Positions 1 to 64,000 of a stretch of 64,000 nt of DNA are shown here, one piece after another (the first letter of the stretch is position 1; every line of letters begins with the position of its first letter). This DNA comes from a virus. Below the pieces are notes generated by a model. The model was not told the origin of the DNA. It worked only from the letters and a program-made list of their open reading frames with translations, and searched no databases. Location of the stretch: IMG/VR virus record IMGVR_UViG_3300027675_000004, positions 1 to 64,000 of that record, one strand, 5' to 3'. Both the position numbers and the translations under genes were made by a program.

Positions 1-1
1 C

Positions 2-97
2 GACGGCAACGGCTACGGCTACGGCTACGGCTACGGCGACGGCAACGGCTACGGCTACGGCTACGGCGACGGCAACGGCAACGGCTACGGCTATTAA
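2..97 (+). CDS. C-terminal end of a Gly-rich repeat protein (partial)
   Basis: The window opens inside a gene. From base 2 one frame reads 31 codons, alternating Gly with Tyr, Asn or Asp (GYGYGYGDGN pattern), and ends at TAA 95-97. The DNA is built from ggc-tac, ggc-gac and ggc-aac hexamers and is far more GC-rich than anything else here. The start lies outside the window, so domain content is unknown. Gly-Tyr/Asn tails occur in adhesive, surface or nucleic-acid-binding proteins, but no function can be assigned. Low-complexity hexamer repeats of this kind can vary in number by slippage. Confidence 0.6.
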   Translation, partial: DGNGYGYGYGYGDGNGYGYGYGDGNGNGYGY

Positions 98-292
98 ACC
101 ATCAAGGCGGTGGTTGTGGCGTATGGACACCAGTAATAACTATCTTTGGAGTTTGCGGATAACCATACAGAAACAAATTCCGAGACTATGAACCTACGCA
201 GGTACTGTGATAGACAGTGGAGTTTTGCAGGCGACCTATAATATGGCGATGCAAACGTAATCCTGCCGGCGCACTGATTAAAAAGGAGAGCC
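98..292 (+). other. gene-free stretch with hairpins and a leader-like 3' end
   Basis: No convincing gene lies here. Small perfect hairpins are visible: ACTGT 204-208 with ACAGT 214-218, ACCT/AGGT around 192-203, and GCAGG/CCTGC between about 227 and 265. The 3' end (ccggcgcactgatt, then AAGGAG) resembles the 3' end of the structured element at 5338-5449 (ctggcgcattattg, then AAGGAG). This suggests two related structured 5' leaders. A matching 5' arm like that of the second element is not found, so the relationship is tentative. Confidence 0.3.
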
Positions 293-469
293 ATGAAGGA
301 TAAGAAGCGGAAGAAAAGTTTGGTGGGGTGGATTGGCAGTTGTGATTTAAAATATATAAAAGCACATTTTTATAATGCAGGACGCTTGCCAGACATTGGA
401 AAGGTTAAGAAAAGTATGGAGTACCGAGAATCTGTTATTAAAGTCCGCATCACAATAGAAGAAATCTAA
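293..469 (+). CDS. small basic hypothetical protein (58 aa)
   Basis: ATG 293 follows a clear SD (AAAAGGAG at 281-288). The product starts with a very basic tail (MKDKKRKKS) and ends in an alternating strand-like segment (VIKVRITIEEI). I do not recognise the family with certainty, although short phage proteins ending in a similar 'KVRITIEE' segment are familiar. It opens a chain of small genes on the same strand. The neighbouring start at 483 is preceded by an SD lying just after this gene's stop. Confidence 0.6.
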   Translation: MKDKKRKKSLVGWIGSCDLKYIKAHFYNAGRLPDIGKVKKSMEYRESVIKVRITIEEI

Positions 470-486
470 AGCGAGGTGCTGAATGA
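468..486 (+). repeat. 19-nt ribosome-binding-site context, copy 1 of 2
   Basis: The 19 bases covering the end of the upstream gene, the SD (GAGGTG) and the ATG of the gene at 483 are repeated exactly at 2213-2231, before the gene at 2228. The proteins downstream are not obviously similar. The translation-start cassette itself therefore appears to have been copied, or kept as a recombination junction between small accessory genes. Confidence 0.6.
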
Positions 487-893
487 AAGATGATGTGAGG
501 GAGTATATGAGCGTTGAACTTAAAAGAGTTCATTGTGAAGCTGATAAGTTTTTGGATGGTCATTCATTGCAAAGTTTGACAATAGAGAAAATTGAAAGCG
601 TTGTTATAAATGGATTGGTTTATAAATTAAAAACTGAAATTTTAGCCGAAGAAGAACCTAAAGAACTTTATGTTGCAGTATTCAAAATGTGCCCTACATG
701 GTGGCAACAATTCAAAGAGGAAAAATTTCCTAAATGGTTGAAGCAAAAATTTCCTGTAAGATGGATTTTTGCCAAAAAGTATCTTACTATTCATCGTGAG
801 GCGTGGTATCCGCAATTACCTGTCGTGTTCCCTAAGTGTGGAAAAGTTATTTTAAAGGATTTTATAGAAGAAAAAGAAATTAGGAATTACTAA
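483..893 (+). CDS. hypothetical protein (136 aa)
   Basis: ATG 483 has SD GAGGTG seven bases upstream. The N-terminal two thirds is mixed alpha/beta with a short strand pair (SVVINGLVYKLKTEI). The C-terminal third is basic and rich in Trp and Lys (KFPKWLKQKFPVRWIFAKKY). There is no signal peptide and no membrane segment. I recognise no catalytic motif. The well-formed SD and the operon position make it a real gene, probably a cytoplasmic early phage protein. Confidence 0.6.
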   Translation: MKDDVREYMSVELKRVHCEADKFLDGHSLQSLTIEKIESVVINGLVYKLKTEILAEEEPKELYVAVFKMCPTWWQQFKEEKFPKWLKQKFPVRWIFAKKYLTIHREAWYPQLPVVFPKCGKVILKDFIEEKEIRNY

Positions 894-920
894 CCAACCT
901 ACGGGCAGATTGGAGGGGGA

Positions 921-1136
921 ATGAGTAATCATAGTTGGAACGGACTAAAAAATTATCCTAAAATAAGAAAGAGTATTTCAGAAGTATCGAAATTATTAAA
1001 GCAGACAGCTAATTCTAAAACCTCGCATTTAATGGATGTGGTTACTTGTATTGGTGCTAATATAAGCATTTTGAAAATACACTGCGATTATTTAACAAAA
1101 GAATTTGACAAGCAAAAACAATTACCTACGCCATAA
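921..1136 (+). CDS. small hypothetical protein (71 aa)
   Basis: ATG 921 sits directly after a G-rich SD (GGAGGGGG at 912-919). A small hairpin (CCAA/TTGG around 896-912) encloses the region just upstream. The protein is basic and helical, with a heptad-like pattern (ISEVSKLLKQTAN), and no recognised domain. It ends 22 bases before the next start at 1159. Confidence 0.5.
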   Translation: MSNHSWNGLKNYPKIRKSISEVSKLLKQTANSKTSHLMDVVTCIGANISILKIHCDYLTKEFDKQKQLPTP

Positions 1137-1158
1137 CAACGCAGAAAGGACTGATAAA

Positions 1159-1410
1159 ATGAGAGAAATAACAAAGCGCAGATTAAAGGTAGTCTTAACA
1201 TTTATTGGTTTAAAAATAGCAGAAATTATAGGATTCTGTCTTTTTGTAAAGCTCTTTTGGTGGATAGGCAGTTCAAAAGAAAGAGTTATATTTATGTTTC
1301 TTTCATTTTTAACTCTTTTGGTTTTATTATTTATTAGTTTAATACTTTATATGTGGGTATATTATAATTGGGAAAAAGCAAAACAACTAAATGGTACTAA
1401 CTATTTTTAA
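1159..1410 (+). CDS. two-helix membrane protein (83 aa)
   Basis: An open frame begins at 1105, but ATG 1159 is preferred because it has an SD (AAAGGA) about ten bases upstream and gives a sensible membrane protein. A short basic head (MREITKRRLK) is followed by two hydrophobic helices, roughly residues 10-30 and 40-64, separated by a charged turn (GSSKERV). The tail is hydrophilic. It resembles small phage inner-membrane proteins, but nothing separates holin, superinfection-exclusion or other roles. Confidence 0.55.
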   Translation: MREITKRRLKVVLTFIGLKIAEIIGFCLFVKLFWWIGSSKERVIFMFLSFLTLLVLLFISLILYMWVYYNWEKAKQLNGTNYF

Positions 1411-1476
1411 TTAACAAAAGGAGTAGCCTAAGATGACCCAGTCCAGCTTAGATGATGTGATAAGAAAGGAGCTAAA

Positions 1477-1863
1477 ATGAAGCTATCTAATTTAGTGAAT
1501 ATGCCTGTTGGAAAATTTGAGTCTGAAACTCAGGCTTGCCCAACAAAACATTACAATCGAGGTTTTAATGATGCAGTATTAAAAGTCTCTAATCTCCCCG
1601 TCAACGAAACCAAACTCCGAAAGCAGGGGTGGTGTAAGGTGCCGAGCCAAGCTGATATAAAAAGGATGTTATTGAAGTGTAAGTTTCATCTGAGCGAAGT
1701 AATTCATGTACAAGCTATACTTACAGAACCGGATTGTGAAGAATTCCATGTACAAGCTATGTTAACAGAGCCAGATTGTGAAGCGATAGCAAGTTTCATC
1801 CACGCACTAATGGAGAGGGGGGAAGGAGATGAAAGAGTTAGAATATCAAAAAGAATATCTTAA
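1477..1863 (+). CDS. hypothetical protein, paralogue family A member 1 (128 aa)
   Basis: The first 50 residues (MKLSNLVNMPVGKFE...NETKLRKQGW) are nearly identical, at DNA level too, to the start of the gene at 2552, and share a consensus with the gene at 2798. After the conserved GW-KVP junction the three proteins differ. This one carries an internal tandem duplication of about 14 residues (HVQAILTEPDCE / HVQAMLTEPDCE, around 1705-1785). It ends in a helix resembling that of the 2798 gene (IHAL at the C-terminus). The SD is AAAGGAG. No known domain is recognised. The pattern is a shared N-terminal module with exchangeable C-terminal parts. Confidence 0.6.
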   Translation: MKLSNLVNMPVGKFESETQACPTKHYNRGFNDAVLKVSNLPVNETKLRKQGWCKVPSQADIKRMLLKCKFHLSEVIHVQAILTEPDCEEFHVQAMLTEPDCEAIASFIHALMERGEGDERVRISKRIS

Positions 1864-2068
1864 ACATCTTAAAGAATTATCCAACCAAGAGTTAGTGGAA
1901 GAAGTTATATGCTCTGCTCAGGGCGATGATTATGATGGGTGCTTCACTCAAAAAGGAGCATGGGAGTTTGGTGAAGTGAAAAAAGAATTAAGCCTAAGAT
2001 TGATAAGTTGTGGTTTCATAACGGATTCTTTATTTACAGAAAGGACACTCACCGATGAAGAAGTGTAA
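1829..2068 (+). CDS. small acidic hypothetical protein (79 aa)
   Basis: It overlaps the end of the preceding gene by 35 bases and starts at an ATG with SD GGGGGAAGGAG inside that gene, implying translational coupling. The N-terminus is an amphipathic helix (KELEYQKEYLKHLKELSNQELVEE, residues 2-25), followed by an acidic region. Short proteins beginning with a helix ending in LSNEELVEE and followed by a conserved acidic patch are common in phage accessory regions. The function is unknown. Confidence 0.55.
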   Translation: MKELEYQKEYLKHLKELSNQELVEEVICSAQGDDYDGCFTQKGAWEFGEVKKELSLRLISCGFITDSLFTERTLTDEEV

Positions 2069-2192
2069 AAGGTGTGGTGACAAAGGATATTATTCAATTG
2101 AAGTTACGGAATGCCATTTTATTGAAGAAGAGTGCCGCCCTTGTCCAGAGTGTAACAAAAAGAATAAACAGAAGATATTCATTCCTAGTTAG
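2055..2192 (+). CDS. small zinc-ribbon protein (45 aa)
   Basis: Starts at ATG 2055 inside the end of the previous gene. It carries two Cys pairs: CKRC (residues 4-7) near the N-terminus and CPEC (30-33) near the C-terminus, with an extra CxxxxxxC between them. This is the layout of a minimal zinc ribbon. The tail is lysine-rich. It may bind nucleic acid or serve as an adaptor, but there is no direct evidence. The clean C-x2-C pairs argue that it is real despite its size. Confidence 0.5.
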   Translation: MKKCKRCGDKGYYSIEVTECHFIEEECRPCPECNKKNKQKIFIPS

Positions 2193-2212
2193 ATTTAGTA
2201 AGAGAAATAATA

Positions 2213-2231
2213 AAAGCGAGGTGCTGAATGA
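2213..2231 (+). repeat. 19-nt ribosome-binding-site context, copy 2 of 2
   Basis: An exact copy of bases 468-486, covering SD GAGGTG and the start codon of the gene at 2228. Confidence 0.6.
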
Positions 2232-2449
2232 CAAAGACGTTTAGGGATGAGGTGATTGAATCACTAAGTAAAGCAATATACGAAACTGAGTTTAAAGATT
2301 TGTGTGTTTCTTCTCAAAATGATGTTAAAGAAAACGCAGATAAAATCATCTCCCTTGCAGTCAAGCGGGTGGAGGGGATGAAAGGGAACGGCGAGTTTTA
2401 CGATGCGTTTGTAAAAGATGTAATCAAAGAGTTGAGGAGGACAGAATGA
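2228..2449 (+). CDS. small helical hypothetical protein (73 aa)
   Basis: ATG 2228 with SD GAGGTG in the duplicated 19-nt start context. The sequence is charged and mostly helical (DEVIESLSKAIYETEFKD at the start, FYDAFVKDVIKELRRTE at the end). It has no cysteine pattern and no membrane segment. Its TGA stop overlaps the ATG of the next gene (ATGA), so the two are translationally coupled. No family is recognised. Confidence 0.5.
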   Translation: MTKTFRDEVIESLSKAIYETEFKDLCVSSQNDVKENADKIISLAVKRVEGMKGNGEFYDAFVKDVIKELRRTE

Positions 2450-2550
2450 ACATTTTACTGTTTATCTCATGTTTAAGAGATTTAAGTATCATAGTATTCT
2501 GTTTAGTCTATGTTCCAGAGTTGATTGAAGTGATGAGAAAGGAAGGATAA
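2446..2550 (+). CDS. single-pass membrane peptide (34 aa)
   Basis: ATG 2446 overlaps the previous stop as ATGA, with SD GAGGAGG upstream. One hydrophobic helix spans about residues 2-24, broken by a charged RD pair. A short charged tail (ELIEVMRKEG) contains the SD of the next gene. Tiny membrane peptides of this sort are frequent in phage accessory regions. The function is unknown. Confidence 0.45.
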   Translation: MNILLFISCLRDLSIIVFCLVYVPELIEVMRKEG

Positions 2551-2551
2551 A

Positions 2552-2801
2552 ATGAAACTATCTGATTTAGTGAATATGCCTGTTGGAAAATTTGAGTCTG
2601 AAACTCAGGCTTGCCCAACAAAACATTACAATCGAGGCTTTAATGATGCAATATTAAAAGTCTCTAATCTCCCCGTCAACGAAACCAAACTCCGAGCGTT
2701 AGGGTGGGGGGAAGGTGCCGAGCGAAGACATACTAAGAGATAAACTGTGTTCGGCTTGTAATGCTTGTGCTCATCCTGTTAAGAAAGGAATAATAAAATG
2801 A
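2552..2801 (+). pseudogene. paralogue family A member 2, frameshifted in a G run
   Basis: The start is an almost exact copy of the gene at 1477 (about 145 bp at DNA level). The open frame closes early at 2743 with a non-homologous tail (GEGAERRHTKR). Removing one G from the six-G run at 2706-2711 restores the family junction (GWGKVPSED) and a CSACNACAHP segment resembling CDLCKKNYHHP in the gene at 2798. It also gives a stop at 2799-2801 that overlaps the next ATG as ATGA, the usual spacing here. A recent indel, a sequencing error in the homopolymer, or a slippery site would all fit. Confidence 0.6.
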
Positions 2802-3211
2802 AACTATCTGAGATTGTGGATGTGCCTGAAGCAAGAAAAGTTGAACGAGGTCAGTATTGTGAATATGATAAAGGGTATAATCATGCACTTGGAGATTGCA
2901 AGTTAGAAGAAGTCAACGAAACCAAGCTCAGAGCGTTAGGGTGGGGAAAGGTGCCGACAATCGAAGACTGTGATTTATGTAAAAAAAACTATCATCATCC
3001 GTCAGAACATTACGATAGAGTCCCTTTAGAAAAACTCAAAATCGGAGATGTGATTTTTGTAAGAGCAATAATAACAGCTGTCGATATCCAGGATTATTAC
3101 ACAACGGTGAGAATAAAAGAATATTGCGGCTATAGATGTAAATATACGGCAGATGTAAACAGTGTAGATGTGTTTCCAGCAATCCACGCACTATTAACAA
3201 AGGGGGAGTAG
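2798..3211 (+). CDS. hypothetical protein, paralogue family A member 3 (137 aa)
   Basis: It shares the family layout: MKLSEIVDVP start, a GYNHAL stretch in place of GFNDA, the NETKLRALGWGKVP junction, then a Cys/His segment (CDLCKKNYHHPSEH) that may bind a metal. Next comes a beta-rich domain (KIGDVIFVRAIITAVD...TTVRIKEYCGYRC) and a terminal IHALLTKGE helix. The middle part looks like a small OB- or SH3-type barrel, but that is only an impression. The SD is AAAGGA. It is the longest intact member of the family. Confidence 0.6.
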   Translation: MKLSEIVDVPEARKVERGQYCEYDKGYNHALGDCKLEEVNETKLRALGWGKVPTIEDCDLCKKNYHHPSEHYDRVPLEKLKIGDVIFVRAIITAVDIQDYYTTVRIKEYCGYRCKYTADVNSVDVFPAIHALLTKGE

Positions 3212-3212
3212 A

Positions 3213-3482
3213 ATGTTTGACACAACTTTAGTAGAAACTAATATTAATGAAAAAGTAAAATATATGTATCTTGTAAAAGATAGAGTGATTAATTCTAATT
3301 ATGTGATAACAATAAAAAAATGGGATCATACTAATATTGGGGGTAATGCAAAATCAAGTGATTGGGGGTTAGTTTTTATTATGCGTGATGAAGATGATAT
3401 ATTTGTTCATGAGATAAAATTAGAAGATATTAAAGTTTTAAATTTGTCAACAGGAACATGTTCAAATTTAGTCGCAACTTAA
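3213..3482 (+). CDS. hypothetical beta-rich protein (89 aa)
   Basis: It starts one base after the preceding stop, with SD AGGGGGAG inside the end of that gene. The sequence alternates hydrophobic and charged residues (YVITIKKWDH, WGLVFIMRDEDDIFVHEIKLEDIKVL), so a small beta-sheet protein is likely. No cysteine pair, no signal peptide, and no family recognised. Confidence 0.5.
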   Translation: MFDTTLVETNINEKVKYMYLVKDRVINSNYVITIKKWDHTNIGGNAKSSDWGLVFIMRDEDDIFVHEIKLEDIKVLNLSTGTCSNLVAT

Positions 3483-3544
3483 CTATCCATTAGTTAATAG
3501 AAAATTGTGCAGCTAAGGTACTTTAATGGGAAGGGATGGAGTAA

Positions 3545-3787
3545 ATGAAAATTTCAAAATGTTGTAAATCAACTATAGTAAATATAGGTTATTTTAGGGA
3601 TAAATGGCAATGCGCTAAATGTGAAAAGATTAACCCAGAGACTATAGAAACTTCTGATTGGGAAATGATTGCTGAAAATACATTTAGATTAAAGGTAGAA
3701 GGCGGATATTTGTATGATAAAATTGGATCTAGGACTGATTCTGGTGATAGAGATGTTACACATAATATAGTTTTTGTAAGAGAATAG
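3545..3787 (+). CDS. small zinc-ribbon protein (80 aa)
   Basis: The N-terminus has a zinc-ribbon pattern: KCC (residues 5-7) and CAKC (23-26) separated by a short strand (IGYFRDKWQ), as in rubredoxin-like knuckles. A strand-rich C-terminal part follows (NTFRLKVEGGYLYDK, VTHNIVFVRE). SD GGGATGGAG lies upstream of ATG 3545. It is one of several small Cys-pair proteins in this accessory region. The function is unknown. Confidence 0.55.
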   Translation: MKISKCCKSTIVNIGYFRDKWQCAKCEKINPETIETSDWEMIAENTFRLKVEGGYLYDKIGSRTDSGDRDVTHNIVFVRE

Positions 3788-3821
3788 AATTGGTAAGGAG
3801 AGATGATTTTCAATGCGGAAC

Positions 3822-3892
3822 AAATTATGATATAATAAATTATGATATAATAAATTATATTTAAAACTGAAATAAGTAATAAATAAGTAATA
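3822..3892 (+). repeat. AT-rich tandem repeats in a gene gap
   Basis: Two short tandem arrays sit in the gap between the genes ending at 3787 and starting at 3939. A 15-bp unit (aaattatgatataat) occupies 3822-3836 and 3837-3851 with a partial third copy. An 11-bp unit (aataagtaata) occupies 3871-3881 and 3882-3892. The first unit contains TATAAT-like boxes. The arrays could be protein-binding iterons, a promoter region or simple slippage. Nothing in the sequence decides between these. Confidence 0.6.
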
Positions 3893-3938
3893 AATATTTA
3901 ACAATTAGAATTGAAATAAAATATAAGAGAGAGCATTA

Positions 3939-4094
3939 ATGTTAAATGTGAAACATGTTATTGGAACAGTATTATATATGGTTGGAGTAGGATTTATGAT
4001 TGGTTGGTTAATGTGTTATCAATTTTCTTTTATTAACCCATTAATTATTTTTATTCCTATTATGATAATAGGTTTTATGTTAAATATAGATTAG
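3939..4094 (+). CDS. small two-helix membrane protein (51 aa)
   Basis: ATG 3939 with a weak SD (GAGAGAG). Hydrophobic helices span about residues 7-24 and 28-48 with a very short turn (QFSFINP) and almost no charged residues inside. It is followed after 11 bases by the next gene, which has a strong SD. A membrane-inserted phage peptide is likely, role unknown. Confidence 0.45.
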   Translation: MLNVKHVIGTVLYMVGVGFMIGWLMCYQFSFINPLIIFIPIMIIGFMLNID

Positions 4095-4105
4095 GGGGAG
4101 TATTG

Positions 4106-4366
4106 ATGAATTTATTAGATAAATTAAAAGTGTGTTTTCATGTTTTTATAGGAAGTCAAGTACTATATAATATTTCCATTTATGGTAAGGTGAGAATTAA
4201 GTTTAAAAAAGGTATAAGAGTGTGTGCACAGAATCTTATTTTTTATTCAGATATTGTTACTGATAAAGTAATAATTTTACCGGATGATATACCTAAAAAC
4301 CTTATACGGGATGAAAATTATTTTGATTCAACAGAAATATTACGAAATAAGAAAGGGAGAAGATGA
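4106..4366 (+). CDS. hypothetical protein (86 aa)
   Basis: A TTG at 4103 also opens the frame, but ATG 4106 has better spacing from SD GGGGGAG. The N-terminus is an amphipathic or partly hydrophobic segment (LLDKLKVCFHVFIGSQVLYNISI), followed by a beta-like part and a basic tail (NKKGRR). It shows faint similarity in layout to the gene at 8352 (Cys-containing hydrophobic start, then a strand ending in VIIL), so the two may be distant paralogues. The function is unknown. Confidence 0.5.
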   Translation: MNLLDKLKVCFHVFIGSQVLYNISIYGKVRIKFKKGIRVCAQNLIFYSDIVTDKVIILPDDIPKNLIRDENYFDSTEILRNKKGRR

Positions 4367-4671
4367 AACTGGAAGAGGCAATAGAAATTTTATATCAGTA
4401 TGGATGTATTAAAGCCATAGATTGTGGGACTCATGAACAAGCATTGATTAAAGCATTTAATGTATTTTTGAAATTAGGGTTCGCAGTAATAGATGGTAAA
4501 TTAATTAAACGGGATTGTATTTTGAGTAAAGATGAAATTCGAAAAGAATTTGATAAATTTATAGAAGTTGGTGAAAATAAATTAAAAATGATGTATGATT
4601 CTAAAATGTCTAATAAAATTACTGAGGCTATTTTAAATGCACAAAAAAATAAATTATCAAAAATTAAGTGA
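4363..4671 (+). CDS. hypothetical helical protein (102 aa)
   Basis: The start overlaps the previous stop (ATGA) and has SD AAAGGGAGA inside the upstream gene. The protein is mostly helical and lysine-rich, with a hydrophobic central segment (AFNVFLKLGFAVIDGKLI) and a long charged C-terminal helix (KMSNKITEAILNAQKNKLSKIK). No domain is recognised. Confidence 0.5.
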   Translation: MKLEEAIEILYQYGCIKAIDCGTHEQALIKAFNVFLKLGFAVIDGKLIKRDCILSKDEIRKEFDKFIEVGENKLKMMYDSKMSNKITEAILNAQKNKLSKIK

Positions 4672-4792
4672 AAATATAACTATATTTTTTTCTTCCATTC
4701 TTGTTTGTGTTATAATATTATTTAGTGTATTGATAGCATTATTGGTTAAAATATGTGATAGAGTAGGAAAGGATAAAAATGAGAGAACATAG
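4637..4792 (+). CDS. single-pass membrane peptide (51 aa)
   Basis: ATG 4637 lies within the end of the previous gene and the stop lies within the start of the next, a compact arrangement. A weak SD (GAGG) is nine bases upstream. One strong hydrophobic helix of about 25 residues (IFFSSILVCVIILFSVLIALL) follows a polar head, and the tail is charged. It contains the SD of the gene at 4779. It could be a chance open frame, but the hydrophobicity pattern and gap coverage favour a real membrane peptide. Confidence 0.4.
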   Translation: MHKKINYQKLSENITIFFSSILVCVIILFSVLIALLVKICDRVGKDKNERT

Positions 4793-5336
4793 GACGGATG
4801 TAAATTTTGATCAATACATAATTATAGAAACTCGGTATCAGGATGTATTGATTACTGAGTTTAAAAAACCTGACACAAGATGTGGTTCTATAATATTTAT
4901 TAATGCAAAAGGGGTATTAGCTGTTACTGGTGATTATGGTAATTGGATATTTTGTAGAGAATTTCACCCTTCTCCTGATGGATTTGTTAGTGATTCATAT
5001 TGGTGTGAAAAACTTTCAATAGCATCAACACAAAAGTTTAGTGATTATGACCCTAAAGCTACAAGATTAGAAATTGAAAACAGACTAAGGCACGATAATA
5101 TTGATGAGGACGAATTAGAGACTGATGAAAGAGAATATTTGGAAAATTTATTAGAATACGTTGATGAATGTGAAGAGAGATATATAGTTTATGCTTATGA
5201 TCATTTACCACAAGGGAGAGATTATGAATATATCCCGATAATAAAGAAATTAAATCCTTGGTTAGAAGTAATTTTTGGTGCTTTTGATGAGATTTGCAGA
5301 AGAAAACAATGTGAGTTACAACAAGAATTAGGTTAA
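4779..5336 (+). CDS. acidic hypothetical protein (185 aa)
   Basis: ATG 4779 with SD AAAGGA. The first half is beta-rich (YIIIETRYQDVLITEF, GSIIFINAKGVLAVTGDYGNWIF). The second half is acidic and helical (DNIDEDELETDEREYLENLLEYVDECEERYIVYAYDHLP). No signal peptide. Proteins with a 'vTGDyGnw.f' strand followed by an acidic helical tail are common in phage accessory regions without known function. I infer a cytoplasmic role. Confidence 0.6.
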   Translation: MREHRTDVNFDQYIIIETRYQDVLITEFKKPDTRCGSIIFINAKGVLAVTGDYGNWIFCREFHPSPDGFVSDSYWCEKLSIASTQKFSDYDPKATRLEIENRLRHDNIDEDELETDEREYLENLLEYVDECEERYIVYAYDHLPQGRDYEYIPIIKKLNPWLEVIFGAFDEICRRKQCELQQELG

Positions 5337-5337
5337 A

Positions 5338-5449
5338 ATAGTGCGCCATGGTTAGCAACCTGATTTGTTCTTATAGATAGAAATATAAGATGGCAGAGTC
5401 CGTGTGGTTCGATACCTCGGCAAATTGCATGCTCGTGCTGGCGCATTAT
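5338..5449 (+). ncRNA. structured RNA-like element with tRNA-like arms
   Basis: The segment is enclosed by an 11-bp stem with one G-T pair: ATAGTGCGCCA 5338-5348 and TGGCGCATTAT 5439-5449. Inside are a GGTT/AACC hairpin, a 7-bp stem TCTTATA/TATAAGA with an 8-nt loop, and a T-arm-like GGTTCGATACC. It does not fit the tRNA cloverleaf lengths (arm spacing is wrong and there is no clear anticodon loop), so it is not called a tRNA. SD AAAGGAG for the gene at 5465 follows at once, so it may be a 5' leader, a decayed tRNA-like element or a small RNA. Confidence 0.4.
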
Positions 5450-5464
5450 TGATAAAGGAGAAAA

Positions 5465-5779
5465 ATGAAAAAACTAAAACAAGCGATAGAAAAAGAATTG
5501 AAAGAATTAGTTAAGACGAGACAAAGTATTAAGGAATTTTCTATGCTCGGTAATAATAATTGGGAATCTTTAGATCGTGAAATAATTTTATTTAATAATA
5601 TATTAAAATCTAAGAATATAATAGAGGCATTAGATGACGCAATATATGATACAGAAGATCAAATTGAAGAAATTGAGAATAATTATGGTGAAGATGATTT
5701 AGATAATATGCTCACAGAAAAAGAACCTTATGAGAATTTGTTGGAGACATTAAAAGATTTAAAACAAGGGGTGATATAA
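5465..5779 (+). CDS. coiled-coil hypothetical protein (104 aa)
   Basis: ATG 5465 with a strong SD (AAAGGAG) right after the structured element. The whole protein is charged and helical with heptad-like spacing (KKLKQAIEKELKELVKTRQSIKEF, then ALDDAIYDTEDQIEEIENNYGED). It is probably a small coiled coil. The stop overlaps the next start by one base (TAATG), so the two are coupled. The function is unknown. Confidence 0.55.
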   Translation: MKKLKQAIEKELKELVKTRQSIKEFSMLGNNNWESLDREIILFNNILKSKNIIEALDDAIYDTEDQIEEIENNYGEDDLDNMLTEKEPYENLLETLKDLKQGVI

Positions 5780-6054
5780 TGTTTTTTAAACAAAAGCCAA
5801 GGGAAGTTTCAGCATTAACATTTGATTGTACATATCAAGCACGTTGCCCAATATGTATGGAAGAAATTAATGAAACAGAGCATTTGTATGAAAGTAATTT
5901 CCCACCATTAGAAAATAGAAAATTATTAGAATGTGGTAGATGTCATTTAGCTGTTTGGGGAACACAAATTAATATCAAAAAGACATTTATAAAGTATGTT
6001 GAAGATAATAAAGACCCTTTTGGGTTAAGAGAAATAGAAAGGAGAGAAATATAA
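5779..6054 (+). CDS. zinc-ribbon protein (91 aa)
   Basis: Starts in a TAATG overlap with the previous gene. Two Cys pairs (CPIC at about residues 24-27 and CGRCH around 53-57) frame a short beta segment, a classical C4 zinc ribbon. The rest is charged. A small nucleic-acid-binding or adaptor protein is plausible. The next gene starts directly after its stop, with SD AAAGGAGAG in this gene's end. Confidence 0.55.
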   Translation: MFFKQKPREVSALTFDCTYQARCPICMEEINETEHLYESNFPPLENRKLLECGRCHLAVWGTQINIKKTFIKYVEDNKDPFGLREIERREI

Positions 6055-6717
6055 ATGAATAATCCAGATGAAACATGTACATCATTAGAAGATGGTGTCT
6101 GCTACTATTGTGGAAAAAACACGAATAGCATTGCTGGCAATCCTAGTGAATGGCCATTAATGTTTTGTCATGTTGATCAACCAGGTGTTGCTCAGTATCA
6201 CCATATTAGTTGTGTTACTAAAAGGTTGGATTTATTACTTCATTTACAAAAACAATTACCAAGAGAATTTGTGGTTAAGACAGATAATTTGTTAGATGCA
6301 GATATTGATACTGCGATAATAGATTATTTACAAAAAGTTATCGAAGAGTTAAAAGCTGCTGATCGATTAAAAAATATACATAAAATGCAAGCAGAATTAT
6401 TATATCATGATGTAGCTTTTTGGGGGTCTAACTTTAAAAATAATAATATTAATGAAGAATTTATCGGGATTCAATTTTGTGTTGTATGCAATGATGTTTT
6501 TGCTTGGGCAACTGCAGATTGTGAATTAGTTGAAGACAAAGAGCTACCTTTAGTGTATAATATCTTTAATCAATATGGTAGAATTGGTATTGAGGCATGG
6601 TGTTCTTTAAAAAGAGATAAATTAGAGCCTCAACAACCGTATTTAGAAGAACACCTTAATTTCCATCAAATACGCGATCAAGTTGAAGCTATGATGAAGG
6701 TAAAATGGACACTTTAA
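6055..6717 (+). CDS. hypothetical protein with N-terminal Cys/His cluster (220 aa)
   Basis: The N-terminus has CYYCGK (about residues 16-21) and later CHVDQPGVAQYHHISC, a Cys4/His pattern suggesting a zinc finger of LIM/PHD-like or treble-clef type. A helical linker follows (RLDLLLHLQKQLPREF), then a C-terminal domain with another Cys pair (CVVCND). The SD lies in the upstream gene. No enzyme motif is recognised. It belongs to the run of zinc-binding small proteins at 5779-7099. Confidence 0.5.
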   Translation: MNNPDETCTSLEDGVCYYCGKNTNSIAGNPSEWPLMFCHVDQPGVAQYHHISCVTKRLDLLLHLQKQLPREFVVKTDNLLDADIDTAIIDYLQKVIEELKAADRLKNIHKMQAELLYHDVAFWGSNFKNNNINEEFIGIQFCVVCNDVFAWATADCELVEDKELPLVYNIFNQYGRIGIEAWCSLKRDKLEPQQPYLEEHLNFHQIRDQVEAMMKVKWTL

Positions 6718-6720
6718 TTA

Positions 6721-6894
6721 ATGTATGACGAACGTTATAATGTTTTTGATTGCCCTGAATGTGGTGGTGATTTTACGATTGTATTAAAAGTTTATTATCA
6801 AGATTATCGATATTATAAGAAAATACATTGTTATGTATGTAATAAAATTTTTGATTTACCTTTTACAGCTAAAGATAGAGAGATATTGGGATAA
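6721..6894 (+). CDS. small zinc-ribbon protein (57 aa)
   Basis: Starts three bases after the previous stop. CPECGG (residues 11-16) and CYVC (39-42) flank a beta-hairpin-like segment (FTIVLKVYYQDYRYYKKIH), the standard layout of a two-knuckle zinc ribbon. It has no strong SD of its own, so translation may be coupled to the gene before. Function unknown. Confidence 0.5.
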   Translation: MYDERYNVFDCPECGGDFTIVLKVYYQDYRYYKKIHCYVCNKIFDLPFTAKDREILG

Positions 6895-6913
6895 AATATT
6901 TATAAAATAATTA

Positions 6914-6937
6914 ATATACTAAAATTATTTAGTATAT
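6914..6937 (+). promoter_or_regulatory. perfect 10-bp palindromic hairpin upstream of a small gene
   Basis: ATATACTAAA (6914-6923) and TTTAGTATAT (6928-6937) form a perfect inverted repeat around a 4-nt loop, just before the strong SD (AAGGGGG) of the gene at 6953. It is too AT-rich for a strong terminator and has no U tract directly after it. An operator or an RNA hairpin is possible. Confidence 0.45.
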
Positions 6938-6952
6938 AAACAAGGGGGTAGT

Positions 6953-7099
6953 ATGAAGAAAACATGTGGTACATGTGGTAGCAGAGTTCAATATGAAAAC
7001 GATCCAGAACATTATATTTGTAATGCAGCTCCTGTTATAAAACGTGTTAGTGCAACTCATAAAGTTTGTTCGAAATATAAGAATTTTATGAAAGATTAA
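6953..7099 (+). CDS. small Cys-rich protein (48 aa)
   Basis: ATG 6953 with SD AAGGGGG. It begins KKTCGTCGSRVQYE and ends CSKYKNFMKD, with a Cys in between. The spacing (CxxC...C...C) fits the small phage zinc-binding family in which the last Cys precedes a KNF-like tail. Function unknown. The next gene starts three bases after the stop. Confidence 0.5.
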   Translation: MKKTCGTCGSRVQYENDPEHYICNAAPVIKRVSATHKVCSKYKNFMKD

Positions 7100-7101
7100 T
7101 A

Positions 7102-7779
7102 ATGCTTTTAGTAATTACAGATAAAGAGAAGCAAGGGTTAAAAGAAACTTTTAAACATTTTGGTCGTAAAAAAAATGTGGAAGAGGTTTTTTATGACCTT
7201 TGCTTCTGTATCTGCGCTCCACAAACAAAATTTATTAATAATCGCAAAGTAATTGATATTTTAATTGATAAGGAATTTTATTATATAGATATAGCCAAAT
7301 CTGAATTGGAAGAAATTTGTAAACCTGTTAGGTTTTATAGAAATAAAGCTAAATATTTATTAGAAGGTAAAAGTAAGTTTCAAGACATACTTTATCAAAT
7401 TTATAAATGGGAAGATTATGAAGAATTGTTATCTTCTCAAAAATTACGTGAATGGTTAGTAAAAAATGTTAAAGGCTTAGGTATGAAGACAGCATCGCAT
7501 TTTATGCGTAATTTAGGTGATAAAGATCTTGCCATAATTGATACTCACATTATTAAATTCTTAAATACATTAACTCCAAATGATGGAAAACAGTTTTTTG
7601 AGACACAAGGCGGTGATTGGGTAATAACTTTCGGTACTCCAAGAACAAATAAACATTATTTAGAAATGGAAATGATATTTCAAGATATTGCAAAACAGAA
7701 TAAATTGTCTTCTGCGGAGTTAGACGCGTTAATTTGGCAAAGATATAGTAAAACTCCATGGGAAAATTTTAAATATTAA
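7102..7779 (+). CDS. ogg: 8-oxoguanine DNA glycosylase/AP lyase, OGG2-like (225 aa)
   Basis: A helix-hairpin-helix GPD-type base-excision enzyme. The segment KNVKGLGMKTASHFMRNLG holds the HhH motif with the catalytic lysine (K129 in GMK). The following AIIDTHI carries the catalytic aspartate (D147). Length and layout match the compact OGG2 family of archaea and thermophilic bacteria, which removes 8-oxo-guanine from DNA and nicks the abasic site. The C-terminal half is less conserved. The start has no clear SD and lies three bases after the preceding gene, so coupling is likely. A phage copy would protect its DNA from oxidative damage. Confidence 0.75.
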   Translation: MLLVITDKEKQGLKETFKHFGRKKNVEEVFYDLCFCICAPQTKFINNRKVIDILIDKEFYYIDIAKSELEEICKPVRFYRNKAKYLLEGKSKFQDILYQIYKWEDYEELLSSQKLREWLVKNVKGLGMKTASHFMRNLGDKDLAIIDTHIIKFLNTLTPNDGKQFFETQGGDWVITFGTPRTNKHYLEMEMIFQDIAKQNKLSSAELDALIWQRYSKTPWENFKY

Positions 7780-7807
7780 TAAAAATATAATAAAATTATG
7801 GAGAAAT

Positions 7808-8290
7808 ATGAAAAAAATGATTTTACCACAAAAAAGAGATAAAAATGAATTGAAAAATGCATCAATTTTAGCAAAAGTGATAAAAATAGCTGAAAAAAAT
7901 GGTTTTAAAGAACATTTATCTTTTTTACCTTTATTTTTATCTTATAAAAATGGTAAAAATAATAGAAAATTCAATAAAAAACAATTTTTAGCACTTATAG
8001 AACGTATATGGGAAAGGAATAAAGAAAAGATCATATTTTCGCATGCATTTGCACTTGCTTTTTGGGGTTCAAAACGTCGTTTTAAAAATGGTACAACATA
8101 TGAACAATATGAAAAACGTTGTTTACAAGCAGGGATGACAAAAAAAGAAGCTTTAGCTAATTTAGAGAGTTATGAACGTGCTTGTTTTACTATATTGGAA
8201 TATAAATATCGATTGCAAGAAATGGTGATTAGTAGTGATCCGATAATGTATTTAGAGCATTGTTTGACTAATAAAGATTATAAGCATTAA
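7808..8290 (+). CDS. basic hypothetical protein (160 aa)
   Basis: ATG 7808 with a weak SD (GGAG). Highly basic and helical, with a central segment (HAFALAFWGSKRRFKNGTTYEQYEKRC) and a helix-rich C-terminus (KKEALANLESYERACFTILEYKYRLQEM). The C-terminal part recalls small phage proteins of unknown function that sit near replication or early genes. No catalytic motif is seen. It probably binds nucleic acid, judged only from charge. Confidence 0.5.
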   Translation: MKKMILPQKRDKNELKNASILAKVIKIAEKNGFKEHLSFLPLFLSYKNGKNNRKFNKKQFLALIERIWERNKEKIIFSHAFALAFWGSKRRFKNGTTYEQYEKRCLQAGMTKKEALANLESYERACFTILEYKYRLQEMVISSDPIMYLEHCLTNKDYKH

Positions 8291-8351
8291 AATAATAAGT
8301 ATGAACTTTTTTATATAATATTGTGTAATTTTAGTATAAAAAGGAGATAGC

Positions 8352-8579
8352 ATGATTTTTTATACACTTAAATTGAGATTTTTAGCTTGCTGGAACATTC
8401 TTAGAGGTCGTGGTACTATTTGTGGAGTTCATTTTTATCCAGGTACAGTTATTATTTTGAATGAAAAAGATAAGGATGCTATAAAAGTTTCGAACTGTAC
8501 TTTTCATTTTGATGTAGATAAATCAATTCAGTTAATAACATGTGTTAATTTAGCAGGAGATGTGAAGAATGACGACTAA
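8352..8579 (+). CDS. small hypothetical protein (75 aa)
   Basis: ATG 8352 with SD AAAAGGAGA. The N-terminal half is hydrophobic and basic (FYTLKLRFLACWNILRGRGTICGVHF), followed by strands (GTVIILNEKDKDAIKVSNCTF). It may be a distant paralogue of the gene at 4106. It overlaps the next gene by 11 bases. Confidence 0.5.
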   Translation: MIFYTLKLRFLACWNILRGRGTICGVHFYPGTVIILNEKDKDAIKVSNCTFHFDVDKSIQLITCVNLAGDVKNDD

Positions 8580-8727
8580 ATCTCGAAGTAATTATAGAAT
8601 AGGTTTTTGTTATAGAACAGATTGTTTAAATCGGGATGTAAAATGTAATATTTGTTTATTTTATAATCAATATAAAAATATTAATGATGATACAATAATA
8701 GAGGTATCTGATGAAAAAGATATTTGA
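8569..8727 (+). CDS. small four-Cys protein (52 aa)
   Basis: ATG 8569 lies in the end of the previous gene with SD AGGAG about 11 bases upstream. Cys residues at 14, 19, 26 and 29 (CYRTDCLNRDVKCNIC) form a compact four-Cys cluster, probably a zinc knuckle. The end overlaps the next start. Too short to assign. Confidence 0.45.
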   Translation: MTTKSRSNYRIGFCYRTDCLNRDVKCNICLFYNQYKNINDDTIIEVSDEKDI

Positions 8728-9007
8728 AAAGGATAAAAAATATTACAGAATTAAAGTTAAAAACATGCTAACAGATTGTAATATAGCAGAAGAACAGTAT
8801 ATTGATTTAGACATAATTGATATTGTGGAAAAAATAGACACATTAATTGATGTAGTTAATATTTTAGGAAAAACTATTAATAATATGCATCAACAATATA
8901 ATTTATTACCCTTAAGAAAATATATTGAAGACTTAGAAAAAAAGGTTATCGCACAAGGTGATCTTATAGCTTCATTTAAACAAGAACAAATATATAAAAA
9001 CCTTTGA
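8711..9007 (+). CDS. coiled-coil hypothetical protein (98 aa)
   Basis: ATG 8711 with SD GAGG inside the previous gene. The first 30 residues are polar. From about residue 38 it is a long helical stretch with heptad-like hydrophobics (IVEKIDTLIDVVNILGKTI, then RKYIEDLEKKVIAQGDLIASF). The final codons overlap the -35 box of the promoter at 9004-9032, so this gene ends the left transcription unit. Function unknown. Confidence 0.5.
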   Translation: MKKIFEKDKKYYRIKVKNMLTDCNIAEEQYIDLDIIDIVEKIDTLIDVVNILGKTINNMHQQYNLLPLRKYIEDLEKKVIAQGDLIASFKQEQIYKNL

Positions 9008-9032
9008 CAAGATAGAGAAAGGGTGTTATACT
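9004..9032 (+). promoter_or_regulatory. sigma-70 type promoter, copy 1
   Basis: TTGACA (9004-9009), a 17-nt spacer and TATACT (9027-9032) give a near-consensus housekeeping promoter. The bases after the -10 (tatcatg) resemble those after the promoter at 14017-14045 (taacatg). It lies in the gap before the gene at 9074 and probably starts the transcript that includes the XRE regulator and the terminase genes. Confidence 0.75.
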
Positions 9033-9073
9033 TATCATGTAAATAACTATAATTAATAATAATTTCAACTTTG

Positions 9074-9421
9074 ATGGATGAGCAAAAGACACATTATATA
9101 ATTAAGGCTATAAATATTGATAAGGAAGAATTTATAGTTTTAAAGAAACATACTAAAAAAAGATACTCACAGTTATCTAGAAGTAAGGTTACATATAAAC
9201 AATTTGAAGCATGGACTTTATGTGCAATGGTATTAGGGGTGTTTGGGGGCTATGGAGATAAAGAAGCAACATATTTATTTTATAAATATTTATTACAGAA
9301 CAAACTTCCAAATATTTATATTTTAGATTTTAAAAAATTTGTTAAAATATGTATATGTATAATAGAAAATAAAATAAATGAACAACCCGCAAGAACAAAA
9401 AACATTACAAAATCGTCTTAG
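9074..9421 (+). CDS. hypothetical protein (115 aa)
   Basis: ATG 9074 is preferred to the TTG three bases earlier. There is no good SD, and a leader of roughly 40 nt follows the promoter. The protein is basic and helical with a central hydrophobic segment (FEAWTLCAMVLGVFGGYGDKEATYLFYKYLL). No HTH can be drawn with confidence. It overlaps the downstream XRE gene by 44 bases, implying a two-gene regulatory unit. Confidence 0.5.
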   Translation: MDEQKTHYIIKAINIDKEEFIVLKKHTKKRYSQLSRSKVTYKQFEAWTLCAMVLGVFGGYGDKEATYLFYKYLLQNKLPNIYILDFKKFVKICICIIENKINEQPARTKNITKSS

Positions 9422-9611
9422 AGAATATAGAGTTATACCTAAGATATCACAATGGGATTTAGCTCTCCGTAGTGGTGTAAAACAATCTCGTATTTCATTA
9501 ATTGAAAATCATTTAGTTAAACCTACAACAAGAGAAAAGGTAAAACTTTCTGAAGCACTTAATCATGCTGTAGAAGAAATTTTCCCTAACCAAATTGATA
9601 CTCATGGATAG
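9378..9611 (+). CDS. XRE-family HTH transcriptional regulator (77 aa)
   Basis: A single Cro/C1-type helix-turn-helix of the usual 60-70 residues. Helix 1 is LQNRLREYRV. The HTH core is ISQWDLALRSGVKQSRISLIEN, with the typical S-R-I-S recognition helix start. The end is TTREKVKLSEALNHAVEEIFP, the standard XRE tail. Such proteins bind operators as dimers. The gene lies shortly after the promoter at 9004, so autoregulation is likely, but no operator palindrome was identified. Confidence 0.8.
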   Translation: MNNPQEQKTLQNRLREYRVIPKISQWDLALRSGVKQSRISLIENHLVKPTTREKVKLSEALNHAVEEIFPNQIDTHG

Positions 9612-10185
9612 CAAATTATCAGAAACAATAGCAATACAAAAACAAATTAAAGATTATTTGGAAGAAATTAGGATGCCAGCATTAAGAAAGAATGTATTAA
9701 AATTATATGCGGCAGTAGAAGAAAAGCTTAGAAATAATCCCGCTTCTATCAAATATCATCATAATTATAAAGGTGGGCTTTATGTGCATACTTTAGAAGT
9801 AATGGAATTTGCATTAGATATGTTTGATCTTTATAAAGAACGTTTTTTGCATGATTTTAATAGAGATGATGTAATTTGTATATCTTTTATACATGATTTA
9901 GAAAAAATTACTAAATATAAAAGAAATATATCACCGAATGTTGGGCATAATAAATATGAAACTGAATTTCTATATAATGATAATAAGGTAGATATGAACG
10001 ATAGTGCTGAGGTAGTTAATTTAATTAGTAAATATGGTATTTTTTTAACAGATATACAATTAAATTCTTTGGTATTTCATCATGGTGGGTTTTCTATTGA
10101 TAAGGGTAAAATGACAAGTTTAGCGTGCTTAATTCATACTGCTGATTTATTTAGTACTACTATAGGAGCTATTAGAAAGTGTTAA
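9604..10185 (+). CDS. HD-domain phosphohydrolase (193 aa)
   Basis: ATG 9604 overlaps the end of the XRE gene by 8 bases. The HD-superfamily signature is visible: HHNYKGGLYVHTLEV (first metal His residues), FIHDLEKI (the HD pair) and LVFHHGGF plus HTADLF further on. These metal-dependent hydrolases act on nucleotides, cyclic nucleotides or RNA 3' ends. The layout recalls the HD part of the YhaM-type 3'-5' exonuclease, which is a guess. Coupling with a regulator might mean a signalling or host-takeover role. Confidence 0.7.
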   Translation: MDSKLSETIAIQKQIKDYLEEIRMPALRKNVLKLYAAVEEKLRNNPASIKYHHNYKGGLYVHTLEVMEFALDMFDLYKERFLHDFNRDDVICISFIHDLEKITKYKRNISPNVGHNKYETEFLYNDNKVDMNDSAEVVNLISKYGIFLTDIQLNSLVFHHGGFSIDKGKMTSLACLIHTADLFSTTIGAIRKC

Positions 10186-10285
10186 CAACTTTTTTAAGAA
10201 AACGTGATTATAATGGTAGATTTATTCAATAGAAAAAAATTAGAATATTTTATTAATTTTTAATAAGAACAATGCATTGATAAAT

Positions 10286-11209
10286 ATGTCCGAAGATCAA
10301 GAACCAGTACCAGATGCTATAGAACAAGAATATAACGAAAAAATATTAAAAAGTTTTTCTGACCAACAAGCACTTCCTATAATTAATCCCACCTCATTAT
10401 CTCCAGATAAAGATATATTGGCAAAACAAAGAGATGACGAGAATAAACTTCCCGAAGAATTCGATTTAAAATATGTTGGTGATTTATCATATTTACAGGA
10501 AATTTTTTCCTCTAAATATGATAAATTTAATTCATTAGATTATTTAAAAAAAGTAAGACAGAGTATGCTTGAGGAGGGATACCCCGATTGTTCAGCTTTA
10601 AATGAATTTTTGTTTTGGGCGACAATGAGTCGTAAATTACAGATTATTTATCAGCGTATGCATGCTAAATTAAATCGTAAAAAAGGGACAAGTGAGGATG
10701 ATGCTGAAAATATCAGTTGGTTAAAAGAAATGCGTAATGTGTCAGAACAGGTAGCTTCATTACAGCGTTCGTTAGAAGGGATGCTTGATAAACGTAAAAA
10801 GATTAAGGATGTTACTGATTTACATGCTGAAACAATGGAAGCTGCTGAGTCTTTTATTAAGTCACACATTGGGGAATTTACTTTTCGTTGTACTTGTGGT
10901 GCGATTGTAAATACACAAGGTTTACCTAGTTTTGCAATTAAGACTACATTAGATAATAATGGTGAAACAATTTATCATGTTTTTTCACCAGAATTATGGT
11001 ATTTATATCATAAACAATTAATTCCATTACATTATGTAGCGTTTGTTTTACGTACTTCTCCTGAAGGTATTTTAGTAACTGCAGCTGCTAGAGGTGAATA
11101 TGGTGTTAAGCCAGTGCAAGAAGATGTACCTCTGTTAGAGAAAGAAGAAAGTTTTTTAAAGGATTTACAAAAGGTATATGACGACTACTACAAAGAACAC
11201 AACCATTGA
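10286..11209 (+). CDS. hypothetical protein upstream of terminase, candidate small terminase (307 aa)
   Basis: A TTG at 10277 also opens the frame; ATG 10286 is preferred. The first 60 residues are acidic and disordered-looking. A helical region follows (LNEFLFWATMSRKLQIIYQRMHAKL, then a heptad-like MRNVSEQVASLQRSLEGMLDKRKKI). The C-terminal domain begins with FRCTCGAIVNTQG and is beta-rich. Position directly before terL, with a 32-base overlap, suggests the DNA-recognition (small) terminase. No classical HTH is seen, so the call rests on context. Confidence 0.45.
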   Translation: MSEDQEPVPDAIEQEYNEKILKSFSDQQALPIINPTSLSPDKDILAKQRDDENKLPEEFDLKYVGDLSYLQEIFSSKYDKFNSLDYLKKVRQSMLEEGYPDCSALNEFLFWATMSRKLQIIYQRMHAKLNRKKGTSEDDAENISWLKEMRNVSEQVASLQRSLEGMLDKRKKIKDVTDLHAETMEAAESFIKSHIGEFTFRCTCGAIVNTQGLPSFAIKTTLDNNGETIYHVFSPELWYLYHKQLIPLHYVAFVLRTSPEGILVTAAARGEYGVKPVQEDVPLLEKEESFLKDLQKVYDDYYKEHNH

Positions 11210-13997
11210 GCAAAAACTAGGGTTATATTTTGTTTTTCATCATAAAATAGCATTTCGAGATTTTTTTATACCCCAAGCAACAGGAAAAGTTTTTTATACA
11301 TATTATTATCAATATGCACCTGCGTTATGTGACGAACTTGTGTGGGCAGGAGCACGTGGAACTGGAAAAAGTTTTGATCTTGAGTTTTCAATTATGCAAA
11401 ACCCATATTTATATCCAGGAGAAGAAACTTTTCTTACAGCATTTCGTAAAACACATGTTAAGGATCGTTTAGAGAAGGTTATTACTTATCTTGCGAATGT
11501 TCCTTATTTGCGAAGTTTCTTAAAAGGTGACACAAGCGTTTCTTTACGCGAGGCTGTTACACGTACTCCAATTTATTCAATTCGTTTTAAAAATAATCAT
11601 GAAATTTGTGGTATTTCTACGGGTGAAGATCCTCAAGCCGTTATGATTCAGGGACATCACCCATGTATTCATCCTTGGCAAAGAGTTCGTCTTTCTGATG
11701 GGAGAAATATTTCTATTATTAAAATTATTAGAGAAATTAGAAGGGGTAAAAAATTATTTGTTAAAAGTTTTGATTTTCATAAACAACAAATTGTTGATAG
11801 TGAAATTATTGATGGTTGGGTGTCACCAATTGAAGATAAAAAAATATTACGTATTATTTTAGAAGATAATACACATCTTTTAGTTACTAATAATCATAGT
11901 ATTTATGTTGAAAGTAATAATATTATTACTAAAAAACAAGCGCAAGATATTATTCCATTTTCAGATTTTTTATTATCTGATGAGCCAAGTTTGACATGTG
12001 CGCAAAGGTCGCTTGTTGTTGGTAGTTTGTTGGGTGATGCATCAATATCTATTCATCCATGGAATAATCATAGAATTGGTAGAAAAATTAATAAACAACG
12101 TAATATTCCAGATGCATCACATAGAATAAGATTTACGCATACAGCTTTACATGGAGAATATATAGAATTTAAATATAAAGTATTAAAAAATTTTGTTTCA
12201 GATAAAAAAGTAAAAATTATTAAACAAGTTCCCCGTATACATGGACACTATCAAGCATCTTTTAGCACTCGTTGTTTATCTGCATTTGATCCAATTGCAT
12301 TAACATGTATTAAAAATAAGAAAAAAACTATTACAGAAGAATTTTTAAAATTTGTGGATGAAAAATCTTTAGCTATTTGGTATATGGATGATGGGGGTAG
12401 AACTCTAGGTAAAAGCGGTGTAATATATTGTATTATATTGCATACACAAGGATTTACATTAAATGAAAATAAGTTATTAAAAATATTTTTAAAATCTAAA
12501 TTTGATATTGATGTAAAAATAGTAAAAAATAAACGTTTTGGGCATTTCTTATATCATTTATATCTTAATCGTAAAAATGCATTAAAATTTATTAATTTAA
12601 TTTTACCTTACTTACATCCAATTTTTTTATATAAAGTAGTTAATATAGAAACAGATACATCTAGCATTGGATCTAAGCTTAATGAATTTTTTAATGAAGA
12701 ATTTCTATTGCAGAAAAAAATGGTTAAAGAAATTATAATAGATAAACAAATTAATAAGGTATGTGATCTTAGTATTAAAAATACACATAATTATTTTGTT
12801 AGTCATACATTAGTCGCTAATTGTTTTAGATTTATCGAAGAAGGCCAATTCTATATACAAGACGCTTGGATGAAATATCAAAACACGCAACATCCTTCTG
12901 GTTCTGTTGACCGTTATTATGGCGTATCAAATGGGATCCTTGATTCTCCATTTTATGAGATTACGCATCGTTTAAAGAAATTTAAAAATAAAAAATTTAG
13001 GGTTCATCGCGCAATGGAACCTAATTGGAATCAAGAATTAAAACGTGAAAAATTAGCTACATTAAAAGGCCCTAATTCTAATGATTGGATTCAACAAATT
13101 GAAGCACAGGATGGAGAGCCTTCTTTTGGTGTATGGAATGAAGCTGATATTAAAAAGAATATTGATTTTAGTGAATCAAAAGATATTCCTGGGTTAATTG
13201 AAAACCAAATTCGTATTATTACAATTTTAGCAAAAGATTATGTGAATATGGATCCGTGTCAGGTATTATGTAATTTACCAGGTTTACCTGAAGGTGTAGA
13301 AGAAGTTATTGTTGGTATAGATGCAGGTTATTCGCAGCCCACTATTCTGTTACCTTTTTTTAAATATAAAGGAAAATGGAATTTAAAAGTAAAAATTTTA
13401 TTATTAGATCGTATGATTTCAGATGATCAAACAGAATTAGTTGATTATGTATTAACATTTTATAAAGCATATGCAGGCATAGATTGTACTTCTGCGGATG
13501 GTAGAGATATAGCGACAAAATTATGTAATCCCAAAAATGAACAATATAAATCTAAACAATATGATAAAAGGATTTTTTTCATAGATTTTCGTGAAGCCAT
13601 TATTACCGGATATAAGCGTAAAAAAGAAGGAGCTGGAGATATCTTAGAAGAAGTAAAAGATTATATGAAAAATCTTACTACTCGTATTTTGCGTGAAAAA
13701 TTTTATAGTACTGAATTTCTTTTAAATTATGACGAAGAAATGATACCAGAATTTATTTCTGAAACGCAGAAAACCGACCCTAGTGGTCGTGTTTCTATAC
13801 ATACCCCACCAACAGTGCATATACCAGAAGCGTATAGATGTTTTGCTGGTGCATGGTGGAAATTGCATATATTAATTGAAAAACCACCATTAGAAAATAT
13901 GGAAGATGATGAAGCTTACGAAATGCAATTTCCCTCTAAAGAAGAAAACACTTTAAACTTATTTAAAACACAAAAACAATCTTTAGAAAATATGTAA
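11178..13997 (+). CDS. terL: terminase large subunit with in-frame intein (939 aa precursor)
   Basis: The DNA-packaging motor of the head. Walker A is GARGTGKS (residues 58-65). The Walker-B-like acidic pair (FIEEGQ) lies just after the intein. The C-terminal RNase-H-like nuclease starts at VGIDAGYSQP (D715), with further acidic residues in IDCTSADG. Without the intein (residues 163-548) the protein would be 553 residues, a normal size for TerL. ATG 11178 has SD AAAGG and overlaps the previous gene. The intein sits between GHHP and CFRFIEEG, in the ATPase core, so splicing is required for packaging. Confidence 0.9.
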   Translation: MTTTTKNTTIEQKLGLYFVFHHKIAFRDFFIPQATGKVFYTYYYQYAPALCDELVWAGARGTGKSFDLEFSIMQNPYLYPGEETFLTAFRKTHVKDRLEKVITYLANVPYLRSFLKGDTSVSLREAVTRTPIYSIRFKNNHEICGISTGEDPQAVMIQGHHPCIHPWQRVRLSDGRNISIIKIIREIRRGKKLFVKSFDFHKQQIVDSEIIDGWVSPIEDKKILRIILEDNTHLLVTNNHSIYVESNNIITKKQAQDIIPFSDFLLSDEPSLTCAQRSLVVGSLLGDASISIHPWNNHRIGRKINKQRNIPDASHRIRFTHTALHGEYIEFKYKVLKNFVSDKKVKIIKQVPRIHGHYQASFSTRCLSAFDPIALTCIKNKKKTITEEFLKFVDEKSLAIWYMDDGGRTLGKSGVIYCIILHTQGFTLNENKLLKIFLKSKFDIDVKIVKNKRFGHFLYHLYLNRKNALKFINLILPYLHPIFLYKVVNIETDTSSIGSKLNEFFNEEFLLQKKMVKEIIIDKQINKVCDLSIKNTHNYFVSHTLVANCFRFIEEGQFYIQDAWMKYQNTQHPSGSVDRYYGVSNGILDSPFYEITHRLKKFKNKKFRVHRAMEPNWNQELKREKLATLKGPNSNDWIQQIEAQDGEPSFGVWNEADIKKNIDFSESKDIPGLIENQIRIITILAKDYVNMDPCQVLCNLPGLPEGVEEVIVGIDAGYSQPTILLPFFKYKGKWNLKVKILLLDRMISDDQTELVDYVLTFYKAYAGIDCTSADGRDIATKLCNPKNEQYKSKQYDKRIFFIDFREAIITGYKRKKEGAGDILEEVKDYMKNLTTRILREKFYSTEFLLNYDEEMIPEFISETQKTDPSGRVSIHTPPTVHIPEAYRCFAGAWWKLHILIEKPPLENMEDDEAYEMQFPSKEENTLNLFKTQKQSLENM
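11664..12821 (+). mobile_element. intein with LAGLIDADG homing endonuclease in terL
   Basis: Codes for 386 residues from Cys1 (CIHPWQRVRLSDG) to the terminal Asn (THNYFVSHTLVAN), followed by Cys+1 of the C-extein. Block A, block B (VTNNHSIYV) and block F/G (CDLSIKNTHNYFVSH...) of a Hint splicing domain are readable. Two LAGLIDADG helices are present: LVVGSLLGDAS (near precursor residue 280) and LAIWYMDDGG (near 400). The penultimate residue is Ala where most inteins have His, a variation seen in some active inteins. The element should self-splice and home into intein-free terL alleles. Confidence 0.9.
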
Positions 13998-14016
13998 CAT
14001 TTTGGTAATAAAATAG

Positions 14017-14045
14017 TTGACAAATATAGGAATATGCGTTATACT
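14017..14045 (+). promoter_or_regulatory. sigma-70 type promoter, copy 2
   Basis: TTGACA (14017-14022), a 17-nt spacer and TATACT (14040-14045). Spacing and downstream context match the promoter at 9004. It lies in the gap after terL and directly precedes the small gene at 14093, which is followed by a terminator at 14281. Promoter, gene and terminator thus form a self-contained unit. Confidence 0.8.
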
Positions 14046-14092
14046 TAACATGAGATAAAGTATAATAAATAATAATTACTTTATTTAATATA

Positions 14093-14248
14093 ATGATAAT
14101 GGAAAAAACTATTTGGCAAATTTTAGATGAATATTGTAATGATTTAAAATATGGTGAAATTAATATAAAAATTACAGTACACCAAGGGAGAGGGATTGCT
14201 TTTGAAGAGACTTCTCCACCAATAAGAAAATATAAAGAGATAAAATAA
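14093..14248 (+). CDS. DUF2292-like small protein (51 aa)
   Basis: ATG 14093 (or the in-frame ATG 14099). The core YGEINIKITVHQGRGIAFEE, followed by a terminal IRKYK, matches the DUF2292 pattern: a short helix, then 'yGsv.i.vhdGkiv.ie...k.R'. That family is small, beta-rich and of unknown function. The gene has its own consensus promoter and terminator and sits between terL and portal, the arrangement called a moron in lambdoid phages. It may be expressed independently of the late genes. Confidence 0.6.
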   Translation: MIMEKTIWQILDEYCNDLKYGEINIKITVHQGRGIAFEETSPPIRKYKEIK

Positions 14249-14280
14249 AATATAAAGGATAGCTCGACATTATTCAAATG

Positions 14281-14319
14281 AGAGCTGCATGATACTTTGG
14301 TATTGTGCAGCTCTTTTTT
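14281..14319 (+). terminator. rho-independent terminator
   Basis: AGAGCTGCA (14281-14289) pairs with TGCAGCTCT (14306-14314), with an inner ATAC/GTAT extension around a ttt loop. It is followed by TTTTTA. It ends the DUF2292-like unit. The portal start codon lies only six bases beyond the U tract, so read-through from terL must pass it. Confidence 0.85.
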
Positions 14320-14324
14320 ATTGC

Positions 14325-16082
14325 ATGCCAAAAAAAACAAAATCACAAAAAGTAAGCCCTACTTTTATAAAACATCAAAATGATCAACATGTTGGTGTTA
14401 TATCATCAGTAAAATCCCGAGTTCTATATGGTCCCTTACCAGCTGAAGAAGAAACTTCAGACTATTTCAATAAATCTAACCGATCTGATTATGGAAGAGT
14501 AATCGATATTAGAATTCCTCATGGTTATCATGAACAAGTTAAGAAAGCATGGGAGATGTATGAAACTGATCGGTTATTCAGATATTTAATCAGTAGGTGT
14601 GTAGATTTTGCTGCTAATGGATTTGAGTGGGAAGTTCCAGTAGAGAGAAAAATAAATTTTTCAGAATGGTTAAAAAATAAAGTTTTTAAAATAGAGAGCA
14701 AAGAAGATAAGGAAAGACGTGTATGGAATAAATGGGCGGCTACTATTAATAAACGGGTAGCAAATGTTTTACCAGGTATTGATGAAATAAATAAGTGGAT
14801 CGTGAAACATTTGTTGTTAGGTGGCATGGCTCCACTAGAATGGGAATGGGGCACTATTACTGTTGATAATATTGATTATCAAATGCCTATTAAAATGGTA
14901 ATACATAATTCTTTATCTATCGCATTAGAACGTCCAAAACAAACTTTTTCTAATGAAGAGATGTATTTAAAATTATCTTTAGCAGGAAAAAGTATTGCTG
15001 AATCATACAAGGAGACACCTTTAGGTACTGGCACTACGATAACACATAATCCTGATGAATGGCACAAAATCGTTTTAATGGGAACTGCAATTAAACCAAA
15101 ATTAGAAGGTTTTGCGGTTAAATATGATTGGACACCAGCAGATAATACGTCTTTAGTATATGGACGTAATGTTCAAACTGGACAAGGTCTATATCCTTCG
15201 CCACCTTTTATTGGATTATATGAAATTCTCGTTATGAGAAGGGCGTTAACCGCTGCAGATCTCGCTATTTTAGATGGTGTAATAAATTTTATTTTAGATT
15301 GGGAAATAGGTGATAATACAATATTGCAAAATGGTCAAAATAAAGAAATTTTACCAAATCAACCTAGACCTGCAAAATATGACTCAAGTGGAAGTAAGAT
15401 AGAGAAAAGCACTATTGAAATGGCGAAAGAAATTATTACATCTGACACGCGTGGTAATGTAATGCAATTATTCCATCCTTATTATTTTAAACTTAATATA
15501 AAAACTCCTGACACATCTGTTTTATTAAATACTACTAAATATGTACAATCTACGGTAGAAGTATATCAAGCATTTGGGATATTACTTTCTCCTGCTGATA
15601 AAAGAATGGATTTTTCTGGTATTAATATTCAAAATTTTGAACAATTTGTTGATAATATCCGTTTAAATCATATAAGACGTTTTTGGGAAGCATTGACTAC
15701 AGCAATTGTAGAACGTAATAAAGGTAAATTAACTGCTATTCCAAACATGTCGTTTAAACCACTTAATACAAAAACAGAAGCATTTAAAATGGGTTTATTA
15801 AATTTAATTAAAATAGGTAAAATATCAACACGTAGTTTATTACAAGCCTATGGATTAGATGATAAAGTTGAGATTGAACGCATTGCACAAGAAATATCTT
15901 CTGGCGAGAAGGAATTAACTGATCGTCAAGTACCAGTTTCATATGTTCAAGCAAAAGTTAATCCTACAACTAAAAATGAACCTGATAATAATATTGAGCA
16001 AACTAAAAAAAAGAATAAAACACAAATATCACCATTAGAACAACAAGGTAGACCAAATAAGGGTACTGCGAAGGAGAAATAA
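14325..16082 (+). CDS. phage portal protein (585 aa)
   Basis: Forms the dodecameric ring at the head vertex through which DNA passes. Placement between terL and the protease/capsid genes, the size, and segments such as EMYETDRLFRYLISRCVDFAANGFEWE, IVKHLLLGGMAPLEWEWG and YPSPPFIGLYEILVMRRALT are typical of SPP1/HK97-like portals (DUF935-type in flavour). The tail is Lys/Gln-rich and disordered. The frame opens at 14289, but ATG 14325 (MPKKTKSQ) is preferred because the earlier codons lie in the terminator stem. No SD is visible: the start follows directly on the U tract. Confidence 0.8.
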   Translation: MPKKTKSQKVSPTFIKHQNDQHVGVISSVKSRVLYGPLPAEEETSDYFNKSNRSDYGRVIDIRIPHGYHEQVKKAWEMYETDRLFRYLISRCVDFAANGFEWEVPVERKINFSEWLKNKVFKIESKEDKERRVWNKWAATINKRVANVLPGIDEINKWIVKHLLLGGMAPLEWEWGTITVDNIDYQMPIKMVIHNSLSIALERPKQTFSNEEMYLKLSLAGKSIAESYKETPLGTGTTITHNPDEWHKIVLMGTAIKPKLEGFAVKYDWTPADNTSLVYGRNVQTGQGLYPSPPFIGLYEILVMRRALTAADLAILDGVINFILDWEIGDNTILQNGQNKEILPNQPRPAKYDSSGSKIEKSTIEMAKEIITSDTRGNVMQLFHPYYFKLNIKTPDTSVLLNTTKYVQSTVEVYQAFGILLSPADKRMDFSGINIQNFEQFVDNIRLNHIRRFWEALTTAIVERNKGKLTAIPNMSFKPLNTKTEAFKMGLLNLIKIGKISTRSLLQAYGLDDKVEIERIAQEISSGEKELTDRQVPVSYVQAKVNPTTKNEPDNNIEQTKKKNKTQISPLEQQGRPNKGTAKEK

Positions 16083-16083
16083 T

Positions 16084-16347
16084 ATGGCATGTCCTAAAAG
16101 AATTACTGCTACAGGTGCAGTATTAACTGGTAAGGGAATTTTAGACGCTATTGGATTAAAAGCCGGTAGCGATACTGCTACCATTGTTCTTTATGATAAT
16201 ACAGAAGCAAGCGGCACAATATTATGGGAATTAAGTGCAGTTGCAAACACATCTTCTGGTTTATCAATTTTAAATATTACATATAAGGTTGGTATTTTTG
16301 CAACTCTTACAGGGACAAGTGCATCTTGTATGATTGCTTTAAAATAA
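16084..16347 (+). CDS. small beta-sandwich virion-like protein (87 aa)
   Basis: It starts one base after the portal stop with SD AAGGAGAAA in the portal end. The sequence is almost all short strands with Gly/Thr/Ser turns (ATGAVLTGKGILDAIGLKAGSDTATIVLYDN...). It contains a 'TGxGxLxxIxLxAGSDtATviLYDN' pattern common in small phage structural proteins of unknown location. It is probably a minor head or decoration protein. Confidence 0.55.
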   Translation: MACPKRITATGAVLTGKGILDAIGLKAGSDTATIVLYDNTEASGTILWELSAVANTSSGLSILNITYKVGIFATLTGTSASCMIALK

Positions 16348-16366
16348 TTTTTAAATTTAGGTTATT

Positions 16367-16819
16367 ATGGACCCTACTACGACAACAGCAACTTCTGCGA
16401 TTTTACAAGAAGCGGCTACAAAAGATTTAGTAACACAATTTGGTTTTGCCGGGTTGATATTTTTTGGGTTTATGTTTCTTTTGCGATCAACATTAAAATT
16501 AAAAGAAAAAATTTTAAATGATGCTAAAGAAGAAAGGTTACAATGGGTAACCTTAGTACAACAATTCCAAAAAACTTTAGATACACAAGCGAGTGATTAT
16601 AGACAGTACATGCTTACAATTACAGCTTCTTTTAACCGTTTTCAAGAGGAGCATAAAATTATACTTAGTGCGACAGCAGAGTGTTGTTCTGGTTTACGTG
16701 AATTAAGAAAAGAATTTGATAGTGCTTGTACAAATAGACAACGTGAACATGAAAAAATGATTAATGTATTAGACGAACAACAAAAAACTTTAGTAAGTAT
16801 TAATTGCCGTAAAGTATAA
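16367..16819 (+). CDS. membrane-anchored coiled-coil protein (150 aa)
   Basis: One transmembrane helix at about residues 25-43 (FGFAGLIFFGFMFLLRS), then a long charged helix to the end (KLKEKILNDAKEERLQWVTLVQQFQK...RELRKEFDSACTNRQREHEKMINVLDEQQ). This layout is shared by holin-like BhlA/UviB proteins and by phage spanin- or tether-like proteins. A holin-related role is possible but not shown. It sits between portal and the AAA+ gene in the late operon. Confidence 0.55.
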   Translation: MDPTTTTATSAILQEAATKDLVTQFGFAGLIFFGFMFLLRSTLKLKEKILNDAKEERLQWVTLVQQFQKTLDTQASDYRQYMLTITASFNRFQEEHKIILSATAECCSGLRELRKEFDSACTNRQREHEKMINVLDEQQKTLVSINCRKV

Positions 16820-16836
16820 TAATTGTGGGGTTATTG

Positions 16837-19428
16837 ATGACAGTAGAAAAAAGCTATACAGTAACTTGTAAAAATTGTGATCAAGAGATTATTTATTTTA
16901 ATATGAATAGTTTAAAATCACAGGCCATTAATTGTCCTAAATGTAGTTGTACATTAGATACTAATGGTAATATATTAGTTAAACCTATTTTACCAAGTAA
17001 TGTACAGGAAGAAATAAAAAATTTAACAAATGAACATGAGCAGCTACATTTATCTTGCGAAGTTGATGATTTTGATAATTATTATGACTTTTTAAATTTA
17101 TATGAGCGACACCTGAATGTTATAAAGGCATTAGAACAGCGCAATGTATTTCATAAATATAAAGAAGATTTTTTAGATGATTATTATAAATTTGACAAAC
17201 AAGAATTTGATATAAAAGATGAAGTAAATATTGATGAATTGTTACAATATTTAAAAAGTTTTAAAATAAAGGATCCTTTTATATACTTGACTAAAGATAA
17301 TGAGTTTATTATTAATACTACCAAAGAAGAAACAGAAAAAACAGCCTTTTTGAAGATCGCTATTTGGAAGACATTAAAATTACTCCCTAGACGTTATTGG
17401 GGAGCGTTTAAATTTTTAAAAGAAAATAACACCTTAGATGAATGTTTAGATTCAAAGACTGTTTTTTCTTTAAATTGTTCGCGTATAGTTGAGGATAACC
17501 GCTATGTTGAGTCTGCCTATAATAATAATACAGATTTTCTAAAATCAGCAGTATGCATAAAGGGAGAATTATTGAAACAGGCTCGTTATATAAAGGATAC
17601 TGATAAGTTATTAGTTAGCACTTTTTTTCTTAATTTAGTAGATAAGTCGTTACCTTATACTGAAAGTAACTTTATTGTTTCTAATTTTGTTGAACAAGAT
17701 TATCCTTTGTATATTACTAAAAATTCTTTTGGTTTAAATTGTCAAATACATAAAGATGGGGATATTATTTCTATTTATACAGAAGAAGGAATTAAGTTAA
17801 ACGAATATCTTCCGAATATTATAAAAGTTATAAAAACTTTGTCTGTAGACAGTTTGATTGTTTTAGGGACTTTAGAGTTAGTAGGTACACAGACTGATAC
17901 TAATGGAGTGTTAGAATATTTAAAAACAGATAATAAGGATAATAATATCGTTTGTAATATAAATGATGTATTATATTTTGATACTGATTTACATAAATTA
18001 AATTTTTCAGAACGTAGAAAATTTTTAGATATATTAAATATTAAACAATCAACATTTACATTAACAAAATCTGATTATCAATTAAATAAATTACCTTATA
18101 TTTTTTGTAAAAAAAGAGATGAATTAGAAAAAGCATTACAAAGATTAAACTTAATTGATAATAATGGTGTTGTAATTAGAGTAGATATGCCTTATACTTT
18201 GTCGTATAAACAACCTGGTTTATTTATTTATAATAAAGAAATTAAAAAATGTGTATCTATATGTAAAAATGAAAATAATATTAATGAAATATCAATATTA
18301 TGTAATTTTTTGAATTGTGAAATTAAAGATATTTATATTAATGTAATGCACATACCACATGTAGAATCTGGTAATATTTTTAATTCAGTAGAAGTATTAT
18401 TAAAAAACTTTACTTTAATAGAAACTAGAAATTTTTCTAGTTATGAAATACCACCATTATATCAAGAAATAAAATTAAAAAAGAATCTTTCTAAAACATT
18501 TTTAGTAGAAGGAACTAGTTTTTATTATGATGATACAAAAAATATGCCAATAATAATACAGCGTTATCCAGTATGGGGTGGATATCAGGCTAAAATTATT
18601 ACGCATATTAATGAAAAAGAATATAATAATAAATTGTTAAGAGCCATATTACTTTACGCGCAAGAAAATAATTTTTTAAGAAACGAAAAATTTTCTGTTA
18701 CTGGTGAATTTCTGGATGAACAAACTATTACTTGGGAAGATTTAAAACTTAGTAATTCAATTAAAGATAAATTAAGAAAAGTTGAATCATTGATTTCTAA
18801 AAATGACCCTAATCTTGATTCACGAGGATTAATTTTTATTGGACCACCTGGGTGTGGGAAAACACTTACTGGTAAATTATTATCTAAAATGGCTCCAACA
18901 TTTATTTGGGTCACGGCAAAAGATTGTTCAGCTATCGGGCCTAGTAGTGCTTTTTCTATAGCTTTTTCTTTAGCGCGTAATCTTCGACCTTCTATTCTTT
19001 TTATGGAAGACATTGATTCTTACATAGAATATGGGATGATAGATCTTTTAAAAACAGAATTAGATGGTTTAAAATTAAATAATGGCATATTTACAATATT
19101 AACATCTAATTTTCCAGAAAAATTACCTGAAGCATTAATTGATAGACCTGGGAGATTCCACGATATTATATATTTTAATTTACCTAATAAAGAAATAAGA
19201 AAAGAAATGTTATTACATTTTTTAAAAGAAGATATTAGCGATGCAATATTAGAGTCTGTTTTAAAACAAACAGAAGGTTTTTCTGGGGCACATATAAAAG
19301 AAATTTGTAGATTTGCTCAAATTATACAAAAAGAGGATACGCTAGATATGCCGCAAGCGTTATTAAAATCTTTAGAGAAATTACTAGAACAACGCAAATT
19401 AATTAGGGATATTAAGGGACGATCTTAG
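16837..19428 (+). CDS. AAA+ ATPase with N-terminal zinc ribbon (863 aa)
   Basis: ATG 16837 follows SD GTGGGG. A C4 zinc ribbon (C11, C14, C33, C36) is followed by about 600 residues of unrecognised sequence and a C-terminal AAA+ module of the FtsH/katanin/proteasomal class. That module has Walker A GPPGCGKT (669-676), Walker B ILFMEDID (720-727), a sensor-like ILTSNFPE, LIDRPGRF with the arginine finger, and a C-terminal helical lid (FSGAHIKEICRFAQ). It probably remodels or unfolds proteins. Its place between portal and prohead protease is unusual and suggests a role in head assembly or maturation. Confidence 0.8.
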   Translation: MTVEKSYTVTCKNCDQEIIYFNMNSLKSQAINCPKCSCTLDTNGNILVKPILPSNVQEEIKNLTNEHEQLHLSCEVDDFDNYYDFLNLYERHLNVIKALEQRNVFHKYKEDFLDDYYKFDKQEFDIKDEVNIDELLQYLKSFKIKDPFIYLTKDNEFIINTTKEETEKTAFLKIAIWKTLKLLPRRYWGAFKFLKENNTLDECLDSKTVFSLNCSRIVEDNRYVESAYNNNTDFLKSAVCIKGELLKQARYIKDTDKLLVSTFFLNLVDKSLPYTESNFIVSNFVEQDYPLYITKNSFGLNCQIHKDGDIISIYTEEGIKLNEYLPNIIKVIKTLSVDSLIVLGTLELVGTQTDTNGVLEYLKTDNKDNNIVCNINDVLYFDTDLHKLNFSERRKFLDILNIKQSTFTLTKSDYQLNKLPYIFCKKRDELEKALQRLNLIDNNGVVIRVDMPYTLSYKQPGLFIYNKEIKKCVSICKNENNINEISILCNFLNCEIKDIYINVMHIPHVESGNIFNSVEVLLKNFTLIETRNFSSYEIPPLYQEIKLKKNLSKTFLVEGTSFYYDDTKNMPIIIQRYPVWGGYQAKIITHINEKEYNNKLLRAILLYAQENNFLRNEKFSVTGEFLDEQTITWEDLKLSNSIKDKLRKVESLISKNDPNLDSRGLIFIGPPGCGKTLTGKLLSKMAPTFIWVTAKDCSAIGPSSAFSIAFSLARNLRPSILFMEDIDSYIEYGMIDLLKTELDGLKLNNGIFTILTSNFPEKLPEALIDRPGRFHDIIYFNLPNKEIRKEMLLHFLKEDISDAILESVLKQTEGFSGAHIKEICRFAQIIQKEDTLDMPQALLKSLEKLLEQRKLIRDIKGRS

Positions 19429-19442
19429 TAGGAGGTTAATAA

Positions 19443-21062
19443 ATGGCAGAAGTAGAAAAGGCTATTTGGACAGCAGCATATATAAATGATTTACCGGATG
19501 CATCTTTTGCATATATTGAATCTGGTGGTACTAAAGATAAAGATAATAAGACAGTACCTAGATCGTTACGTCATTTACCATATAAAGATAAAGATAATAA
19601 AATTGATGCTGATCATGTACGTAATGCATTAGCTAGATTACCTATAACTGATATTTCTGACGAAGCTAAGGTAACAGCACGCAGAAAGTTAGTTTCAGCT
19701 GCAAAAAAAGTTGGGGTTAATGTTGCAGAAACTACAAAAAAATCTTTAGATGTACCATTTGAATGTCCTTTTGAAATTACAAAAACATATGAGGATTCTG
19801 AAAAGTGGTATATTGAGGGTTATGCTGGTAGTACTGAATTAGATTTAACTGGTGACTTAATTACAGAAGATGCATTTAAAAACGCAGAGGATGATTTATT
19901 AAATAATTCAACAGTTTTATATAATCATGACCCAGAACAACCTATTGGTAAAATAGAAGATGTTAAAGCTACTAAAGAAGGGTTATGGGTGAAAGTCTTA
20001 ATTAGTAAAACGGTGCCTGACACTTGGCAAAAAGTAAAAGAAGGGGTAATAAATAAATTCAGTATTAGAGGTAGGGTAATTAATGCAATTAAAAAATTTA
20101 TTAAAGATATTGGTAAGGTGGTAAATGTCATTAATGAATTATATTTAATTGAAGCGTCCCTAGTTGCACTTCCAGCTAATCCTGAAGCACGTGCATTACG
20201 ATGGTATATTACAAAATCATTACAACAGTTTGAACTAGGAGGAGGTGAAATTCCAAAAGAACACGTTGAACAAAGCGTGTCTGGAAAAGAAACTATGAAA
20301 ACTATAACAGACTTAATTGAACAGATATCTAAACGGTTAGTCGCGGATGAAGATAAAACTCTTCTTGAAACACTAAAGGTTGAGATTGAAAAAGCATGTA
20401 AACCTGTTAATGGTAAGGAAGGTAAGGAAAACATGCCTATGAAATTAAAGAAAAAATCAGGTGAAGAGTTAACACAAGAAAGTGTTGATCTTTTAGAAAA
20501 ATCGATTGCAGATCTACAAGCAGCTTTAGATGTTGAAAAGCAAAAAAAGGTGCTTAAAGGTTTGAATGAGATGACTGATGTTGAGATGAAGGAAATTGTT
20601 GATTTGTCTGAAGAAATTAGAAAAACACAAGCAGATAAATTCCCTTATCCTGATTCTATTACAAAAAGTAATGTTGGACCTAAAAAATCTACTGGTGAGT
20701 TATATACGCAAGAAGAAATTGAAATTATGGTGAAAAGCCTTGCTGATAACCAAGCTAAAATTAGTGACTTAGAAAAACAAATTGCTAATTTAAATGCTGA
20801 TAAAGAAGTAGAAAAACGTTGGGATAACATGAAAAATGAATACGATGCAAATGATGCTATTGCAATTAAATCTATCTTAAAGAAATCTATTTCTGGTATT
20901 GCATTAACACCAGAAGAGACAGAAGCTTTAGTTGTGAAAAAATTGAATAATGATGAATTAAGAATTGGTGGTGAACACGTTAGTGTTATTAAAAAGGGTC
21001 TTACCGAAGAACGTAGAAAAGAATTATTAAGAAAAGGTGGCATTAAAACAAGAATCGTATAA
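19443..21062 (+). CDS. prohead protease fused to scaffold-like region (539 aa)
   Basis: Three parts. Residues 1-95 are a small basic domain (AYINDLPDASFAYIE...RHLPYKDKDN...HVRNALARLP) of the DUF6582-like type often joined to this protease. Residues 100-270 are an HK97-type prohead serine protease (U35 fold): VLYNHDPEQPIG holds the catalytic His (H162) and NKFSIRGRV the Ser (S207), with LIEASLVALPANPEA after it. Residues 280-539 are a charged coiled-coil tail that likely acts as internal scaffold. The protease matures the procapsid. SD AGGAGG; directly upstream of the cement and capsid genes. Confidence 0.85.
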   Translation: MAEVEKAIWTAAYINDLPDASFAYIESGGTKDKDNKTVPRSLRHLPYKDKDNKIDADHVRNALARLPITDISDEAKVTARRKLVSAAKKVGVNVAETTKKSLDVPFECPFEITKTYEDSEKWYIEGYAGSTELDLTGDLITEDAFKNAEDDLLNNSTVLYNHDPEQPIGKIEDVKATKEGLWVKVLISKTVPDTWQKVKEGVINKFSIRGRVINAIKKFIKDIGKVVNVINELYLIEASLVALPANPEARALRWYITKSLQQFELGGGEIPKEHVEQSVSGKETMKTITDLIEQISKRLVADEDKTLLETLKVEIEKACKPVNGKEGKENMPMKLKKKSGEELTQESVDLLEKSIADLQAALDVEKQKKVLKGLNEMTDVEMKEIVDLSEEIRKTQADKFPYPDSITKSNVGPKKSTGELYTQEEIEIMVKSLADNQAKISDLEKQIANLNADKEVEKRWDNMKNEYDANDAIAIKSILKKSISGIALTPEETEALVVKKLNNDELRIGGEHVSVIKKGLTEERRKELLRKGGIKTRIV

Positions 21063-21079
21063 GGAGGAGGTGACATTAA

Positions 21080-21469
21080 ATGGATGTATCTTTATTACAA
21101 ACACATATAGGTGTTGATTTAGCCGCTGGAGTATCTGTTGGTCCTGGTACGTTATTGAATTTGTATTCCGGGGCAGGTGTCTCAAGTGGTAAATTGACTG
21201 GACGTTTAGCAGATCATGGTGATAGTCGTTGGGCACATGGTTTTGCGTTAACATCTGGTGCTGGAACAAAAGTAGCTGGAACGGCACAAAAAGTGCGTAT
21301 TGATAGAGTAGGTAAGGTAACTAATGTAAGTTATTTAACAATGAGTCCTGGTCAAACAGTATATCTTGGCGAAGACGGCAAATATGCAATTACTGGTACA
21401 CAGAAAGTTGGATTTGCTGTAGGTGCTTATGAAGTATTTGTTGATCTAGACATGCAATTAGGTGCATAA
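21080..21469 (+). CDS. DUF2190-like capsid cement protein (129 aa)
   Basis: SD AAGGAGGAGG. An all-beta protein with the swollen-hairpin pattern of the DUF2190/decoration group: GPGTLLNLYSG, WAHGFALTSGAGTKVAGT, KVRIDRVGKV, MSPGQTVYLGEDGKYAITG, KVGFAVGAYEVFVDLD. Such proteins bind the outside of the capsid lattice and stabilise it after expansion. The position just before the major capsid gene fits. The assignment is by pattern and context. Confidence 0.65.
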   Translation: MDVSLLQTHIGVDLAAGVSVGPGTLLNLYSGAGVSSGKLTGRLADHGDSRWAHGFALTSGAGTKVAGTAQKVRIDRVGKVTNVSYLTMSPGQTVYLGEDGKYAITGTQKVGFAVGAYEVFVDLDMQLGA

Positions 21470-21498
21470 AATATATATAAAGGAGGTGACAAAGTAAA

Positions 21499-22518
21499 AT
21501 GGGTGATATTACACGTGGTTTTACAACAACTGATGGTATAGACTTAAATGAAGTCCTATATAATACTGTTCTTCCAATTGTAGATTTATACAATCTTGAA
21601 GAAGTATTAGATTTAAGGGCACTTCTTTGCTCAGATTGGGATGAAAGTTACATCAAATTTGACGCTTCGGGACAATGGAAATTTCAGAAGTTAGCTGAAT
21701 CTGAAAAACCTTCTTCGAAGAAGAAAGTTTGGGGTAAGATGCAAAAAGACTGTGCAAAGTATGGTCTTGATATCGGTTATACATATGATTGGTTGATGAG
21801 CGATTCTTCAAGTGCTGCTGAAATTGAAGGTTTAGCTCGTAAAGCAATCGAAAGAGATCGTGCGTTACAAACTGCTGTGATTTTAGACGAATTATTAACA
21901 ACTGGTGGGTTTTTCGATGGTTCTTTCTCTGCAAATGAGAAAATGTCAGCACCACCAACTTATGGTGCTAATGAATTCGCTGGAAGTCATACGCATTATG
22001 TTTCTGCTGGATCTGCAACAATTACGTTAGCAACACTAACAGCTATGAAATTGCATTTAAAAGAGCACGGGTTTAAGGGGCAACTTTGGGGTTTCATGAA
22101 TGCTGATATGACTAAAAATATCGAAGATATTGCTGGTTTCTATGGCGCTGCTGCAGGTACCACAACTCTTCCTGGTAAAATAGTCGATAATGTTAATGTT
22201 GAAGGTTTCGCTGGAAGATTATTAGGTATCGATTGGAAAGAAACAGAATGGATGCCAACCGATTATTTAATAATTTTAGGAACACAAGCAACTGGAGCTG
22301 ATAAACCTGTACGTTATATTCAGAAAAAAAATCCTTCTGCTAAGGGTTTAATTTTAACTCCTGGAAGTTATGATCCTAAATATCCTATGATTGATGCAGA
22401 CTATATCCATTGGTTAGAAGCGTTAGTAGTATTAAGAGGAGCGGGTGTTGTATATCAGTTAACTACTGGTGATTACACTAATCCTACAGTTACAACTAAT
22501 GTAATACAAGCTGACTAA
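21499..22518 (+). CDS. major capsid protein, HK97 fold (339 aa)
   Basis: The very strong SD (AAAGGAGGTG), position after the protease and cement genes, and size fit the major capsid protein. Segments typical of the fold include the N-arm and E-loop region (DWDESYIKFDASGQWKFQKLAESEKPSSKKK), a spine-helix-like AAEIEGLARKAIERDRALQTAVILDELL, and a C-terminal P-domain/A-loop part (YPMIDADYIHWLEALVVLRGAGVVYQLTTG). It assembles the icosahedral shell. A strong terminator follows at 22572. Confidence 0.8.
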   Translation: MGDITRGFTTTDGIDLNEVLYNTVLPIVDLYNLEEVLDLRALLCSDWDESYIKFDASGQWKFQKLAESEKPSSKKKVWGKMQKDCAKYGLDIGYTYDWLMSDSSSAAEIEGLARKAIERDRALQTAVILDELLTTGGFFDGSFSANEKMSAPPTYGANEFAGSHTHYVSAGSATITLATLTAMKLHLKEHGFKGQLWGFMNADMTKNIEDIAGFYGAAAGTTTLPGKIVDNVNVEGFAGRLLGIDWKETEWMPTDYLIILGTQATGADKPVRYIQKKNPSAKGLILTPGSYDPKYPMIDADYIHWLEALVVLRGAGVVYQLTTGDYTNPTVTTNVIQAD

Positions 22519-22571
22519 AAGGTAGTATTCTAAATATGAAAATGATAAGCTTATTTTATATAGAACAAATT

Positions 22572-22610
22572 GATAGGGCAATGCATAGTATGTATTGCCC
22601 TATCTTTATT
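22572..22610 (+). terminator. strong stem-loop terminator after the capsid gene
   Basis: GATAGGGCAAT (22572-22582) and ATTGCCCTATC (22594-22604) are perfectly complementary. The stem extends inward by GCAT/ATGT to a 3-nt loop, about 15 bp in total, followed by TTTATT. It would lower expression of everything downstream, including the glycan cluster, relative to the capsid gene. Confidence 0.8.
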
Positions 22611-22626
22611 AATATGGAGGATTAAA

Positions 22627-23004
22627 ATGTCAAAAAAATATAAAATTATACAGAGTTTTGATTATCGTGGTAAAGATGGAAAATCAAAAACAGGGGTAAG
22701 ACTTGGCCCTGGTGAGGGATGTCCAGAATTAGACCCAAATGAAAGAACTCGTTTATTAATGGAAGAACGTATTTCTGAGGTTTCTGCTGATGGTGAATTA
22801 GTTCGTTATAAGAAGTTAATGGATTTAACTGATGACCAGATTGATAATTTATTACGTCGTTCAAAAGCTATGGTTATGAACGAAATAAAAAATGGCAGTT
22901 ATTCCAAAGAAACGCTTTCACGAATTTTTTCTAAGGTTGATAAATTAAAATTAGGTGAACCTATTCTTGAATTAATAGAATTAAAAATGGGTGGAGAGTT
23001 ATAG
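22627..23004 (+). CDS. small head-region protein (125 aa)
   Basis: The open frame begins at 22570 within the terminator, but ATG 22627 has SD ATGGAGG and gives MSKKYKIIQSFDY. The N-terminal half has strands and a GPGEGCPEL turn; the rest is helical (SKETLSRIFSKVDKLKLGEPILELIELKMG). It is the last gene before the glycan cluster. It may belong with the head genes (for example a connector or head-associated protein), but no family is recognised. Confidence 0.5.
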   Translation: MSKKYKIIQSFDYRGKDGKSKTGVRLGPGEGCPELDPNERTRLLMEERISEVSADGELVRYKKLMDLTDDQIDNLLRRSKAMVMNEIKNGSYSKETLSRIFSKVDKLKLGEPILELIELKMGGEL

Positions 23005-23044
23005 ATAGTTATTTTTTGATTGATTAATAGAAAGGATATGGGAT

Positions 23045-25339
23045 ATGAAAATACTGCTACACACTGACTCGCCATTGTTATATTCAGGATTAGCTCGTTG
23101 TGGTAAGGAAATAGCAAAACGTTTAGTTGAATATACTACATTTGATGCCAAAACGAATAATAATATAAAAATATATGATGTAGTATATGCTGCATGGCAT
23201 TATCGTAATACTAAACACGATTTACCTTATTTTTTATACCCTTTAGAAAAATCTTCTAGTAAAGAAGCGGAACAATTCTCTCATATTTTAGCTGATGCAC
23301 AGCCTGATATAATTCTTTCTATAGGAGATCTTTGGAATTTTGAACATATACAACATGTTATAAATGTACATAAGGAATCTTTTCCAAATACTAAATGGGT
23401 TTTATGGCTTACTGTTGATGGGGAGCATTTACACCCTAGTTGGCATTCTATATTAAATTCAGCAGATGATATTAATGTATTTTCATACTTTGCAAAACAG
23501 GAAATATATAAGTATGCCGATATTCAAACAAATGTTATTTATCCAGGAGTTGATAAAACTATTTTTTTCCCTTCAGCTCCAATTATAAAAGAGAATACAC
23601 TTCCATTTAATTTAAAAGATACATTTTTAGTACTAAATATTAATCAAAATACTGATAGAAAAAATATACCTTTAACGATAGAGGCTTTTAAAGATTTTGC
23701 TATTGATAAAGATGATGTATTTTTATTACTTGTAACTGATCCAGCAGATCCTTTTGGTTTTGATTTATGGGATTTTGTAAAATATTTTGATTTAAGAAAA
23801 AAAGTTGCTATTACTAAAGAAGCGGGCCCTTTAAAAGGAATGTCAGATCAACAACTGAATTTAATATATAATTTGGCTTCTGCAAGTGTTAATACAAGCA
23901 TAGGTGAAGGTTTATCATTGCCTACCTTAGAAGCTATGGCTGTTGGAACACCTGTTTTAACTACTGATTATGCCGCTACAACAGAATTAATTAATCAAGG
24001 TGGCGGGTTTTTATTAAAAACATCAGGATATCTATATGGATTTAATGGTATTAAAAGAGCGATAGCATCGCAGAGTGATTTAGTAGAGAAATTAAATGTT
24101 TTATACAATGATTTCAAGAATCAGCATACTTTACGGAAAGAAATTAGTACAAAATCGCAAAAATTCACAGATCAATTAACTTGGGATGAGACAAGTTCTG
24201 CTTTAATGCAAAGGATAAATAAAGTAATGACAAAAAAGAACTTTAATTTTATTAAAGAACATGTTAAAATTAAAGAAATTAATCCTTTAATTGTCATACC
24301 TAGTTGGGGAACTCATTGTGGTATTGCAGAATATACAAAATATCTATTTGATGCAATACGTAAATTAGGGCAACATGTTGTAGTATACTCATCATATGAG
24401 TATCAAGAATTACCTAAAATAATAAAAGAAGGTAATTATAATGTAATTCATATACAACATGAATTTTCATTTTTTAAAGATAAAGAACAATTAAGAATTT
24501 TATTAGATCAACTACATACTTTAAATGTTAAAGTTGTTATTACTTTACATAGTTTAGTCCCAGGATTATCTTCATATAATGAGTTATTATTATCACGCGC
24601 TGATAATTTAATTGTACATTGTCAACAATTTAAAGATAAATTAGTAGAACGTTCTTCTGAAACAAAAGGGTTTTTACCTAATATTTGCGATATAGATGTT
24701 ATTGCTATGGGAGTAAGTGATTTAGCAATTTTAAAACAGGAGAATGTAGATCTAACTAAAAAGAATCTTAATATAAGCCATAATACACCAATTATTGGAT
24801 CATTTGGTTTTTTAAGAGATCAAAAAGGTTTTCATGATTATTTATTAGCGGTTAAATTATTAAAAGAGCAGTATAATGATGTTTTAGCGTTATTAATTTG
24901 CCCTAAACATGAATTTGGTAGCCAAGCATATGATGCATCATTCTTCAATTTTATTGAAAGACATGATCTACAAAATAATGTTTTATTAATTAGAGAATAT
25001 TTACCAGAGGATAAATTGCTTGCTGTTTTACAATGTGCTGATTTATTTGTTTTAAATTATCATGATGCTCCGACTGGTGGTGGTATTTCTGCAGCTGTGA
25101 AAACATTATTTAGAACACAACGCCCGATTATTGTTAATGATTCATTAGCATTTTTAGATTTAAATAATGAAGTTTTAAAGTTTAATTCTATAAATCCAGA
25201 AGTAATAGCAAAAACAATTCTTAAGGTATTTGGTGATGTTTCTCTACAACATACATTAGTTACTGCAGCAAATCGATATATAGAATTAAATAATTGGGGT
25301 AAAATAGCTCAAAAACATTTAGATTTGTATGCAAAATAA
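23045..25339 (+). CDS. double-domain GT4-type glycosyltransferase (764 aa)
   Basis: Two GT-B glycosyltransferases in one chain. Module 1 (about 1-390) starts KILLHTDSPLLYSGLARCG and carries the EX7E donor-site motif in GEGLSLPTLEAMAVGTPVL (E288, E296). Module 2 (about 415-764) starts PLIVIPSWGTHCGIAEYTKYL and ends with a donor domain that keeps only a weak motif (DAPTGGGISAAVKTLF), so it may have altered activity. SD AAAGGA. It opens the glycan cluster. Likely cytoplasmic; it transfers two sugars or adds repeating units. Confidence 0.85.
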   Translation: MKILLHTDSPLLYSGLARCGKEIAKRLVEYTTFDAKTNNNIKIYDVVYAAWHYRNTKHDLPYFLYPLEKSSSKEAEQFSHILADAQPDIILSIGDLWNFEHIQHVINVHKESFPNTKWVLWLTVDGEHLHPSWHSILNSADDINVFSYFAKQEIYKYADIQTNVIYPGVDKTIFFPSAPIIKENTLPFNLKDTFLVLNINQNTDRKNIPLTIEAFKDFAIDKDDVFLLLVTDPADPFGFDLWDFVKYFDLRKKVAITKEAGPLKGMSDQQLNLIYNLASASVNTSIGEGLSLPTLEAMAVGTPVLTTDYAATTELINQGGGFLLKTSGYLYGFNGIKRAIASQSDLVEKLNVLYNDFKNQHTLRKEISTKSQKFTDQLTWDETSSALMQRINKVMTKKNFNFIKEHVKIKEINPLIVIPSWGTHCGIAEYTKYLFDAIRKLGQHVVVYSSYEYQELPKIIKEGNYNVIHIQHEFSFFKDKEQLRILLDQLHTLNVKVVITLHSLVPGLSSYNELLLSRADNLIVHCQQFKDKLVERSSETKGFLPNICDIDVIAMGVSDLAILKQENVDLTKKNLNISHNTPIIGSFGFLRDQKGFHDYLLAVKLLKEQYNDVLALLICPKHEFGSQAYDASFFNFIERHDLQNNVLLIREYLPEDKLLAVLQCADLFVLNYHDAPTGGGISAAVKTLFRTQRPIIVNDSLAFLDLNNEVLKFNSINPEVIAKTILKVFGDVSLQHTLVTAANRYIELNNWGKIAQKHLDLYAK

Positions 25340-25348
25340 AGGATGAAA

Positions 25349-26275
25349 ATGGAGAATAATATTAAGATTGGAATTGGTGCACCTACATATAATTCTACAG
25401 TAAGATTAGAAAGACTATTAACCTCATTATATTTTCATCAAGACTTTAATTATTCATATCGAACAGTTATTTTAGATGATGGCACACCTAATCAAGAAAT
25501 GCGTTTGGGTGTAGAAGAATTAGCAAAACGCTTTAAAGTTGATTTTATTCAACATACAAATAATTGTGGTATTCCTAAATCATGGAATGATTTAACGAGA
25601 CATTTCGATACTGATATATCTATTTTATTTAATGATGATATATGTATTTGTAATGATAATTGGTTGAAATGTATAGTTTATGCATTACAAAATAATGAAA
25701 AAGTTGCCGCAGTTGGGTATCCATTAATACAAATAGATCCTTTATCTGGTCTACCAAATAAAAATTATAGTTTACCTAATTATGATACTTTACCTGGCCG
25801 CGTAGGAGCGGTTGTTGGATGTTGTTTTGCTTTTAAACGTAAAATTTTTGATGAAATTGGTGGGTTTGATGAAAATATTAAGAGTTTTTACGAGGAAACT
25901 GATTATGGATTTCAGATTGCTAAATTAGGATATTATTCAGTGATGCTTCCTTATCCACCAATTGAGCATTGGGGTTCACAAACATTTGCTAATAATTTTG
26001 AATTAAATATTATGTCCCCGGATGATAAAATTTGTTCAATGGAAGAATATCGTGAAATTATGAGCAAGAAATATGATATGTCTAGAATAGAACCAATACC
26101 AGGTAAAGTATATCGTATGGATTATTCACGAGTTTATTTTGCAAAAAAGTGGGGATGTAAAGATTATTACGATATTCCACAAGTTGAGGTGCATCATAGA
26201 TTAGTTGATATATTACCTAAGCTTCAGATGAAATATCTAGATAAAAATTTAAAAGAATGTATTTGTGAGATATAA
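25349..26275 (+). CDS. GT2-family glycosyltransferase (308 aa)
   Basis: ATG 25349 is preferred over 25343, which is too close to the SD AAAGG. GT-A fold with the GT2 start IGIGAPTYNSTVRLERLLTSLYFH, VILDDGT, the metal-binding DxD region ILFNDDICI, and the acceptor-side GGFDENIKSFYEETDYGFQI (ED motif). The end is longer than the core and may bind the acceptor. It transfers a nucleotide-activated sugar; the sugar cannot be told from the sequence. Confidence 0.85.
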   Translation: MENNIKIGIGAPTYNSTVRLERLLTSLYFHQDFNYSYRTVILDDGTPNQEMRLGVEELAKRFKVDFIQHTNNCGIPKSWNDLTRHFDTDISILFNDDICICNDNWLKCIVYALQNNEKVAAVGYPLIQIDPLSGLPNKNYSLPNYDTLPGRVGAVVGCCFAFKRKIFDEIGGFDENIKSFYEETDYGFQIAKLGYYSVMLPYPPIEHWGSQTFANNFELNIMSPDDKICSMEEYREIMSKKYDMSRIEPIPGKVYRMDYSRVYFAKKWGCKDYYDIPQVEVHHRLVDILPKLQMKYLDKNLKECICEI

Positions 26276-26278
26276 AAT

Positions 26279-26893
26279 ATGAATCTTGATATACATGTCA
26301 GAGATGATCTATTAGAATTTTTTCCAAATTTTGAATATTTTAATTGCAAGCAACCGCACAGACTTGATTTTTCTTTGATAGACAATCTTGTTGGTATGCA
26401 GCAAGAAGCGTTTATTTTATATTGGATTTTAAAACAATTACGTGAACATTATGGTGTTGGGTTAGATATTGGGTGTGGACAGGACCCTCATTTAGCTTGT
26501 ATTGGTGTAAATGATTATTGTGGTGAACAACACCCTATATATGGTGGTAGATATTCACCACAAATAACAGGTTTAGCTGAACAAAGTTATAAATTATTTA
26601 ACAAAAACACATTTTCTTTTATTGTAATGAGCCATATTTTGGAACATGTTTGTAATCCAATTATAGTTTTTAGACAATGGTGTAAGTTATTGTGTAAGGA
26701 TGGTATTATGATATTATTAATGCCCGATGCTAGATATGAAAAAGGTAAATGGGACCCTACACATAAGAATTTTTATACACCAGAAGATTTTGAACAAAAT
26801 ATAATTAAATTAAATACCGATCTTATAAAAACAGAAGTTTTTAATGATTTGCATAACTTTTTTTCTTTAAATTATGTAGGGAGACGAATATGA
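26279..26893 (+). CDS. class I SAM-dependent methyltransferase (204 aa)
   Basis: Motif I GLDIGCGQDPHLACIG, then a polar loop holding the cofactor site. FIVMSHILEHVCNP is the methyltransferase type 11 motif IV region. KDGIMILLMPD is the strand before the active site. The layout is that of small sugar or glycan methyltransferases. It ends with a 4-base overlap to the next gene. Confidence 0.8.
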   Translation: MNLDIHVRDDLLEFFPNFEYFNCKQPHRLDFSLIDNLVGMQQEAFILYWILKQLREHYGVGLDIGCGQDPHLACIGVNDYCGEQHPIYGGRYSPQITGLAEQSYKLFNKNTFSFIVMSHILEHVCNPIIVFRQWCKLLCKDGIMILLMPDARYEKGKWDPTHKNFYTPEDFEQNIIKLNTDLIKTEVFNDLHNFFSLNYVGRRI

Positions 26894-27912
26894 AAATTTT
26901 ATTTCTTTTGAATCCAGAGCAAGATTATGGTGAATATTTCTTATATAATGGTCTGTGTGAATTATTAGGTGAAGATAATATTATATTATACCCATTTAAA
27001 TTAAGTTATATGGGATTTATGGATATGTCGTATATGTTGCATAACGAAAATAAAAGAGGTATGACAGCACCAGCTGCATATGTTAAATCACGTAAAATAC
27101 GTTTATATCCATTTGAAGAAATAGTAGAAGAAATGCAACATATAGATTTGATAGTTCTAACATCGCCACGTCATTATCCGTTACACGCAATGGAATTTAT
27201 TAAGAAATTATATGGCGGTAAATCACCTAAACCATTAGCATTTTGTGATTTTGAAGATGGTGATAATATCTGTACCGATATTATAGAAGAATATAAACCA
27301 CAATTTATATTTAAACGTGAATTGATACGTCAAATTGATAATATTTATCCATTACCATTTTCTGCATGTGTTCCACATTTAGATATTTATGAGGATTTAT
27401 GCAAGCTAGATAAAACACTTGATGTTTTTGCTTTATTTGGTAATACACATCCGTTGCGTGAAAGAGTGATCAAGTTTCTTTTAGAGCAGAATTTAAACAA
27501 TTCATATATTGGAATTGATACTGGTGCATTACCATGGCAAGATGAAAAGAGATTCCATATTCCTCCATTAAAGGGGTATATTGATTACTTAAAAACTATG
27601 GCATCAGCTAAAATAAATATAATTGTCCGTGGACATGGTAGAGATACAGTACGGTATTGGGAAGCAGCATCTTTTGAGACATTAATGTTAATTAAAGATC
27701 CAGGGATTATAATTCCTAATCCATATATTGATAAAGTGCATTGTGTTTATTTTAATGATATTTATGATTTACGTGAAAAAATAGATTATTATTTATCACA
27801 TGAACAAGAACGTAAACAAATAGCAGAAGCATGTAGACAGCATACTTTCAAATACCATACTAATTTTGCACAAGCAGCATATTTTATTGATATTATTAGG
27901 GATAAAATATGA
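26890..27912 (+). CDS. CgeB/YkvP-like glycosyltransferase (340 aa)
   Basis: Starts in an ATGA overlap. GT-B-like: N-terminal MKILFLLNPEQDYGEYF, a central LIVLTSPRHYPLHAMEF, and a C-terminal donor domain with MASAKINIIVRGHGRDTVRYWEAASFE. The end YFNDIYDLREKIDYYLSHEQERKQIAEA and KYHTNFAQAAYF is the pattern of spore-coat CgeB/YkvP and related GT1/GT4 tails. The acceptor is unknown. Confidence 0.75.
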   Translation: MKILFLLNPEQDYGEYFLYNGLCELLGEDNIILYPFKLSYMGFMDMSYMLHNENKRGMTAPAAYVKSRKIRLYPFEEIVEEMQHIDLIVLTSPRHYPLHAMEFIKKLYGGKSPKPLAFCDFEDGDNICTDIIEEYKPQFIFKRELIRQIDNIYPLPFSACVPHLDIYEDLCKLDKTLDVFALFGNTHPLRERVIKFLLEQNLNNSYIGIDTGALPWQDEKRFHIPPLKGYIDYLKTMASAKINIIVRGHGRDTVRYWEAASFETLMLIKDPGIIIPNPYIDKVHCVYFNDIYDLREKIDYYLSHEQERKQIAEACRQHTFKYHTNFAQAAYFIDIIRDKI

Positions 27913-28889
27913 AAAAATTAAATATTTTATTTTTAGCTGAATGGTATCCAGCTAATATACAAAGGTGGTTGGCTGAAGGATTCAGATATATTGGATGTAA
28001 TGTTAAATTGGCTGGTACTGTTGTTACAAATCATTATGGGATAACATGGCAAGAAAAAGATTTACCAAAAGTTATTATGGATGTTCCTAAACATGACCCA
28101 ATTGATTTAACTAATGTTGTAGATACTGCAGTGAAAAATGGTTTTACTCCTGATGTATTAATATTAAATGATTGGTGGGATTTTAAAATAGAAAAAACAG
28201 AAAACAGAATACCTTTTTTATTAATTGAACATGAGGGGTGGGAAGCTAATTTAAAACGTATCGAAGAGTTTAAACCAACCGCAGCTTTTACAGGGCAACC
28301 ATTTGGAGTTCATGCAGAACCAAGAAAAGCAATATATCAAGGTTTTACATGGTTACCTGGTGCTTGTTTACCCGCTATACATCCATTATTTGATTATGAG
28401 AGGGAATTTGATTTCGCTTTATTAGCAATGATGTATGACCCAAGACCTCGTATATGTAATGCGTTGCAAGATAAGGGGTTACGTATTAAATTTGGTAATG
28501 TAGGAATTGATGAATATGCTATTATACATAATAAGTCTTTAACTACTTATGCATGCTCTAATGGTCAAGAATATATTAAATGGCGTGTTTTTGAAGCGAT
28601 GTCTATGGGGTGTATTGTGTTAAGCGATAAATTCTTTTTAATGGAACAATTATTTACTGAAGGTGTTCATTACTTATCTGTTAAAACAGATAAATTAGAT
28701 GATGGGCGAACCGCACTAAATGTAAATGACTTGTATGATAAAATTATGCTTTGTAGAAGAAACAAAGACCTTGTTGAGCGTATAAGACGTAATGCTTTTA
28801 TAGAAGTGCGTTCTAAACATACATATCTTGATAGAGCCCATATGATGTTAAAAAAAGCTGAGATTATTAAAACTGATTTTAAATTTTGA
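27909..28889 (+). CDS. CgeB-like glycosyltransferase (326 aa)
   Basis: Overlaps the preceding gene by 4 bases. N-terminal ILFLAEWYPANIQRWLAEGFRYIG, then the donor domain with YIKWRVFEAMSMGCIVLSDKFFLMEQLFTEGVHYLS, the CgeB/GT4 pattern in which a conserved Glu precedes a '.MG...l.d' loop. It resembles the previous gene in architecture, not closely in sequence. A tandem pair of such enzymes suggests successive sugar additions. Confidence 0.75.
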   Translation: MKKLNILFLAEWYPANIQRWLAEGFRYIGCNVKLAGTVVTNHYGITWQEKDLPKVIMDVPKHDPIDLTNVVDTAVKNGFTPDVLILNDWWDFKIEKTENRIPFLLIEHEGWEANLKRIEEFKPTAAFTGQPFGVHAEPRKAIYQGFTWLPGACLPAIHPLFDYEREFDFALLAMMYDPRPRICNALQDKGLRIKFGNVGIDEYAIIHNKSLTTYACSNGQEYIKWRVFEAMSMGCIVLSDKFFLMEQLFTEGVHYLSVKTDKLDDGRTALNVNDLYDKIMLCRRNKDLVERIRRNAFIEVRSKHTYLDRAHMMLKKAEIIKTDFKF

Positions 28890-28903
28890 TATTAGGGGGT
28901 AAA

Positions 28904-29833
28904 ATGGATAAAAATGAAAACAAAGATGATACATTAACAACATTATCTAAATCTGAAATAGCTAAATGTAGAAATTTACCAGAATATCCATGGCACAATG
29001 AATTTGAACGTTGGGGATTTGAAAATGAACATGGTGAATTATATGGTGAATTACGTAAGTATTGGGTACCAAGACTAAAATATACATATGATCCTTATTG
29101 GGAAAATTTTGACCAGGCAGGTATTGGTATGCAAGCAACTATTATTACTGATGGCTTTTATAAAACCCCTTCTAATAAAATAATTTTAGATGTTGGCGCT
29201 GGGCGGGGTGATTTAATGGTATATTTATCAAGATTTGGTAATAAAATTATAGGACTTGACGCTGGTTTAGCGGCACAGAAATTATATTATGATGAAAAAA
29301 GGTATGAATATTGTACATTATTATATATGGATGTTTCGCGTGATAGATTCCCCTTTCCCGATAATGTTTTTGATATTGTTTTTTTTACAGAAACAGTAGA
29401 ACACTTAAGTGATCCTATGCATGCATGTATGGAAATTAAAAGAGTTTTAAAAGAAAATGGTGAATTAGTAGTAACTTTCCCTGAAGCAGAAGATCAAAAA
29501 GGTTATTGGAGAGGTAATCATTCTTTTGTATATCCTGGTTTATTTTATCGTAAAAATTTTAGACGTTTTATGATACAATTATTTTTTAAACAAATTAAAT
29601 ACGCTAAAAATGGTGATACGGGAAAATATATTTTTAAAAATATTAAAGAAGGTTTTATTAATCCTGTTGCAATGGCGAAGGGGGATTGGCAAGGAAATTT
29701 AGTATATAAAGATATCCGAATGCCTAATGAGGATATGGAAAAAGAATGGAAAGATTTTACTATACAAGATATGTACGATATGAACACTGCTCAAGAAAAA
29801 ATTGATTTTATGCGCATTAGTAATGAAGATTGA
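28904..29833 (+). CDS. class I SAM-dependent methyltransferase (309 aa)
   Basis: The frame opens at 28886, but ATG 28904 has SD TAGGGGG at good spacing. Motif I is ILDVGAGRGDLMVYL, motif II IIGLDAG, the post-motif strand FPFPDNVFDIVFFTETVEHLSDP, and KENGELVVTFPEAE. The first 80 residues (EYPWHNEFERWGFENEHGELYG) and the last 80 are extra and probably hold the acceptor site. A methyltransferase type 11, likely modifying a sugar or the growing glycan. Confidence 0.8.
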   Translation: MDKNENKDDTLTTLSKSEIAKCRNLPEYPWHNEFERWGFENEHGELYGELRKYWVPRLKYTYDPYWENFDQAGIGMQATIITDGFYKTPSNKIILDVGAGRGDLMVYLSRFGNKIIGLDAGLAAQKLYYDEKRYEYCTLLYMDVSRDRFPFPDNVFDIVFFTETVEHLSDPMHACMEIKRVLKENGELVVTFPEAEDQKGYWRGNHSFVYPGLFYRKNFRRFMIQLFFKQIKYAKNGDTGKYIFKNIKEGFINPVAMAKGDWQGNLVYKDIRMPNEDMEKEWKDFTIQDMYDMNTAQEKIDFMRISNED

Positions 29834-29862
29834 TAATTTTAAGATAAAAGGAGAAAAAAGGA

Positions 29863-30927
29863 ATGAAACGGATATTAATTACGGGTGCTGGTGGGGCGCC
29901 AGCAGTTAATTTTATTAATTCTTTACGTTTAGTTGATGAACCAATGTATTTAGTTGGTACAGATATGAATAAATGGCATTTAGAATGGCCAGATTTAGAT
30001 AAAGCATATGTAGCTCCCTATGAAGCGACACACCCTAATTACATTAAATTTCTTAATGATATTATCAAAAAAGAAAAGATAGAATTTATTCATGCTCAAC
30101 CTGATATTGAAGTGCGTACTTTATCTGAAAATCGTAAAAAAATTAATGCCATGATGTTATTACCTAATAAAAAAACAATTGATATTTGTCAAAATAAATT
30201 TATTAGTGCTAACATTTGGGAAAAAAATGGAATACATTCTGTTAAGTCTTATACTATTAAAAATATTATTGATATACGAAGGGTCGGTAAAATTTTAGGG
30301 TATCCATATTGGATGCGTGCTTCTTCTGGCGCAGGAGGTCGTGGTAGTACTAAAGTAGAAAGTTTGGATATGGCTATCCATTGGTTTGGATATTGGAAAG
30401 CAAGAGATGTTGATTGGGTATTTATAGCACAAAAATTTTTAAATGGTAAAGATTTTGCTTTTCAATCTTTATGGAATAAAGGTAAATTAATTGTATCACA
30501 AGCACGTGAACGTCTAGAATATATTTATCCATATCTAGCTCCATCAAGAATTACTGGAACTCCAGCTGTTGCTCGGACCATAGCAAGAGATGATATTAAT
30601 AAGGTGGCTACCACAGCTATTACTTCTATAGATAAAAATGCAACTGGTATTTTTTGTGTTGATTTAAAAGAAGATAGTAATGGTGTTATTTATCCAACAG
30701 AAATTAATGCAGGAAGATTTTTTACAACAAGTTTATTTTTTAGTACAGCAGGTATTAATATGCCATATTATTATGTTAAACTTGCATATAATGAAAAATT
30801 ACCAAATTTGTTACAATACAATGCAATTAAAGATAATGTTTATTGGATAAGACATATTGATTGCCCAGCAGTTTTAATTTATGATGAAAAATTCAAAGCT
30901 GACGAATCTTATTGTAAAAAAGTATAA
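29863..30927 (+). CDS. ATP-grasp enzyme, carbamoyl-phosphate-synthase-like (354 aa)
   Basis: SD AAAAGGAG. A preATP-grasp Rossmann start (KRILITGAGGAPAVNFINSLR) is followed by the ATP-grasp fold: a nucleotide-binding loop GYPYWMRASSGAGGRGSTKV, a strand IAQKFLNGKDFAFQSLW, and the metal site GVIYPTEINAGRFFTT. Such enzymes join a carboxylate to an amine or thiol, or make carbamoyl donors. Here it may make an amide or carbamoyl decoration on a sugar. It overlaps the HAD gene by 47 bases, so the two are probably made together. Confidence 0.8.
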   Translation: MKRILITGAGGAPAVNFINSLRLVDEPMYLVGTDMNKWHLEWPDLDKAYVAPYEATHPNYIKFLNDIIKKEKIEFIHAQPDIEVRTLSENRKKINAMMLLPNKKTIDICQNKFISANIWEKNGIHSVKSYTIKNIIDIRRVGKILGYPYWMRASSGAGGRGSTKVESLDMAIHWFGYWKARDVDWVFIAQKFLNGKDFAFQSLWNKGKLIVSQARERLEYIYPYLAPSRITGTPAVARTIARDDINKVATTAITSIDKNATGIFCVDLKEDSNGVIYPTEINAGRFFTTSLFFSTAGINMPYYYVKLAYNEKLPNLLQYNAIKDNVYWIRHIDCPAVLIYDEKFKADESYCKKV

Positions 30928-31381
30928 ACTTCTAATCATGGATCTTGATGGTACTCTAGTTACTTTGAGATGTGATTGGGAAAAAGTTAAACAATTACGT
31001 AATTTAGGGCAAGAAGAAGAAGCACGAAAAATTGAATTGGAAGGAGTAAACGAAAGTATTCCCGTAGTTAGTGTCATTCACTTATTAAGACACTTTAAGG
31101 GTAAAAAAGCTTTATTTTCAATGAATTATAAAGATACAATAACAGCAGTATTGAAACAATTTAATTTATTATCAGAATTTGATATAATTGTTTCTAGGGA
31201 TTCTGTGTTTCATAAAAAACCTCATCCAGAAGGTTTACGAATAATTATAGATACATTTAAAATACCAAAAGAAGAAGTTATTTTTATTGGTGATAGAAAT
31301 ATTGATATTTTAGCAGGTAATAATTATGGTATTAGTACATTATTAGTACAGGAATTATCAAATGAACGATTATCCATATAG
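30881..31381 (+). CDS. HAD-superfamily phosphatase (166 aa)
   Basis: Motif I LLIMDLDGTLV (nucleophile D21, acid D23), motif II inside ALFSMNYKD (Ser in a variant position), and motifs III-IV FHKKPHPEGL...VIFIGDRNIDILAGNNYG. A small haloacid-dehalogenase-type phosphohydrolase, close in layout to phosphoglycolate/sugar-phosphate phosphatases. It starts inside the ATP-grasp gene; ATG 30884 is equally possible. Possible role: dephosphorylating a sugar-phosphate intermediate. Confidence 0.8.
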   Translation: MMKNSKLTNLIVKKYKLLIMDLDGTLVTLRCDWEKVKQLRNLGQEEEARKIELEGVNESIPVVSVIHLLRHFKGKKALFSMNYKDTITAVLKQFNLLSEFDIIVSRDSVFHKKPHPEGLRIIIDTFKIPKEEVIFIGDRNIDILAGNNYGISTLLVQELSNERLSI

Positions 31382-31910
31382 AATTTTTAAATATATCAGC
31401 AATCAAGTTACAGAAGAAGGGGGTATTCTATTGCTTCTTTATAATATGACAAGAGGATTAAAACCAAATATAATAGTAGAGATTGGTACAGGTACATCTC
31501 ATACAACATCAGCATTTTTAGAAGCTTTAGATGAAATAAATAAGCCAGCGTTATTATATACTATTGACCCAAATCCACATATAGAAAAAAGTATGGTTAA
31601 TCATCCTTTTCTATGTTCATATATTGGAACATCAGATGAGGCGTTTAATATATGGGGTAAAAATAGGTCAATAGATTTGCTTTATATTGATGGCAATCAC
31701 CATTATGAACAATTTAAAAGAGATTTTGAACAATGGTCAAAATATTTATCTAATAATGGTTATATTTTAATTCATGATACAAATAATCATTGGTGGCCAG
31801 ATATACCAATAGTAATTAAAGAAATTAGAAACACCAATCAATGGGATATGATAGAATTACCTTATGGATATGGAATAGTTATAATGCACAGGAGACAAAA
31901 TGAGTCTTAA
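31362..31910 (+). CDS. class I SAM methyltransferase, type 24 (182 aa)
   Basis: Motif I IIVEIGTGTSHTTSAFLEAL, TIDPNPH after it, then IDLLYIDGNHHYEQFKRDFEQW and GYILIHDTN: the Methyltransf_24 layout, where the D-G-N-H-x-Y loop binds metal or acceptor. Overlaps both neighbours. Related in layout to the gene at 43892 (FIDGNHSYSVVKQEVDF), so the two may be distant paralogues that modify different positions. Confidence 0.75.
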   Translation: MNDYPYRIFKYISNQVTEEGGILLLLYNMTRGLKPNIIVEIGTGTSHTTSAFLEALDEINKPALLYTIDPNPHIEKSMVNHPFLCSYIGTSDEAFNIWGKNRSIDLLYIDGNHHYEQFKRDFEQWSKYLSNNGYILIHDTNNHWWPDIPIVIKEIRNTNQWDMIELPYGYGIVIMHRRQNES

Positions 31911-32856
31911 ACATGTAGTTGTTGGTGGTGCTGGTTTTATTGGGAGTCATCTTGTTGATGCTTTGCTTAAGCGTGGAGATAGAGTTATTGTAATTGATAA
32001 CCTTTATTCTGGATCAATGAAGAATTTACAAGATGCTATGAAAAATAAAAATTTTAAATTTATTCATTTAGATATACAAGATATTGATAAAGTTACTGCT
32101 AACTTAATCAATCAGGATATAGATACATTGTTTAATTTAGCTACAGCTGGTTTATTATATTCATTAGTAATGCCTGAATGGTGTTGTGTTGAAGAATTAA
32201 AAATTGCACAAACATGCTGCTCTTTATCTAGAAATAAAATAATTAAAAAATATGTACATTTTTCATCATCTGAAGTTTATGGTAATGTATCTATTGTTCC
32301 ATTAGATGATCGTAATAAAAAATCACCAACAACACCATATGCTGTTGGTAAAAATGCTGCTGATAATTTAATTAAAACAATGATTGATATATTTAATTTA
32401 GACGCTGTTATTATACGCCCATTTAATAATTTTGGTTATAGACAAATAAATTTTGAATATCAAGGTATTATTCCTAAAACAATTAGATTGTTTAATTCTA
32501 ATAAGCCAGTGATTATTAATGGTAGTGGTGAACAAAAAAGAGATTTTATTTACGTCGAAGATATGTTAACACGTTTGTTCATGATCTTAGATTATCATTT
32601 TGATGTAAAAAATAAATATAAAAATATTATTTATCAAATTTGTTCAGGACAAGCTATACGTATTATCGATTTAGTAAAATTAATCGCTGAAATAGGTGAT
32701 TTTAAATGTAATGTTATTTTTGAAAAAGAACGGCCTGGTGATATAGATTGTCTTGTTGGAATTGAAACAAATATTAATCAAAAATATCCAACTCTAATAC
32801 CTATTGATGAAAGTATTGGATTTTTAATTAAAAAAGAGAAAGAAAAATGCGTGTAG
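31900..32856 (+). CDS. NAD-dependent sugar epimerase/dehydratase (318 aa)
   Basis: An extended short-chain dehydrogenase. The NAD site is VVVGGAGFIGSHLVDALL. The catalytic region has SSSEVYG and TPYAVGKNAAD (YxxxK). RPFNNFG and a late GSGEQKRDFIYVEDM are as in UDP-glucose 4-epimerase and dTDP-glucose 4,6-dehydratase relatives. It makes or interconverts a nucleotide sugar. The exact substrate is unclear. Confidence 0.85.
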   Translation: MSLKHVVVGGAGFIGSHLVDALLKRGDRVIVIDNLYSGSMKNLQDAMKNKNFKFIHLDIQDIDKVTANLINQDIDTLFNLATAGLLYSLVMPEWCCVEELKIAQTCCSLSRNKIIKKYVHFSSSEVYGNVSIVPLDDRNKKSPTTPYAVGKNAADNLIKTMIDIFNLDAVIIRPFNNFGYRQINFEYQGIIPKTIRLFNSNKPVIINGSGEQKRDFIYVEDMLTRLFMILDYHFDVKNKYKNIIYQICSGQAIRIIDLVKLIAEIGDFKCNVIFEKERPGDIDCLVGIETNINQKYPTLIPIDESIGFLIKKEKEKCV

Positions 32857-33791
32857 CCATTTTGGGTGCCTCTGGCTTTGTTGGTCGTAATTTAATGTTA
32901 AATCTCAATAAAAATTGGGAAGTATTTGCTTTTTATAATACAGCAAAAGATTTCCCAGAATGGTTTAAAACACATAAAATAAATACTTGCACCATCCTTG
33001 TACAACAAGATCTTGCAACATATACATGTTCAGAAAATTTAAATCTTGTCCCAAAACATTTTGATTTAGTTATTTCACTTATTGGTGATACGCGCAAGTT
33101 GGATAGTACTTTGTTACCATTACAAAATTTTAAGTCAGATCCCTTGGCATTAATTGGATTTTTTAAATATCATACATGTAGTAAATTGATTCATTTTTCA
33201 AGTGGATGTATTTATGAAGGTAATGCAGGAATAGTTAGTGCTGCAAATACAATAAATATACATCCATTTACACCATATGCGATTGCAAAACGCACAAGCG
33301 AGCTACTATTAGAATACTTTAGGTTAAATGGGGAAGTCGAGGAATACTTAAATGTTCGTTTTTTTGGTGCATATGGGCCTTATCAACGTGCAGATAAAAT
33401 ATCTACCAAATTAATTAAGAATTTTTATTTTGATAAAAAGCAGACAATAACATTGATAGGTAATGGACAAAATTTAATAGATGCAATGTATGTACAAGAT
33501 ACAATTGATTGGATATTAATGGTATCAAATCATGAATTTAAAAATCAGACAGTTGATTTTGGTTATTGTAATCCAATCACCATAGAGACATTAGTTCAAT
33601 TTGTAGCAGAGATCTGTGGTATAGAGAATCTAGATATAACTTGGGATATAGAAAATGCACCAAAAGAAAACTATTTTTTTAGATTAGCAGATACATGGTT
33701 TAGACCCGAAATACCATATAAATATGAATTTAAAGTAAATTTAGATACTGGTATAAAACTATTACAACAACATTTAGAAAAAGAAAGATAA
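32847..33791 (+). CDS. NAD-dependent epimerase/reductase (314 aa)
   Basis: An extended SDR with VAILGASGFVGRNLMLNL (NAD site), HFSSGCIYEG, TPYAIAKRTSELL (YxxxK) and the sugar-nucleotide end ARFFGAYGPYQRAD-type segment (here VRFFGAYGPYQRAD). Closest in style to dTDP-4-dehydrorhamnose or GDP-4-keto-deoxymannose reductases/epimerases. It overlaps the preceding epimerase gene, and the two may act in sequence. Confidence 0.8.
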   Translation: MRVAILGASGFVGRNLMLNLNKNWEVFAFYNTAKDFPEWFKTHKINTCTILVQQDLATYTCSENLNLVPKHFDLVISLIGDTRKLDSTLLPLQNFKSDPLALIGFFKYHTCSKLIHFSSGCIYEGNAGIVSAANTINIHPFTPYAIAKRTSELLLEYFRLNGEVEEYLNVRFFGAYGPYQRADKISTKLIKNFYFDKKQTITLIGNGQNLIDAMYVQDTIDWILMVSNHEFKNQTVDFGYCNPITIETLVQFVAEICGIENLDITWDIENAPKENYFFRLADTWFRPEIPYKYEFKVNLDTGIKLLQQHLEKER

Positions 33792-33798
33792 GATTTCT

Positions 33799-34626
33799 AT
33801 GGACGGTTTTTCAGTTATAATTCCTACTAGATATACATCGGGCGCATTAAAGTTCTGTTATGAAACACTCAAAAAACATTCAAAATTAGAGCATGAATAT
33901 ATTATTATTTGTGATATATATACATCTTGGCAAACATATAAATGGTTGCAAGATAATGAGATTATGTATTATCAAGCCAATTTATGCAATTGGTATGCTT
34001 TGATGAATTTGGGGGCAACAAAAGCCACTAAAGAATATCTCGCTTTTTTTCAAGATGATTTATTAGTATCAAAAGATTGGGATATTAATATGAGTAAATA
34101 TTTAAATCATCATGTTATTTTAGCACCTACATATTTACAAGGTTTTGAAATTGGAAATGGGTTTGGATTTGAAACAGGATCAAAAATTGGTGTTCTTACA
34201 CAAGATGATTTTCATATGGATGAATTTAATGAATATTGTAATATTAATACAAAAGAAGGTTTAATACAAGAAATATTTGGACATTTTCCAGAAATAATTG
34301 CTAAAGACACATTTAATAAATTAGGAGGATATACTACATTTACATGGAATGATGATATGCATATCCACCATGAAGATGGATTAAAATATAGACTAGGGTG
34401 CCAAGGGGGGAATAATTTTACTGTAAAAAGTGCTTTTTCTTACCATTTTCCAAATATTTTTAGAGACCTTACGCCTTTATATGGTTATTATATAAATCGT
34501 GGTTTAGCACATTATCCTTTAATTTGTAATAAATGTTCAATACATAAAGCGGGTAAAGAAGTTTCTTATGAAGAAATGTTTGTCGCTATGCATAAAGGGT
34601 CTTGGACATGTCAACATTGTAGATAA
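33799..34626 (+). CDS. GT2-like glycosyltransferase (275 aa)
   Basis: A GT-A-like start (FSVIIPTRYTSGALKFCYETLKKH), EYIIICDIYTSW, a metal-site-like YLAFFQDDLLVSKDWD, and a C-terminal acceptor region (NDDMHIHHEDGLKYRLG). The tail holds a Cys/His cluster (CNKCSIHKAG ... WTCQHC), which may bind zinc; this is unusual for GT2. The sugar donor is unknown. Confidence 0.7.
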   Translation: MDGFSVIIPTRYTSGALKFCYETLKKHSKLEHEYIIICDIYTSWQTYKWLQDNEIMYYQANLCNWYALMNLGATKATKEYLAFFQDDLLVSKDWDINMSKYLNHHVILAPTYLQGFEIGNGFGFETGSKIGVLTQDDFHMDEFNEYCNINTKEGLIQEIFGHFPEIIAKDTFNKLGGYTTFTWNDDMHIHHEDGLKYRLGCQGGNNFTVKSAFSYHFPNIFRDLTPLYGYYINRGLAHYPLICNKCSIHKAGKEVSYEEMFVAMHKGSWTCQHCR

Positions 34627-34652
34627 TATTTATTTATATATAAGGAGTATAT

Positions 34653-34847
34653 ATGGTTAATGAAGAATTATTAAATATTTATGGATGTCCGATATGTAAA
34701 AGTAGATTAAGCTGGAATCAAGAAGCAAGAACATTAACTTGTGTTAGATGTAACAAAATATATAATATTACTAAAAGCGATGTTCCAATATTATTAACAG
34801 ATGAAGCTGAATATGCGAGAAGATACAAACAAAATTATAATGTATAA
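34653..34847 (+). CDS. Trm112-like zinc-ribbon protein (64 aa)
   Basis: SD AAGGAG. The short zinc ribbon YGCPICKSRL ... LTCVRCNKIYNI, followed by DVPILLTDEA, is the Trm112p/UPF0434 pattern. Trm112 proteins activate partner methyltransferases, and the same ribbon also occurs fused to the front of type-11 methyltransferases. Here it precedes an HNH gene and then a methyltransferase lacking a normal N-terminus (35623), so it may be the detached front part of that enzyme. Confidence 0.7.
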   Translation: MVNEELLNIYGCPICKSRLSWNQEARTLTCVRCNKIYNITKSDVPILLTDEAEYARRYKQNYNV

Positions 34848-34855
34848 AAAATTAT

Positions 34856-35659
34856 ATGCATAATAAAAAAACTATAATTTTTAATAATAGATCTCAAGCC
34901 CAAAGAAAACGTTTCTCTAAATTAAAAGAGAGAGAAAAGATAGGTATTGCGATTAAAAATAAATTTTTAGATCCACAATTTAGATTGAATAATAAAATAA
35001 GAAATCAAATACGCTGCAACGATCCTAAAATTAAACAATTAATGAGTGTAAGATCAAAAAAAGCTATGTCTGTTCCAGCAACTCGAAAAAAAATAAAAAG
35101 AATATTAATCAATTTATATAAAGATTCTAAATTAAGAAGAAGTATAGGGATTAAGGTTAAAAAGTCATTATCGAGTCCTATAATGAGACAAAAGATTAGT
35201 GATGGTACTAAAAAAGCATTTTTAAATCCCGAAATAAGAAAAAAAATAGGTGTTAATAATCGTGGTAAAAAATGTTATTTTTGGATTGATGGTAGGACGC
35301 CATTACATTTAATGATAAGACACTCATTTGAATATGGAGAGTGGATGAGAAATGTATTTAAAAAAGATAATTATGAATGTCAAGAATGTTTTAAACATGA
35401 TAATACATTAGAAGCTCATCATATTAAAGAATTTTGTATTATATTAAATGAATTTTTACAACAATATCCACAATTTTCACCAATTGATGATAAAAATATA
35501 TTAATTAGATTAGCAATTACATATCAACCTTTTTGGGATATTAATAATGGAAAAATATTATGTAAACAGTGTCATGATAAAATAAAACACAAATTAGTAA
35601 AACAAATAAGAAAGGATGAGATATGTGGTGGGACGGGCCTGCGCGATACCATTTTGTAA
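34856..35659 (+). mobile_element. HNH homing endonuclease (267 aa)
   Basis: The N-terminal half is a series of short basic repeats of NUMOD3-like type, for example TRKKIKRILINLYKDSKLRRS, then KISDGTKKAFLNPEIRKKI. The C-terminal half is an HNH nuclease: ECQECFKHDNTLEAHHIKEF and ILCKQCHDKIKHK with four zinc Cys. Phage enzymes of this type cut a target allele and spread by repair. It lies between a Trm112-like gene and a methyltransferase, and its last 12 codons run into the latter. It is a selfish insertion in the glycan operon. Confidence 0.85.
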
Positions 35660-36183
35660 ATAGAAATATGGTTTCTGATATACAAAGAGATTTACTTTTT
35701 GATTTTGTTAAAGGATTATGCGCAAGAGATAGAGAACATGCAGCGTTTGGTGTTGATGTTGGTGGTCCTGGAGGGCCGGAGATGTACTCTTTAGGTCTTG
35801 ATGTACATGCTTCTCCAGCACATAATGCAGTAGTAGGCGATGGTAATTGTTTGCCATTTCAAGATAATTCCTTAGACTACATCACATCTATAGCTTCTAT
35901 TGAGCATATACCAGGAAACCCAGTAGCTATTTTTCAAGAATGGATTAGAGCATTACGTAAGGGTGGTATGCTTGTTTGTTTTGCACCAGATATTAAAGCA
36001 TTTCAACATAATAATGAAGAAGAAATAAAGCTTGAATATCAAGCACCAAATGAACATACTGCGGAAGAATGGAAAAATATTGTATTACAATTACATGATG
36101 TAAAAATAGTACAATTTAACACTTTAGAAAATAACATGTATAATATTATAGTATTAGTAAAAATATGCAATACTGTCAAATAG
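35623..36183 (+). CDS. SAM methyltransferase domain, probably N-terminally split (186 aa)
   Basis: ATG 35623 has SD AAAGG inside the HNH gene. It contains GVDVGGPGGPEMYSLGLDVH (an altered motif I), LPFQDNSLDYITSIASIEHIPG and LRKGGMLVCFAPD, i.e. a type-11 methyltransferase core. Its short N-terminus and the upstream Trm112-like ribbon plus HNH gene suggest that a once continuous ribbon-methyltransferase gene was split by the HNH insertion. The two halves may still work as a pair. Confidence 0.7.
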   Translation: MWWDGPARYHFVNRNMVSDIQRDLLFDFVKGLCARDREHAAFGVDVGGPGGPEMYSLGLDVHASPAHNAVVGDGNCLPFQDNSLDYITSIASIEHIPGNPVAIFQEWIRALRKGGMLVCFAPDIKAFQHNNEEEIKLEYQAPNEHTAEEWKNIVLQLHDVKIVQFNTLENNMYNIIVLVKICNTVK

Positions 36184-36953
36184 AATTAACTAATCAATGT
36201 AATTTAATGTGTATAGGTTGTTTTAGAAATAAGCTAAAACGTGGATATGGATATATGTCATTTGAAACTTTTAGACAAGCGATTAGTCTATGTAAAAAGC
36301 TTAAATTAAAAGAACTTTGGCTCCATAATTGGGGTGAACCATTATTACATCCTGAATTAATAAAATTTATAAAATATGCTGCACCATATTTTAGTATTGG
36401 ATTTACTACAAATGGTACTTTATTAACTGAACCAATGGTACATAATTTAAAATATGCTGGGTTAACATATCTCGACTTAAGTTTAAATAAAAACACGCCA
36501 AAGGAATATATATCACATTTATTAAATATATATATTATTGCTAACCAAATAGGAATAAATTGTCATTTTAGAACGGTCATTTTTTCTACAGAAGATTTTA
36601 AATATTTTTCTGATCTTTTATATGATAAAAAAGTAAGATATCAGAGATGTATTATTAATAATCTTAACATAATAAGGAAACATGATTGTGCCATAATTGA
36701 TAGATTATTTTTTATTTACTTTGATGGAATCGTTGTGCCATGTTGTAGAATAGCAGATCAAGAAATATCTTATGGTAAAATTACTGATATAAATATTGTG
36801 AATAAAATTAAAAAAGGTATTAAAAAAATTCATAATAATATTAAAAATAAAGAAGCGGCATTGATATGTAAACATTGTTTTGAAATAGATGCTGATATCC
36901 CTATTCCCTATAAATTAATTAAGGAGAAAAATGAAAATACCAGTAAGGAATAA
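36165..36953 (+). CDS. radical SAM enzyme with SPASM-like tail (262 aa)
   Basis: The N-terminal cluster motif is C12-x3-C16-x2-C19 (QCNLMCIGC), binding the 4Fe-4S that cleaves SAM. It is followed by ELWLHNWGEPLLHPE (the GGEP-like motif) and IGFTTNGTLL. The C-terminal part FDGIVVPCCRIADQEISYGKI ... CKHCFE supplies Cys for an auxiliary cluster. Such enzymes do epimerisation, thioether or C-C chemistry, or dehydrogenation. In this cluster it may modify a sugar or a glycosylated peptide. It overlaps both neighbours. Confidence 0.8.
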   Translation: MQYCQIELTNQCNLMCIGCFRNKLKRGYGYMSFETFRQAISLCKKLKLKELWLHNWGEPLLHPELIKFIKYAAPYFSIGFTTNGTLLTEPMVHNLKYAGLTYLDLSLNKNTPKEYISHLLNIYIIANQIGINCHFRTVIFSTEDFKYFSDLLYDKKVRYQRCIINNLNIIRKHDCAIIDRLFFIYFDGIVVPCCRIADQEISYGKITDINIVNKIKKGIKKIHNNIKNKEAALICKHCFEIDADIPIPYKLIKEKNENTSKE

Positions 36954-37713
36954 TGAATACCTTACAGAAACAACTTTTGAACAAGATGTTTTGACTTTTA
37001 GTGGATTTCCTTTATCTTATTGGAAAGGGATGAGACATGGTTGGCATATAACACATAATAATAATACAGATGATTTAATTGATAGTAGTAAAAATTATAC
37101 ACACGATGAATTAATTAAAATATGTAATCATCCTATTTATAATGCATATGGATATGCTGAATTATCACATAAAAGTTACCACACTAACGACCATTTAAAC
37201 TCATCTGATAGACCATGGATGAAAAATATATATGAATTTTGTTATCCTGGTAAAAAAATATTAGATTATGGGTGTGGAGACTTAACAAATGCAATTTGTT
37301 TTTATGACATAGGGTATGCAACAACTGTAATTGATATGCCAATAGATTGGATAAAATTTATTGAATATCGTTGTAAAAAATATGGTGTAAATATAGATTT
37401 TAAATATACATATAATAATCATACATTTTTAAGTGAAAATGATAACTTTGATATTATCTTTACACACGAAGTTCTTGAACATGTGAAAGACCCTGAAAGT
37501 GTGATTAAATATCTTGTACAACATTTAAAAATTGGTGGTATTTTATTTATAACAGTTACATTTACTGAAGGTGCTTTCCATTTGAAAGAAAATCATGATA
37601 AATTTGGTTATGGATCTGAAGGTAATGTACATTATCATCCTGAATGGATGAAAATATTGAATAATTTATATTTAAAATCAATTGGAAATGATTTTTATAT
37701 AAAAGAAGCATAA
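36931..37713 (+). CDS. class I SAM-dependent methyltransferase (260 aa)
   Basis: SD AAGGAG. An N-terminal extension of about 95 residues is followed by motif I KILDYGCGDLTNAICFYD, FDIIFTHEVLEHVKDPESVI and IGGILFITVTF. A type-11 methyltransferase. The N-terminal part (FSGFPLSYWKGMRHGW) is unrecognised and may define the acceptor. It probably methylates a sugar hydroxyl or carboxyl of the phage glycan. Confidence 0.8.
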   Translation: MKIPVRNNEYLTETTFEQDVLTFSGFPLSYWKGMRHGWHITHNNNTDDLIDSSKNYTHDELIKICNHPIYNAYGYAELSHKSYHTNDHLNSSDRPWMKNIYEFCYPGKKILDYGCGDLTNAICFYDIGYATTVIDMPIDWIKFIEYRCKKYGVNIDFKYTYNNHTFLSENDNFDIIFTHEVLEHVKDPESVIKYLVQHLKIGGILFITVTFTEGAFHLKENHDKFGYGSEGNVHYHPEWMKILNNLYLKSIGNDFYIKEA

Positions 37714-37725
37714 TTTGGAGGTAAA

Positions 37726-38718
37726 ATGAAAATTCTCGTGACAGGTTCTGCTGGATTCATGGGGTCTTGGATAGCTGATGAGTTAAGTAAACAAGGACAT
37801 GCGGTTATAGGTGTAGACAATCTTAGTGGTGGATTTATGCGTAACACATTGGATCATTTATGTTTTTTTATTGATTTAAAAGATAAAAATGCAACTGAAA
37901 AGTTAATTTCACAATGGCAACCAGAGGTTGTGTTTTATCTTTGTGCGAGCGCGAGAGAAATTGGGTCATTATTCGAACCATTAAAATCCACAGAAGACAA
38001 TGTTATGGCATATATGAATGTTTTAAACGCATGCATTAAATATAAATTTAAAAAAATGGTTATGTTTTCGTCGATGGCAACATTCGGAGAACAAACGCCA
38101 CCATTTACTGAAGATATGCCGAATCGACCAACTGATATATATGGTTGGAATAAGACAATAATGGAAGAATCAACAAAAATTTTAGCAGAAGTACACGGAT
38201 TTAAATACACTATTATTAAGCCACATAATGTAATGGGTATTAGACAAAGTTTATCAGACCGTTATCGCAATGTTTTTGCTATTTGGATAAATAGAATTAT
38301 GCATGGTGAAAAAGAGATTTATATTTTTGGTGATGGTATGCAAAAGCGAGCATTTAGTCCAATAGAATTTTCGTTACCATGCTATGTGAAATGTCTTGAA
38401 GATTTTACTAATGGACAAACATATAATATTGGTGGAATAAACCCTATTACATTGAATGAAGCTGCAGAAATGCTAATAGATGTAATGGGAGTTCAAGATA
38501 AGGTTATTATTACACATTTACCAGATAGACCTCGTGAAGTTAAAAATGCGTATTCTAGTTTTGAGAAGTCGATGCATGAATTAGGGTATAAAGAAACAAA
38601 AGATTTAAGAACATGTTTACAAGAAATGGTGACTTGGGCTAAAACATTAGGCCCTCAACCATGGACAAAAGATAAATTAGAATTGGTGAATGAAAAAACA
38701 CCAGAAATATGGCGATAG
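37726..38718 (+). CDS. NAD-dependent nucleotide-sugar epimerase (330 aa)
   Basis: SD TGGAGG. MKILVTGSAGFMGSWIADELSKQG is the NAD fold. VIGVDNLSGG follows, then FSSMATFGEQ and DIYGWNKTIMEEST (YxxxK with Trp/Asn), KPHNVMGIRQ, and a substrate-binding end (IFGDGMQKRAFSPIEFSLP). The layout is that of GalE-like UDP-hexose 4-epimerases. It likely supplies an epimerised UDP-sugar to the glycosyltransferases. Confidence 0.85.
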   Translation: MKILVTGSAGFMGSWIADELSKQGHAVIGVDNLSGGFMRNTLDHLCFFIDLKDKNATEKLISQWQPEVVFYLCASAREIGSLFEPLKSTEDNVMAYMNVLNACIKYKFKKMVMFSSMATFGEQTPPFTEDMPNRPTDIYGWNKTIMEESTKILAEVHGFKYTIIKPHNVMGIRQSLSDRYRNVFAIWINRIMHGEKEIYIFGDGMQKRAFSPIEFSLPCYVKCLEDFTNGQTYNIGGINPITLNEAAEMLIDVMGVQDKVIITHLPDRPREVKNAYSSFEKSMHELGYKETKDLRTCLQEMVTWAKTLGPQPWTKDKLELVNEKTPEIWR

Positions 38719-38727
38719 GAGATTAAT

Positions 38728-39537
38728 ATGGATATTGGAATCGTGGGGTGTGGTGTTGTAGGGCTTGCTACTGCCGGAGGGCTAGAGCGTGGACATAAAC
38801 TTTTTTATTATGATAAATACAAAAAAGAGTATGGCACATTAAAAGAAATTGCTAATAATTGTTCTGTAATATTTATTACTGTTCCAACACCAATGAAGAA
38901 GTCTGGTGAAATAGATCTTAGTGCTATTTATGAATCAATTAGTATTTTAAATGAATATGCATCATATGATGATGAAGAAAAAACGATTATAGTTATACGA
39001 TCGACAGCTGTAAGTGGAACGACAAATAGTTTAGCAAAAGAATTTCCTAAATTTGATTTCGCTTTTAATCCAGAGTTCTTAACAGATAAAAATGCGAATC
39101 AAGATTTTCTAAATAGTAAACGAATTGTTATTGGCTCGGATACTGATCGAGTATTTAATGTATTAGAAAAAGTGTATAAAGAAGCCAAATTCACTTGTCC
39201 CATTATAAGAGTTAATATAAAGACAGCAGAGTATATAAAATATTGTTCGAATATATTTTTAGCTTCACAGATTAGTACATCAAATGAACTTTATGAAATA
39301 GCTCAATTATTAGGTATAAATTGGGAAGAGATTAGGTTAGCCTTGAGTTATGACGATCGTATTGGGAAATTTACTAAAGTTCCAGGTGATGACAATGAAC
39401 GTGGTTTTTCAGGAAAATGTTTACCTAAAGATTTGTCGGCTCTAATTTATTTATCTAGAGAATATGGTTATAGACCAGCGCTCTTAGAAGAAATTTGGAG
39501 AAGTAATTTTATTTTTAGAAAAAATCATGATTGGTAA
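38728..39537 (+). CDS. short UDP-glucose/GDP-mannose dehydrogenase-like enzyme (269 aa)
   Basis: SD AGGAG. The NAD domain starts IGIVGCGVVGLATAGG. The central domain keeps the catalytic-cysteine motif GFSGKCLPKDL (C231). Cellular UDP-glucose 6-dehydrogenases are usually about 390-450 residues. This protein ends soon after the cysteine motif and lacks the C-terminal UDP-sugar-binding domain, so it may use another substrate or partner, or be a compact phage form. Expected product: a uronic acid nucleotide sugar. Confidence 0.75.
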   Translation: MDIGIVGCGVVGLATAGGLERGHKLFYYDKYKKEYGTLKEIANNCSVIFITVPTPMKKSGEIDLSAIYESISILNEYASYDDEEKTIIVIRSTAVSGTTNSLAKEFPKFDFAFNPEFLTDKNANQDFLNSKRIVIGSDTDRVFNVLEKVYKEAKFTCPIIRVNIKTAEYIKYCSNIFLASQISTSNELYEIAQLLGINWEEIRLALSYDDRIGKFTKVPGDDNERGFSGKCLPKDLSALIYLSREYGYRPALLEEIWRSNFIFRKNHDW

Positions 39538-39673
39538 AAGTAAAAAGTGTATTAATTGTGATAAAAATACTGTGTTTGTACGTAGTTTATGTGTAGCGTG
39601 TTATACTTTTTTTAGGAGAAATAATAATATAGATAAATTTCCTAGAATATATCATATAAATCATCAGAAATAA
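39527..39673 (+). CDS. small zinc-knuckle protein (48 aa)
   Basis: Overlaps the end of the dehydrogenase gene by 11 bases. CINC (residues 8-11) and CVAC (22-25) followed by YTFFRR form a minimal zinc ribbon of the kind found at the front of some phage endonucleases. Too short to assign. The SD is poor, and translation may be coupled. Confidence 0.45.
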   Translation: MIGKSKKCINCDKNTVFVRSLCVACYTFFRRNNNIDKFPRIYHINHQK

Positions 39674-39749
39674 TAAACTAGTTGTTTAATTATTTTAATT
39701 GATGTACACGAATCTCAAATTTAGAAAAAAGATAGACTGGTTATAATTT

Positions 39750-39764
39750 TATTTGGCTGTACTA
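39750..39764 (+). repeat. left arm of 15-bp perfect inverted repeat
   Basis: TATTTGGCTGTACTA here is the exact reverse complement of 40226-40240. The two arms bracket the secreted-protein gene at 39784 and its SD. Neither arm is followed by a U tract like a terminator's, though both are AT-flanked. Confidence 0.75.
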
Positions 39765-39783
39765 TAAAAAAGGAGACAAAGTA

Positions 39784-40218
39784 ATGAAAAAACTAATTTT
39801 TCTAATAACTGTATTAGTATTAACTATGTTTAATTTTGTTTTAGCTGAAGATTTAAATATTGCACTTAAGCAAGGTGCTTTATTTACTTGGAAAAATCAA
39901 ACAGTAAAAAATCTTACTACTTTTGAATTAGCTAAAACGCAAGAGGTTGAATCATGGGGAAAATGGAATATTTTATGGGCTGGATGGTCATTAGATTGTG
40001 GGTTTGCGTATGATGCTAGTTCAATCAGTAATGGTGCAATCTTAATAGGTAGAGAATTTGGGACCATAGGTAATTATTTACCAATTAATTTCCCCTTAAA
40101 AGATAAAATTACAATCACATTATATCCAGCTGGCGTATATATTGATAATATTTTCGATCATCCAAAATCACAAGGATGTTCAGGAGGTGCTATTATCAAG
40201 TTAAGTATAAAATTTTAA
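39784..40218 (+). CDS. secreted or periplasmic protein with signal peptide (144 aa)
   Basis: SD AAAAGGAGA. A classical signal peptide (MKKLIFLITVLVLTMFNFVLA, cleavage likely after residue 21) precedes a soluble domain rich in Trp and Gly (WGKWNILWAGWSLDCGFAYD) with a C-terminal GCSGGAIIKLSIKF. No known enzyme motif. An exported phage protein in the middle of a glycan operon, with its own inverted-repeat brackets, looks like a separately acquired cargo gene. It may alter the host surface or block superinfection. The last residues could form a membrane-facing strand. Confidence 0.6.
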   Translation: MKKLIFLITVLVLTMFNFVLAEDLNIALKQGALFTWKNQTVKNLTTFELAKTQEVESWGKWNILWAGWSLDCGFAYDASSISNGAILIGREFGTIGNYLPINFPLKDKITITLYPAGVYIDNIFDHPKSQGCSGGAIIKLSIKF

Positions 40219-40225
40219 CACTTTT

Positions 40226-40240
40226 TAGTACAGCCAAATA
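40226..40240 (+). repeat. right arm of 15-bp perfect inverted repeat
   Basis: TAGTACAGCCAAATA, the exact reverse complement of 39750-39764. It lies eight bases after the secreted-protein gene. Confidence 0.75.
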
Positions 40241-40260
40241 TTACTACCATAGAGGATAAG

Positions 40261-41229
40261 ATGAAAAAAAGAGCATTGATTACAGGGATTAATGGACAAA
40301 GTGGTTCTTACATGTCTGAATTATTATTAGAAAAAGGTTACGATGTGTACGGATTAGTCCGTAGGCAAAGTAATGAAAAATTTGATAATATACAACATAT
40401 TCTAAATGATGTTACTCTTATACATGGAGATCTAACAGACCAAAGTTCTTTATTAGAAGCATTGGCTATTTCTCGACCAGATGAAGTTTATAATTTTGCT
40501 GCTCAATCATATGTTGCTGCTTCTTGGGAACAACCTGAATTAACTGCTAATATTACTGGTCTTGGTGTATTAAGATTATTAGAAGCAATTAGAAAATATA
40601 ATACTACGATTAAAATATTACAAGCATCAAGTTCTGAACAATTTGGTAGAGTTTTAGAAACACCTCAATTGGAAAAAACACCTTTTAACCCAGTTTCTCC
40701 ATATGCCGTATCAAAATGTTTTGCATATTCGATGATGCGTACATATCGTTTTAGTTATAACATGTTTGCATGTAATGCGATATCATTTAACCATGAATCA
40801 CCAAGACGAGGGCAAGAATTTGTAACACGTAAAATATCTATTGGAGTAGCTAAAATTAAATTAGGTCTCACTAATAAGATATACTTAGGAAATTTAGAGG
40901 CTAAACGTGATTGGTCTCATGCTAAAGATATAGTGCAAGGTATCTATCTTATTATGCAACATCATGATCCAGATGATTTTGTATTATGTTCTGGTGAGAC
41001 ACATTCAATTAAAGAGTTTTTAACTGAAGCTTTTAAATTAATTGGTATTAATGATTGGGCACCATATGTTGTAATTGATCAAAAATTTATGCGTCCAGCT
41101 GAAGTAAATATTTTATTAGGCGATTGCACTAAAGCTAAAAAAGTGCTCAAATGGAAACAAAAACATAATTTTAAAGAATTAGTAAAAGAAATGGTAGAAA
41201 ATGATATTAAATTATTACAAGAAAGTTGA
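40261..41229 (+). CDS. gmd: GDP-mannose 4,6-dehydratase (322 aa)
   Basis: Converts GDP-mannose to GDP-4-keto-6-deoxymannose, precursor of fucose, rhamnose and perosamine sugars. The chain is GMD-like throughout: RALITGINGQSGSYMSELL (NAD(P) site), YDVYGLVRR, VYNFAAQSYVAASWEQPE, the catalytic SSSEQFG and NPVSPYAVSK (YxxxK), FNHESPRRGQEFVTRKI, and LGNLEAKRDWSHAKDIV. Slightly shorter than cellular enzymes (about 345-370). SD GAGG. The downstream reductase for the keto sugar may be the SDR at 32847 or may come from the host. Confidence 0.9.
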   Translation: MKKRALITGINGQSGSYMSELLLEKGYDVYGLVRRQSNEKFDNIQHILNDVTLIHGDLTDQSSLLEALAISRPDEVYNFAAQSYVAASWEQPELTANITGLGVLRLLEAIRKYNTTIKILQASSSEQFGRVLETPQLEKTPFNPVSPYAVSKCFAYSMMRTYRFSYNMFACNAISFNHESPRRGQEFVTRKISIGVAKIKLGLTNKIYLGNLEAKRDWSHAKDIVQGIYLIMQHHDPDDFVLCSGETHSIKEFLTEAFKLIGINDWAPYVVIDQKFMRPAEVNILLGDCTKAKKVLKWKQKHNFKELVKEMVENDIKLLQES

Positions 41230-41244
41230 TATTAAAGGAGTTAT

Positions 41245-41304
41245 ATGTTATACTTATATTACTCAAGGTTATGCTATAGATTATTTGATTGGTGGGTAAA
41301 ATAA
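41245..41304 (+). CDS. tiny upstream ORF coupled to next gene (19 aa)
   Basis: SD AAAGGAG is well placed before ATG 41245. The ORF ends TAATG, with the A of TAA serving as the start of the next gene at 41304. The next gene has only a weak SD, so this tiny frame may exist to carry ribosomes to it. It may encode no functional peptide. Confidence 0.4.
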   Translation: MLYLYYSRLCYRLFDWWVK

Positions 41305-41549
41305 TGCATTATATCTGTTCTTGTGGTGCATTATTTGGTGAACAAAAAGATGTTTTTAATAAATTTTGTCTAGCTAAAGGACATACTCTTTTAGCTATTG
41401 ATGAGAATATTTATTGTATTATTTATAATATACAAGAAATAAATATTCATTTAAAAGATACTGTTCGTAAACGTAATCGTAATATTGCTGTTTTAAAGAA
41501 AAGAATACAATCTTTATTAATCGAACTACAAGCATTTAAAAAAATGTAG
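41304..41549 (+). CDS. small hypothetical protein (81 aa)
   Basis: A longer frame opens at TTG 41289, but ATG 41304 is preferred. The N-terminus has a Cys pair (CSCGAL) and another Cys at FCLAKGH, perhaps metal binding. The C-terminal half is a basic coiled-coil-like helix (LKDTVRKRNRNIAVLKKRIQSLLIELQAFKKM). No role assigned. Confidence 0.5.
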   Translation: MHYICSCGALFGEQKDVFNKFCLAKGHTLLAIDENIYCIIYNIQEINIHLKDTVRKRNRNIAVLKKRIQSLLIELQAFKKM

Positions 41550-41636
41550 TTCTCGCTTCTTATAAGCACGCCCTTTTTGGGCAATTCTTTTATTTTTGTT
41601 AATAGAAGAACTGTCTAAAAAGGGTTTTTTATTTTT
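41550..41636 (+). terminator. hairpins and U tracts before the GT9/GT4 gene
   Basis: A short hairpin GCCC-ttttt-GGGC (41570-41582) is followed by U-rich bases. A second pairing, CCCTTTTT (41571-41578) with AAAAAGGG (41617-41624), ends in TTTTTTATTTTT that runs straight into ATG 41637. The two pairings exclude each other, so an attenuation-like switch is possible. No SD precedes the gene. Confidence 0.5.
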
Positions 41637-43895
41637 ATGCGTAAAATTATTTTTTCACATCATCGAGCACTTGGTGACGCGATCATGTTTTCTGCAGGGG
41701 TAAGAGACTTTAAACTTCTTTTTCCAGACATTAGCATTAATGTTGATACAAATCAACCTGCTGTATTTGAAAACAATCTGTATATAGATAAAACAATTAC
41801 AAGAAATGACGATGGTGTAGAGCGTTATAATGTTGGCTATCCGATGATAGGGAATGTTAATAATAGTGCTATGCATTTTTCTACAATGTTTCTTTTTGAT
41901 ATGATAGCGGTAGCAGATTTGCATAATGCATTACCCATAAAATTGGGAGAATTTTGTGCAACATTTGCTAATGGTACAGTTTGTGACCCACCATTGGGTG
42001 ATATAGAAAAACATAAAGCAATTTCAAAAGAACCATTTATATCTTTACGTAATAAATATAAAAATTTTTGTGAAGAATTTATACGTCAACGCGGTGATTT
42101 ACATTTAACAGATGAAGAGAAAAAAAAGAATATTATACGTGAATTGTATGATATTGATAAATATTGGGTAATAGCACCAGGTGGAAAAAGAGATTGTACT
42201 ACAAAGATTTGGGATTGGCGTAAATTTCAAGATGTTATTAATCATTTTAAAGGTAGAATACAATTTGTTACTATTGGTAAAAGTGATTTATTAGTTGAAA
42301 AATTAAATGGGGTTATAGATTTAACAGATAAATTTAATAAAGATATAAGGGGGTTGTTTTCACTTGTCTATAACGCAGAAGGATGCGTTTGTGGTCCAAG
42401 CGCTTTAATGCATATAGCCGCAGCGATTCCTTCAAGATGGGATAAAGAACGGAAACCTTGTGTAACTATTCTTGGTGGGAGAGAACCTTCATCATGGACA
42501 TGGTACTGTAATCATCAAGTTTTACATACAAATGGTGCTTTTGAATGTTGTGATAATGGTGGTTGTTGGAAAGCTAGAACAATACCATTACCAAAAGATC
42601 CGGCACATAATGATAATTTATGCAATACTACTGTTGTAAGTACTGGTCGTACAATTCAAGCATGTATGTACGCTATAACTGCAAATGATGTTATACGTGC
42701 GATTTCTAAATACTATGATGGGAACATATATACATATTTAAAAGAGAATATAATACTAAAAAAGAAAGAAAAAATAAAACAAGGTATAATTGAATTGCAT
42801 GTAAAAAAACTTAAAAAGACTATTAATTTATTAGGTAATCTTAATACATCAGGTGGTGGTGAACAATCATTAATTACAATCACTAAATTATTAATGAATC
42901 GTGGATGGAAAGTTAATTTATATCCATGGGGTAGTGTACATGCAAACTATTTAAATCAACAATTGCCTATCATGAAGCATTCATATGAAAATGGGATGTT
43001 AAAAAATATGAAATCTCACATACCATTATTATTTTATGCTAATGATTGTATCTGGGATTTTTGTAAAACCGGTCAACCATTTGTAGAAAAATCTTCAGAT
43101 CTTATTATAGGTATCAACTATTGTAATGGTGAGCTGCCAAAAACAGATTGGTTAGCAAAAACAAATAAAATAAGAGCAATAATATTTCAAAATTCTGAAA
43201 AACGTAATGAATTTGATAAAGATGCACTTGGATTTGAAAATACTAAACGTATAGAATTATTTGGTGCTATTGAATTGGATAAATTTTTAGAAGTTTGTAC
43301 TAAACAACGTACTGAAAAAGAACAATTAGTGATATTAAAACACTCAGTTAATGATTATCGTAAATATACCACTAAAGAATCTGTTGGCTCTGGTGAAAAA
43401 ATTCATTTATGGCAAAAGAACTTAGATAAAGAATTAGATACTAAATTCTATGAACGTCTTCTTAAAGATACCCATAATACTAGATTTGAGTTTATGGAAG
43501 CACACAAAGAACTTGTTGATTATTTTAAAAATGAACCAAGAATGGTATTTCATAAATGGAATAGTATGTCAGTTGAAGAATTTTTAAGTAAAGGTCATAT
43601 TTACTTATATAGGACTAGTAATATGTGGCGCGATCAATATCCAAGAACTGTAGCCGAAGCATTAGCTGTTGGGTTACCAATTTTGTCAGAACCAAGAGAT
43701 GGGACTAAAGATAGAATAATACATGGTGAAACCGGCTTCTATTGCATTGATTATGATTCATTTCTTTATGCAATAAAATTATTACAACGTAAAGAAGAAT
43801 ATAGACATAAGATTGGACTATTTTGCAAAGATTGGGCACGACAAAACATAAATCCTATTAAATGGGTTGATATTATAGAGGAATTAATTGAATGA
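41637..43895 (+). CDS. GT9-GT4 fusion glycosyltransferase (752 aa)
   Basis: The N-terminal 390 residues form a GT9 (heptosyltransferase-like) domain: FSHHRALGDAIMFSAGVRD, WVIAPGGKRDCTTKIWDW, GCVCGPSALMHIAAAI and a Cys-rich tail (FECCDNGGCWKART). From about 395 a GT4-like domain starts (KTINLLGNLNTSGGGEQSL) and ends with the donor loop PRTVAEALAVGLPILSEPRDGTKDRIIHGETGFY. It may transfer two sugars, one of them perhaps a heptose or deoxyheptose. No SD: the start follows the U tract. Confidence 0.8.
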   Translation: MRKIIFSHHRALGDAIMFSAGVRDFKLLFPDISINVDTNQPAVFENNLYIDKTITRNDDGVERYNVGYPMIGNVNNSAMHFSTMFLFDMIAVADLHNALPIKLGEFCATFANGTVCDPPLGDIEKHKAISKEPFISLRNKYKNFCEEFIRQRGDLHLTDEEKKKNIIRELYDIDKYWVIAPGGKRDCTTKIWDWRKFQDVINHFKGRIQFVTIGKSDLLVEKLNGVIDLTDKFNKDIRGLFSLVYNAEGCVCGPSALMHIAAAIPSRWDKERKPCVTILGGREPSSWTWYCNHQVLHTNGAFECCDNGGCWKARTIPLPKDPAHNDNLCNTTVVSTGRTIQACMYAITANDVIRAISKYYDGNIYTYLKENIILKKKEKIKQGIIELHVKKLKKTINLLGNLNTSGGGEQSLITITKLLMNRGWKVNLYPWGSVHANYLNQQLPIMKHSYENGMLKNMKSHIPLLFYANDCIWDFCKTGQPFVEKSSDLIIGINYCNGELPKTDWLAKTNKIRAIIFQNSEKRNEFDKDALGFENTKRIELFGAIELDKFLEVCTKQRTEKEQLVILKHSVNDYRKYTTKESVGSGEKIHLWQKNLDKELDTKFYERLLKDTHNTRFEFMEAHKELVDYFKNEPRMVFHKWNSMSVEEFLSKGHIYLYRTSNMWRDQYPRTVAEALAVGLPILSEPRDGTKDRIIHGETGFYCIDYDSFLYAIKLLQRKEEYRHKIGLFCKDWARQNINPIKWVDIIEELIE

Positions 43896-44437
43896 AGGAA
43901 TGGGAAATAATAAATTCTTTAGTTCCAATAGTTTTGTCAAATATTAAAGGATGTATAGTGGAAATAGGGTTGGGCAATTCTACTACGATACTTAATACAT
44001 ATGCTAAACAATTTAATAGAAAACATTATGCATGTGATAAAAAAAAGAGAGTTTGTGATTGGATTAAAAATAATATAGGAAATAATATAAATTTATATAA
44101 TTGTTTATCTTTTGATTTTATAAAGCAATTTAAAGATTGCCCCGCAATAATCTTTATTGATGGTAATCACTCTTATTCAGTAGTTAAACAGGAGGTAGAT
44201 TTCTTTTTACCTAAGTTAGTTTGTGGTGGGATAATGTTTTTACATGATACTTATATATGTAAAAGGTGGTATAAACGTTATTTAAAAATAGGAAAAGAGT
44301 CGGATACCTATAAAATTAGACAAGATTTAGAAAAGAATTCAGATGTTTATACCATGACTTTTCCTTATACTGCAGCTTGGTGTGGGTTAACTGTAGTACT
44401 TAAAAAGGATTTAAATAGACCTTATTATCAACAATGA
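43892..44437 (+). CDS. SAM methyltransferase, type 24 (181 aa)
   Basis: Starts in an ATGA overlap. GCIVEIGLGNSTTILNTYA is motif I. AIIFIDGNHSYSVVKQEVDFF is the loop shared with the gene at 31362, and GGIMFLHDTY ends the core. A Methyltransf_24-like fold. The C-terminus has a hydrophobic WCGLTVVL strand. Likely methylates a sugar. Confidence 0.7.
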   Translation: MKEWEIINSLVPIVLSNIKGCIVEIGLGNSTTILNTYAKQFNRKHYACDKKKRVCDWIKNNIGNNINLYNCLSFDFIKQFKDCPAIIFIDGNHSYSVVKQEVDFFLPKLVCGGIMFLHDTYICKRWYKRYLKIGKESDTYKIRQDLEKNSDVYTMTFPYTAAWCGLTVVLKKDLNRPYYQQ

Positions 44438-45111
44438 ATGAATATAGTCATAAAGGTTCTTTAGGTGATATAATTTATTCTTTACCCGCTATTCTATCTT
44501 TGGGTGGTGGGATTATTAATATAGTTAAAAAAGCTCATTATGATACTTTGTATTCTCTTTTAGAAATTCAACCTAATATTAAAATTAATTGTACATGTAA
44601 AGGAATTAATTTAGATAAATATAGAAAAATAGATTATCACTCTAATCATAAAAAACATTTAGCACAAAGTCACGCAGAAGTATTAAATACTTTTGTAGAT
44701 TTATCTAAACCATGGCTTTTTAATATAGAACCGATAAAAGAAGCTGAAATAATTGTATCAAGAACAAGACGTTACCACGATAAAGAAGAAATAGATTGGA
44801 CTTTATTAAAAGAATATGTTGATAAAATATTGTTTTTAGGTACTAAAAAAGAATATGAAAGGTTTAAATTGAAACGATTTCCTGCTTTATATAGATATAA
44901 ATTTTGTAAAGATGGATTAGAAATGGCTAGAATTATAAAAGGAAGTAAATTATTTATAGGAAATCAATCTTTTGGGTTTTCTTTAGCCGAAGCTATGAAA
45001 CATCCAAGAGTATTGGAAATATGCTATGCGTACGATAACTGTAGACCTTCTGGAGATAGTTGGTACATATCTTTAACTAAAGAGGTAGTTAGACAATGCT
45101 TATTGAAATAA
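44434..45111 (+). CDS. GT9-like glycosyltransferase (225 aa)
   Basis: A compact protein with the GT9 start YSHKGSLGDIIYSLPAIL (G-S-L-G-D loop) and the C-terminal donor site IIKGSKLFIGNQSFGFSLAEAMKHPRVLE, matching ADP-heptose-type transferases. It is shorter than bacterial GT9 enzymes (about 320-350), so part of the linker is missing. Its 3' end overlaps the next gene by 16 bases. Confidence 0.7.
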   Translation: MNEYSHKGSLGDIIYSLPAILSLGGGIINIVKKAHYDTLYSLLEIQPNIKINCTCKGINLDKYRKIDYHSNHKKHLAQSHAEVLNTFVDLSKPWLFNIEPIKEAEIIVSRTRRYHDKEEIDWTLLKEYVDKILFLGTKKEYERFKLKRFPALYRYKFCKDGLEMARIIKGSKLFIGNQSFGFSLAEAMKHPRVLEICYAYDNCRPSGDSWYISLTKEVVRQCLLK

Positions 45112-45752
45112 AAAAACCAGGCAATGAATATAGAAAAATAATTTTAAAAGATTGCTATAGGGTTAAAGATATACCTAACGGAAGTTTAGATACTATATTT
45201 GATTTTGGGGCGAATATTGGTATTTTTTCTGTATTTATGAAGATGAGGCATCCTTTTACCAAAATTATTGCTATCGAACCTTTTTTTAAAGCTACTGAAG
45301 TGATGAAAAATAGCTTTTTTTGTCATAATATTTATTTAGAAGAAAAAGCTCTGGGTAATGGGAAACCGATTCATTTTAAAGAACGTGGTCATATTTTAGA
45401 TGGATTATGTACAGAGACAGATGAAGGGATTTTAATACCAACTATTTCTTTATGGGAATTATTTAATATATATAACTGTAAATTGACGGATAATTATTTA
45501 TTAAAATTTAACTGCGAGGGCGGAGAAAAGTATCTTATTGGAGATAAAAAATCAGAAGAGATTCTTTATAATGCTAAATATATATGTTTTCAAATTCATT
45601 ATAGGTCTCCAAGTACTAATTTTAATGAGTGGTTATCATTAGAAGAATATGACAATTGGATAAAGAAATTATTTACACATCATAAAATTAAACAATATTA
45701 TTGTTATAATAAAGAAGGGACAATACAATATAAAATAGCATGGAAAAACTAA
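45096..45752 (+). CDS. FkbM-family methyltransferase (218 aa)
   Basis: IFDFGANIGIFSVFMKMRHP (motif I) and IIAIEPFFKATEVMKNS, then LLKFNCEGGEKYLIG and AKYICFQIHYR: the FkbM pattern, in which the D/N-x-E-G-x-E region replaces the usual catalytic acid. FkbM enzymes methylate hydroxyls of sugars and polyketides. It overlaps both neighbours. Confidence 0.8.
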   Translation: MLIEIKKPGNEYRKIILKDCYRVKDIPNGSLDTIFDFGANIGIFSVFMKMRHPFTKIIAIEPFFKATEVMKNSFFCHNIYLEEKALGNGKPIHFKERGHILDGLCTETDEGILIPTISLWELFNIYNCKLTDNYLLKFNCEGGEKYLIGDKKSEEILYNAKYICFQIHYRSPSTNFNEWLSLEEYDNWIKKLFTHHKIKQYYCYNKEGTIQYKIAWKN

Positions 45753-46504
45753 TATTTAAAATAGAAGGAGATTTAAAAAATTCAGAAATAGTTTTTAGAG
45801 AAGCTAGACGAAATTTAAAGTTAGCACAAAGAAATAACCAAAAAGACATTAAAAATTTAGAAATTGAATTTTGGAATGCTAGAAATAATCTTAAATTATT
45901 AAGACGCAAATTTTTATATCTTACTAAACCTGATGATTTATATTCAGATTATAATTATTGGAAGAGACATGGTAGTATGAGAAATTGGGAAATTAAGTTA
46001 GGAAAAGCTTTGGTTCCTATTTTTAATATTAAAAATGCAGTAGATTTTGGGTGTGGCTTAGGGTCTTATTTGGAAGGATTAATATTAGGAGGAGTTGAAA
46101 AAGTTAGAGGATTTGATTTACTGTTTAATACTACTAAAGAAGCTATACCAGAAGGGATTAGACAATATATTAGTTACGGTAATGCGGGAGAATCTATAGA
46201 TTGTGGTAAATGGGATTGTGCTATATCTATTGAAGTAGCTGAACATTTAATAGAGGAACAAGCAGATATTTTTGTGGATAATTTAGTGAATGCATCTGAA
46301 AGAATTGTAATTCTCACTGCTTCTAATGCAGGGGGTAAATATCATATAAATAGGCAACCTAAAATTTATTGGATAAATAAGTTAGAAGATAGATGTTGGA
46401 AATATTCTGAAAATGCAGTAAATAAATTATTTAGTGCTTGGCAAAGATCAGGATGTCCTAATTATATTTTAACTAATTTAATGGTTTTCTATAAAAATGA
46501 GTAG
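45740..46504 (+). CDS. methyltransferase with N-terminal coiled coil (254 aa)
   Basis: Residues 1-60 form a charged helical hairpin (KNSEIVFREARRNLKLAQ, IKNLEIEFWNARNNLKLL) with repeated ARxNLKL motifs. The rest is a SAM methyltransferase: AVDFGCGLGSYLEGLI, VRGFDLL, WDCAISIEVAEHLIEEQADIF and IVILTASNAGG. The coiled coil may tether the enzyme to a partner. SD is weak; start in overlap. Confidence 0.75.
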   Translation: MEKLIFKIEGDLKNSEIVFREARRNLKLAQRNNQKDIKNLEIEFWNARNNLKLLRRKFLYLTKPDDLYSDYNYWKRHGSMRNWEIKLGKALVPIFNIKNAVDFGCGLGSYLEGLILGGVEKVRGFDLLFNTTKEAIPEGIRQYISYGNAGESIDCGKWDCAISIEVAEHLIEEQADIFVDNLVNASERIVILTASNAGGKYHINRQPKIYWINKLEDRCWKYSENAVNKLFSAWQRSGCPNYILTNLMVFYKNE

Positions 46505-47324
46505 ACCTGTTTTAGATCTAATAACTCAGGATATATGGAATAAATATTTTATTCCTATATATACTGCCCCTAAAGTAGTTGAAATAAAAAAGTTCTATAA
46601 AATCAGTATTTGCACTAATTCTATGGATAGACTTTATACTTTACAAGATGTTTATATAAAAAATATTGAAGATAATATAGATTACCCTAATATAGAATGG
46701 GTGTTATTGAATTATGGAAGTAAAGATAATATTAATAGTTGGGCTAAAGAGAAATTAACCCCCTATATTGACAGGGGATTAGTAAATTATTATGAAACTA
46801 CAGCTAAATATTATAGCATGTCTCATTCTAGAAATATTACCTTTCGTTTGGCTACAGGAGATATAGTTTTAAATGTAGATACTGACCATTTTGTTAATAA
46901 AGGATTTGCTACTAAAGTAAATGAATTAGCTAATCAAATATCAGAAAAGGTAGTTTTTGTTAAAAGTGGCAGGAGAAATAGAGGTAGATTAGGAATGTTT
47001 AAAAAAGATTTCTTATCTTTAGGTGGATATGATGAAGATATGATAGGATATGGTTATGATGATAAAGATTTATTAATGCGAGCATTTCATTCAGGATTTA
47101 AAATTTTATATACTGGGAGTAATTATTGCACTATGGTCAAAAATCATAGTCCTCATGCTAGTGGTAGATATCAGTATTCAAATTGGAAATACACAGAATC
47201 AAGAAATGCATTACTTTCATTGTTTAATTTATCTCGTGGAAAATTGATTGCTAATAAAGGAATACGGTGGGGTTCGGCAAAAGTATTTAAGAATTTCAAA
47301 TACAGTGAGAAAATTAAAATATGA
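46497..47324 (+). CDS. GT2/GT7C-like glycosyltransferase (275 aa)
   Basis: A GT-A-like fold: YKISICTNSMDRLYTLQDVY, EWVLLNYGSKDN, a DxD site DIVLNVDTDHFVN, and the C-terminal galactosyltransferase-like GMFKKDFLSLGGYDEDMIGYGYDDKDLLMRA (Glyco_transf_7C motif). The latter motif is typical of enzymes that bind a hexose donor with the GYDED loop. The acceptor is unknown. Confidence 0.8.
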   Translation: MSRPVLDLITQDIWNKYFIPIYTAPKVVEIKKFYKISICTNSMDRLYTLQDVYIKNIEDNIDYPNIEWVLLNYGSKDNINSWAKEKLTPYIDRGLVNYYETTAKYYSMSHSRNITFRLATGDIVLNVDTDHFVNKGFATKVNELANQISEKVVFVKSGRRNRGRLGMFKKDFLSLGGYDEDMIGYGYDDKDLLMRAFHSGFKILYTGSNYCTMVKNHSPHASGRYQYSNWKYTESRNALLSLFNLSRGKLIANKGIRWGSAKVFKNFKYSEKIKI

Positions 47325-48070
47325 AAAATCTAACAGTTTTAAACTTTAGAGAAAAGTGCCATCATTCTTTAGATAGTTTACTTCTATTAGTTAAAGCTCA
47401 AATAGAAAACAGTTTAGAATTAGGATGGAAATCAGAAGATATAATTATTTTATCTAATATAGATTTTGAGTATATGGGAATTAAGCCTATTATAATTCCC
47501 CTTAATGATTTCTGTTTTACTGGTTCTAAGATGTTTGGAGTTAAGTATCTATTCGAAAATGGATGTAAAGATGTTGTATGGTCACACGATTTGGATGCGT
47601 GGCAAAATGTAGAATTTAACTGCCCTGAATTTAAAGATGTTGGTTACGCTCAATATAGTAGACCTAAAGTTAATGGGGGGAGTTTATTTTGGAAACCAGA
47701 ATCCATAGATATAATTGATAGGATAGTCGCGCACCTTCTTAAAAAGAAAGAAAGAAAAGAAGAGCCTACCCTTAATTATATTTTAAGAAAATATCCAAAT
47801 AGAGTTAGTACTTTAAATTATACTTATAATGTTGGTTGTTCTGGATTTATAAAAAGGTATAATAAAAGTATTAAACCAATACATGTATGTCATTTTCATC
47901 CAACAAACAAATTAGCATGGGAAACGCATGCGTTAAATAGAACTGGTTGTGGTATATCCATCAGTTATAGATTGGAAAAATTAATACGTCAATATTACCC
48001 AAAGTTAGCAACAGCGTTGTCTAACAAAAATCAAAACACAGTAACAAAGGAGATGAAAAATGAAGACTAA
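47321..48070 (+). CDS. putative nucleotide-sugar transferase, GT-A-like (249 aa)
   Basis: ATGA overlap with the previous gene. MKNLTVLNFREKCHHSLDSLLLLVKA starts a GT-A-like Rossmann part. DVVWSHDLDAWQN contains the DxD motif, then YAQYSRPKVNGGSLFWKP. The C-terminal part (YTYNVGCSGFIKRY, VCHFHPTNK) is conserved-looking. The call rests on the HDLDAW motif and context; it could also be a different metal-dependent enzyme. Confidence 0.55.
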   Translation: MKNLTVLNFREKCHHSLDSLLLLVKAQIENSLELGWKSEDIIILSNIDFEYMGIKPIIIPLNDFCFTGSKMFGVKYLFENGCKDVVWSHDLDAWQNVEFNCPEFKDVGYAQYSRPKVNGGSLFWKPESIDIIDRIVAHLLKKKERKEEPTLNYILRKYPNRVSTLNYTYNVGCSGFIKRYNKSIKPIHVCHFHPTNKLAWETHALNRTGCGISISYRLEKLIRQYYPKLATALSNKNQNTVTKEMKNED

Positions 48071-48308
48071 AATAAAAAATGTAAAAGAAGTATTACATGG
48101 AAGTTTAAGTAAAACTAGCGCTACGGCTACTGATAAAAATAAATTTAAATGTATGCTATGTGAAGATGATGTCCCACATATGGTGGTAATAATGAATAAA
48201 GATGGGAATATACATGTGCACGCACCATTTGAAAATAGATATATAATGAATCAATTTATTGAGGCAATAGTTGATGAACAAAAGAAGTTTGATTCTAAAA
48301 GTGAATAA
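48060..48308 (+). CDS. small hypothetical protein (82 aa)
   Basis: Overlaps the preceding gene by 11 bases, with SD AAAGGAGA there. One Cys pair (CMLC) and then HMVVIMNKDGNIHVHAPF, a His-rich strand pair that could bind a metal. It is the last gene of the glycan operon before the Ser-rich fibre gene, 13 bases away. Role unknown; a chaperone for the fibre is a guess. Confidence 0.5.
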   Translation: MKTKIKNVKEVLHGSLSKTSATATDKNKFKCMLCEDDVPHMVVIMNKDGNIHVHAPFENRYIMNQFIEAIVDEQKKFDSKSE

Positions 48309-48321
48309 ATTCAGAGGATAA

Positions 48322-51300
48322 ATGGCTTTATTTAAAGACAAAACAAAAGTAGAATTTGATAACTATAAAACTACATTAGGCGAAGCCAACGATGAAGTAA
48401 TAGTTGGGAATGAAAATGTGGTGTTCGCTAAAATTTTATCTGATTCTTCTATTAAAGAATATATTGAGCCTACTATTAAATTTACCAAGTGGGATGGAGA
48501 AGAAAGTTTAATTTTAAGTTATCCTACTTCTGGCGGTATGACCGATAAGACCCTGATAGACGGTGAAGGGTTGAAGATGTACGGTGGGGAAGAAGATTTC
48601 TATTTTAATCAATATGATGACCAGACGATGAAATTTGGGCTGATATTGAATGAAAAACCCAAATCGAATCGCTGGAAATTTAATATATCAGGTGCGGAAG
48701 ATTTAGAGTTTGTTCGACCAGCATCAATACTCAAAGACGGTGTAGCACAGCATATCCCCGAACAAATTGGTGGGTATAAAATAAACAGGATTTCAACGGG
48801 AGAGAAGTTCGGGTTTTTCTATCAGCCGATATTTAAAGATGCTAAAGGTAACACTTGCCCCGCTAAATTATTGATTGAAGGAAATAAGTATATTATTACA
48901 ATACCTCAAAGTTTCCTTGATACTGCAACTTATCCAGTAATTGCAAATGATAGTTTTAGTAGTGTTTACAATGGTTCGACAAGGGCAATCACGGTTAATG
49001 TTACTGCCGGTGATTTAATAGTAGTGGGGTATTCTTTTAATGATGCTGCTGCTAATGCTACTATTTCAGACGAGAATAGTAATACATATACTCTTGCCAA
49101 TTCTATCGGGAACTGGAATGGTGATGGAGGAGCAGCTTATTGTGCAATCCAAGTTTGGTATGCGATTGCAAACACCACTAATTCTACCTGTACAATAACT
49201 TGCTCGTCTAAAGGCGACCCTGGGTTATCTTGCCATGTGTATTCAGGGATGGATACTTCTGACCCTTATGATAATTCTTTAAATTATGGAGAAACAGTTG
49301 CAACTGCTACTCACACAACGGGAAATTTAGCAGTAAGTACAAACGCTGGAATATTATTTGCGTATTGGGCTAATGAAGCGGGAGCAACGGCGTTATCAGC
49401 TACCACAGGTCAGGGGTGGACAGAGAGGACAGAACAAGCCGGGCATACTCATCAAACTCAAGATAAAGCGTTTACAGCATCTGGTGACTATACAGCTACG
49501 ATGACAAGCAATCCATCAGACCACTATGCTTGCGTCTTTGTAGCTTTTAATACCGCATCGGGCAGCTCCAGCTCATCTTCATCAAGAAGTTCCAGCTCAT
49601 CAAGAAGTAGTTCTAGTGAGAGTTCTAGTGAGAGTTCTAGTGAGAGTTCTAGTTCGTCAATATCGAGTTCAAGTGAATCGAGTTCATCACGCAGTAGCAG
49701 TTCCAGTTCTCAATCGTCGTCGAGCAGAAGCAGCTCCAGCTCAAGTAAATCGAGTTCATCACGCAGTAGCAGCTCAAGCTCTCAATCGTCGTCAAGTAGA
49801 AGCAGCTCAAGCTCTAAATCATCTAGGTCAAGTTTAGGCGAAATAAGTGATGTAGATGGGACAAGATTCTATCTCCCATCAACTGGTGTATCAACAGAAA
49901 CTCCTGCATATAACGTTAATTGGGAAGATACCTCTTTTGCTAGTCGTTTAAGAGCAGTGACAGAAAAAATAAGTTCACCTTTTACTAATGTAATTATAAT
50001 GGAATCGTCTGATACAGATAAAGATTGTCTTGGAATACAATATATATCAGACCCACTATCTGCACAAATTATTCCATCTCAAACAGTTAAAATACAAATA
50101 TGTTGTAGTCAACAGAATACTGATTGTAATGAATATCTTGTTTGGGGTGTTTATCTTTGTTCTAATGACGGTTCTATTATAAGAGGAACAGTAGTTGATC
50201 TTAGAAGAGATAATACTGAATTAATTGGGCTTTTCAATAATACCAATAGAAGCGATTCTGCTACATCCAATGAAATTAGCGTGCAAGAAGGTGATAGATT
50301 GATATTTGAAATAGGTATAGGTGGAAACCCAACTCTTATGCAAAGTCACACGGGATACTTAAGAATTGGAGATAATTCTATAAATGATTTACCAGAAAAT
50401 GATACCTCAACTGATGATTATTGCCCATGGATAGAATTTGTAGGTGGAGTATCTAGTAGTCGTAGCTCAAGTTCTTCTTCATCACGTAGTAGCAGCTCCA
50501 GCTCAAGTGAATCGAGTTCATCACGCAGTAGCAGCTCCAGCTCTCAATCGTCGTCGAGTAGTAGCAGCTCCAGCTCAAGTGAATCGAGTTCATCACGCAG
50601 TAGCAGCTCCAGCTCTCAATCGTCGTCGAGTAGAAGCAGTTCTAGCTCAAGTGAATCGAGTTCAAGTGAATCGAGTTCAAGTGAATCGAGTTCAAGTGAA
50701 TCGAGTTCATCACGTAGTAGTTCATCATCAAGTAAATCTAGTAGTTCAGAAAGTAGTTCGTCAAGTAGTAGAAGTAGTTCCAGCAGTAAATCAAGCTCTT
50801 CTAAATCATCTAGTTCAAGTAGTTCGTCTTCTCCTTATACATTAATAGATAGCTATTCAAGTGCTAATCAAAGTAATTTCAGTTTAAGCATAGTTCATCC
50901 ATCAGAAGGTGCATATTACTCCGGTGTTGGTCAAAAAGTTACTTTAACACAGGATTGGAATATATATCAATGTAAATTTTATTTGAAAAAAGTAGGAAAT
51001 CCTACTGGCACTTTATTGGCAAGATTATATACTTATGATCCAGTATTTCAAGATTTTGATATTACTTTAGGTAATTCTTCTACATTAGATACAAGTACTT
51101 TAACAACTTCATATTTATTATATACTTTTACATTCTCTTCTCCAGTTCATTTAAGTCCAAATGATTATGGAGTAACAGTTATAGTAGCTTCTGGAACTGT
51201 AAATTCTACTAATTATATAGATGTTTGTGTAGATAGTACTTCTCCAACTCATCCTAATTATTTAGAGGCATATCGTATTGGTGAATGGGATAGGTATACC

Positions 51301-54195
51301 TCTATAGATTCGATATTTTATTTATATGGAGACATTACTTCTAGTAGTAGTTCTAGGTCTTCTTCTAGTTCTTCGAGAAGTAGTTCTTCTTCATCTAAGA
51401 GTTCTAGTTCTTCATCTTCAAGTTCTAGTAAATCATCTTCTAGCAGAAGCAGTTCTTCTCGTTCTAGTAGAAGTTCTTCAAGTCGTAGTAGTTCATCATC
51501 AAAGTCTTCTAGCAGTAGTTCAAGTAAATCATCGTCTTCAAGTTCAAGCAAGTCTAGTAGTTCGAGAAGTAGTTCATCATCTAGCTCTAAAAGTTCTTCT
51601 TCAAGTTCAAGTAAATCTTCTAGTTCTAGTAGTTCTAAGTCGAGTTCTTCTTCTAGTAGTAAATCATCTTCTTCATCTAGTTCTAGTAAAAGTAGTTCTA
51701 GTGCAAGAAGCAGTAGTTCTAGCTCCAGTAAATCTAGTTCGAGTTCCTCAAAATCAAGTTCGAGTTCATCATCTAAGAGCAGTAGTAGTTCTAGAAGTTC
51801 TTCATCTAGTAAAAGTAGCTCAAGTTCAAAAAGTTCTTCAAGTAGGAGTTCTTCAAGTAGTAAATCTAGTTCTTCTCGTTCTAGTTCTTCATCTTCAAGT
51901 AGTTCTGCAAATATTTATGAGGAAATTATACCAGTTTTGTATTTCTCCGATTTGACCGATGGTCCAAGAAGCGGTTGGAATGGGAGTGCTACAAAGGGTG
52001 CAGCGGTGACGATCTGGGGACAGAATTTTGGTTCTACAAGAGGTTCAAGTTATGTTACAGTAGCTGGGCAGAATTTAACTACTGCTGCAGACTATGCGGA
52101 ATGGGGAGTAACTACAAATAACGCAAGAGGATTAGAGCGAATAACCTTTTACTTAAATTCTTCTTGTACTTCTGGAGCGCAAACAATATCCGTAACTACA
52201 AGTTCGGGTACTTCGAGTACGATACCTTTTTATGTCCGCACTTCCGGGGCTATCAGGTTTGTCGATCATACGAATGGTAATAACGCTAATAACGGGCAAA
52301 CTGACACGACCGCATGGGAGACGCTTCCTTATGCACGACTTCAAATAAGTAGTGGAAGTATTCTTTATATTAGAGGGGGGACGTATACAGAAGAAGATGA
52401 CTATGCTGGGAATTTATATCTTTCTTATAATCAGAATGGAAGCGCAAATAATATGACTGCATATGTCGGTTATCCGGGAGAATTACCAACATTAGATCAT
52501 AGTTATACGTCTGATGATACGAGAAGTTGCATTCGAGATAATCCTGAAGATGCTGATGGATATGCAGGTTATTTTACTTTAGCAAAAATGAATTGTTATG
52601 TTACTGATTCTGCTTTAGTAATTGCAGGTTCATATATGGGAGGAACTCCTATTGGATTTATTAGAGCAGTAAGTTTACATACAAGTAATAGGAATGATGC
52701 TTCAACTTGGGCTGGAAATTATACACTTCAAAATATATCGAATGTTAAATTGCTTGGTTGCACTCTTTCTGATTGGGGAAGGGATAGATATGACCACGCT
52801 ACTTATTTTGGTTGCAATACAAATAATCCAAACTGTAACACTACAAATATTGAAATTGGTTGGAATGAGTTTCATGATTTGTATGATGAAGCTTCAGGTA
52901 TCTATAGTCATCCCGTTGATAGTGATGGTACTGGGTATGCTGATGAAGTTTATATTCACGATAATTTCTGTTATAACATGGGGCACGGTGGATTGTTTGT
53001 TAATTCAAGAAATCAAGACATTTATATTTATAATAATCTAGTTGTTAATTGTGGTTCTTCTATTCGTCCTTCAGTTCAGTTGGATTGTCCTTCAACTCCA
53101 GTTTCTAATATCCGGTTTTATAATAACACTATTTATTTAGCTAAAACTGCTAATCCTTTAATAAATTTAGCGGGTGATAATCAGAGTGCTAATGTTACTT
53201 TTCGTAATAATATTTTCTATTCTTATTCTGGGATTGATTATTTTAGTTCTTTTTTAGGAACTGTTACTTCAGATTATGATGATTACTATGGTAATGGAAC
53301 AAAGCCGGAGTGGGCTGGATCTAATTGTTTGAGTAACATTAATCCGTTGTTGGTAAGTCCGACAACTGATTTCCACCTACAAGCCACATCAACATTGATA
53401 GGGTCAGGAACAGACTTATCAGCAGTACTCACTAGAGATTATGATGGATTGTTGCGAGGAGCAGTTTTTGATATAGGGGCATTTGAATATATCACAAGTG
53501 AATCATCTAGTTCATCTTCTAGTATAGTAGCGTTAAGTTCTTCCTCAAGCTCAAAAAGTTCTTCGTCTTCTAGTAAAAGCAGCTCCAGCTCTCAATCGTC
53601 GTCGAGTAGAAGCAGTTCAAGCTCAAGTAAATCAAGTTCATCACGTAGTAGCAGTTCCAGTTCTCAATCATCTTCGAGTAGTAGCAGCTCTGGCGCAAGT
53701 TCTTCTTCATCACGTAGTAGCAGCTCCAGTTCTCAATCATCTTCGAGTAGTAGCAGCTCTGGCGCAAGTTCTTCTTCATCACGCAGTAGCAGCTCCAGCT
53801 CTCAATCGTCGTCGAGTAGAAGCAGTTCAAGCTCAAGTGAATCAAGTTCATCACGCAGTAGCAGCTCCAGCTCTCAATCGTCGTCGAGTAGAAGCAGCTC
53901 CAGCTCAAGTGAATCGAGTTCATCACGCAGTAGCAGCTCCAGCTCTCAATCGTCGTCGAGTAGAAGCAGCTCCAGCTCAAGTGAATCGAGTTCATCACGC
54001 AGTAGCAGCTCCAGCTCTCAATCGTCGTCGAGTAGAAGCAGTTCTAGTAGTTTAAGTTCCTCAAGGAGCGTTTCAAGTAGTTCATCAAGCCAAACAATAT
54101 ATTTTATAAGATTAAAAACAGCAACAGAACAAACGAGATTAAAAACAGCAACAGAACAAACGAGATTAATTCAATCAGGCATGCAAGATGCTTAG
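48322..54195 (+). CDS. giant Ser-rich multidomain fibre-like protein (1957 aa)
   Basis: SD GAGGA. Globular domains joined by long Ser linkers with Arg, Gln, Glu or Lys every 4-7 residues. Order: domain 1 and a beta-sandwich (about 1-412), linker 1 (414-503), beta domain (505-710), linker 2 (711-836), beta domain (838-1005), linker 3 (1006-1195), IPT/TIG-like domain (AAVTIWGQNFGSTRGSSYVTV; about 1200-1310), right-handed beta-helix (about 1311-1725, RFVDHTNGNNANNGQ then repeated N-turns), linker 4 (1728-1925), and a short tail with a direct repeat (RLKTATEQT twice). Likely a virion fibre or spike. The Ser runs are potential O-glycosylation sites next to the glycan cluster. Confidence 0.75.
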   Translation: MALFKDKTKVEFDNYKTTLGEANDEVIVGNENVVFAKILSDSSIKEYIEPTIKFTKWDGEESLILSYPTSGGMTDKTLIDGEGLKMYGGEEDFYFNQYDDQTMKFGLILNEKPKSNRWKFNISGAEDLEFVRPASILKDGVAQHIPEQIGGYKINRISTGEKFGFFYQPIFKDAKGNTCPAKLLIEGNKYIITIPQSFLDTATYPVIANDSFSSVYNGSTRAITVNVTAGDLIVVGYSFNDAAANATISDENSNTYTLANSIGNWNGDGGAAYCAIQVWYAIANTTNSTCTITCSSKGDPGLSCHVYSGMDTSDPYDNSLNYGETVATATHTTGNLAVSTNAGILFAYWANEAGATALSATTGQGWTERTEQAGHTHQTQDKAFTASGDYTATMTSNPSDHYACVFVAFNTASGSSSSSSSRSSSSSRSSSSESSSESSSESSSSSISSSSESSSSRSSSSSSQSSSSRSSSSSSKSSSSRSSSSSSQSSSSRSSSSSKSSRSSLGEISDVDGTRFYLPSTGVSTETPAYNVNWEDTSFASRLRAVTEKISSPFTNVIIMESSDTDKDCLGIQYISDPLSAQIIPSQTVKIQICCSQQNTDCNEYLVWGVYLCSNDGSIIRGTVVDLRRDNTELIGLFNNTNRSDSATSNEISVQEGDRLIFEIGIGGNPTLMQSHTGYLRIGDNSINDLPENDTSTDDYCPWIEFVGGVSSSRSSSSSSSRSSSSSSSESSSSRSSSSSSQSSSSSSSSSSSESSSSRSSSSSSQSSSSRSSSSSSESSSSESSSSESSSSESSSSRSSSSSSKSSSSESSSSSSRSSSSSKSSSSKSSSSSSSSSPYTLIDSYSSANQSNFSLSIVHPSEGAYYSGVGQKVTLTQDWNIYQCKFYLKKVGNPTGTLLARLYTYDPVFQDFDITLGNSSTLDTSTLTTSYLLYTFTFSSPVHLSPNDYGVTVIVASGTVNSTNYIDVCVDSTSPTHPNYLEAYRIGEWDRYTSIDSIFYLYGDITSSSSSRSSSSSSRSSSSSSKSSSSSSSSSSKSSSSRSSSSRSSRSSSSRSSSSSKSSSSSSSKSSSSSSSKSSSSRSSSSSSSKSSSSSSSKSSSSSSSKSSSSSSSKSSSSSSSSKSSSSARSSSSSSSKSSSSSSKSSSSSSSKSSSSSRSSSSSKSSSSSKSSSSRSSSSSKSSSSRSSSSSSSSSANIYEEIIPVLYFSDLTDGPRSGWNGSATKGAAVTIWGQNFGSTRGSSYVTVAGQNLTTAADYAEWGVTTNNARGLERITFYLNSSCTSGAQTISVTTSSGTSSTIPFYVRTSGAIRFVDHTNGNNANNGQTDTTAWETLPYARLQISSGSILYIRGGTYTEEDDYAGNLYLSYNQNGSANNMTAYVGYPGELPTLDHSYTSDDTRSCIRDNPEDADGYAGYFTLAKMNCYVTDSALVIAGSYMGGTPIGFIRAVSLHTSNRNDASTWAGNYTLQNISNVKLLGCTLSDWGRDRYDHATYFGCNTNNPNCNTTNIEIGWNEFHDLYDEASGIYSHPVDSDGTGYADEVYIHDNFCYNMGHGGLFVNSRNQDIYIYNNLVVNCGSSIRPSVQLDCPSTPVSNIRFYNNTIYLAKTANPLINLAGDNQSANVTFRNNIFYSYSGIDYFSSFLGTVTSDYDDYYGNGTKPEWAGSNCLSNINPLLVSPTTDFHLQATSTLIGSGTDLSAVLTRDYDGLLRGAVFDIGAFEYITSESSSSSSSIVALSSSSSSKSSSSSSKSSSSSQSSSSRSSSSSSKSSSSRSSSSSSQSSSSSSSSGASSSSSRSSSSSSQSSSSSSSSGASSSSSRSSSSSSQSSSSRSSSSSSESSSSRSSSSSSQSSSSRSSSSSSESSSSRSSSSSSQSSSSRSSSSSSESSSSRSSSSSSQSSSSRSSSSSLSSSRSVSSSSSSQTIYFIRLKTATEQTRLKTATEQTRLIQSGMQDA
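53782..54045 (+). repeat. 72-bp tandem repeats encoding a 24-residue Ser-rich unit
   Basis: The unit codes for Arg-6Ser-Gln-4Ser-Arg-6Ser-Glu-4Ser. Its start codon position (cgc) recurs at 53782, 53854, 53926 and 53998, exactly 72 bp apart, with few base changes between copies. The same unit, with Lys in place of Glu in some copies, occurs in linkers 1 (49690-49830) and 2 (50500-50640). Highly similar copies favour unequal recombination and length variation. Confidence 0.8.
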
Positions 54196-54208
54196 GGGGT
54201 GAAATTCA

Positions 54209-54715
54209 ATGTCTATTGTATATGAAAAAGATTTAATGTCAAGATTGGCAAGAGAGATGGGTGATACTGATACAACAAATTTATATTATTCGTCAAATCA
54301 ATTATTCTCAGGAATTAATGATGGACTTGCAGATTTTAATCTCCAATCACCTAACACTCAATATTCAGTTGTTGGTTCTGGTGACACTGCATATTTTTCA
54401 CCAGATCCCAGTATAGAAGATCAACAATTGTTAGTTTTATGTGCAGCAATTGTTTTAACGCGTGGTGAGATACAAAAATCTGCGCGCACAGCATATTCGC
54501 ATTCAAACCCTGCTGGTCGTACTGATTTAACACAAATACCTGAAATGTTGGATATGCAACTTAAAAGGTTAGAACAAAAAGTAGAAACTATATTTGTAAC
54601 ACGTAGTCGTAGATTAGTTGAAACTGAATTAGATAGTTGTGGTGTAGAATTAAAAGGAGCGCCAACTGAATCTATTGAAGGTGTTGGAATTACAACAATA
54701 GAAACTACTAATTAA
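54209..54715 (+). CDS. head-tail connector/adaptor candidate (168 aa)
   Basis: SD AGGGGG. Helical start (EKDLMSRLAREMGDTDTTNLYYSSNQLFSGINDGLADFN), a central helix that looks like gp6/DUF3199-type adaptors (DQQLLVLCAAIVLTRGEIQKSARTA), and a C-terminal part LKRLEQKVETIFVTR. Placed first in the connector block between the fibre gene and the tail tube. The assignment is positional. Confidence 0.5.
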   Translation: MSIVYEKDLMSRLAREMGDTDTTNLYYSSNQLFSGINDGLADFNLQSPNTQYSVVGSGDTAYFSPDPSIEDQQLLVLCAAIVLTRGEIQKSARTAYSHSNPAGRTDLTQIPEMLDMQLKRLEQKVETIFVTRSRRLVETELDSCGVELKGAPTESIEGVGITTIETTN

Positions 54716-54727
54716 AGTGAGTCTATA

Positions 54728-55105
54728 ATGCCCCTAAACAATTATCAAAAACATATTCTAAGAGATGTGCGTGCAGATGAATGGATATATGGTTTAAAAT
54801 TTTTATCTCTTACAACTGGCGCTGGCTATTCAGCCCTTGATGCTTACCGCAAGCAGACATGGACAGAAACAAGTTCATTTTTTTCAGGATCTATATTATG
54901 GAATCCTTACTCTGGTAAAACAGATTCTGCTGGTGGTTTTTATAAAACTTCCGATATTATTATTGTTGCAAGCAGAGATCATCGTTCAACTGCACAGAGT
55001 AAGGATGTTAAAATAGAACATGATAGTATTAAATTCAGAGTTAATCGGGTGATTGATTGTGAAGACACAAATGAAATTGTGCTATATGCTACACGTTTAC
55101 AATAA
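54728..55105 (+). CDS. head-closure (stopper) candidate (125 aa)
   Basis: Beta-rich protein (FFSGSILWNPYSGKT, SDIIIVASRDHRS, VKIEHDSIKFRVNRVIDCEDTNEIVLYATRLQ). The last segment is the beta-barrel pattern seen in head-tail closure proteins. Position (second in the connector block) fits. There is no motif to prove it. Confidence 0.45.
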   Translation: MPLNNYQKHILRDVRADEWIYGLKFLSLTTGAGYSALDAYRKQTWTETSSFFSGSILWNPYSGKTDSAGGFYKTSDIIIVASRDHRSTAQSKDVKIEHDSIKFRVNRVIDCEDTNEIVLYATRLQ

Positions 55106-55116
55106 GGAGATGTATA

Positions 55117-55425
55117 ATGACAGAAAAAAAACATGATATATGGTCAGAAGGTGTACGTTCTATAATGGCAGCAACTAAACGGTCATTGTTAGATTATATT
55201 GATGCTTTAGGGAGACAATCAAGTATTCAAGAAAAAGCTTTGTTAGAGAAAATAAAAGCACGCGTGCATAATGATGTTTCTCAAGCATCATTTAATGTTG
55301 GGGTATTAGTTGCTACACTACGTAGTGGTGGTGATATTACTGCTTTTGAAGATGATTTTATTAAAAAAGAAAAACAAACACAACAAATTTTTAAAGAAAA
55401 TCAAGATGGCCCATCTAGTCATTAA
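55117..55425 (+). CDS. helical small protein (102 aa)
   Basis: SD AAGGAGA. Helical throughout (RSIMAATKRSLLDYIDALGR, QEKALLEKIKARVHNDVS), with a charged C-terminal helix. Located between connector genes, it may be a neck or tail-completion helper. It overlaps the next gene by 20 bases. Confidence 0.45.
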   Translation: MTEKKHDIWSEGVRSIMAATKRSLLDYIDALGRQSSIQEKALLEKIKARVHNDVSQASFNVGVLVATLRSGGDITAFEDDFIKKEKQTQQIFKENQDGPSSH

Positions 55426-56071
55426 AAAAGCACAATTAAGTGCTTCAGGTAGAAGGAAATTTGATACTGTATTAGAACGTTTAAAAAGTACATTATCTGC
55501 AATGTTAGAAAATAATGTACCTAGATTAAAAGATAAAATCGCTGATTTTGCTCCAACAATTGAAGAAGAAGCAGCATTAATTAGTTACCCAGGGTCTACA
55601 CATAACTTTATTAAAGATAGATTTATTGATCTTAGAACAGCTATACGTAATGAATCATATATGGTAAAAATTTTAAGGAATAAACTTTTTGTAGAATTAG
55701 GTGATCCTAAAAAAATAAATCCATTGATAGGGTTTGCTTGGTATCATGGTAATCAAAAATCAAATAATCTTGAATTACGTCATTCAGATGATCCTGAAGC
55801 TGGTGAAGCATGGGGAAAATTGCTTGAAACTTGGGAATATGGTGGTTCTGGCCCTATAACTATTACTGCACGTGATGGTGGTTATTTAACGCTTTTTGGT
55901 GCTAATGAAGATACTCAAGGTTTGCCAAGAAAAGTTGAATCAATAGTAAAACATTTGGCATGGATTCCCAGAGGCCAACCCTTTAACATGTATCAAGCAG
56001 GTGGTTATTACTTTAGGAACACATTAATTGCTGATGCTCGAAAAGCAATTAAAAGTGTTAATTTATACTAA
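55406..56071 (+). CDS. neck/tail-completion candidate (221 aa)
   Basis: The open frame begins at 55310, but ATG 55406 (MAHLVIKKAQLS) gives a normal start. N-terminal helices (RRKFDTVLERLKSTLSAMLENNVPRLKDKIADFAP) resemble HK97 gp10-like neck proteins. The C-terminal part is beta-rich with FAWYHGNQKSN and a Gly-rich GGSGPITITARDGGYLTLFG. The tail has YQAGGYYFRN. The call is by gene order. Confidence 0.5.
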   Translation: MAHLVIKKAQLSASGRRKFDTVLERLKSTLSAMLENNVPRLKDKIADFAPTIEEEAALISYPGSTHNFIKDRFIDLRTAIRNESYMVKILRNKLFVELGDPKKINPLIGFAWYHGNQKSNNLELRHSDDPEAGEAWGKLLETWEYGGSGPITITARDGGYLTLFGANEDTQGLPRKVESIVKHLAWIPRGQPFNMYQAGGYYFRNTLIADARKAIKSVNLY

Positions 56072-56082
56072 TGAGGTTATAA

Positions 56083-56631
56083 ATGCCAATTACAATTATA
56101 AATTATATAACAAATATTACACAATCGTTATATTATTTTTTAAATAATGAAACATATACTAAAAGTGGATTAACACAAACATTGAAACAACATTTTAATG
56201 ATCCACAATTAGATATTATTTTAGGTTATCCAACTTCATTACAAGAATTGTTATTACCTACAATTGCTCTTGTAGAACAACCAGTGAATAATAAAAAGAG
56301 TACTACATTTCGTGATCAATATGATGAAATATCTTATTTATTTAATATATATGGTTTCTGCGGTGGTGAACAATCAGAAGAAATTAATAAATATCAGCGT
56401 GATGTTTTATGTAATGATGTACGCACTTTATTAGAAGAAACAGAATATATTGATATTTATAATGTTTCAAATCCACCAATAATAAGTGATTTTGTAACTC
56501 CAATAACAGATGTTGATGTATTAAATGTAAAAAGTAGAAATATCCCCCCAACGGGTGTATTAGTGGCAGATAGATACCGTTTTATGATTGATTTTGAGAT
56601 TGTTTATGTACGGTCATTACAAACTGGATAA
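56083..56631 (+). CDS. tail-terminator candidate (182 aa)
   Basis: Mixed alpha/beta. SLQELLLPTIALVEQPV and DEISYLFNIYGFCGGEQSEEINKYQRDVLCNDV resemble the tail-terminator (gpU-like) pattern, in which a small alpha/beta protein caps the tail tube. The C-terminus DRYRFMIDFEIVYVRSLQTG is typical of tail-completion proteins. Placed directly before the tail tube gene. Confidence 0.5.
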   Translation: MPITIINYITNITQSLYYFLNNETYTKSGLTQTLKQHFNDPQLDIILGYPTSLQELLLPTIALVEQPVNNKKSTTFRDQYDEISYLFNIYGFCGGEQSEEINKYQRDVLCNDVRTLLEETEYIDIYNVSNPPIISDFVTPITDVDVLNVKSRNIPPTGVLVADRYRFMIDFEIVYVRSLQTG

Positions 56632-56662
56632 AAATCATTAAACGAATGGAGGTGAGAAAAAT

Positions 56663-57463
56663 ATGGGCGTATTAGCATCTGATTTAGTTAAAAGGAAAAA
56701 AGAGATAGTATTTGTTGAAGGATACTTCATTGATTGTGCTAATGAATTAACTGGTGCAATTGATGCTACACAGGATGTTATTCACATCTTTGGTGATGAT
56801 GATCCTATCTTAGATGTGAGTGTAAACAATGCTACGGTAACATTACAAGTGTATGATAAAGTTTCTAACAATACTATTCTTGATGTATTACAACAAGATG
56901 ACCCTGACGATGCAAATAATAAACAGTACAACTGGAATAATATTTTCCAGACAACTGTTTGGGCAAATAGAATCAATACAGCAAATACCCAGTATACCCG
57001 TTCTGTAATTTTTAAGAACTGGCTACCTGTACCTGGGTTAAATACTGGTGATACTAATGCTAAGGGAACACGTTCACTCGCTGGTAATGCTGAACCTGCC
57101 AAAGAGTTTACACAACCTATTATGGGTAGTAAAATTAGGTTAGCATCTGGAGCATCTGGTTATGTTGGAACATTAGCATATACACCATTGCAAGTACCTG
57201 ATGAATCGGTATATGCATTGCGTGTTGTTGCTATTCAAGAAACTCGTTCTGGAACACATATTTCAACTTTTAATACAGAAGAAGTAGCAATTACTGCTTC
57301 TATGGTAGCTGCAAATAAAACAGTAACCATACCTCAATCAGCATTGGTTGGAACATTAAAGAATATTGGTCCAAATTACGCATATGTTAATTATCTATAT
57401 GATAAAACATTAGGTGTATATCCAACTTTAACTGGTTCTGGAATGTTTACATCGGCAGTATAA
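56663..57463 (+). CDS. major tail (tube) protein (266 aa)
   Basis: SD GGAGGTG. Beta-rich, with ATVTLQVYDKVSNNTILDVLQQDDP and KNWLPVPGLNTGDTNAKG near the middle, and a C-terminal Ig-like part (VTIPQSALVGTLKNIGPNYAYV). Size and position directly before the frameshifting chaperone and tape measure genes are those of the tail tube protein of a siphovirus. Confidence 0.7.
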   Translation: MGVLASDLVKRKKEIVFVEGYFIDCANELTGAIDATQDVIHIFGDDDPILDVSVNNATVTLQVYDKVSNNTILDVLQQDDPDDANNKQYNWNNIFQTTVWANRINTANTQYTRSVIFKNWLPVPGLNTGDTNAKGTRSLAGNAEPAKEFTQPIMGSKIRLASGASGYVGTLAYTPLQVPDESVYALRVVAIQETRSGTHISTFNTEEVAITASMVAANKTVTIPQSALVGTLKNIGPNYAYVNYLYDKTLGVYPTLTGSGMFTSAV

Positions 57464-57488
57464 GTTGAATTAAAATAAGGAGGATTGA

Positions 57489-58217
57489 ATGACTGAAAAT
57501 AGTAAAAGAAAGATAGATATTTATTCATTGTATAAAAAAGAAAAAATGATACGTATTAATGATGACTCTGATAGATACGTTGAAATTTTACTTGTAAAAA
57601 TTACACAAGGTCAACGTTTAGCTATTTTAGAAGAATATAATGCGTATCTTGAAAAAGAACGTATTCGATTGCAAGAGCGGGAGAATAGGACGCATTCTTT
57701 TGCTCTTGCAATCGAACCTTATACCACAGATGATTTCATTACTGGTATAATATCATTTGAATTAGCACAACGTAATGAAATTGTTGATTTATTGCCTAAC
57801 TTAGATAATAAAACAGTTGAGGAAAAACAAAAAATAATTAATGATGAACTAGATAAATTTAAAAAAATACGTAAGGATGAATTATCTAAAAAATCAAGGG
57901 ATGAACTAAAGCAGCAATTTATTGATATTACAGTAGAATCACAAGCTTTATTAGCATCTGTACGTATATTAAATTACCAAAGTATTGTTTATATGTGTTT
58001 AGACCCAGAAACGAGGACACAAATATTTAATTCTATTAATGATATTGATAAAATATTAGATGGTCGTGTTATTGATCAATTAATTGAAGAATTAAATAAT
58101 TTTAGAGCATTAGAAACACAAAAAAATGCACGTGAAATAGCGGCTAACGATCAAAATTTTTTGCAATCTGGGGTGTCGCAAAAAAGCTCAACAGACTCCC
58201 CTGTTATAACGAGCTAG
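57489..58217 (+). CDS. tail assembly chaperone, gpG-like (242 aa)
   Basis: SD AAGGAGG. Helical protein placed between the tail tube and tape measure genes, as gpG of lambda. It coats the tape measure during tail assembly. Zero-frame product ends at TAG 58215-58217. Near the end the codons TTT-TTG (in NFLQS) form a slippery heptamer, and the -1 frame continues to 58510 (see frameshift product). Confidence 0.75.
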   Translation: MTENSKRKIDIYSLYKKEKMIRINDDSDRYVEILLVKITQGQRLAILEEYNAYLEKERIRLQERENRTHSFALAIEPYTTDDFITGIISFELAQRNEIVDLLPNLDNKTVEEKQKIINDELDKFKKIRKDELSKKSRDELKQQFIDITVESQALLASVRILNYQSIVYMCLDPETRTQIFNSINDIDKILDGRVIDQLIEELNNFRALETQKNAREIAANDQNFLQSGVSQKSSTDSPVITS

Positions 58218-58510
58218 ATATAAATGATTTACCAGCTGATTTTTTTAATATTGTGCAATTTAGGATGTATCTTGATTCAACAGAAGAAGCACTATCGTTT
58301 TATGATACAGTATCAGATCCTTATAAATATGTACTATATACACCAACATTATTTAATAGATGGTGTCAATGGGCGAGAAATTATAAAACAAATAATCAAG
58401 ACCAATTACGCCCTTTTGGGCAAAAATTAGGCCCAGATTGGATGCGGTCAGATTTTGATAATTTAGAAATATTTTATCAATTTTATACAGATTTAATTAG
58501 AGATATATAA
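57489..58510 (+). CDS. tail chaperone frameshift product, gpGT-like
   Basis: A -1 shift at T-TTT-TTG (58157-58163) moves translation into the frame open from 58148 to 58510. After NFL the chain reads AIWGVAKKLNRLPCYNELDI, then DLPADFFNIVQF and a helical domain (LDSTEEALSFYDTVSDPYKYV, ...LFNRWCQWARNYK). The extension, about 115 residues, matches the T-domain of lambda-like GT fusion proteins, which binds tail tube subunits. Ratio to the short form would be set by slippage efficiency. Confidence 0.75.
58157..58201 (+). promoter_or_regulatory. -1 ribosomal frameshift signal (slippery heptamer and stem)
   Basis: The heptamer T TTT TTG lies in the zero frame. Six bases further on, GGGG (58170-58173) pairs with CCCC (58198-58201), and GTC (58175-58177) with GAC (58194-58196), separated by a T/T mismatch and a 16-nt loop. 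Spacing and stem are as expected for a -1 stimulatory structure. Confidence 0.75.
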
Positions 58511-58582
58511 TGGGTGCAATCAGAGTCCAAAAATTAAGGATTAAATGTGCACATACGCGCTCTCTCGTATTGCACCCTATTA
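58508..58582 (+). promoter_or_regulatory. long hairpin between chaperone and tape measure genes
   Basis: GGGTGCAAT (58512-58520) pairs with ATTGCACCC (58569-58577). A TAAT/ATTA extension with one bulge brings the stem to about 13 bp. The loop of 48 nt has an inner AGAG/CTCT pairing. No U tract follows; the tape-measure ATG (58595) follows within 13 bases, without an SD. Confidence 0.6.
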
Positions 58583-58594
58583 TAATATAATACT

Positions 58595-61500
58595 ATGGCA
58601 GAAGATATCCTTCTAACAGTTGGAATTTCATTAGAATCAATTAAAAAAGCTACGGCCCAAATTGAGCGTGAATTAAAAACATTTAAAGCACCTAGTGCCC
58701 TTGATCTTGCTCCAGGAGCGAAAAAACAATTAAGTGATACAGAAAAATTTGCAAAAGCTGTTAAATCTGAATTTTCTAAATTAGGTCAATCTATTGCAAA
58801 AGACAATCTATCGTCTTACTTTAAAATAGATCAGAACGCTACTAAAAATATTACCGATGGCGCAAAAAGGGCGTCTGACGCTTTTAAAGTTGTTTCAGAA
58901 GATACTTTAAATGCTGAGACACAATTACAGAAACTTGCGACAACAACATCTTTTTATAAATCTAAAAATGATTTAATGGGTATTAGTTTAGCTAATACTA
59001 AATCTGAATTAAGTGCATATCTCAAAGTTGAGGCACAAGGTATTACTTTAGACGCAACAGCTGCGGCACGAAAAACAGAATTATTATTAGCCTATAATCA
59101 ATTAAATCAAAAAGGTGGTGCAGATGTACAATTAAAAAAACTTGCAGAAACAACAACTTATTATAAATCTAAAAATGATTTAATGGGTGTTAGTTTAGCT
59201 AGTACTACTGCAGAACTAAGTTCTTATTTAAAAGTAGAGCAACAAGGTATTACTTTAGATGCTACTGCAGCAGCACGTAAACAAGAATTAACAGAACGTT
59301 ACCAGAAATTAAGCGCTGCTCAAAATAACTTTTTCCATGGGATAGATCTTGGTAGGTTAGCGCTTTGGGCTGTTGGATGGAAAGTATTATATGGTTCCAT
59401 AAATTTTATTCTTGAACAACTAGGTAACTTAGTACAAACAATTAAAAAAGTTAATGAAGTACTTTTAGTAACTCGTGTAGTTAATCAAGAGACCGCACAT
59501 TCTTTTGATACAACATATGCTACAATACGTAATACTATATACAAAACAGCTGAATTTTCTTCAATTTCTATTCAACAATTAACAAACGCATACAAAACAC
59601 TTATTTTTGAAGGACAAAAATCTGAATCTGCAGCAAAAACAATTCAATATGTGCGTTCATTAATGGTATTAACCGGCGAAAGAGAGGATACAGTAGCGCA
59701 AGCCTTAATTGAAACATACGAATTATTTGGTAATAAAGTTAAAAATGCTGCTACTGAAAGTGAAAGATTCGCTCGTATCACTGATTCCTTAGCTGCACTT
59801 TTCACAAAAGCACATATTAGCGTTGGTGAATATCAACAAGTTATGGGTTTCATCGCCCCTACAGCAGCTGAATCAGTAGATAGTTTAGATGATTTAGTGC
59901 AAATGTTAATTTTTGCCGATAAGCATATGCTTGGTGGTAGAAGAGCAGGAGCTGCTTTATTACAAACATTATCTGGATTAACAGAAAGTTCACAAAAGTT
60001 AGCTGAAGTCTTTGGGATTACCTTTAATTCTGATGAAGTTATTACTATTGGAGCAGTATTAGACCGTATCAAAGAAAGTGTTAAAGATTTAAGCGTTACT
60101 GCGCAAAAGGATATTTTAGGCAAACTTTTTAAAGGTGCTTCATTAACTATTGTATTAGATTATATCAGATCAAGTAAAGAAGCTCTTGCAGCAACAACGC
60201 AAAGTATTGAAGGTATGGCGCAAGATACTGAAAGAGCATTTAATAAAGCACATTGGTTAGGTATTGCAACAAAACAATTTTGGCAAGATATTACATGGAT
60301 TGTGCATGATTTAGGTGGGTGGATCAGTACACATATTTATCAGCCATTAGGGGAAGCTTTAAACATGGTTAAAAAAACCAAGAATGAAACTTCACCCCCT
60401 AAAAAGTATAGTAGGTTAGATTTTGCTACAGGTAAAGAAATACCTATTACAAAAGAACAATATTTAGCATTAACAGGACAAAAAAATATTTCAAATGAAA
60501 TTGATAATAGTACAAAAAATACGCAAAAGTTCAATGCAGCGTTAACTAATATTACTCCAGAATTGCGTAAACAATTATCAATAATAGAGCATAATGCCAG
60601 GCTTAAATTATTGGAAAGTCAAAATGTTACCGCTACTACTTTAGCTTCAGAAAAAGCAAGAAATGTTATTACTGAAGTAGCTGAATTGGTCGGAGAGCAA
60701 GGTAAAAAAGAACAATTAATTAATGATTTATATAATGCACGTGAAGAAAGTGCACAAACTATTGTAGGTATTGTTAAAGCTTATGGATTATCGCGACAAG
60801 ATGATAAGGATGCATTAGAAGTAGCAAATAAATTAATTGATATTCGTAATGATAAAATATTAGCATTACAGGAAGAAACTAAAAATTTAGCTAATATAAC
60901 TTTACAAGAAAATTCTCAATTATTACAAATGTATGAAGCCAGTGGTGCTTCCCTTCAAACAATTTTAGCAGAAAGACGAAAGATCGCATTAGAAAAAGTT
61001 GGTGCTTCTATCGTTGATGTACAACAACGTGAAACAGCTATTAACGCATTATATGCAGCACGTGAACAATCTACCACAGAAATATATAGAATTGCACGTG
61101 AAAATAATGTTTCTTCACAAGTAGCCAATGAATATATAAATGAATTAATAGAGACTCGTTTTGAAATTTATAAACAAATGATTTCAGAAGTAAAGGGGTT
61201 GGCTGATGAATTACAGCAAACGAGTGCTGATTATTTAAATGATATTTTCCATGGTGAACTAGATCCAACCGAATATTTAAGCAGTATAATGGATGCTTAT
61301 AAATCGACATTATCAGAGAATATAATGCAGATGTTTGAAGAAAAAACAGGTATTTTTTCAAATATGGCAACAGCTTTTATGTCTCCTTTACAAAAAGCAC
61401 ATTATACTGGAATAAAAGATGCTGTACCAATGATTATAAAGGCACATATTGAAGGTATCCAACAAGGCACACAAGAAGTTAACGCATTAACTTCTGGAAC

Positions 61501-62128
61501 AACAAATACTAGTACACAAAATACATCTGGTGGTATATTAGATACTGTTATGAATTTTTTTGGTGGTAATAAAACACAAGGGACACAAGCTAGTACTGGT
61601 AGTCAGTATGCATTAATAAAAGATGCAAAAGGTATAACTTCAGCAGTTCCTGTAAAGTCTAGTGGAGTTAATGCTACTAGTGCAACTGGAAGTTCTGGTA
61701 TGAGTTTTGGGCAAGTAGGGGGGGCAGCTCTAAGTATTGCATCATTTGCAAGTGAAATGGCTAACGCATATAAAGCAAAAGGTAGTGGTAATCCTTGGGG
61801 TACGGGTATGAGTTTAGGCACTAGTGGTGCTATTGCGGGATCAGCATTTGGCCCTATTGGTACTATTATTGGTGGTGTTGTTGGTGGCGTTTATGGTTTT
61901 ATACAAGGAGCACGTTCTAAAACTACAGAAGAAACAAAAACTCAAACAATAGAAATTGCATCAAAAATTAATATTACTAATAAAGAGTTACAAATAGTAA
62001 ATAGAAATCTTGAAGGTATATTACGTGGATTTGAAGGATATATTATGCCTAGATCTGCATATTTTAGCGAGAGACCTGGGGTTGAAGAACGTTTTAATTT
62101 AGATAAGAATAGAGGTTATTACGGATAA
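58595..62128 (+). CDS. tape measure protein (1177 aa)
   Basis: The longest tail gene, setting tail length. Mostly helical; a region around residues 450-560 reads like the phage-tail tape measure core (LQTLSGLTESSQKLAEVFGITFNSDEV). Two copies of a 69-residue repeat are adjacent near residues 112-250 (FYKSKNDLMGISLAN / YYKSKNDLMGVSLAS). Hydrophobic segments near 265-290 and 1100-1130 (AIAGSAFGPIGTIIGGVVGG) may insert in the host membrane at ejection. No SD; the start follows the hairpin at 58508-58582. Confidence 0.85.
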   Translation: MAEDILLTVGISLESIKKATAQIERELKTFKAPSALDLAPGAKKQLSDTEKFAKAVKSEFSKLGQSIAKDNLSSYFKIDQNATKNITDGAKRASDAFKVVSEDTLNAETQLQKLATTTSFYKSKNDLMGISLANTKSELSAYLKVEAQGITLDATAAARKTELLLAYNQLNQKGGADVQLKKLAETTTYYKSKNDLMGVSLASTTAELSSYLKVEQQGITLDATAAARKQELTERYQKLSAAQNNFFHGIDLGRLALWAVGWKVLYGSINFILEQLGNLVQTIKKVNEVLLVTRVVNQETAHSFDTTYATIRNTIYKTAEFSSISIQQLTNAYKTLIFEGQKSESAAKTIQYVRSLMVLTGEREDTVAQALIETYELFGNKVKNAATESERFARITDSLAALFTKAHISVGEYQQVMGFIAPTAAESVDSLDDLVQMLIFADKHMLGGRRAGAALLQTLSGLTESSQKLAEVFGITFNSDEVITIGAVLDRIKESVKDLSVTAQKDILGKLFKGASLTIVLDYIRSSKEALAATTQSIEGMAQDTERAFNKAHWLGIATKQFWQDITWIVHDLGGWISTHIYQPLGEALNMVKKTKNETSPPKKYSRLDFATGKEIPITKEQYLALTGQKNISNEIDNSTKNTQKFNAALTNITPELRKQLSIIEHNARLKLLESQNVTATTLASEKARNVITEVAELVGEQGKKEQLINDLYNAREESAQTIVGIVKAYGLSRQDDKDALEVANKLIDIRNDKILALQEETKNLANITLQENSQLLQMYEASGASLQTILAERRKIALEKVGASIVDVQQRETAINALYAAREQSTTEIYRIARENNVSSQVANEYINELIETRFEIYKQMISEVKGLADELQQTSADYLNDIFHGELDPTEYLSSIMDAYKSTLSENIMQMFEEKTGIFSNMATAFMSPLQKAHYTGIKDAVPMIIKAHIEGIQQGTQEVNALTSGTTNTSTQNTSGGILDTVMNFFGGNKTQGTQASTGSQYALIKDAKGITSAVPVKSSGVNATSATGSSGMSFGQVGGAALSIASFASEMANAYKAKGSGNPWGTGMSLGTSGAIAGSAFGPIGTIIGGVVGGVYGFIQGARSKTTEETKTQTIEIASKINITNKELQIVNRNLEGILRGFEGYIMPRSAYFSERPGVEERFNLDKNRGYYG

Positions 62129-62131
62129 TAA

Positions 62132-62173
62132 ATATAATCAAAATATGATTACATATAATCAAAATATGATTAT
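62132..62173 (+). repeat. two 21-bp direct repeats after the tape measure gene
   Basis: A 21-nt unit occupies 62132-62152 and again 62153-62173, differing at the last base. Each contains the self-complementary AATCA...TGATT. The repeats lie between the tape measure stop and the SD of the next gene. Possible protein-binding pair or paired hairpin. Confidence 0.65.
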
Positions 62174-62191
62174 TATGAAAAAGGAGATATG

Positions 62192-62464
62192 ATGTTTAAT
62201 TTAAAAAAAGATGAAAAAACAAAAGGATACCCAGTAAGTGATTTCTATTTAGCAGCATATTTAAAAAGTAAAAATATTAAATTAATTAATATTAGTCGTG
62301 ATGGTAAAAGGGTAACATTTATTTTTGATGATCAATCAGATTGTGTCCAATTAGCAAAGGATTTTTATAATGATGGAAGTGTTCAAGTAAATCCTTTTAT
62401 CCATGCAATCCAAGATTTGAAAAGTATTATTTATTGCACAACTAAAGAAGATTTAATTGTATAA
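62192..62464 (+). CDS. DUF5659-like small protein (90 aa)
   Basis: SD AAGGAG; ATG 62192 is preferred to 62189 on spacing. The pattern YPVSDFYLAAYLKSKNIKLINISRDGKRVTFIFDDQSD...DFYNDGSVQVNPFIHAIQDLKSIIY matches the DUF5659 layout (S-D-L-A-A-Y-L, a central 'r.tFvF.d', and a terminal 'lk..iy'). Family members occur next to phage tail genes and have no known function. Confidence 0.6.
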   Translation: MFNLKKDEKTKGYPVSDFYLAAYLKSKNIKLINISRDGKRVTFIFDDQSDCVQLAKDFYNDGSVQVNPFIHAIQDLKSIIYCTTKEDLIV

Positions 62465-62479
62465 AGGTTATAATATATT

Positions 62480-62501
62480 TAAATTTGGTATAGAGATGCC
62501 A
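62480..62501 (+). repeat. left arm of 22-bp perfect inverted repeat
   Basis: The 22 bases (from taaattt to gatgcca) are the exact reverse complement of 63062-63083. The arms bracket the gene at 62522 with its SD inside. Confidence 0.85.
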
Positions 62502-62521
62502 AGAATAGAAAGGGGAAATAC

Positions 62522-63055
62522 ATGACGCAAAAAGAAATAGTAAAAGAAGGGGTAAAGTTAGCAGAAAATGAAATGAAGGAAGAAGAGATAAAACGCATTA
62601 AAATTATAGTAAAAACAACATTGGAAATATTAAAGCAAAAAGAAGAACAAAGACAAAAATTAGATGAAGAAATTAGAATATTAAAACGCGATTTAGAGGA
62701 CATGAAAGATGGCCGTATAGATCGCATTAAAGAACGTCAGGATATCGATCCGAAAGCAAAAGAAGCATCTATTATTATTATTAAAGAAAAAATAATAGAA
62801 AAACAAGTTTCTGTTCCTTGGTATATCCCTTGGGAAATAGAAATTAAACCACAATATACACCATATGTTCCACCTTGGTGGTGTACAGCAGCTGATAATC
62901 TGCAAATAACTTATACAACAACAGCGACTAATGCTGTTTTAACAGCAGCGTCAACATTACCTGAAAATATACAATTAACTACTAATAATTCTATGGTACA
63001 TATGTATACAGGTGGAACATATAAACTTAATGATGGTAGTATAAAATATTTATAA
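62522..63055 (+). CDS. coiled-coil protein in an inverted-repeat bracket (177 aa)
   Basis: SD AAAGGGG. Residues 1-75 are a long charged coiled coil (EIVKEGVKLAENEMKEEEIKRI, KQKEEQRQKLDEEIRILKRDLEDM). The middle has VSVPWYIPWEIEIKPQYTPYVPPWW, a Trp/Pro-rich linker. The C-terminal 55 residues are Thr/Asn-rich strands. Possibly a tail-associated or fibre-assembly protein. The flanking repeat suggests it is a cargo gene. Confidence 0.55.
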   Translation: MTQKEIVKEGVKLAENEMKEEEIKRIKIIVKTTLEILKQKEEQRQKLDEEIRILKRDLEDMKDGRIDRIKERQDIDPKAKEASIIIIKEKIIEKQVSVPWYIPWEIEIKPQYTPYVPPWWCTAADNLQITYTTTATNAVLTAASTLPENIQLTTNNSMVHMYTGGTYKLNDGSIKYL

Positions 63056-63061
63056 TAATAA

Positions 63062-63083
63062 TGGCATCTCTATACCAAATTTA
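63062..63083 (+). repeat. right arm of 22-bp perfect inverted repeat
   Basis: The exact reverse complement of 62480-62501. It lies six bases after the gene it brackets and 19 bases before the next start codon. Confidence 0.85.
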
Positions 63084-63102
63084 TTTTAAATTATAAAAAA
63101 TC

Positions 63103-63549
63103 ATGAGTAGAATAAAATATTGGTCAATTGAACATTTTGATACTGGGACAAGTTTATGGGTAAGAGATACATCAATTCCTAGAGCTGGTTTAAATTCATT
63201 AACACGTACAAATCAAGCTAACATTAACTTTATGACATTAGCTGATGGATCATTATCTTTAATGTCGTCTGAGCATAAAGCGAATTGGCAAACTATTACT
63301 TTAACTTTCCCAAAACAAGTCATTACCGATACTGTACGTACTCAATTATCTGATTATATAGATAATAATCAGGGCGTAAGAATTACTGTCCCTATTAATA
63401 GTGGGGCAAATTTATATTCTGAAAAAAAGCTTGAAGGATACTTACTAAAATATAACGAACAATGGATACCTGGTGATACAACGCAAAAATATATTGTTGA
63501 AATAACAATGCAAGAATTTGATGTTGACGCAGATGGGTCATTGGTGTAA
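63103..63549 (+). CDS. distal tail or baseplate protein candidate (148 aa)
   Basis: Starts with no clear SD after the right arm of the inverted repeat. The sequence is beta-rich: KYWSIEHFDTGTSLWVRDT, LADGSLSLMSSEHKANWQTITLTFP and a C-terminal EGYLLKYNEQWIPGDTTQKYIVEITMQEF. The N-terminal pattern resembles the Dit-like galectin/beta-sandwich domain at the tail tip. It is placed between the tape measure block and a tail-spike-like gene. Assignment tentative. Confidence 0.45.
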   Translation: MSRIKYWSIEHFDTGTSLWVRDTSIPRAGLNSLTRTNQANINFMTLADGSLSLMSSEHKANWQTITLTFPKQVITDTVRTQLSDYIDNNQGVRITVPINSGANLYSEKKLEGYLLKYNEQWIPGDTTQKYIVEITMQEFDVDADGSLV

Positions 63550-63551
63550 AA

Positions 63552-64000
63552 ATGGCTATATATTATATTAAAAATGGTGGCAATGATATTTTAGATGGTC
63601 TTTCAGACGCTAATGCTTGGGCTACAATTGAAAAAGTTACTTCTGTTACATTTAGCCCTAGTGATAGCATTTTATTCAAACGGGGGGATACTTGGAGAGA
63701 AGCATTAACCCCTTCCAATGGATCTATTGCTGGTTATGTAACATATGGAGCTTATGGTACAGGAAATAAACCTTTAATTTTAGGCTCTTGGCAAGCTAAT
63801 GCTTCATCTGACTGGGGAGATTTTAGTAATAATATTTGGCAAACATCTGGTGTAAATGCAACTATTATTGGTAGCGAATTATTAAATAATACATCATTTG
63901 AAGTTGATACTACTGGATGGTCGTTATACCGTAATACAACTAATGGTGCAGATACTACTGGAAGTGGAAGAACTACTACAGTAGGTGAATTTGATAGTGG
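63552..64000 (+). CDS. beta-helix tail protein, N-terminal part (partial)
   Basis: ATG 63552 two bases after the previous stop; the frame is open to the window end (149 codons). The start, AIYYIKNGGNDILDGLSDANAWATIEKV followed by PSDSILFKRGDTWREAL, is the opening of the right-handed parallel beta-helix family also present in the Ser-rich protein (RFVDHTNGNNANNGQ and GSILYIRGGTYTE). Such proteins form tail spikes or fibres that bind or cut glycans. The catalytic residues, if any, lie outside the window. Confidence 0.65.
   Translation, partial: MAIYYIKNGGNDILDGLSDANAWATIEKVTSVTFSPSDSILFKRGDTWREALTPSNGSIAGYVTYGAYGTGNKPLILGSWQANASSDWGDFSNNIWQTSGVNATIIGSELLNNTSFEVDTTGWSLYRNTTNGADTTGSGRTTTVGEFDS

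Follow-up and report, generated by a model that had tools for sequence, protein, structure and literature searches.

What does an AAA+ ATPase gene do in the head module of a phage? Heads already have a known motor, the packaging terminase. To our knowledge, HK97-type prohead proteolysis is understood as self-contained, with no energy-using partner, and we know of no AAA+ partner that HK97-type maturation needs. The gene that raises the question lies in a 64,000-nucleotide stretch of DNA (the window), positions 1 to 64,000 of a virus record of 175,053 bases (IMGVR_UViG_3300027675_000004).

The gene encodes an intact classic AAA+ module

The AAA+ gene is an open frame of 863 codons on the plus strand, from ATG 16837 to the stop at 19428. 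An in-frame GTG lies at 16825, 12 nt before this ATG; we kept the 863-codon length because ATG 16837 aligns with the start of the homolog in contig L018. A classic AAA+ ATPase module with its lid occupies 18751 to 19425 (PF00004, E 1.8e-16). Within it we found, all on the plus strand, Walker A (GPPGCGKT, 18841 to 18864), Walker B (ILFMEDID, 18994 to 19017), sensor 1 (TILTSN, 19093 to 19110), and the SRH arginine fingers, both in DRPGRF (19141 to 19158). The window protein therefore has every feature of a classic AAA+ protein (PF00004), namely, Walker A, the Walker B acid, the sensor 1 Asn, the two SRH Arg residues, and the C-terminal lid. A first-pass annotation of this DNA had reported an intact Walker A, Walker B, and arginine finger, and all three are present along with sensor 1. 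Walker A, sensor 1, and the two SRH Arg residues were conserved across an alignment of 25 sequences, and Walker B read ED, not DE, in 25/25. The AAA+ part matched phrog_3757, phrog_30773, phrog_10440, and phrog_7485, all families without an assigned function. The likeness to these phage families is confined to the AAA+ part, and none of them is described as protease linked.

A prohead protease gene follows the AAA+ gene

The next gene starts 14 nt after the AAA+ gene and encodes an S78 (HK97-type) prohead protease whose long C-terminal part is scaffold-like (19443 to 21062, plus strand; PF04586, 1e-10; phrog_80, 1.9e-25). The aligned motifs place the catalytic His codon at 19926 to 19928 and the catalytic Ser codon at 20061 to 20063, both on the plus strand. 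These residues were conserved in 14/14 aligned sequences, and the window protease is among those intact. The protease thus belongs with the known HK97 family prohead proteases (MEROPS S78/U35, PF04586, TIGR01543) in family, in its intact His/Ser, and in its usual place before the capsid gene. It differs from them in having an AAA+ module as the adjacent gene or, in relatives, in the same chain. Two further plus-strand genes complete this side of the locus. A small gene (21080 to 21469), 42 to 84% identical to the relatives' copies, fills the interval from protease to capsid, as it does by synteny in L012, L018, L019, and L020. It is followed by the major capsid protein gene (21499 to 22518), identified by phrog_3990 (3.6e-38) and by tblastn to annotated actinophage major capsid proteins.

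On the other side, the gene at 14289 to 16082 (plus strand) is a putative portal gene by position and size only. Its homologs, 50 to 69% identical, occupy the same place in L012, L019, and L020. We found no match for it in Pfam, in PHROG, or to profiles of annotated portals. A profile comparison with annotated phages and with L028 and L029 confirmed neither the portal name nor the name of the putative terminase large subunit gene (11178 to 13997), and both names stay positional because these comparisons gave no match. The first-pass annotation had placed the AAA+ gene between portal and protease; the S78 protease does adjoin it, and the portal label was not confirmed by sequence. Inserted in the putative terminase gene is a segment that resembles an intein and includes a LAGLIDADG endonuclease (PF03161, 1.7e-29; Intein_splicing, 2.5e-5), and L012, L019, and L020 have no such insert in this gene.

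Motor and protease are linked across the family

Scans of 2.9 million viral contigs yielded three groups of family relatives. In the window clade (L018, L005, L006, and L007), the AAA+ gene stands directly before the protease gene; L018 is full length (52%), L005 is without the first 264 residues, and L006 and L007 are cut. Further two-gene forms occur in L019/L021, L029, L057, L063, and L066, and the AAA+ protein of L019/L021 is 462 aa long, with neither the ligase domain nor the zinc ribbon described below. The third group has a fusion, found in 28 contigs, in which a single open reading frame encodes the S78 domain, variable linkers, and then a middle domain and the AAA+ module. Fused proteins often end in a tail with the motif EGRVxSxKN. 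Independent libraries detected the protease domain in fused members (Pfam in 13/25, TIGR01543 of NCBIfam in 14/25, and phrog_80 in 17/25). An assembly artifact is an unlikely source of the fusions, since 28 contigs carry one, although a few of these are near-copies (L028/L047, L041/L043, and L064/L065). The fused protein of L044 (6630 to 12767) reaches 2,046 aa and has a long repetitive tail, with repeats like YEVRP..YGVYRT..HP.

We scored linkage with a family-core profile and an S78 profile, leaving out three family contigs that are truncated at the 5' end. Flanks could be read in 39 family contigs, and every one of these was linked to S78, 28/39 by fusion and 11/39 through an immediately adjacent gene, with gaps between the AAA+ and protease genes of −15 to +39 nt (n = 11). 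Among other phage AAA+ loci in the same scan, 0/68 were fused or adjacent to S78, a control that used flanks of ±6 kb and in which the S78 profile drew partly on fused members and could be less sensitive to other S78 types. The difference is significant (Fisher P ~3e-29 for 37 de-duplicated family loci versus 68 controls, kinship ignored). The first-pass annotation had named as refuting its proposal the finding that the gene occurs only as an unlinked accessory; we found the opposite. Linkage in 39 contigs, including 28 fusions, led us to reject a chance neighbor.

The order of the two parts was constant within each form. In all two-gene forms the AAA+ gene comes first, and in the fused forms the protease domain comes first. 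Because these orders are opposite, the fusion is not simply a lost stop codon. The earliest branches of a core tree are L019/L066 and the window clade, all two-gene; fused members make up most of the remainder, and the two-gene L057 and L029+L063 sit among them. The tree requires at least three changes between fused and two-gene states; its outgroup branches are long. The nearest outgroup may be a 460-aa AAA+ relative in L067 (5677 to 7056; family profile 3e-52 at positions 70 to 386), with no S78 protease nearby. A Bacteriovoracaceae contig (L013, 9176 to 12060) encodes remote relatives, a tandem pair of AAA+ proteins that seem to carry signal sequences and whose Walker B is of a similar ED form.

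We also checked the neighbors of these genes. The fused genes of L028, L036, and L037 are flanked by portal (phrog_2662/12) and capsid (phrog_10) genes, and the order in L029 is portal (phrog_113), AAA+, protease, and capsid (phrog_371). These neighbors confirm that the genes lie in a head module, the portal and capsid families of which vary. L020, whose putative portal and capsid are 50% and 62% identical to those of the window, lacks a family member both in the AAA+ slot and across the rest of its 43.5-kb contig, and actinophages with related capsid genes have none in that slot. The absence of the motor from L020 and these actinophages indicates that it is an optional addition to the head module.

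The predicted fold of the motor is nearest to YjoB and Bcs1

The middle domain (18307 to 18750, plus strand) precedes the AAA+ module in the whole family. Together the two domains were modeled at a pLDDT of ~90 from 25 aligned sequences; an earlier prediction from 5 sequences (pLDDT 50) was set aside. The top solved folds in Foldseek were YjoB (1.1e-17) and Bcs1 (2e-15), with proteasome ATPases and p97 ranking lower. Both top matches, to YjoB of Bacillus subtilis (PDB 7w42) and Bcs1 (e.g., 9gsn and 6uks), cover ~400 columns spanning the middle and AAA+ domains, with modest whole-match TM scores of 0.37 to 0.53, so that membership in the Bcs1 clade is putative. Ranking by sequence alone put p97/Cdc48 first, for the AAA+ part only. 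Identity to YjoB and Bcs1 is ~17%, and no counterpart of the Bcs1 membrane part was seen in the phage protein. The phage motor differs from both in being tied to a phage protease, since YjoB and Bcs1 carry none.

The first-pass annotation had called the ATPase FtsH/katanin type. The pore loop by which threading unfoldases (FtsH, ClpX, and p97) are recognized was not found in the family: the Ar-hydrophobic-Gly pore loop 1 is two residues shorter than in p97 D2, and its aromatic residue is not conserved. An HExxH zinc metalloprotease domain C-terminal to the AAA+ module is absent from the window protein, which ends with that module and has no match to a peptidase family. The lack of a peptidase in this protein, the missing pore loop, and the closeness of the fold to YjoB/Bcs1 led us to reject the FtsH/katanin label, and the ED Walker B was a further departure from it. 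In its predicted fold, the motor is nearest to Bcs1/YjoB, rather than to FtsH/katanin.

The window clade has a zinc ribbon and a degenerate ligase-like domain

At the N terminus, four Cys residues form a zinc ribbon, CxxC-x18-CxxC (16867 to 16944, plus strand). The ribbon, which the first-pass annotation had already noticed, keeps all four Cys in L018, and the domain is missing from L005 and L019. Zinc ribbons of similar look occur at differing places in several fused relatives, which fits the idea of a modular, mobile set of parts.

Residues 274 to 490 (17656 to 18306, plus strand) resemble the nucleotidyltransferase domain of ATP-dependent DNA ligases, with the Pfam match at 17740 to 18183. 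Against the isolated stretch, PF01068 scored 1.7e-6 in the window, 2.9e-5 in L005, and 7.8e-4 in L018, and the window match exceeds the curated cutoff. Archaeal DNA ligases matched at E 2.4e-6 when a 4-sequence profile was compared with the PDB. The similarity to ATP-dependent DNA ligase (PF01068) extends over ~100 to 150 residues and takes in motif III as well as the strand that follows motif I. The differences are that the KxDG of motif I and the Glu of motif IV are replaced, that no OB-fold is seen, and that the domain is inserted in an AAA+ protein. Motif I reads KNSFG in the window, KNING in L018, and MHKIG in L005, without the Lys three residues before the Gly and without the Asp. We found no OB-fold after the ligase-like domain; the family's own middle domain, which also occurs in members without a ligase domain, follows directly. 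With motif I lost, the motif IV Glu substituted, and the OB-fold missing, the sequence is very probably not that of a functional ligase, and we rejected an active DNA ligase. Our scan of the relatives confined the domain to the window clade, where it diverges faster than the AAA+ part (36 to 43% identity, compared with 71 to 73%). The most likely reading is that it was added for docking or recognition. The first-pass annotation had found no recognized family in the middle region, a claim that was only partly right: residues 274 to 490 are ligase-like, and the middle domain that follows them is YjoB/Bcs1-like in predicted fold.

A proposed role in capsid maturation and its alternatives

We favor, with moderate confidence, the reading that a Bcs1-type ring is the ATP-driven partner of the S78 protease and remodels or presents folded procapsid proteins. 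It is supported by the strict linkage, the conserved ATPase motifs, the intact protease His/Ser, and the place in the head module. According to this model, the AAA+ protein would be the ATP-driven partner of the phage's own prohead protease, and six or seven copies would form a ring associated with it. The ring would join the protease during prohead assembly and would likely be made with the procapsid or taken into it, as the protease is; Prohead 1 of HK97 encloses ~60 copies of its protease (PMC12749128). We place the ring in the procapsid because it would associate with a protease that is itself there. The ring would act on folded proteins through a vestibule of the middle domain, as in Bcs1, with no threading, unlike FtsH or ClpX. 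Bcs1 moves a folded substrate in a concerted cycle without threading (PMC11143374, PMC12219900), and we infer the same mode here. ATP would be spent on remodeling scaffold, capsid, or protease subunits, which would thereby be exposed or presented to the S78 active site. In the window clade, the catalytically dead ligase-like domain and the zinc ribbon would have been added in front, most likely for docking or recognition.

The link between the motor and capsid maturation is well supported, and the coupling of energy to it is what we infer. The first-pass annotation had proposed that the motor may help capsid maturation, scaffold removal, or portal placement; the S78 linkage upholds maturation, and no one step, be it scaffold removal, portal placement, or another, was singled out. 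Fusion of the motor to the protease suggests that capsid maturation is ATP powered in some phages. Only tentatively do we extend this to an undescribed, widespread group of tailed phages in which a Bcs1-type ring, fused to or made with S78, would be carried in the procapsid, where ATP would drive or time capsid proteolysis.

The ring could instead be an assembly chaperone that folds the protease-scaffold, holds it inactive, or doses it during prohead assembly and has no part in cleavage. YjoB, the closest fold match, is a chaperone-like ATPase. Several fused proteins place the AAA+ module between the S78 domain and the C-terminal tail, as a built-in chaperone might be placed, and that tail weakly matches phrog_3017, a family of head maturation proteases (two members, E 0.007). 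The conserved ATPase motifs suit a chaperone and a partner in cleavage alike, and nothing separates the two; we regard the chaperone as a credible but rather unlikely account.

Less probable still is a cargo loader, that is, a ring that supplies the prohead with folded proteins, whether internal, ejected, or the protease itself. Folded-protein translocation by Bcs1-type rings (PMC11143374) would allow it, and Pvc15, an AAA+ ATPase that helps fill a contractile injection tube with effectors (PMC11495950), sets a precedent for AAA+-aided loading of phage-like particles. However, the constant partner of the family is the S78 protease, not a cargo gene, and we consider this role improbable.

A classical threading protease, in which the ring would unfold the scaffold and feed it to the S78 active site as in FtsH, Lon, or ClpXP, is more doubtful again. 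One chain does hold motor and protease, and the sequences closest to the AAA+ part include those of p97, FtsH, and proteasome ATPases. An AAA+ motor and a peptidase likewise share one chain or complex in FtsH, Lon, and the proteasome ATPases. Here, in contrast, the peptidase is of the S78 type and is placed on the N-terminal side of the AAA+ module, and the threading pore loop, shortened and not conserved, and the FtsH zinc metalloprotease domain are absent. HK97-type proteases, moreover, cleave at specific sites and do not degrade threaded chains. A function unrelated to the head (replication, host takeover, or anti-defense), with the gene in the head module by chance, is already disfavored and very improbable: phage AAA+ genes often lie elsewhere in the genome and the window clade has a DNA-ligase-like domain, but that domain has lost its motif I lysine, and the 28 protease fusions and full linkage span divergent head modules.

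A union of two known families

What is new is the union of an AAA+ motor and a prohead protease; both halves belong to known families. We found no description of an AAA+/prohead-protease fusion in the open-access literature. With a fused query, no protein in 50,697 phage records covered most of its length. Matches in phage and plasmid records were confined to the AAA+ part, and the scan of 84,980 prokaryote genomes found nothing closer than remote AAA+ proteins. A protease-motor family would make ATP-controlled capsid maturation testable and would put a Bcs1-type ring, which handles folded proteins, in a viral assembly pathway. The S78-AAA+ fusion would also mean that AAA+ and peptidase were brought together independently in evolution.

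Elsewhere in the window, ~25 kb in the capsid-to-tail interval (23045 to 48070) holds genes that by eye resemble those for glycosyltransferases, methyltransferases, and sugar-nucleotide enzymes. Beyond it, 48322 to 54195 encodes a 1,957-aa protein with long Ser-rich repeats (SSSSSR/K/Q/E). A Ser-rich open reading frame of similar style (6279 to 7841) occupies the AAA+ slot in L020.
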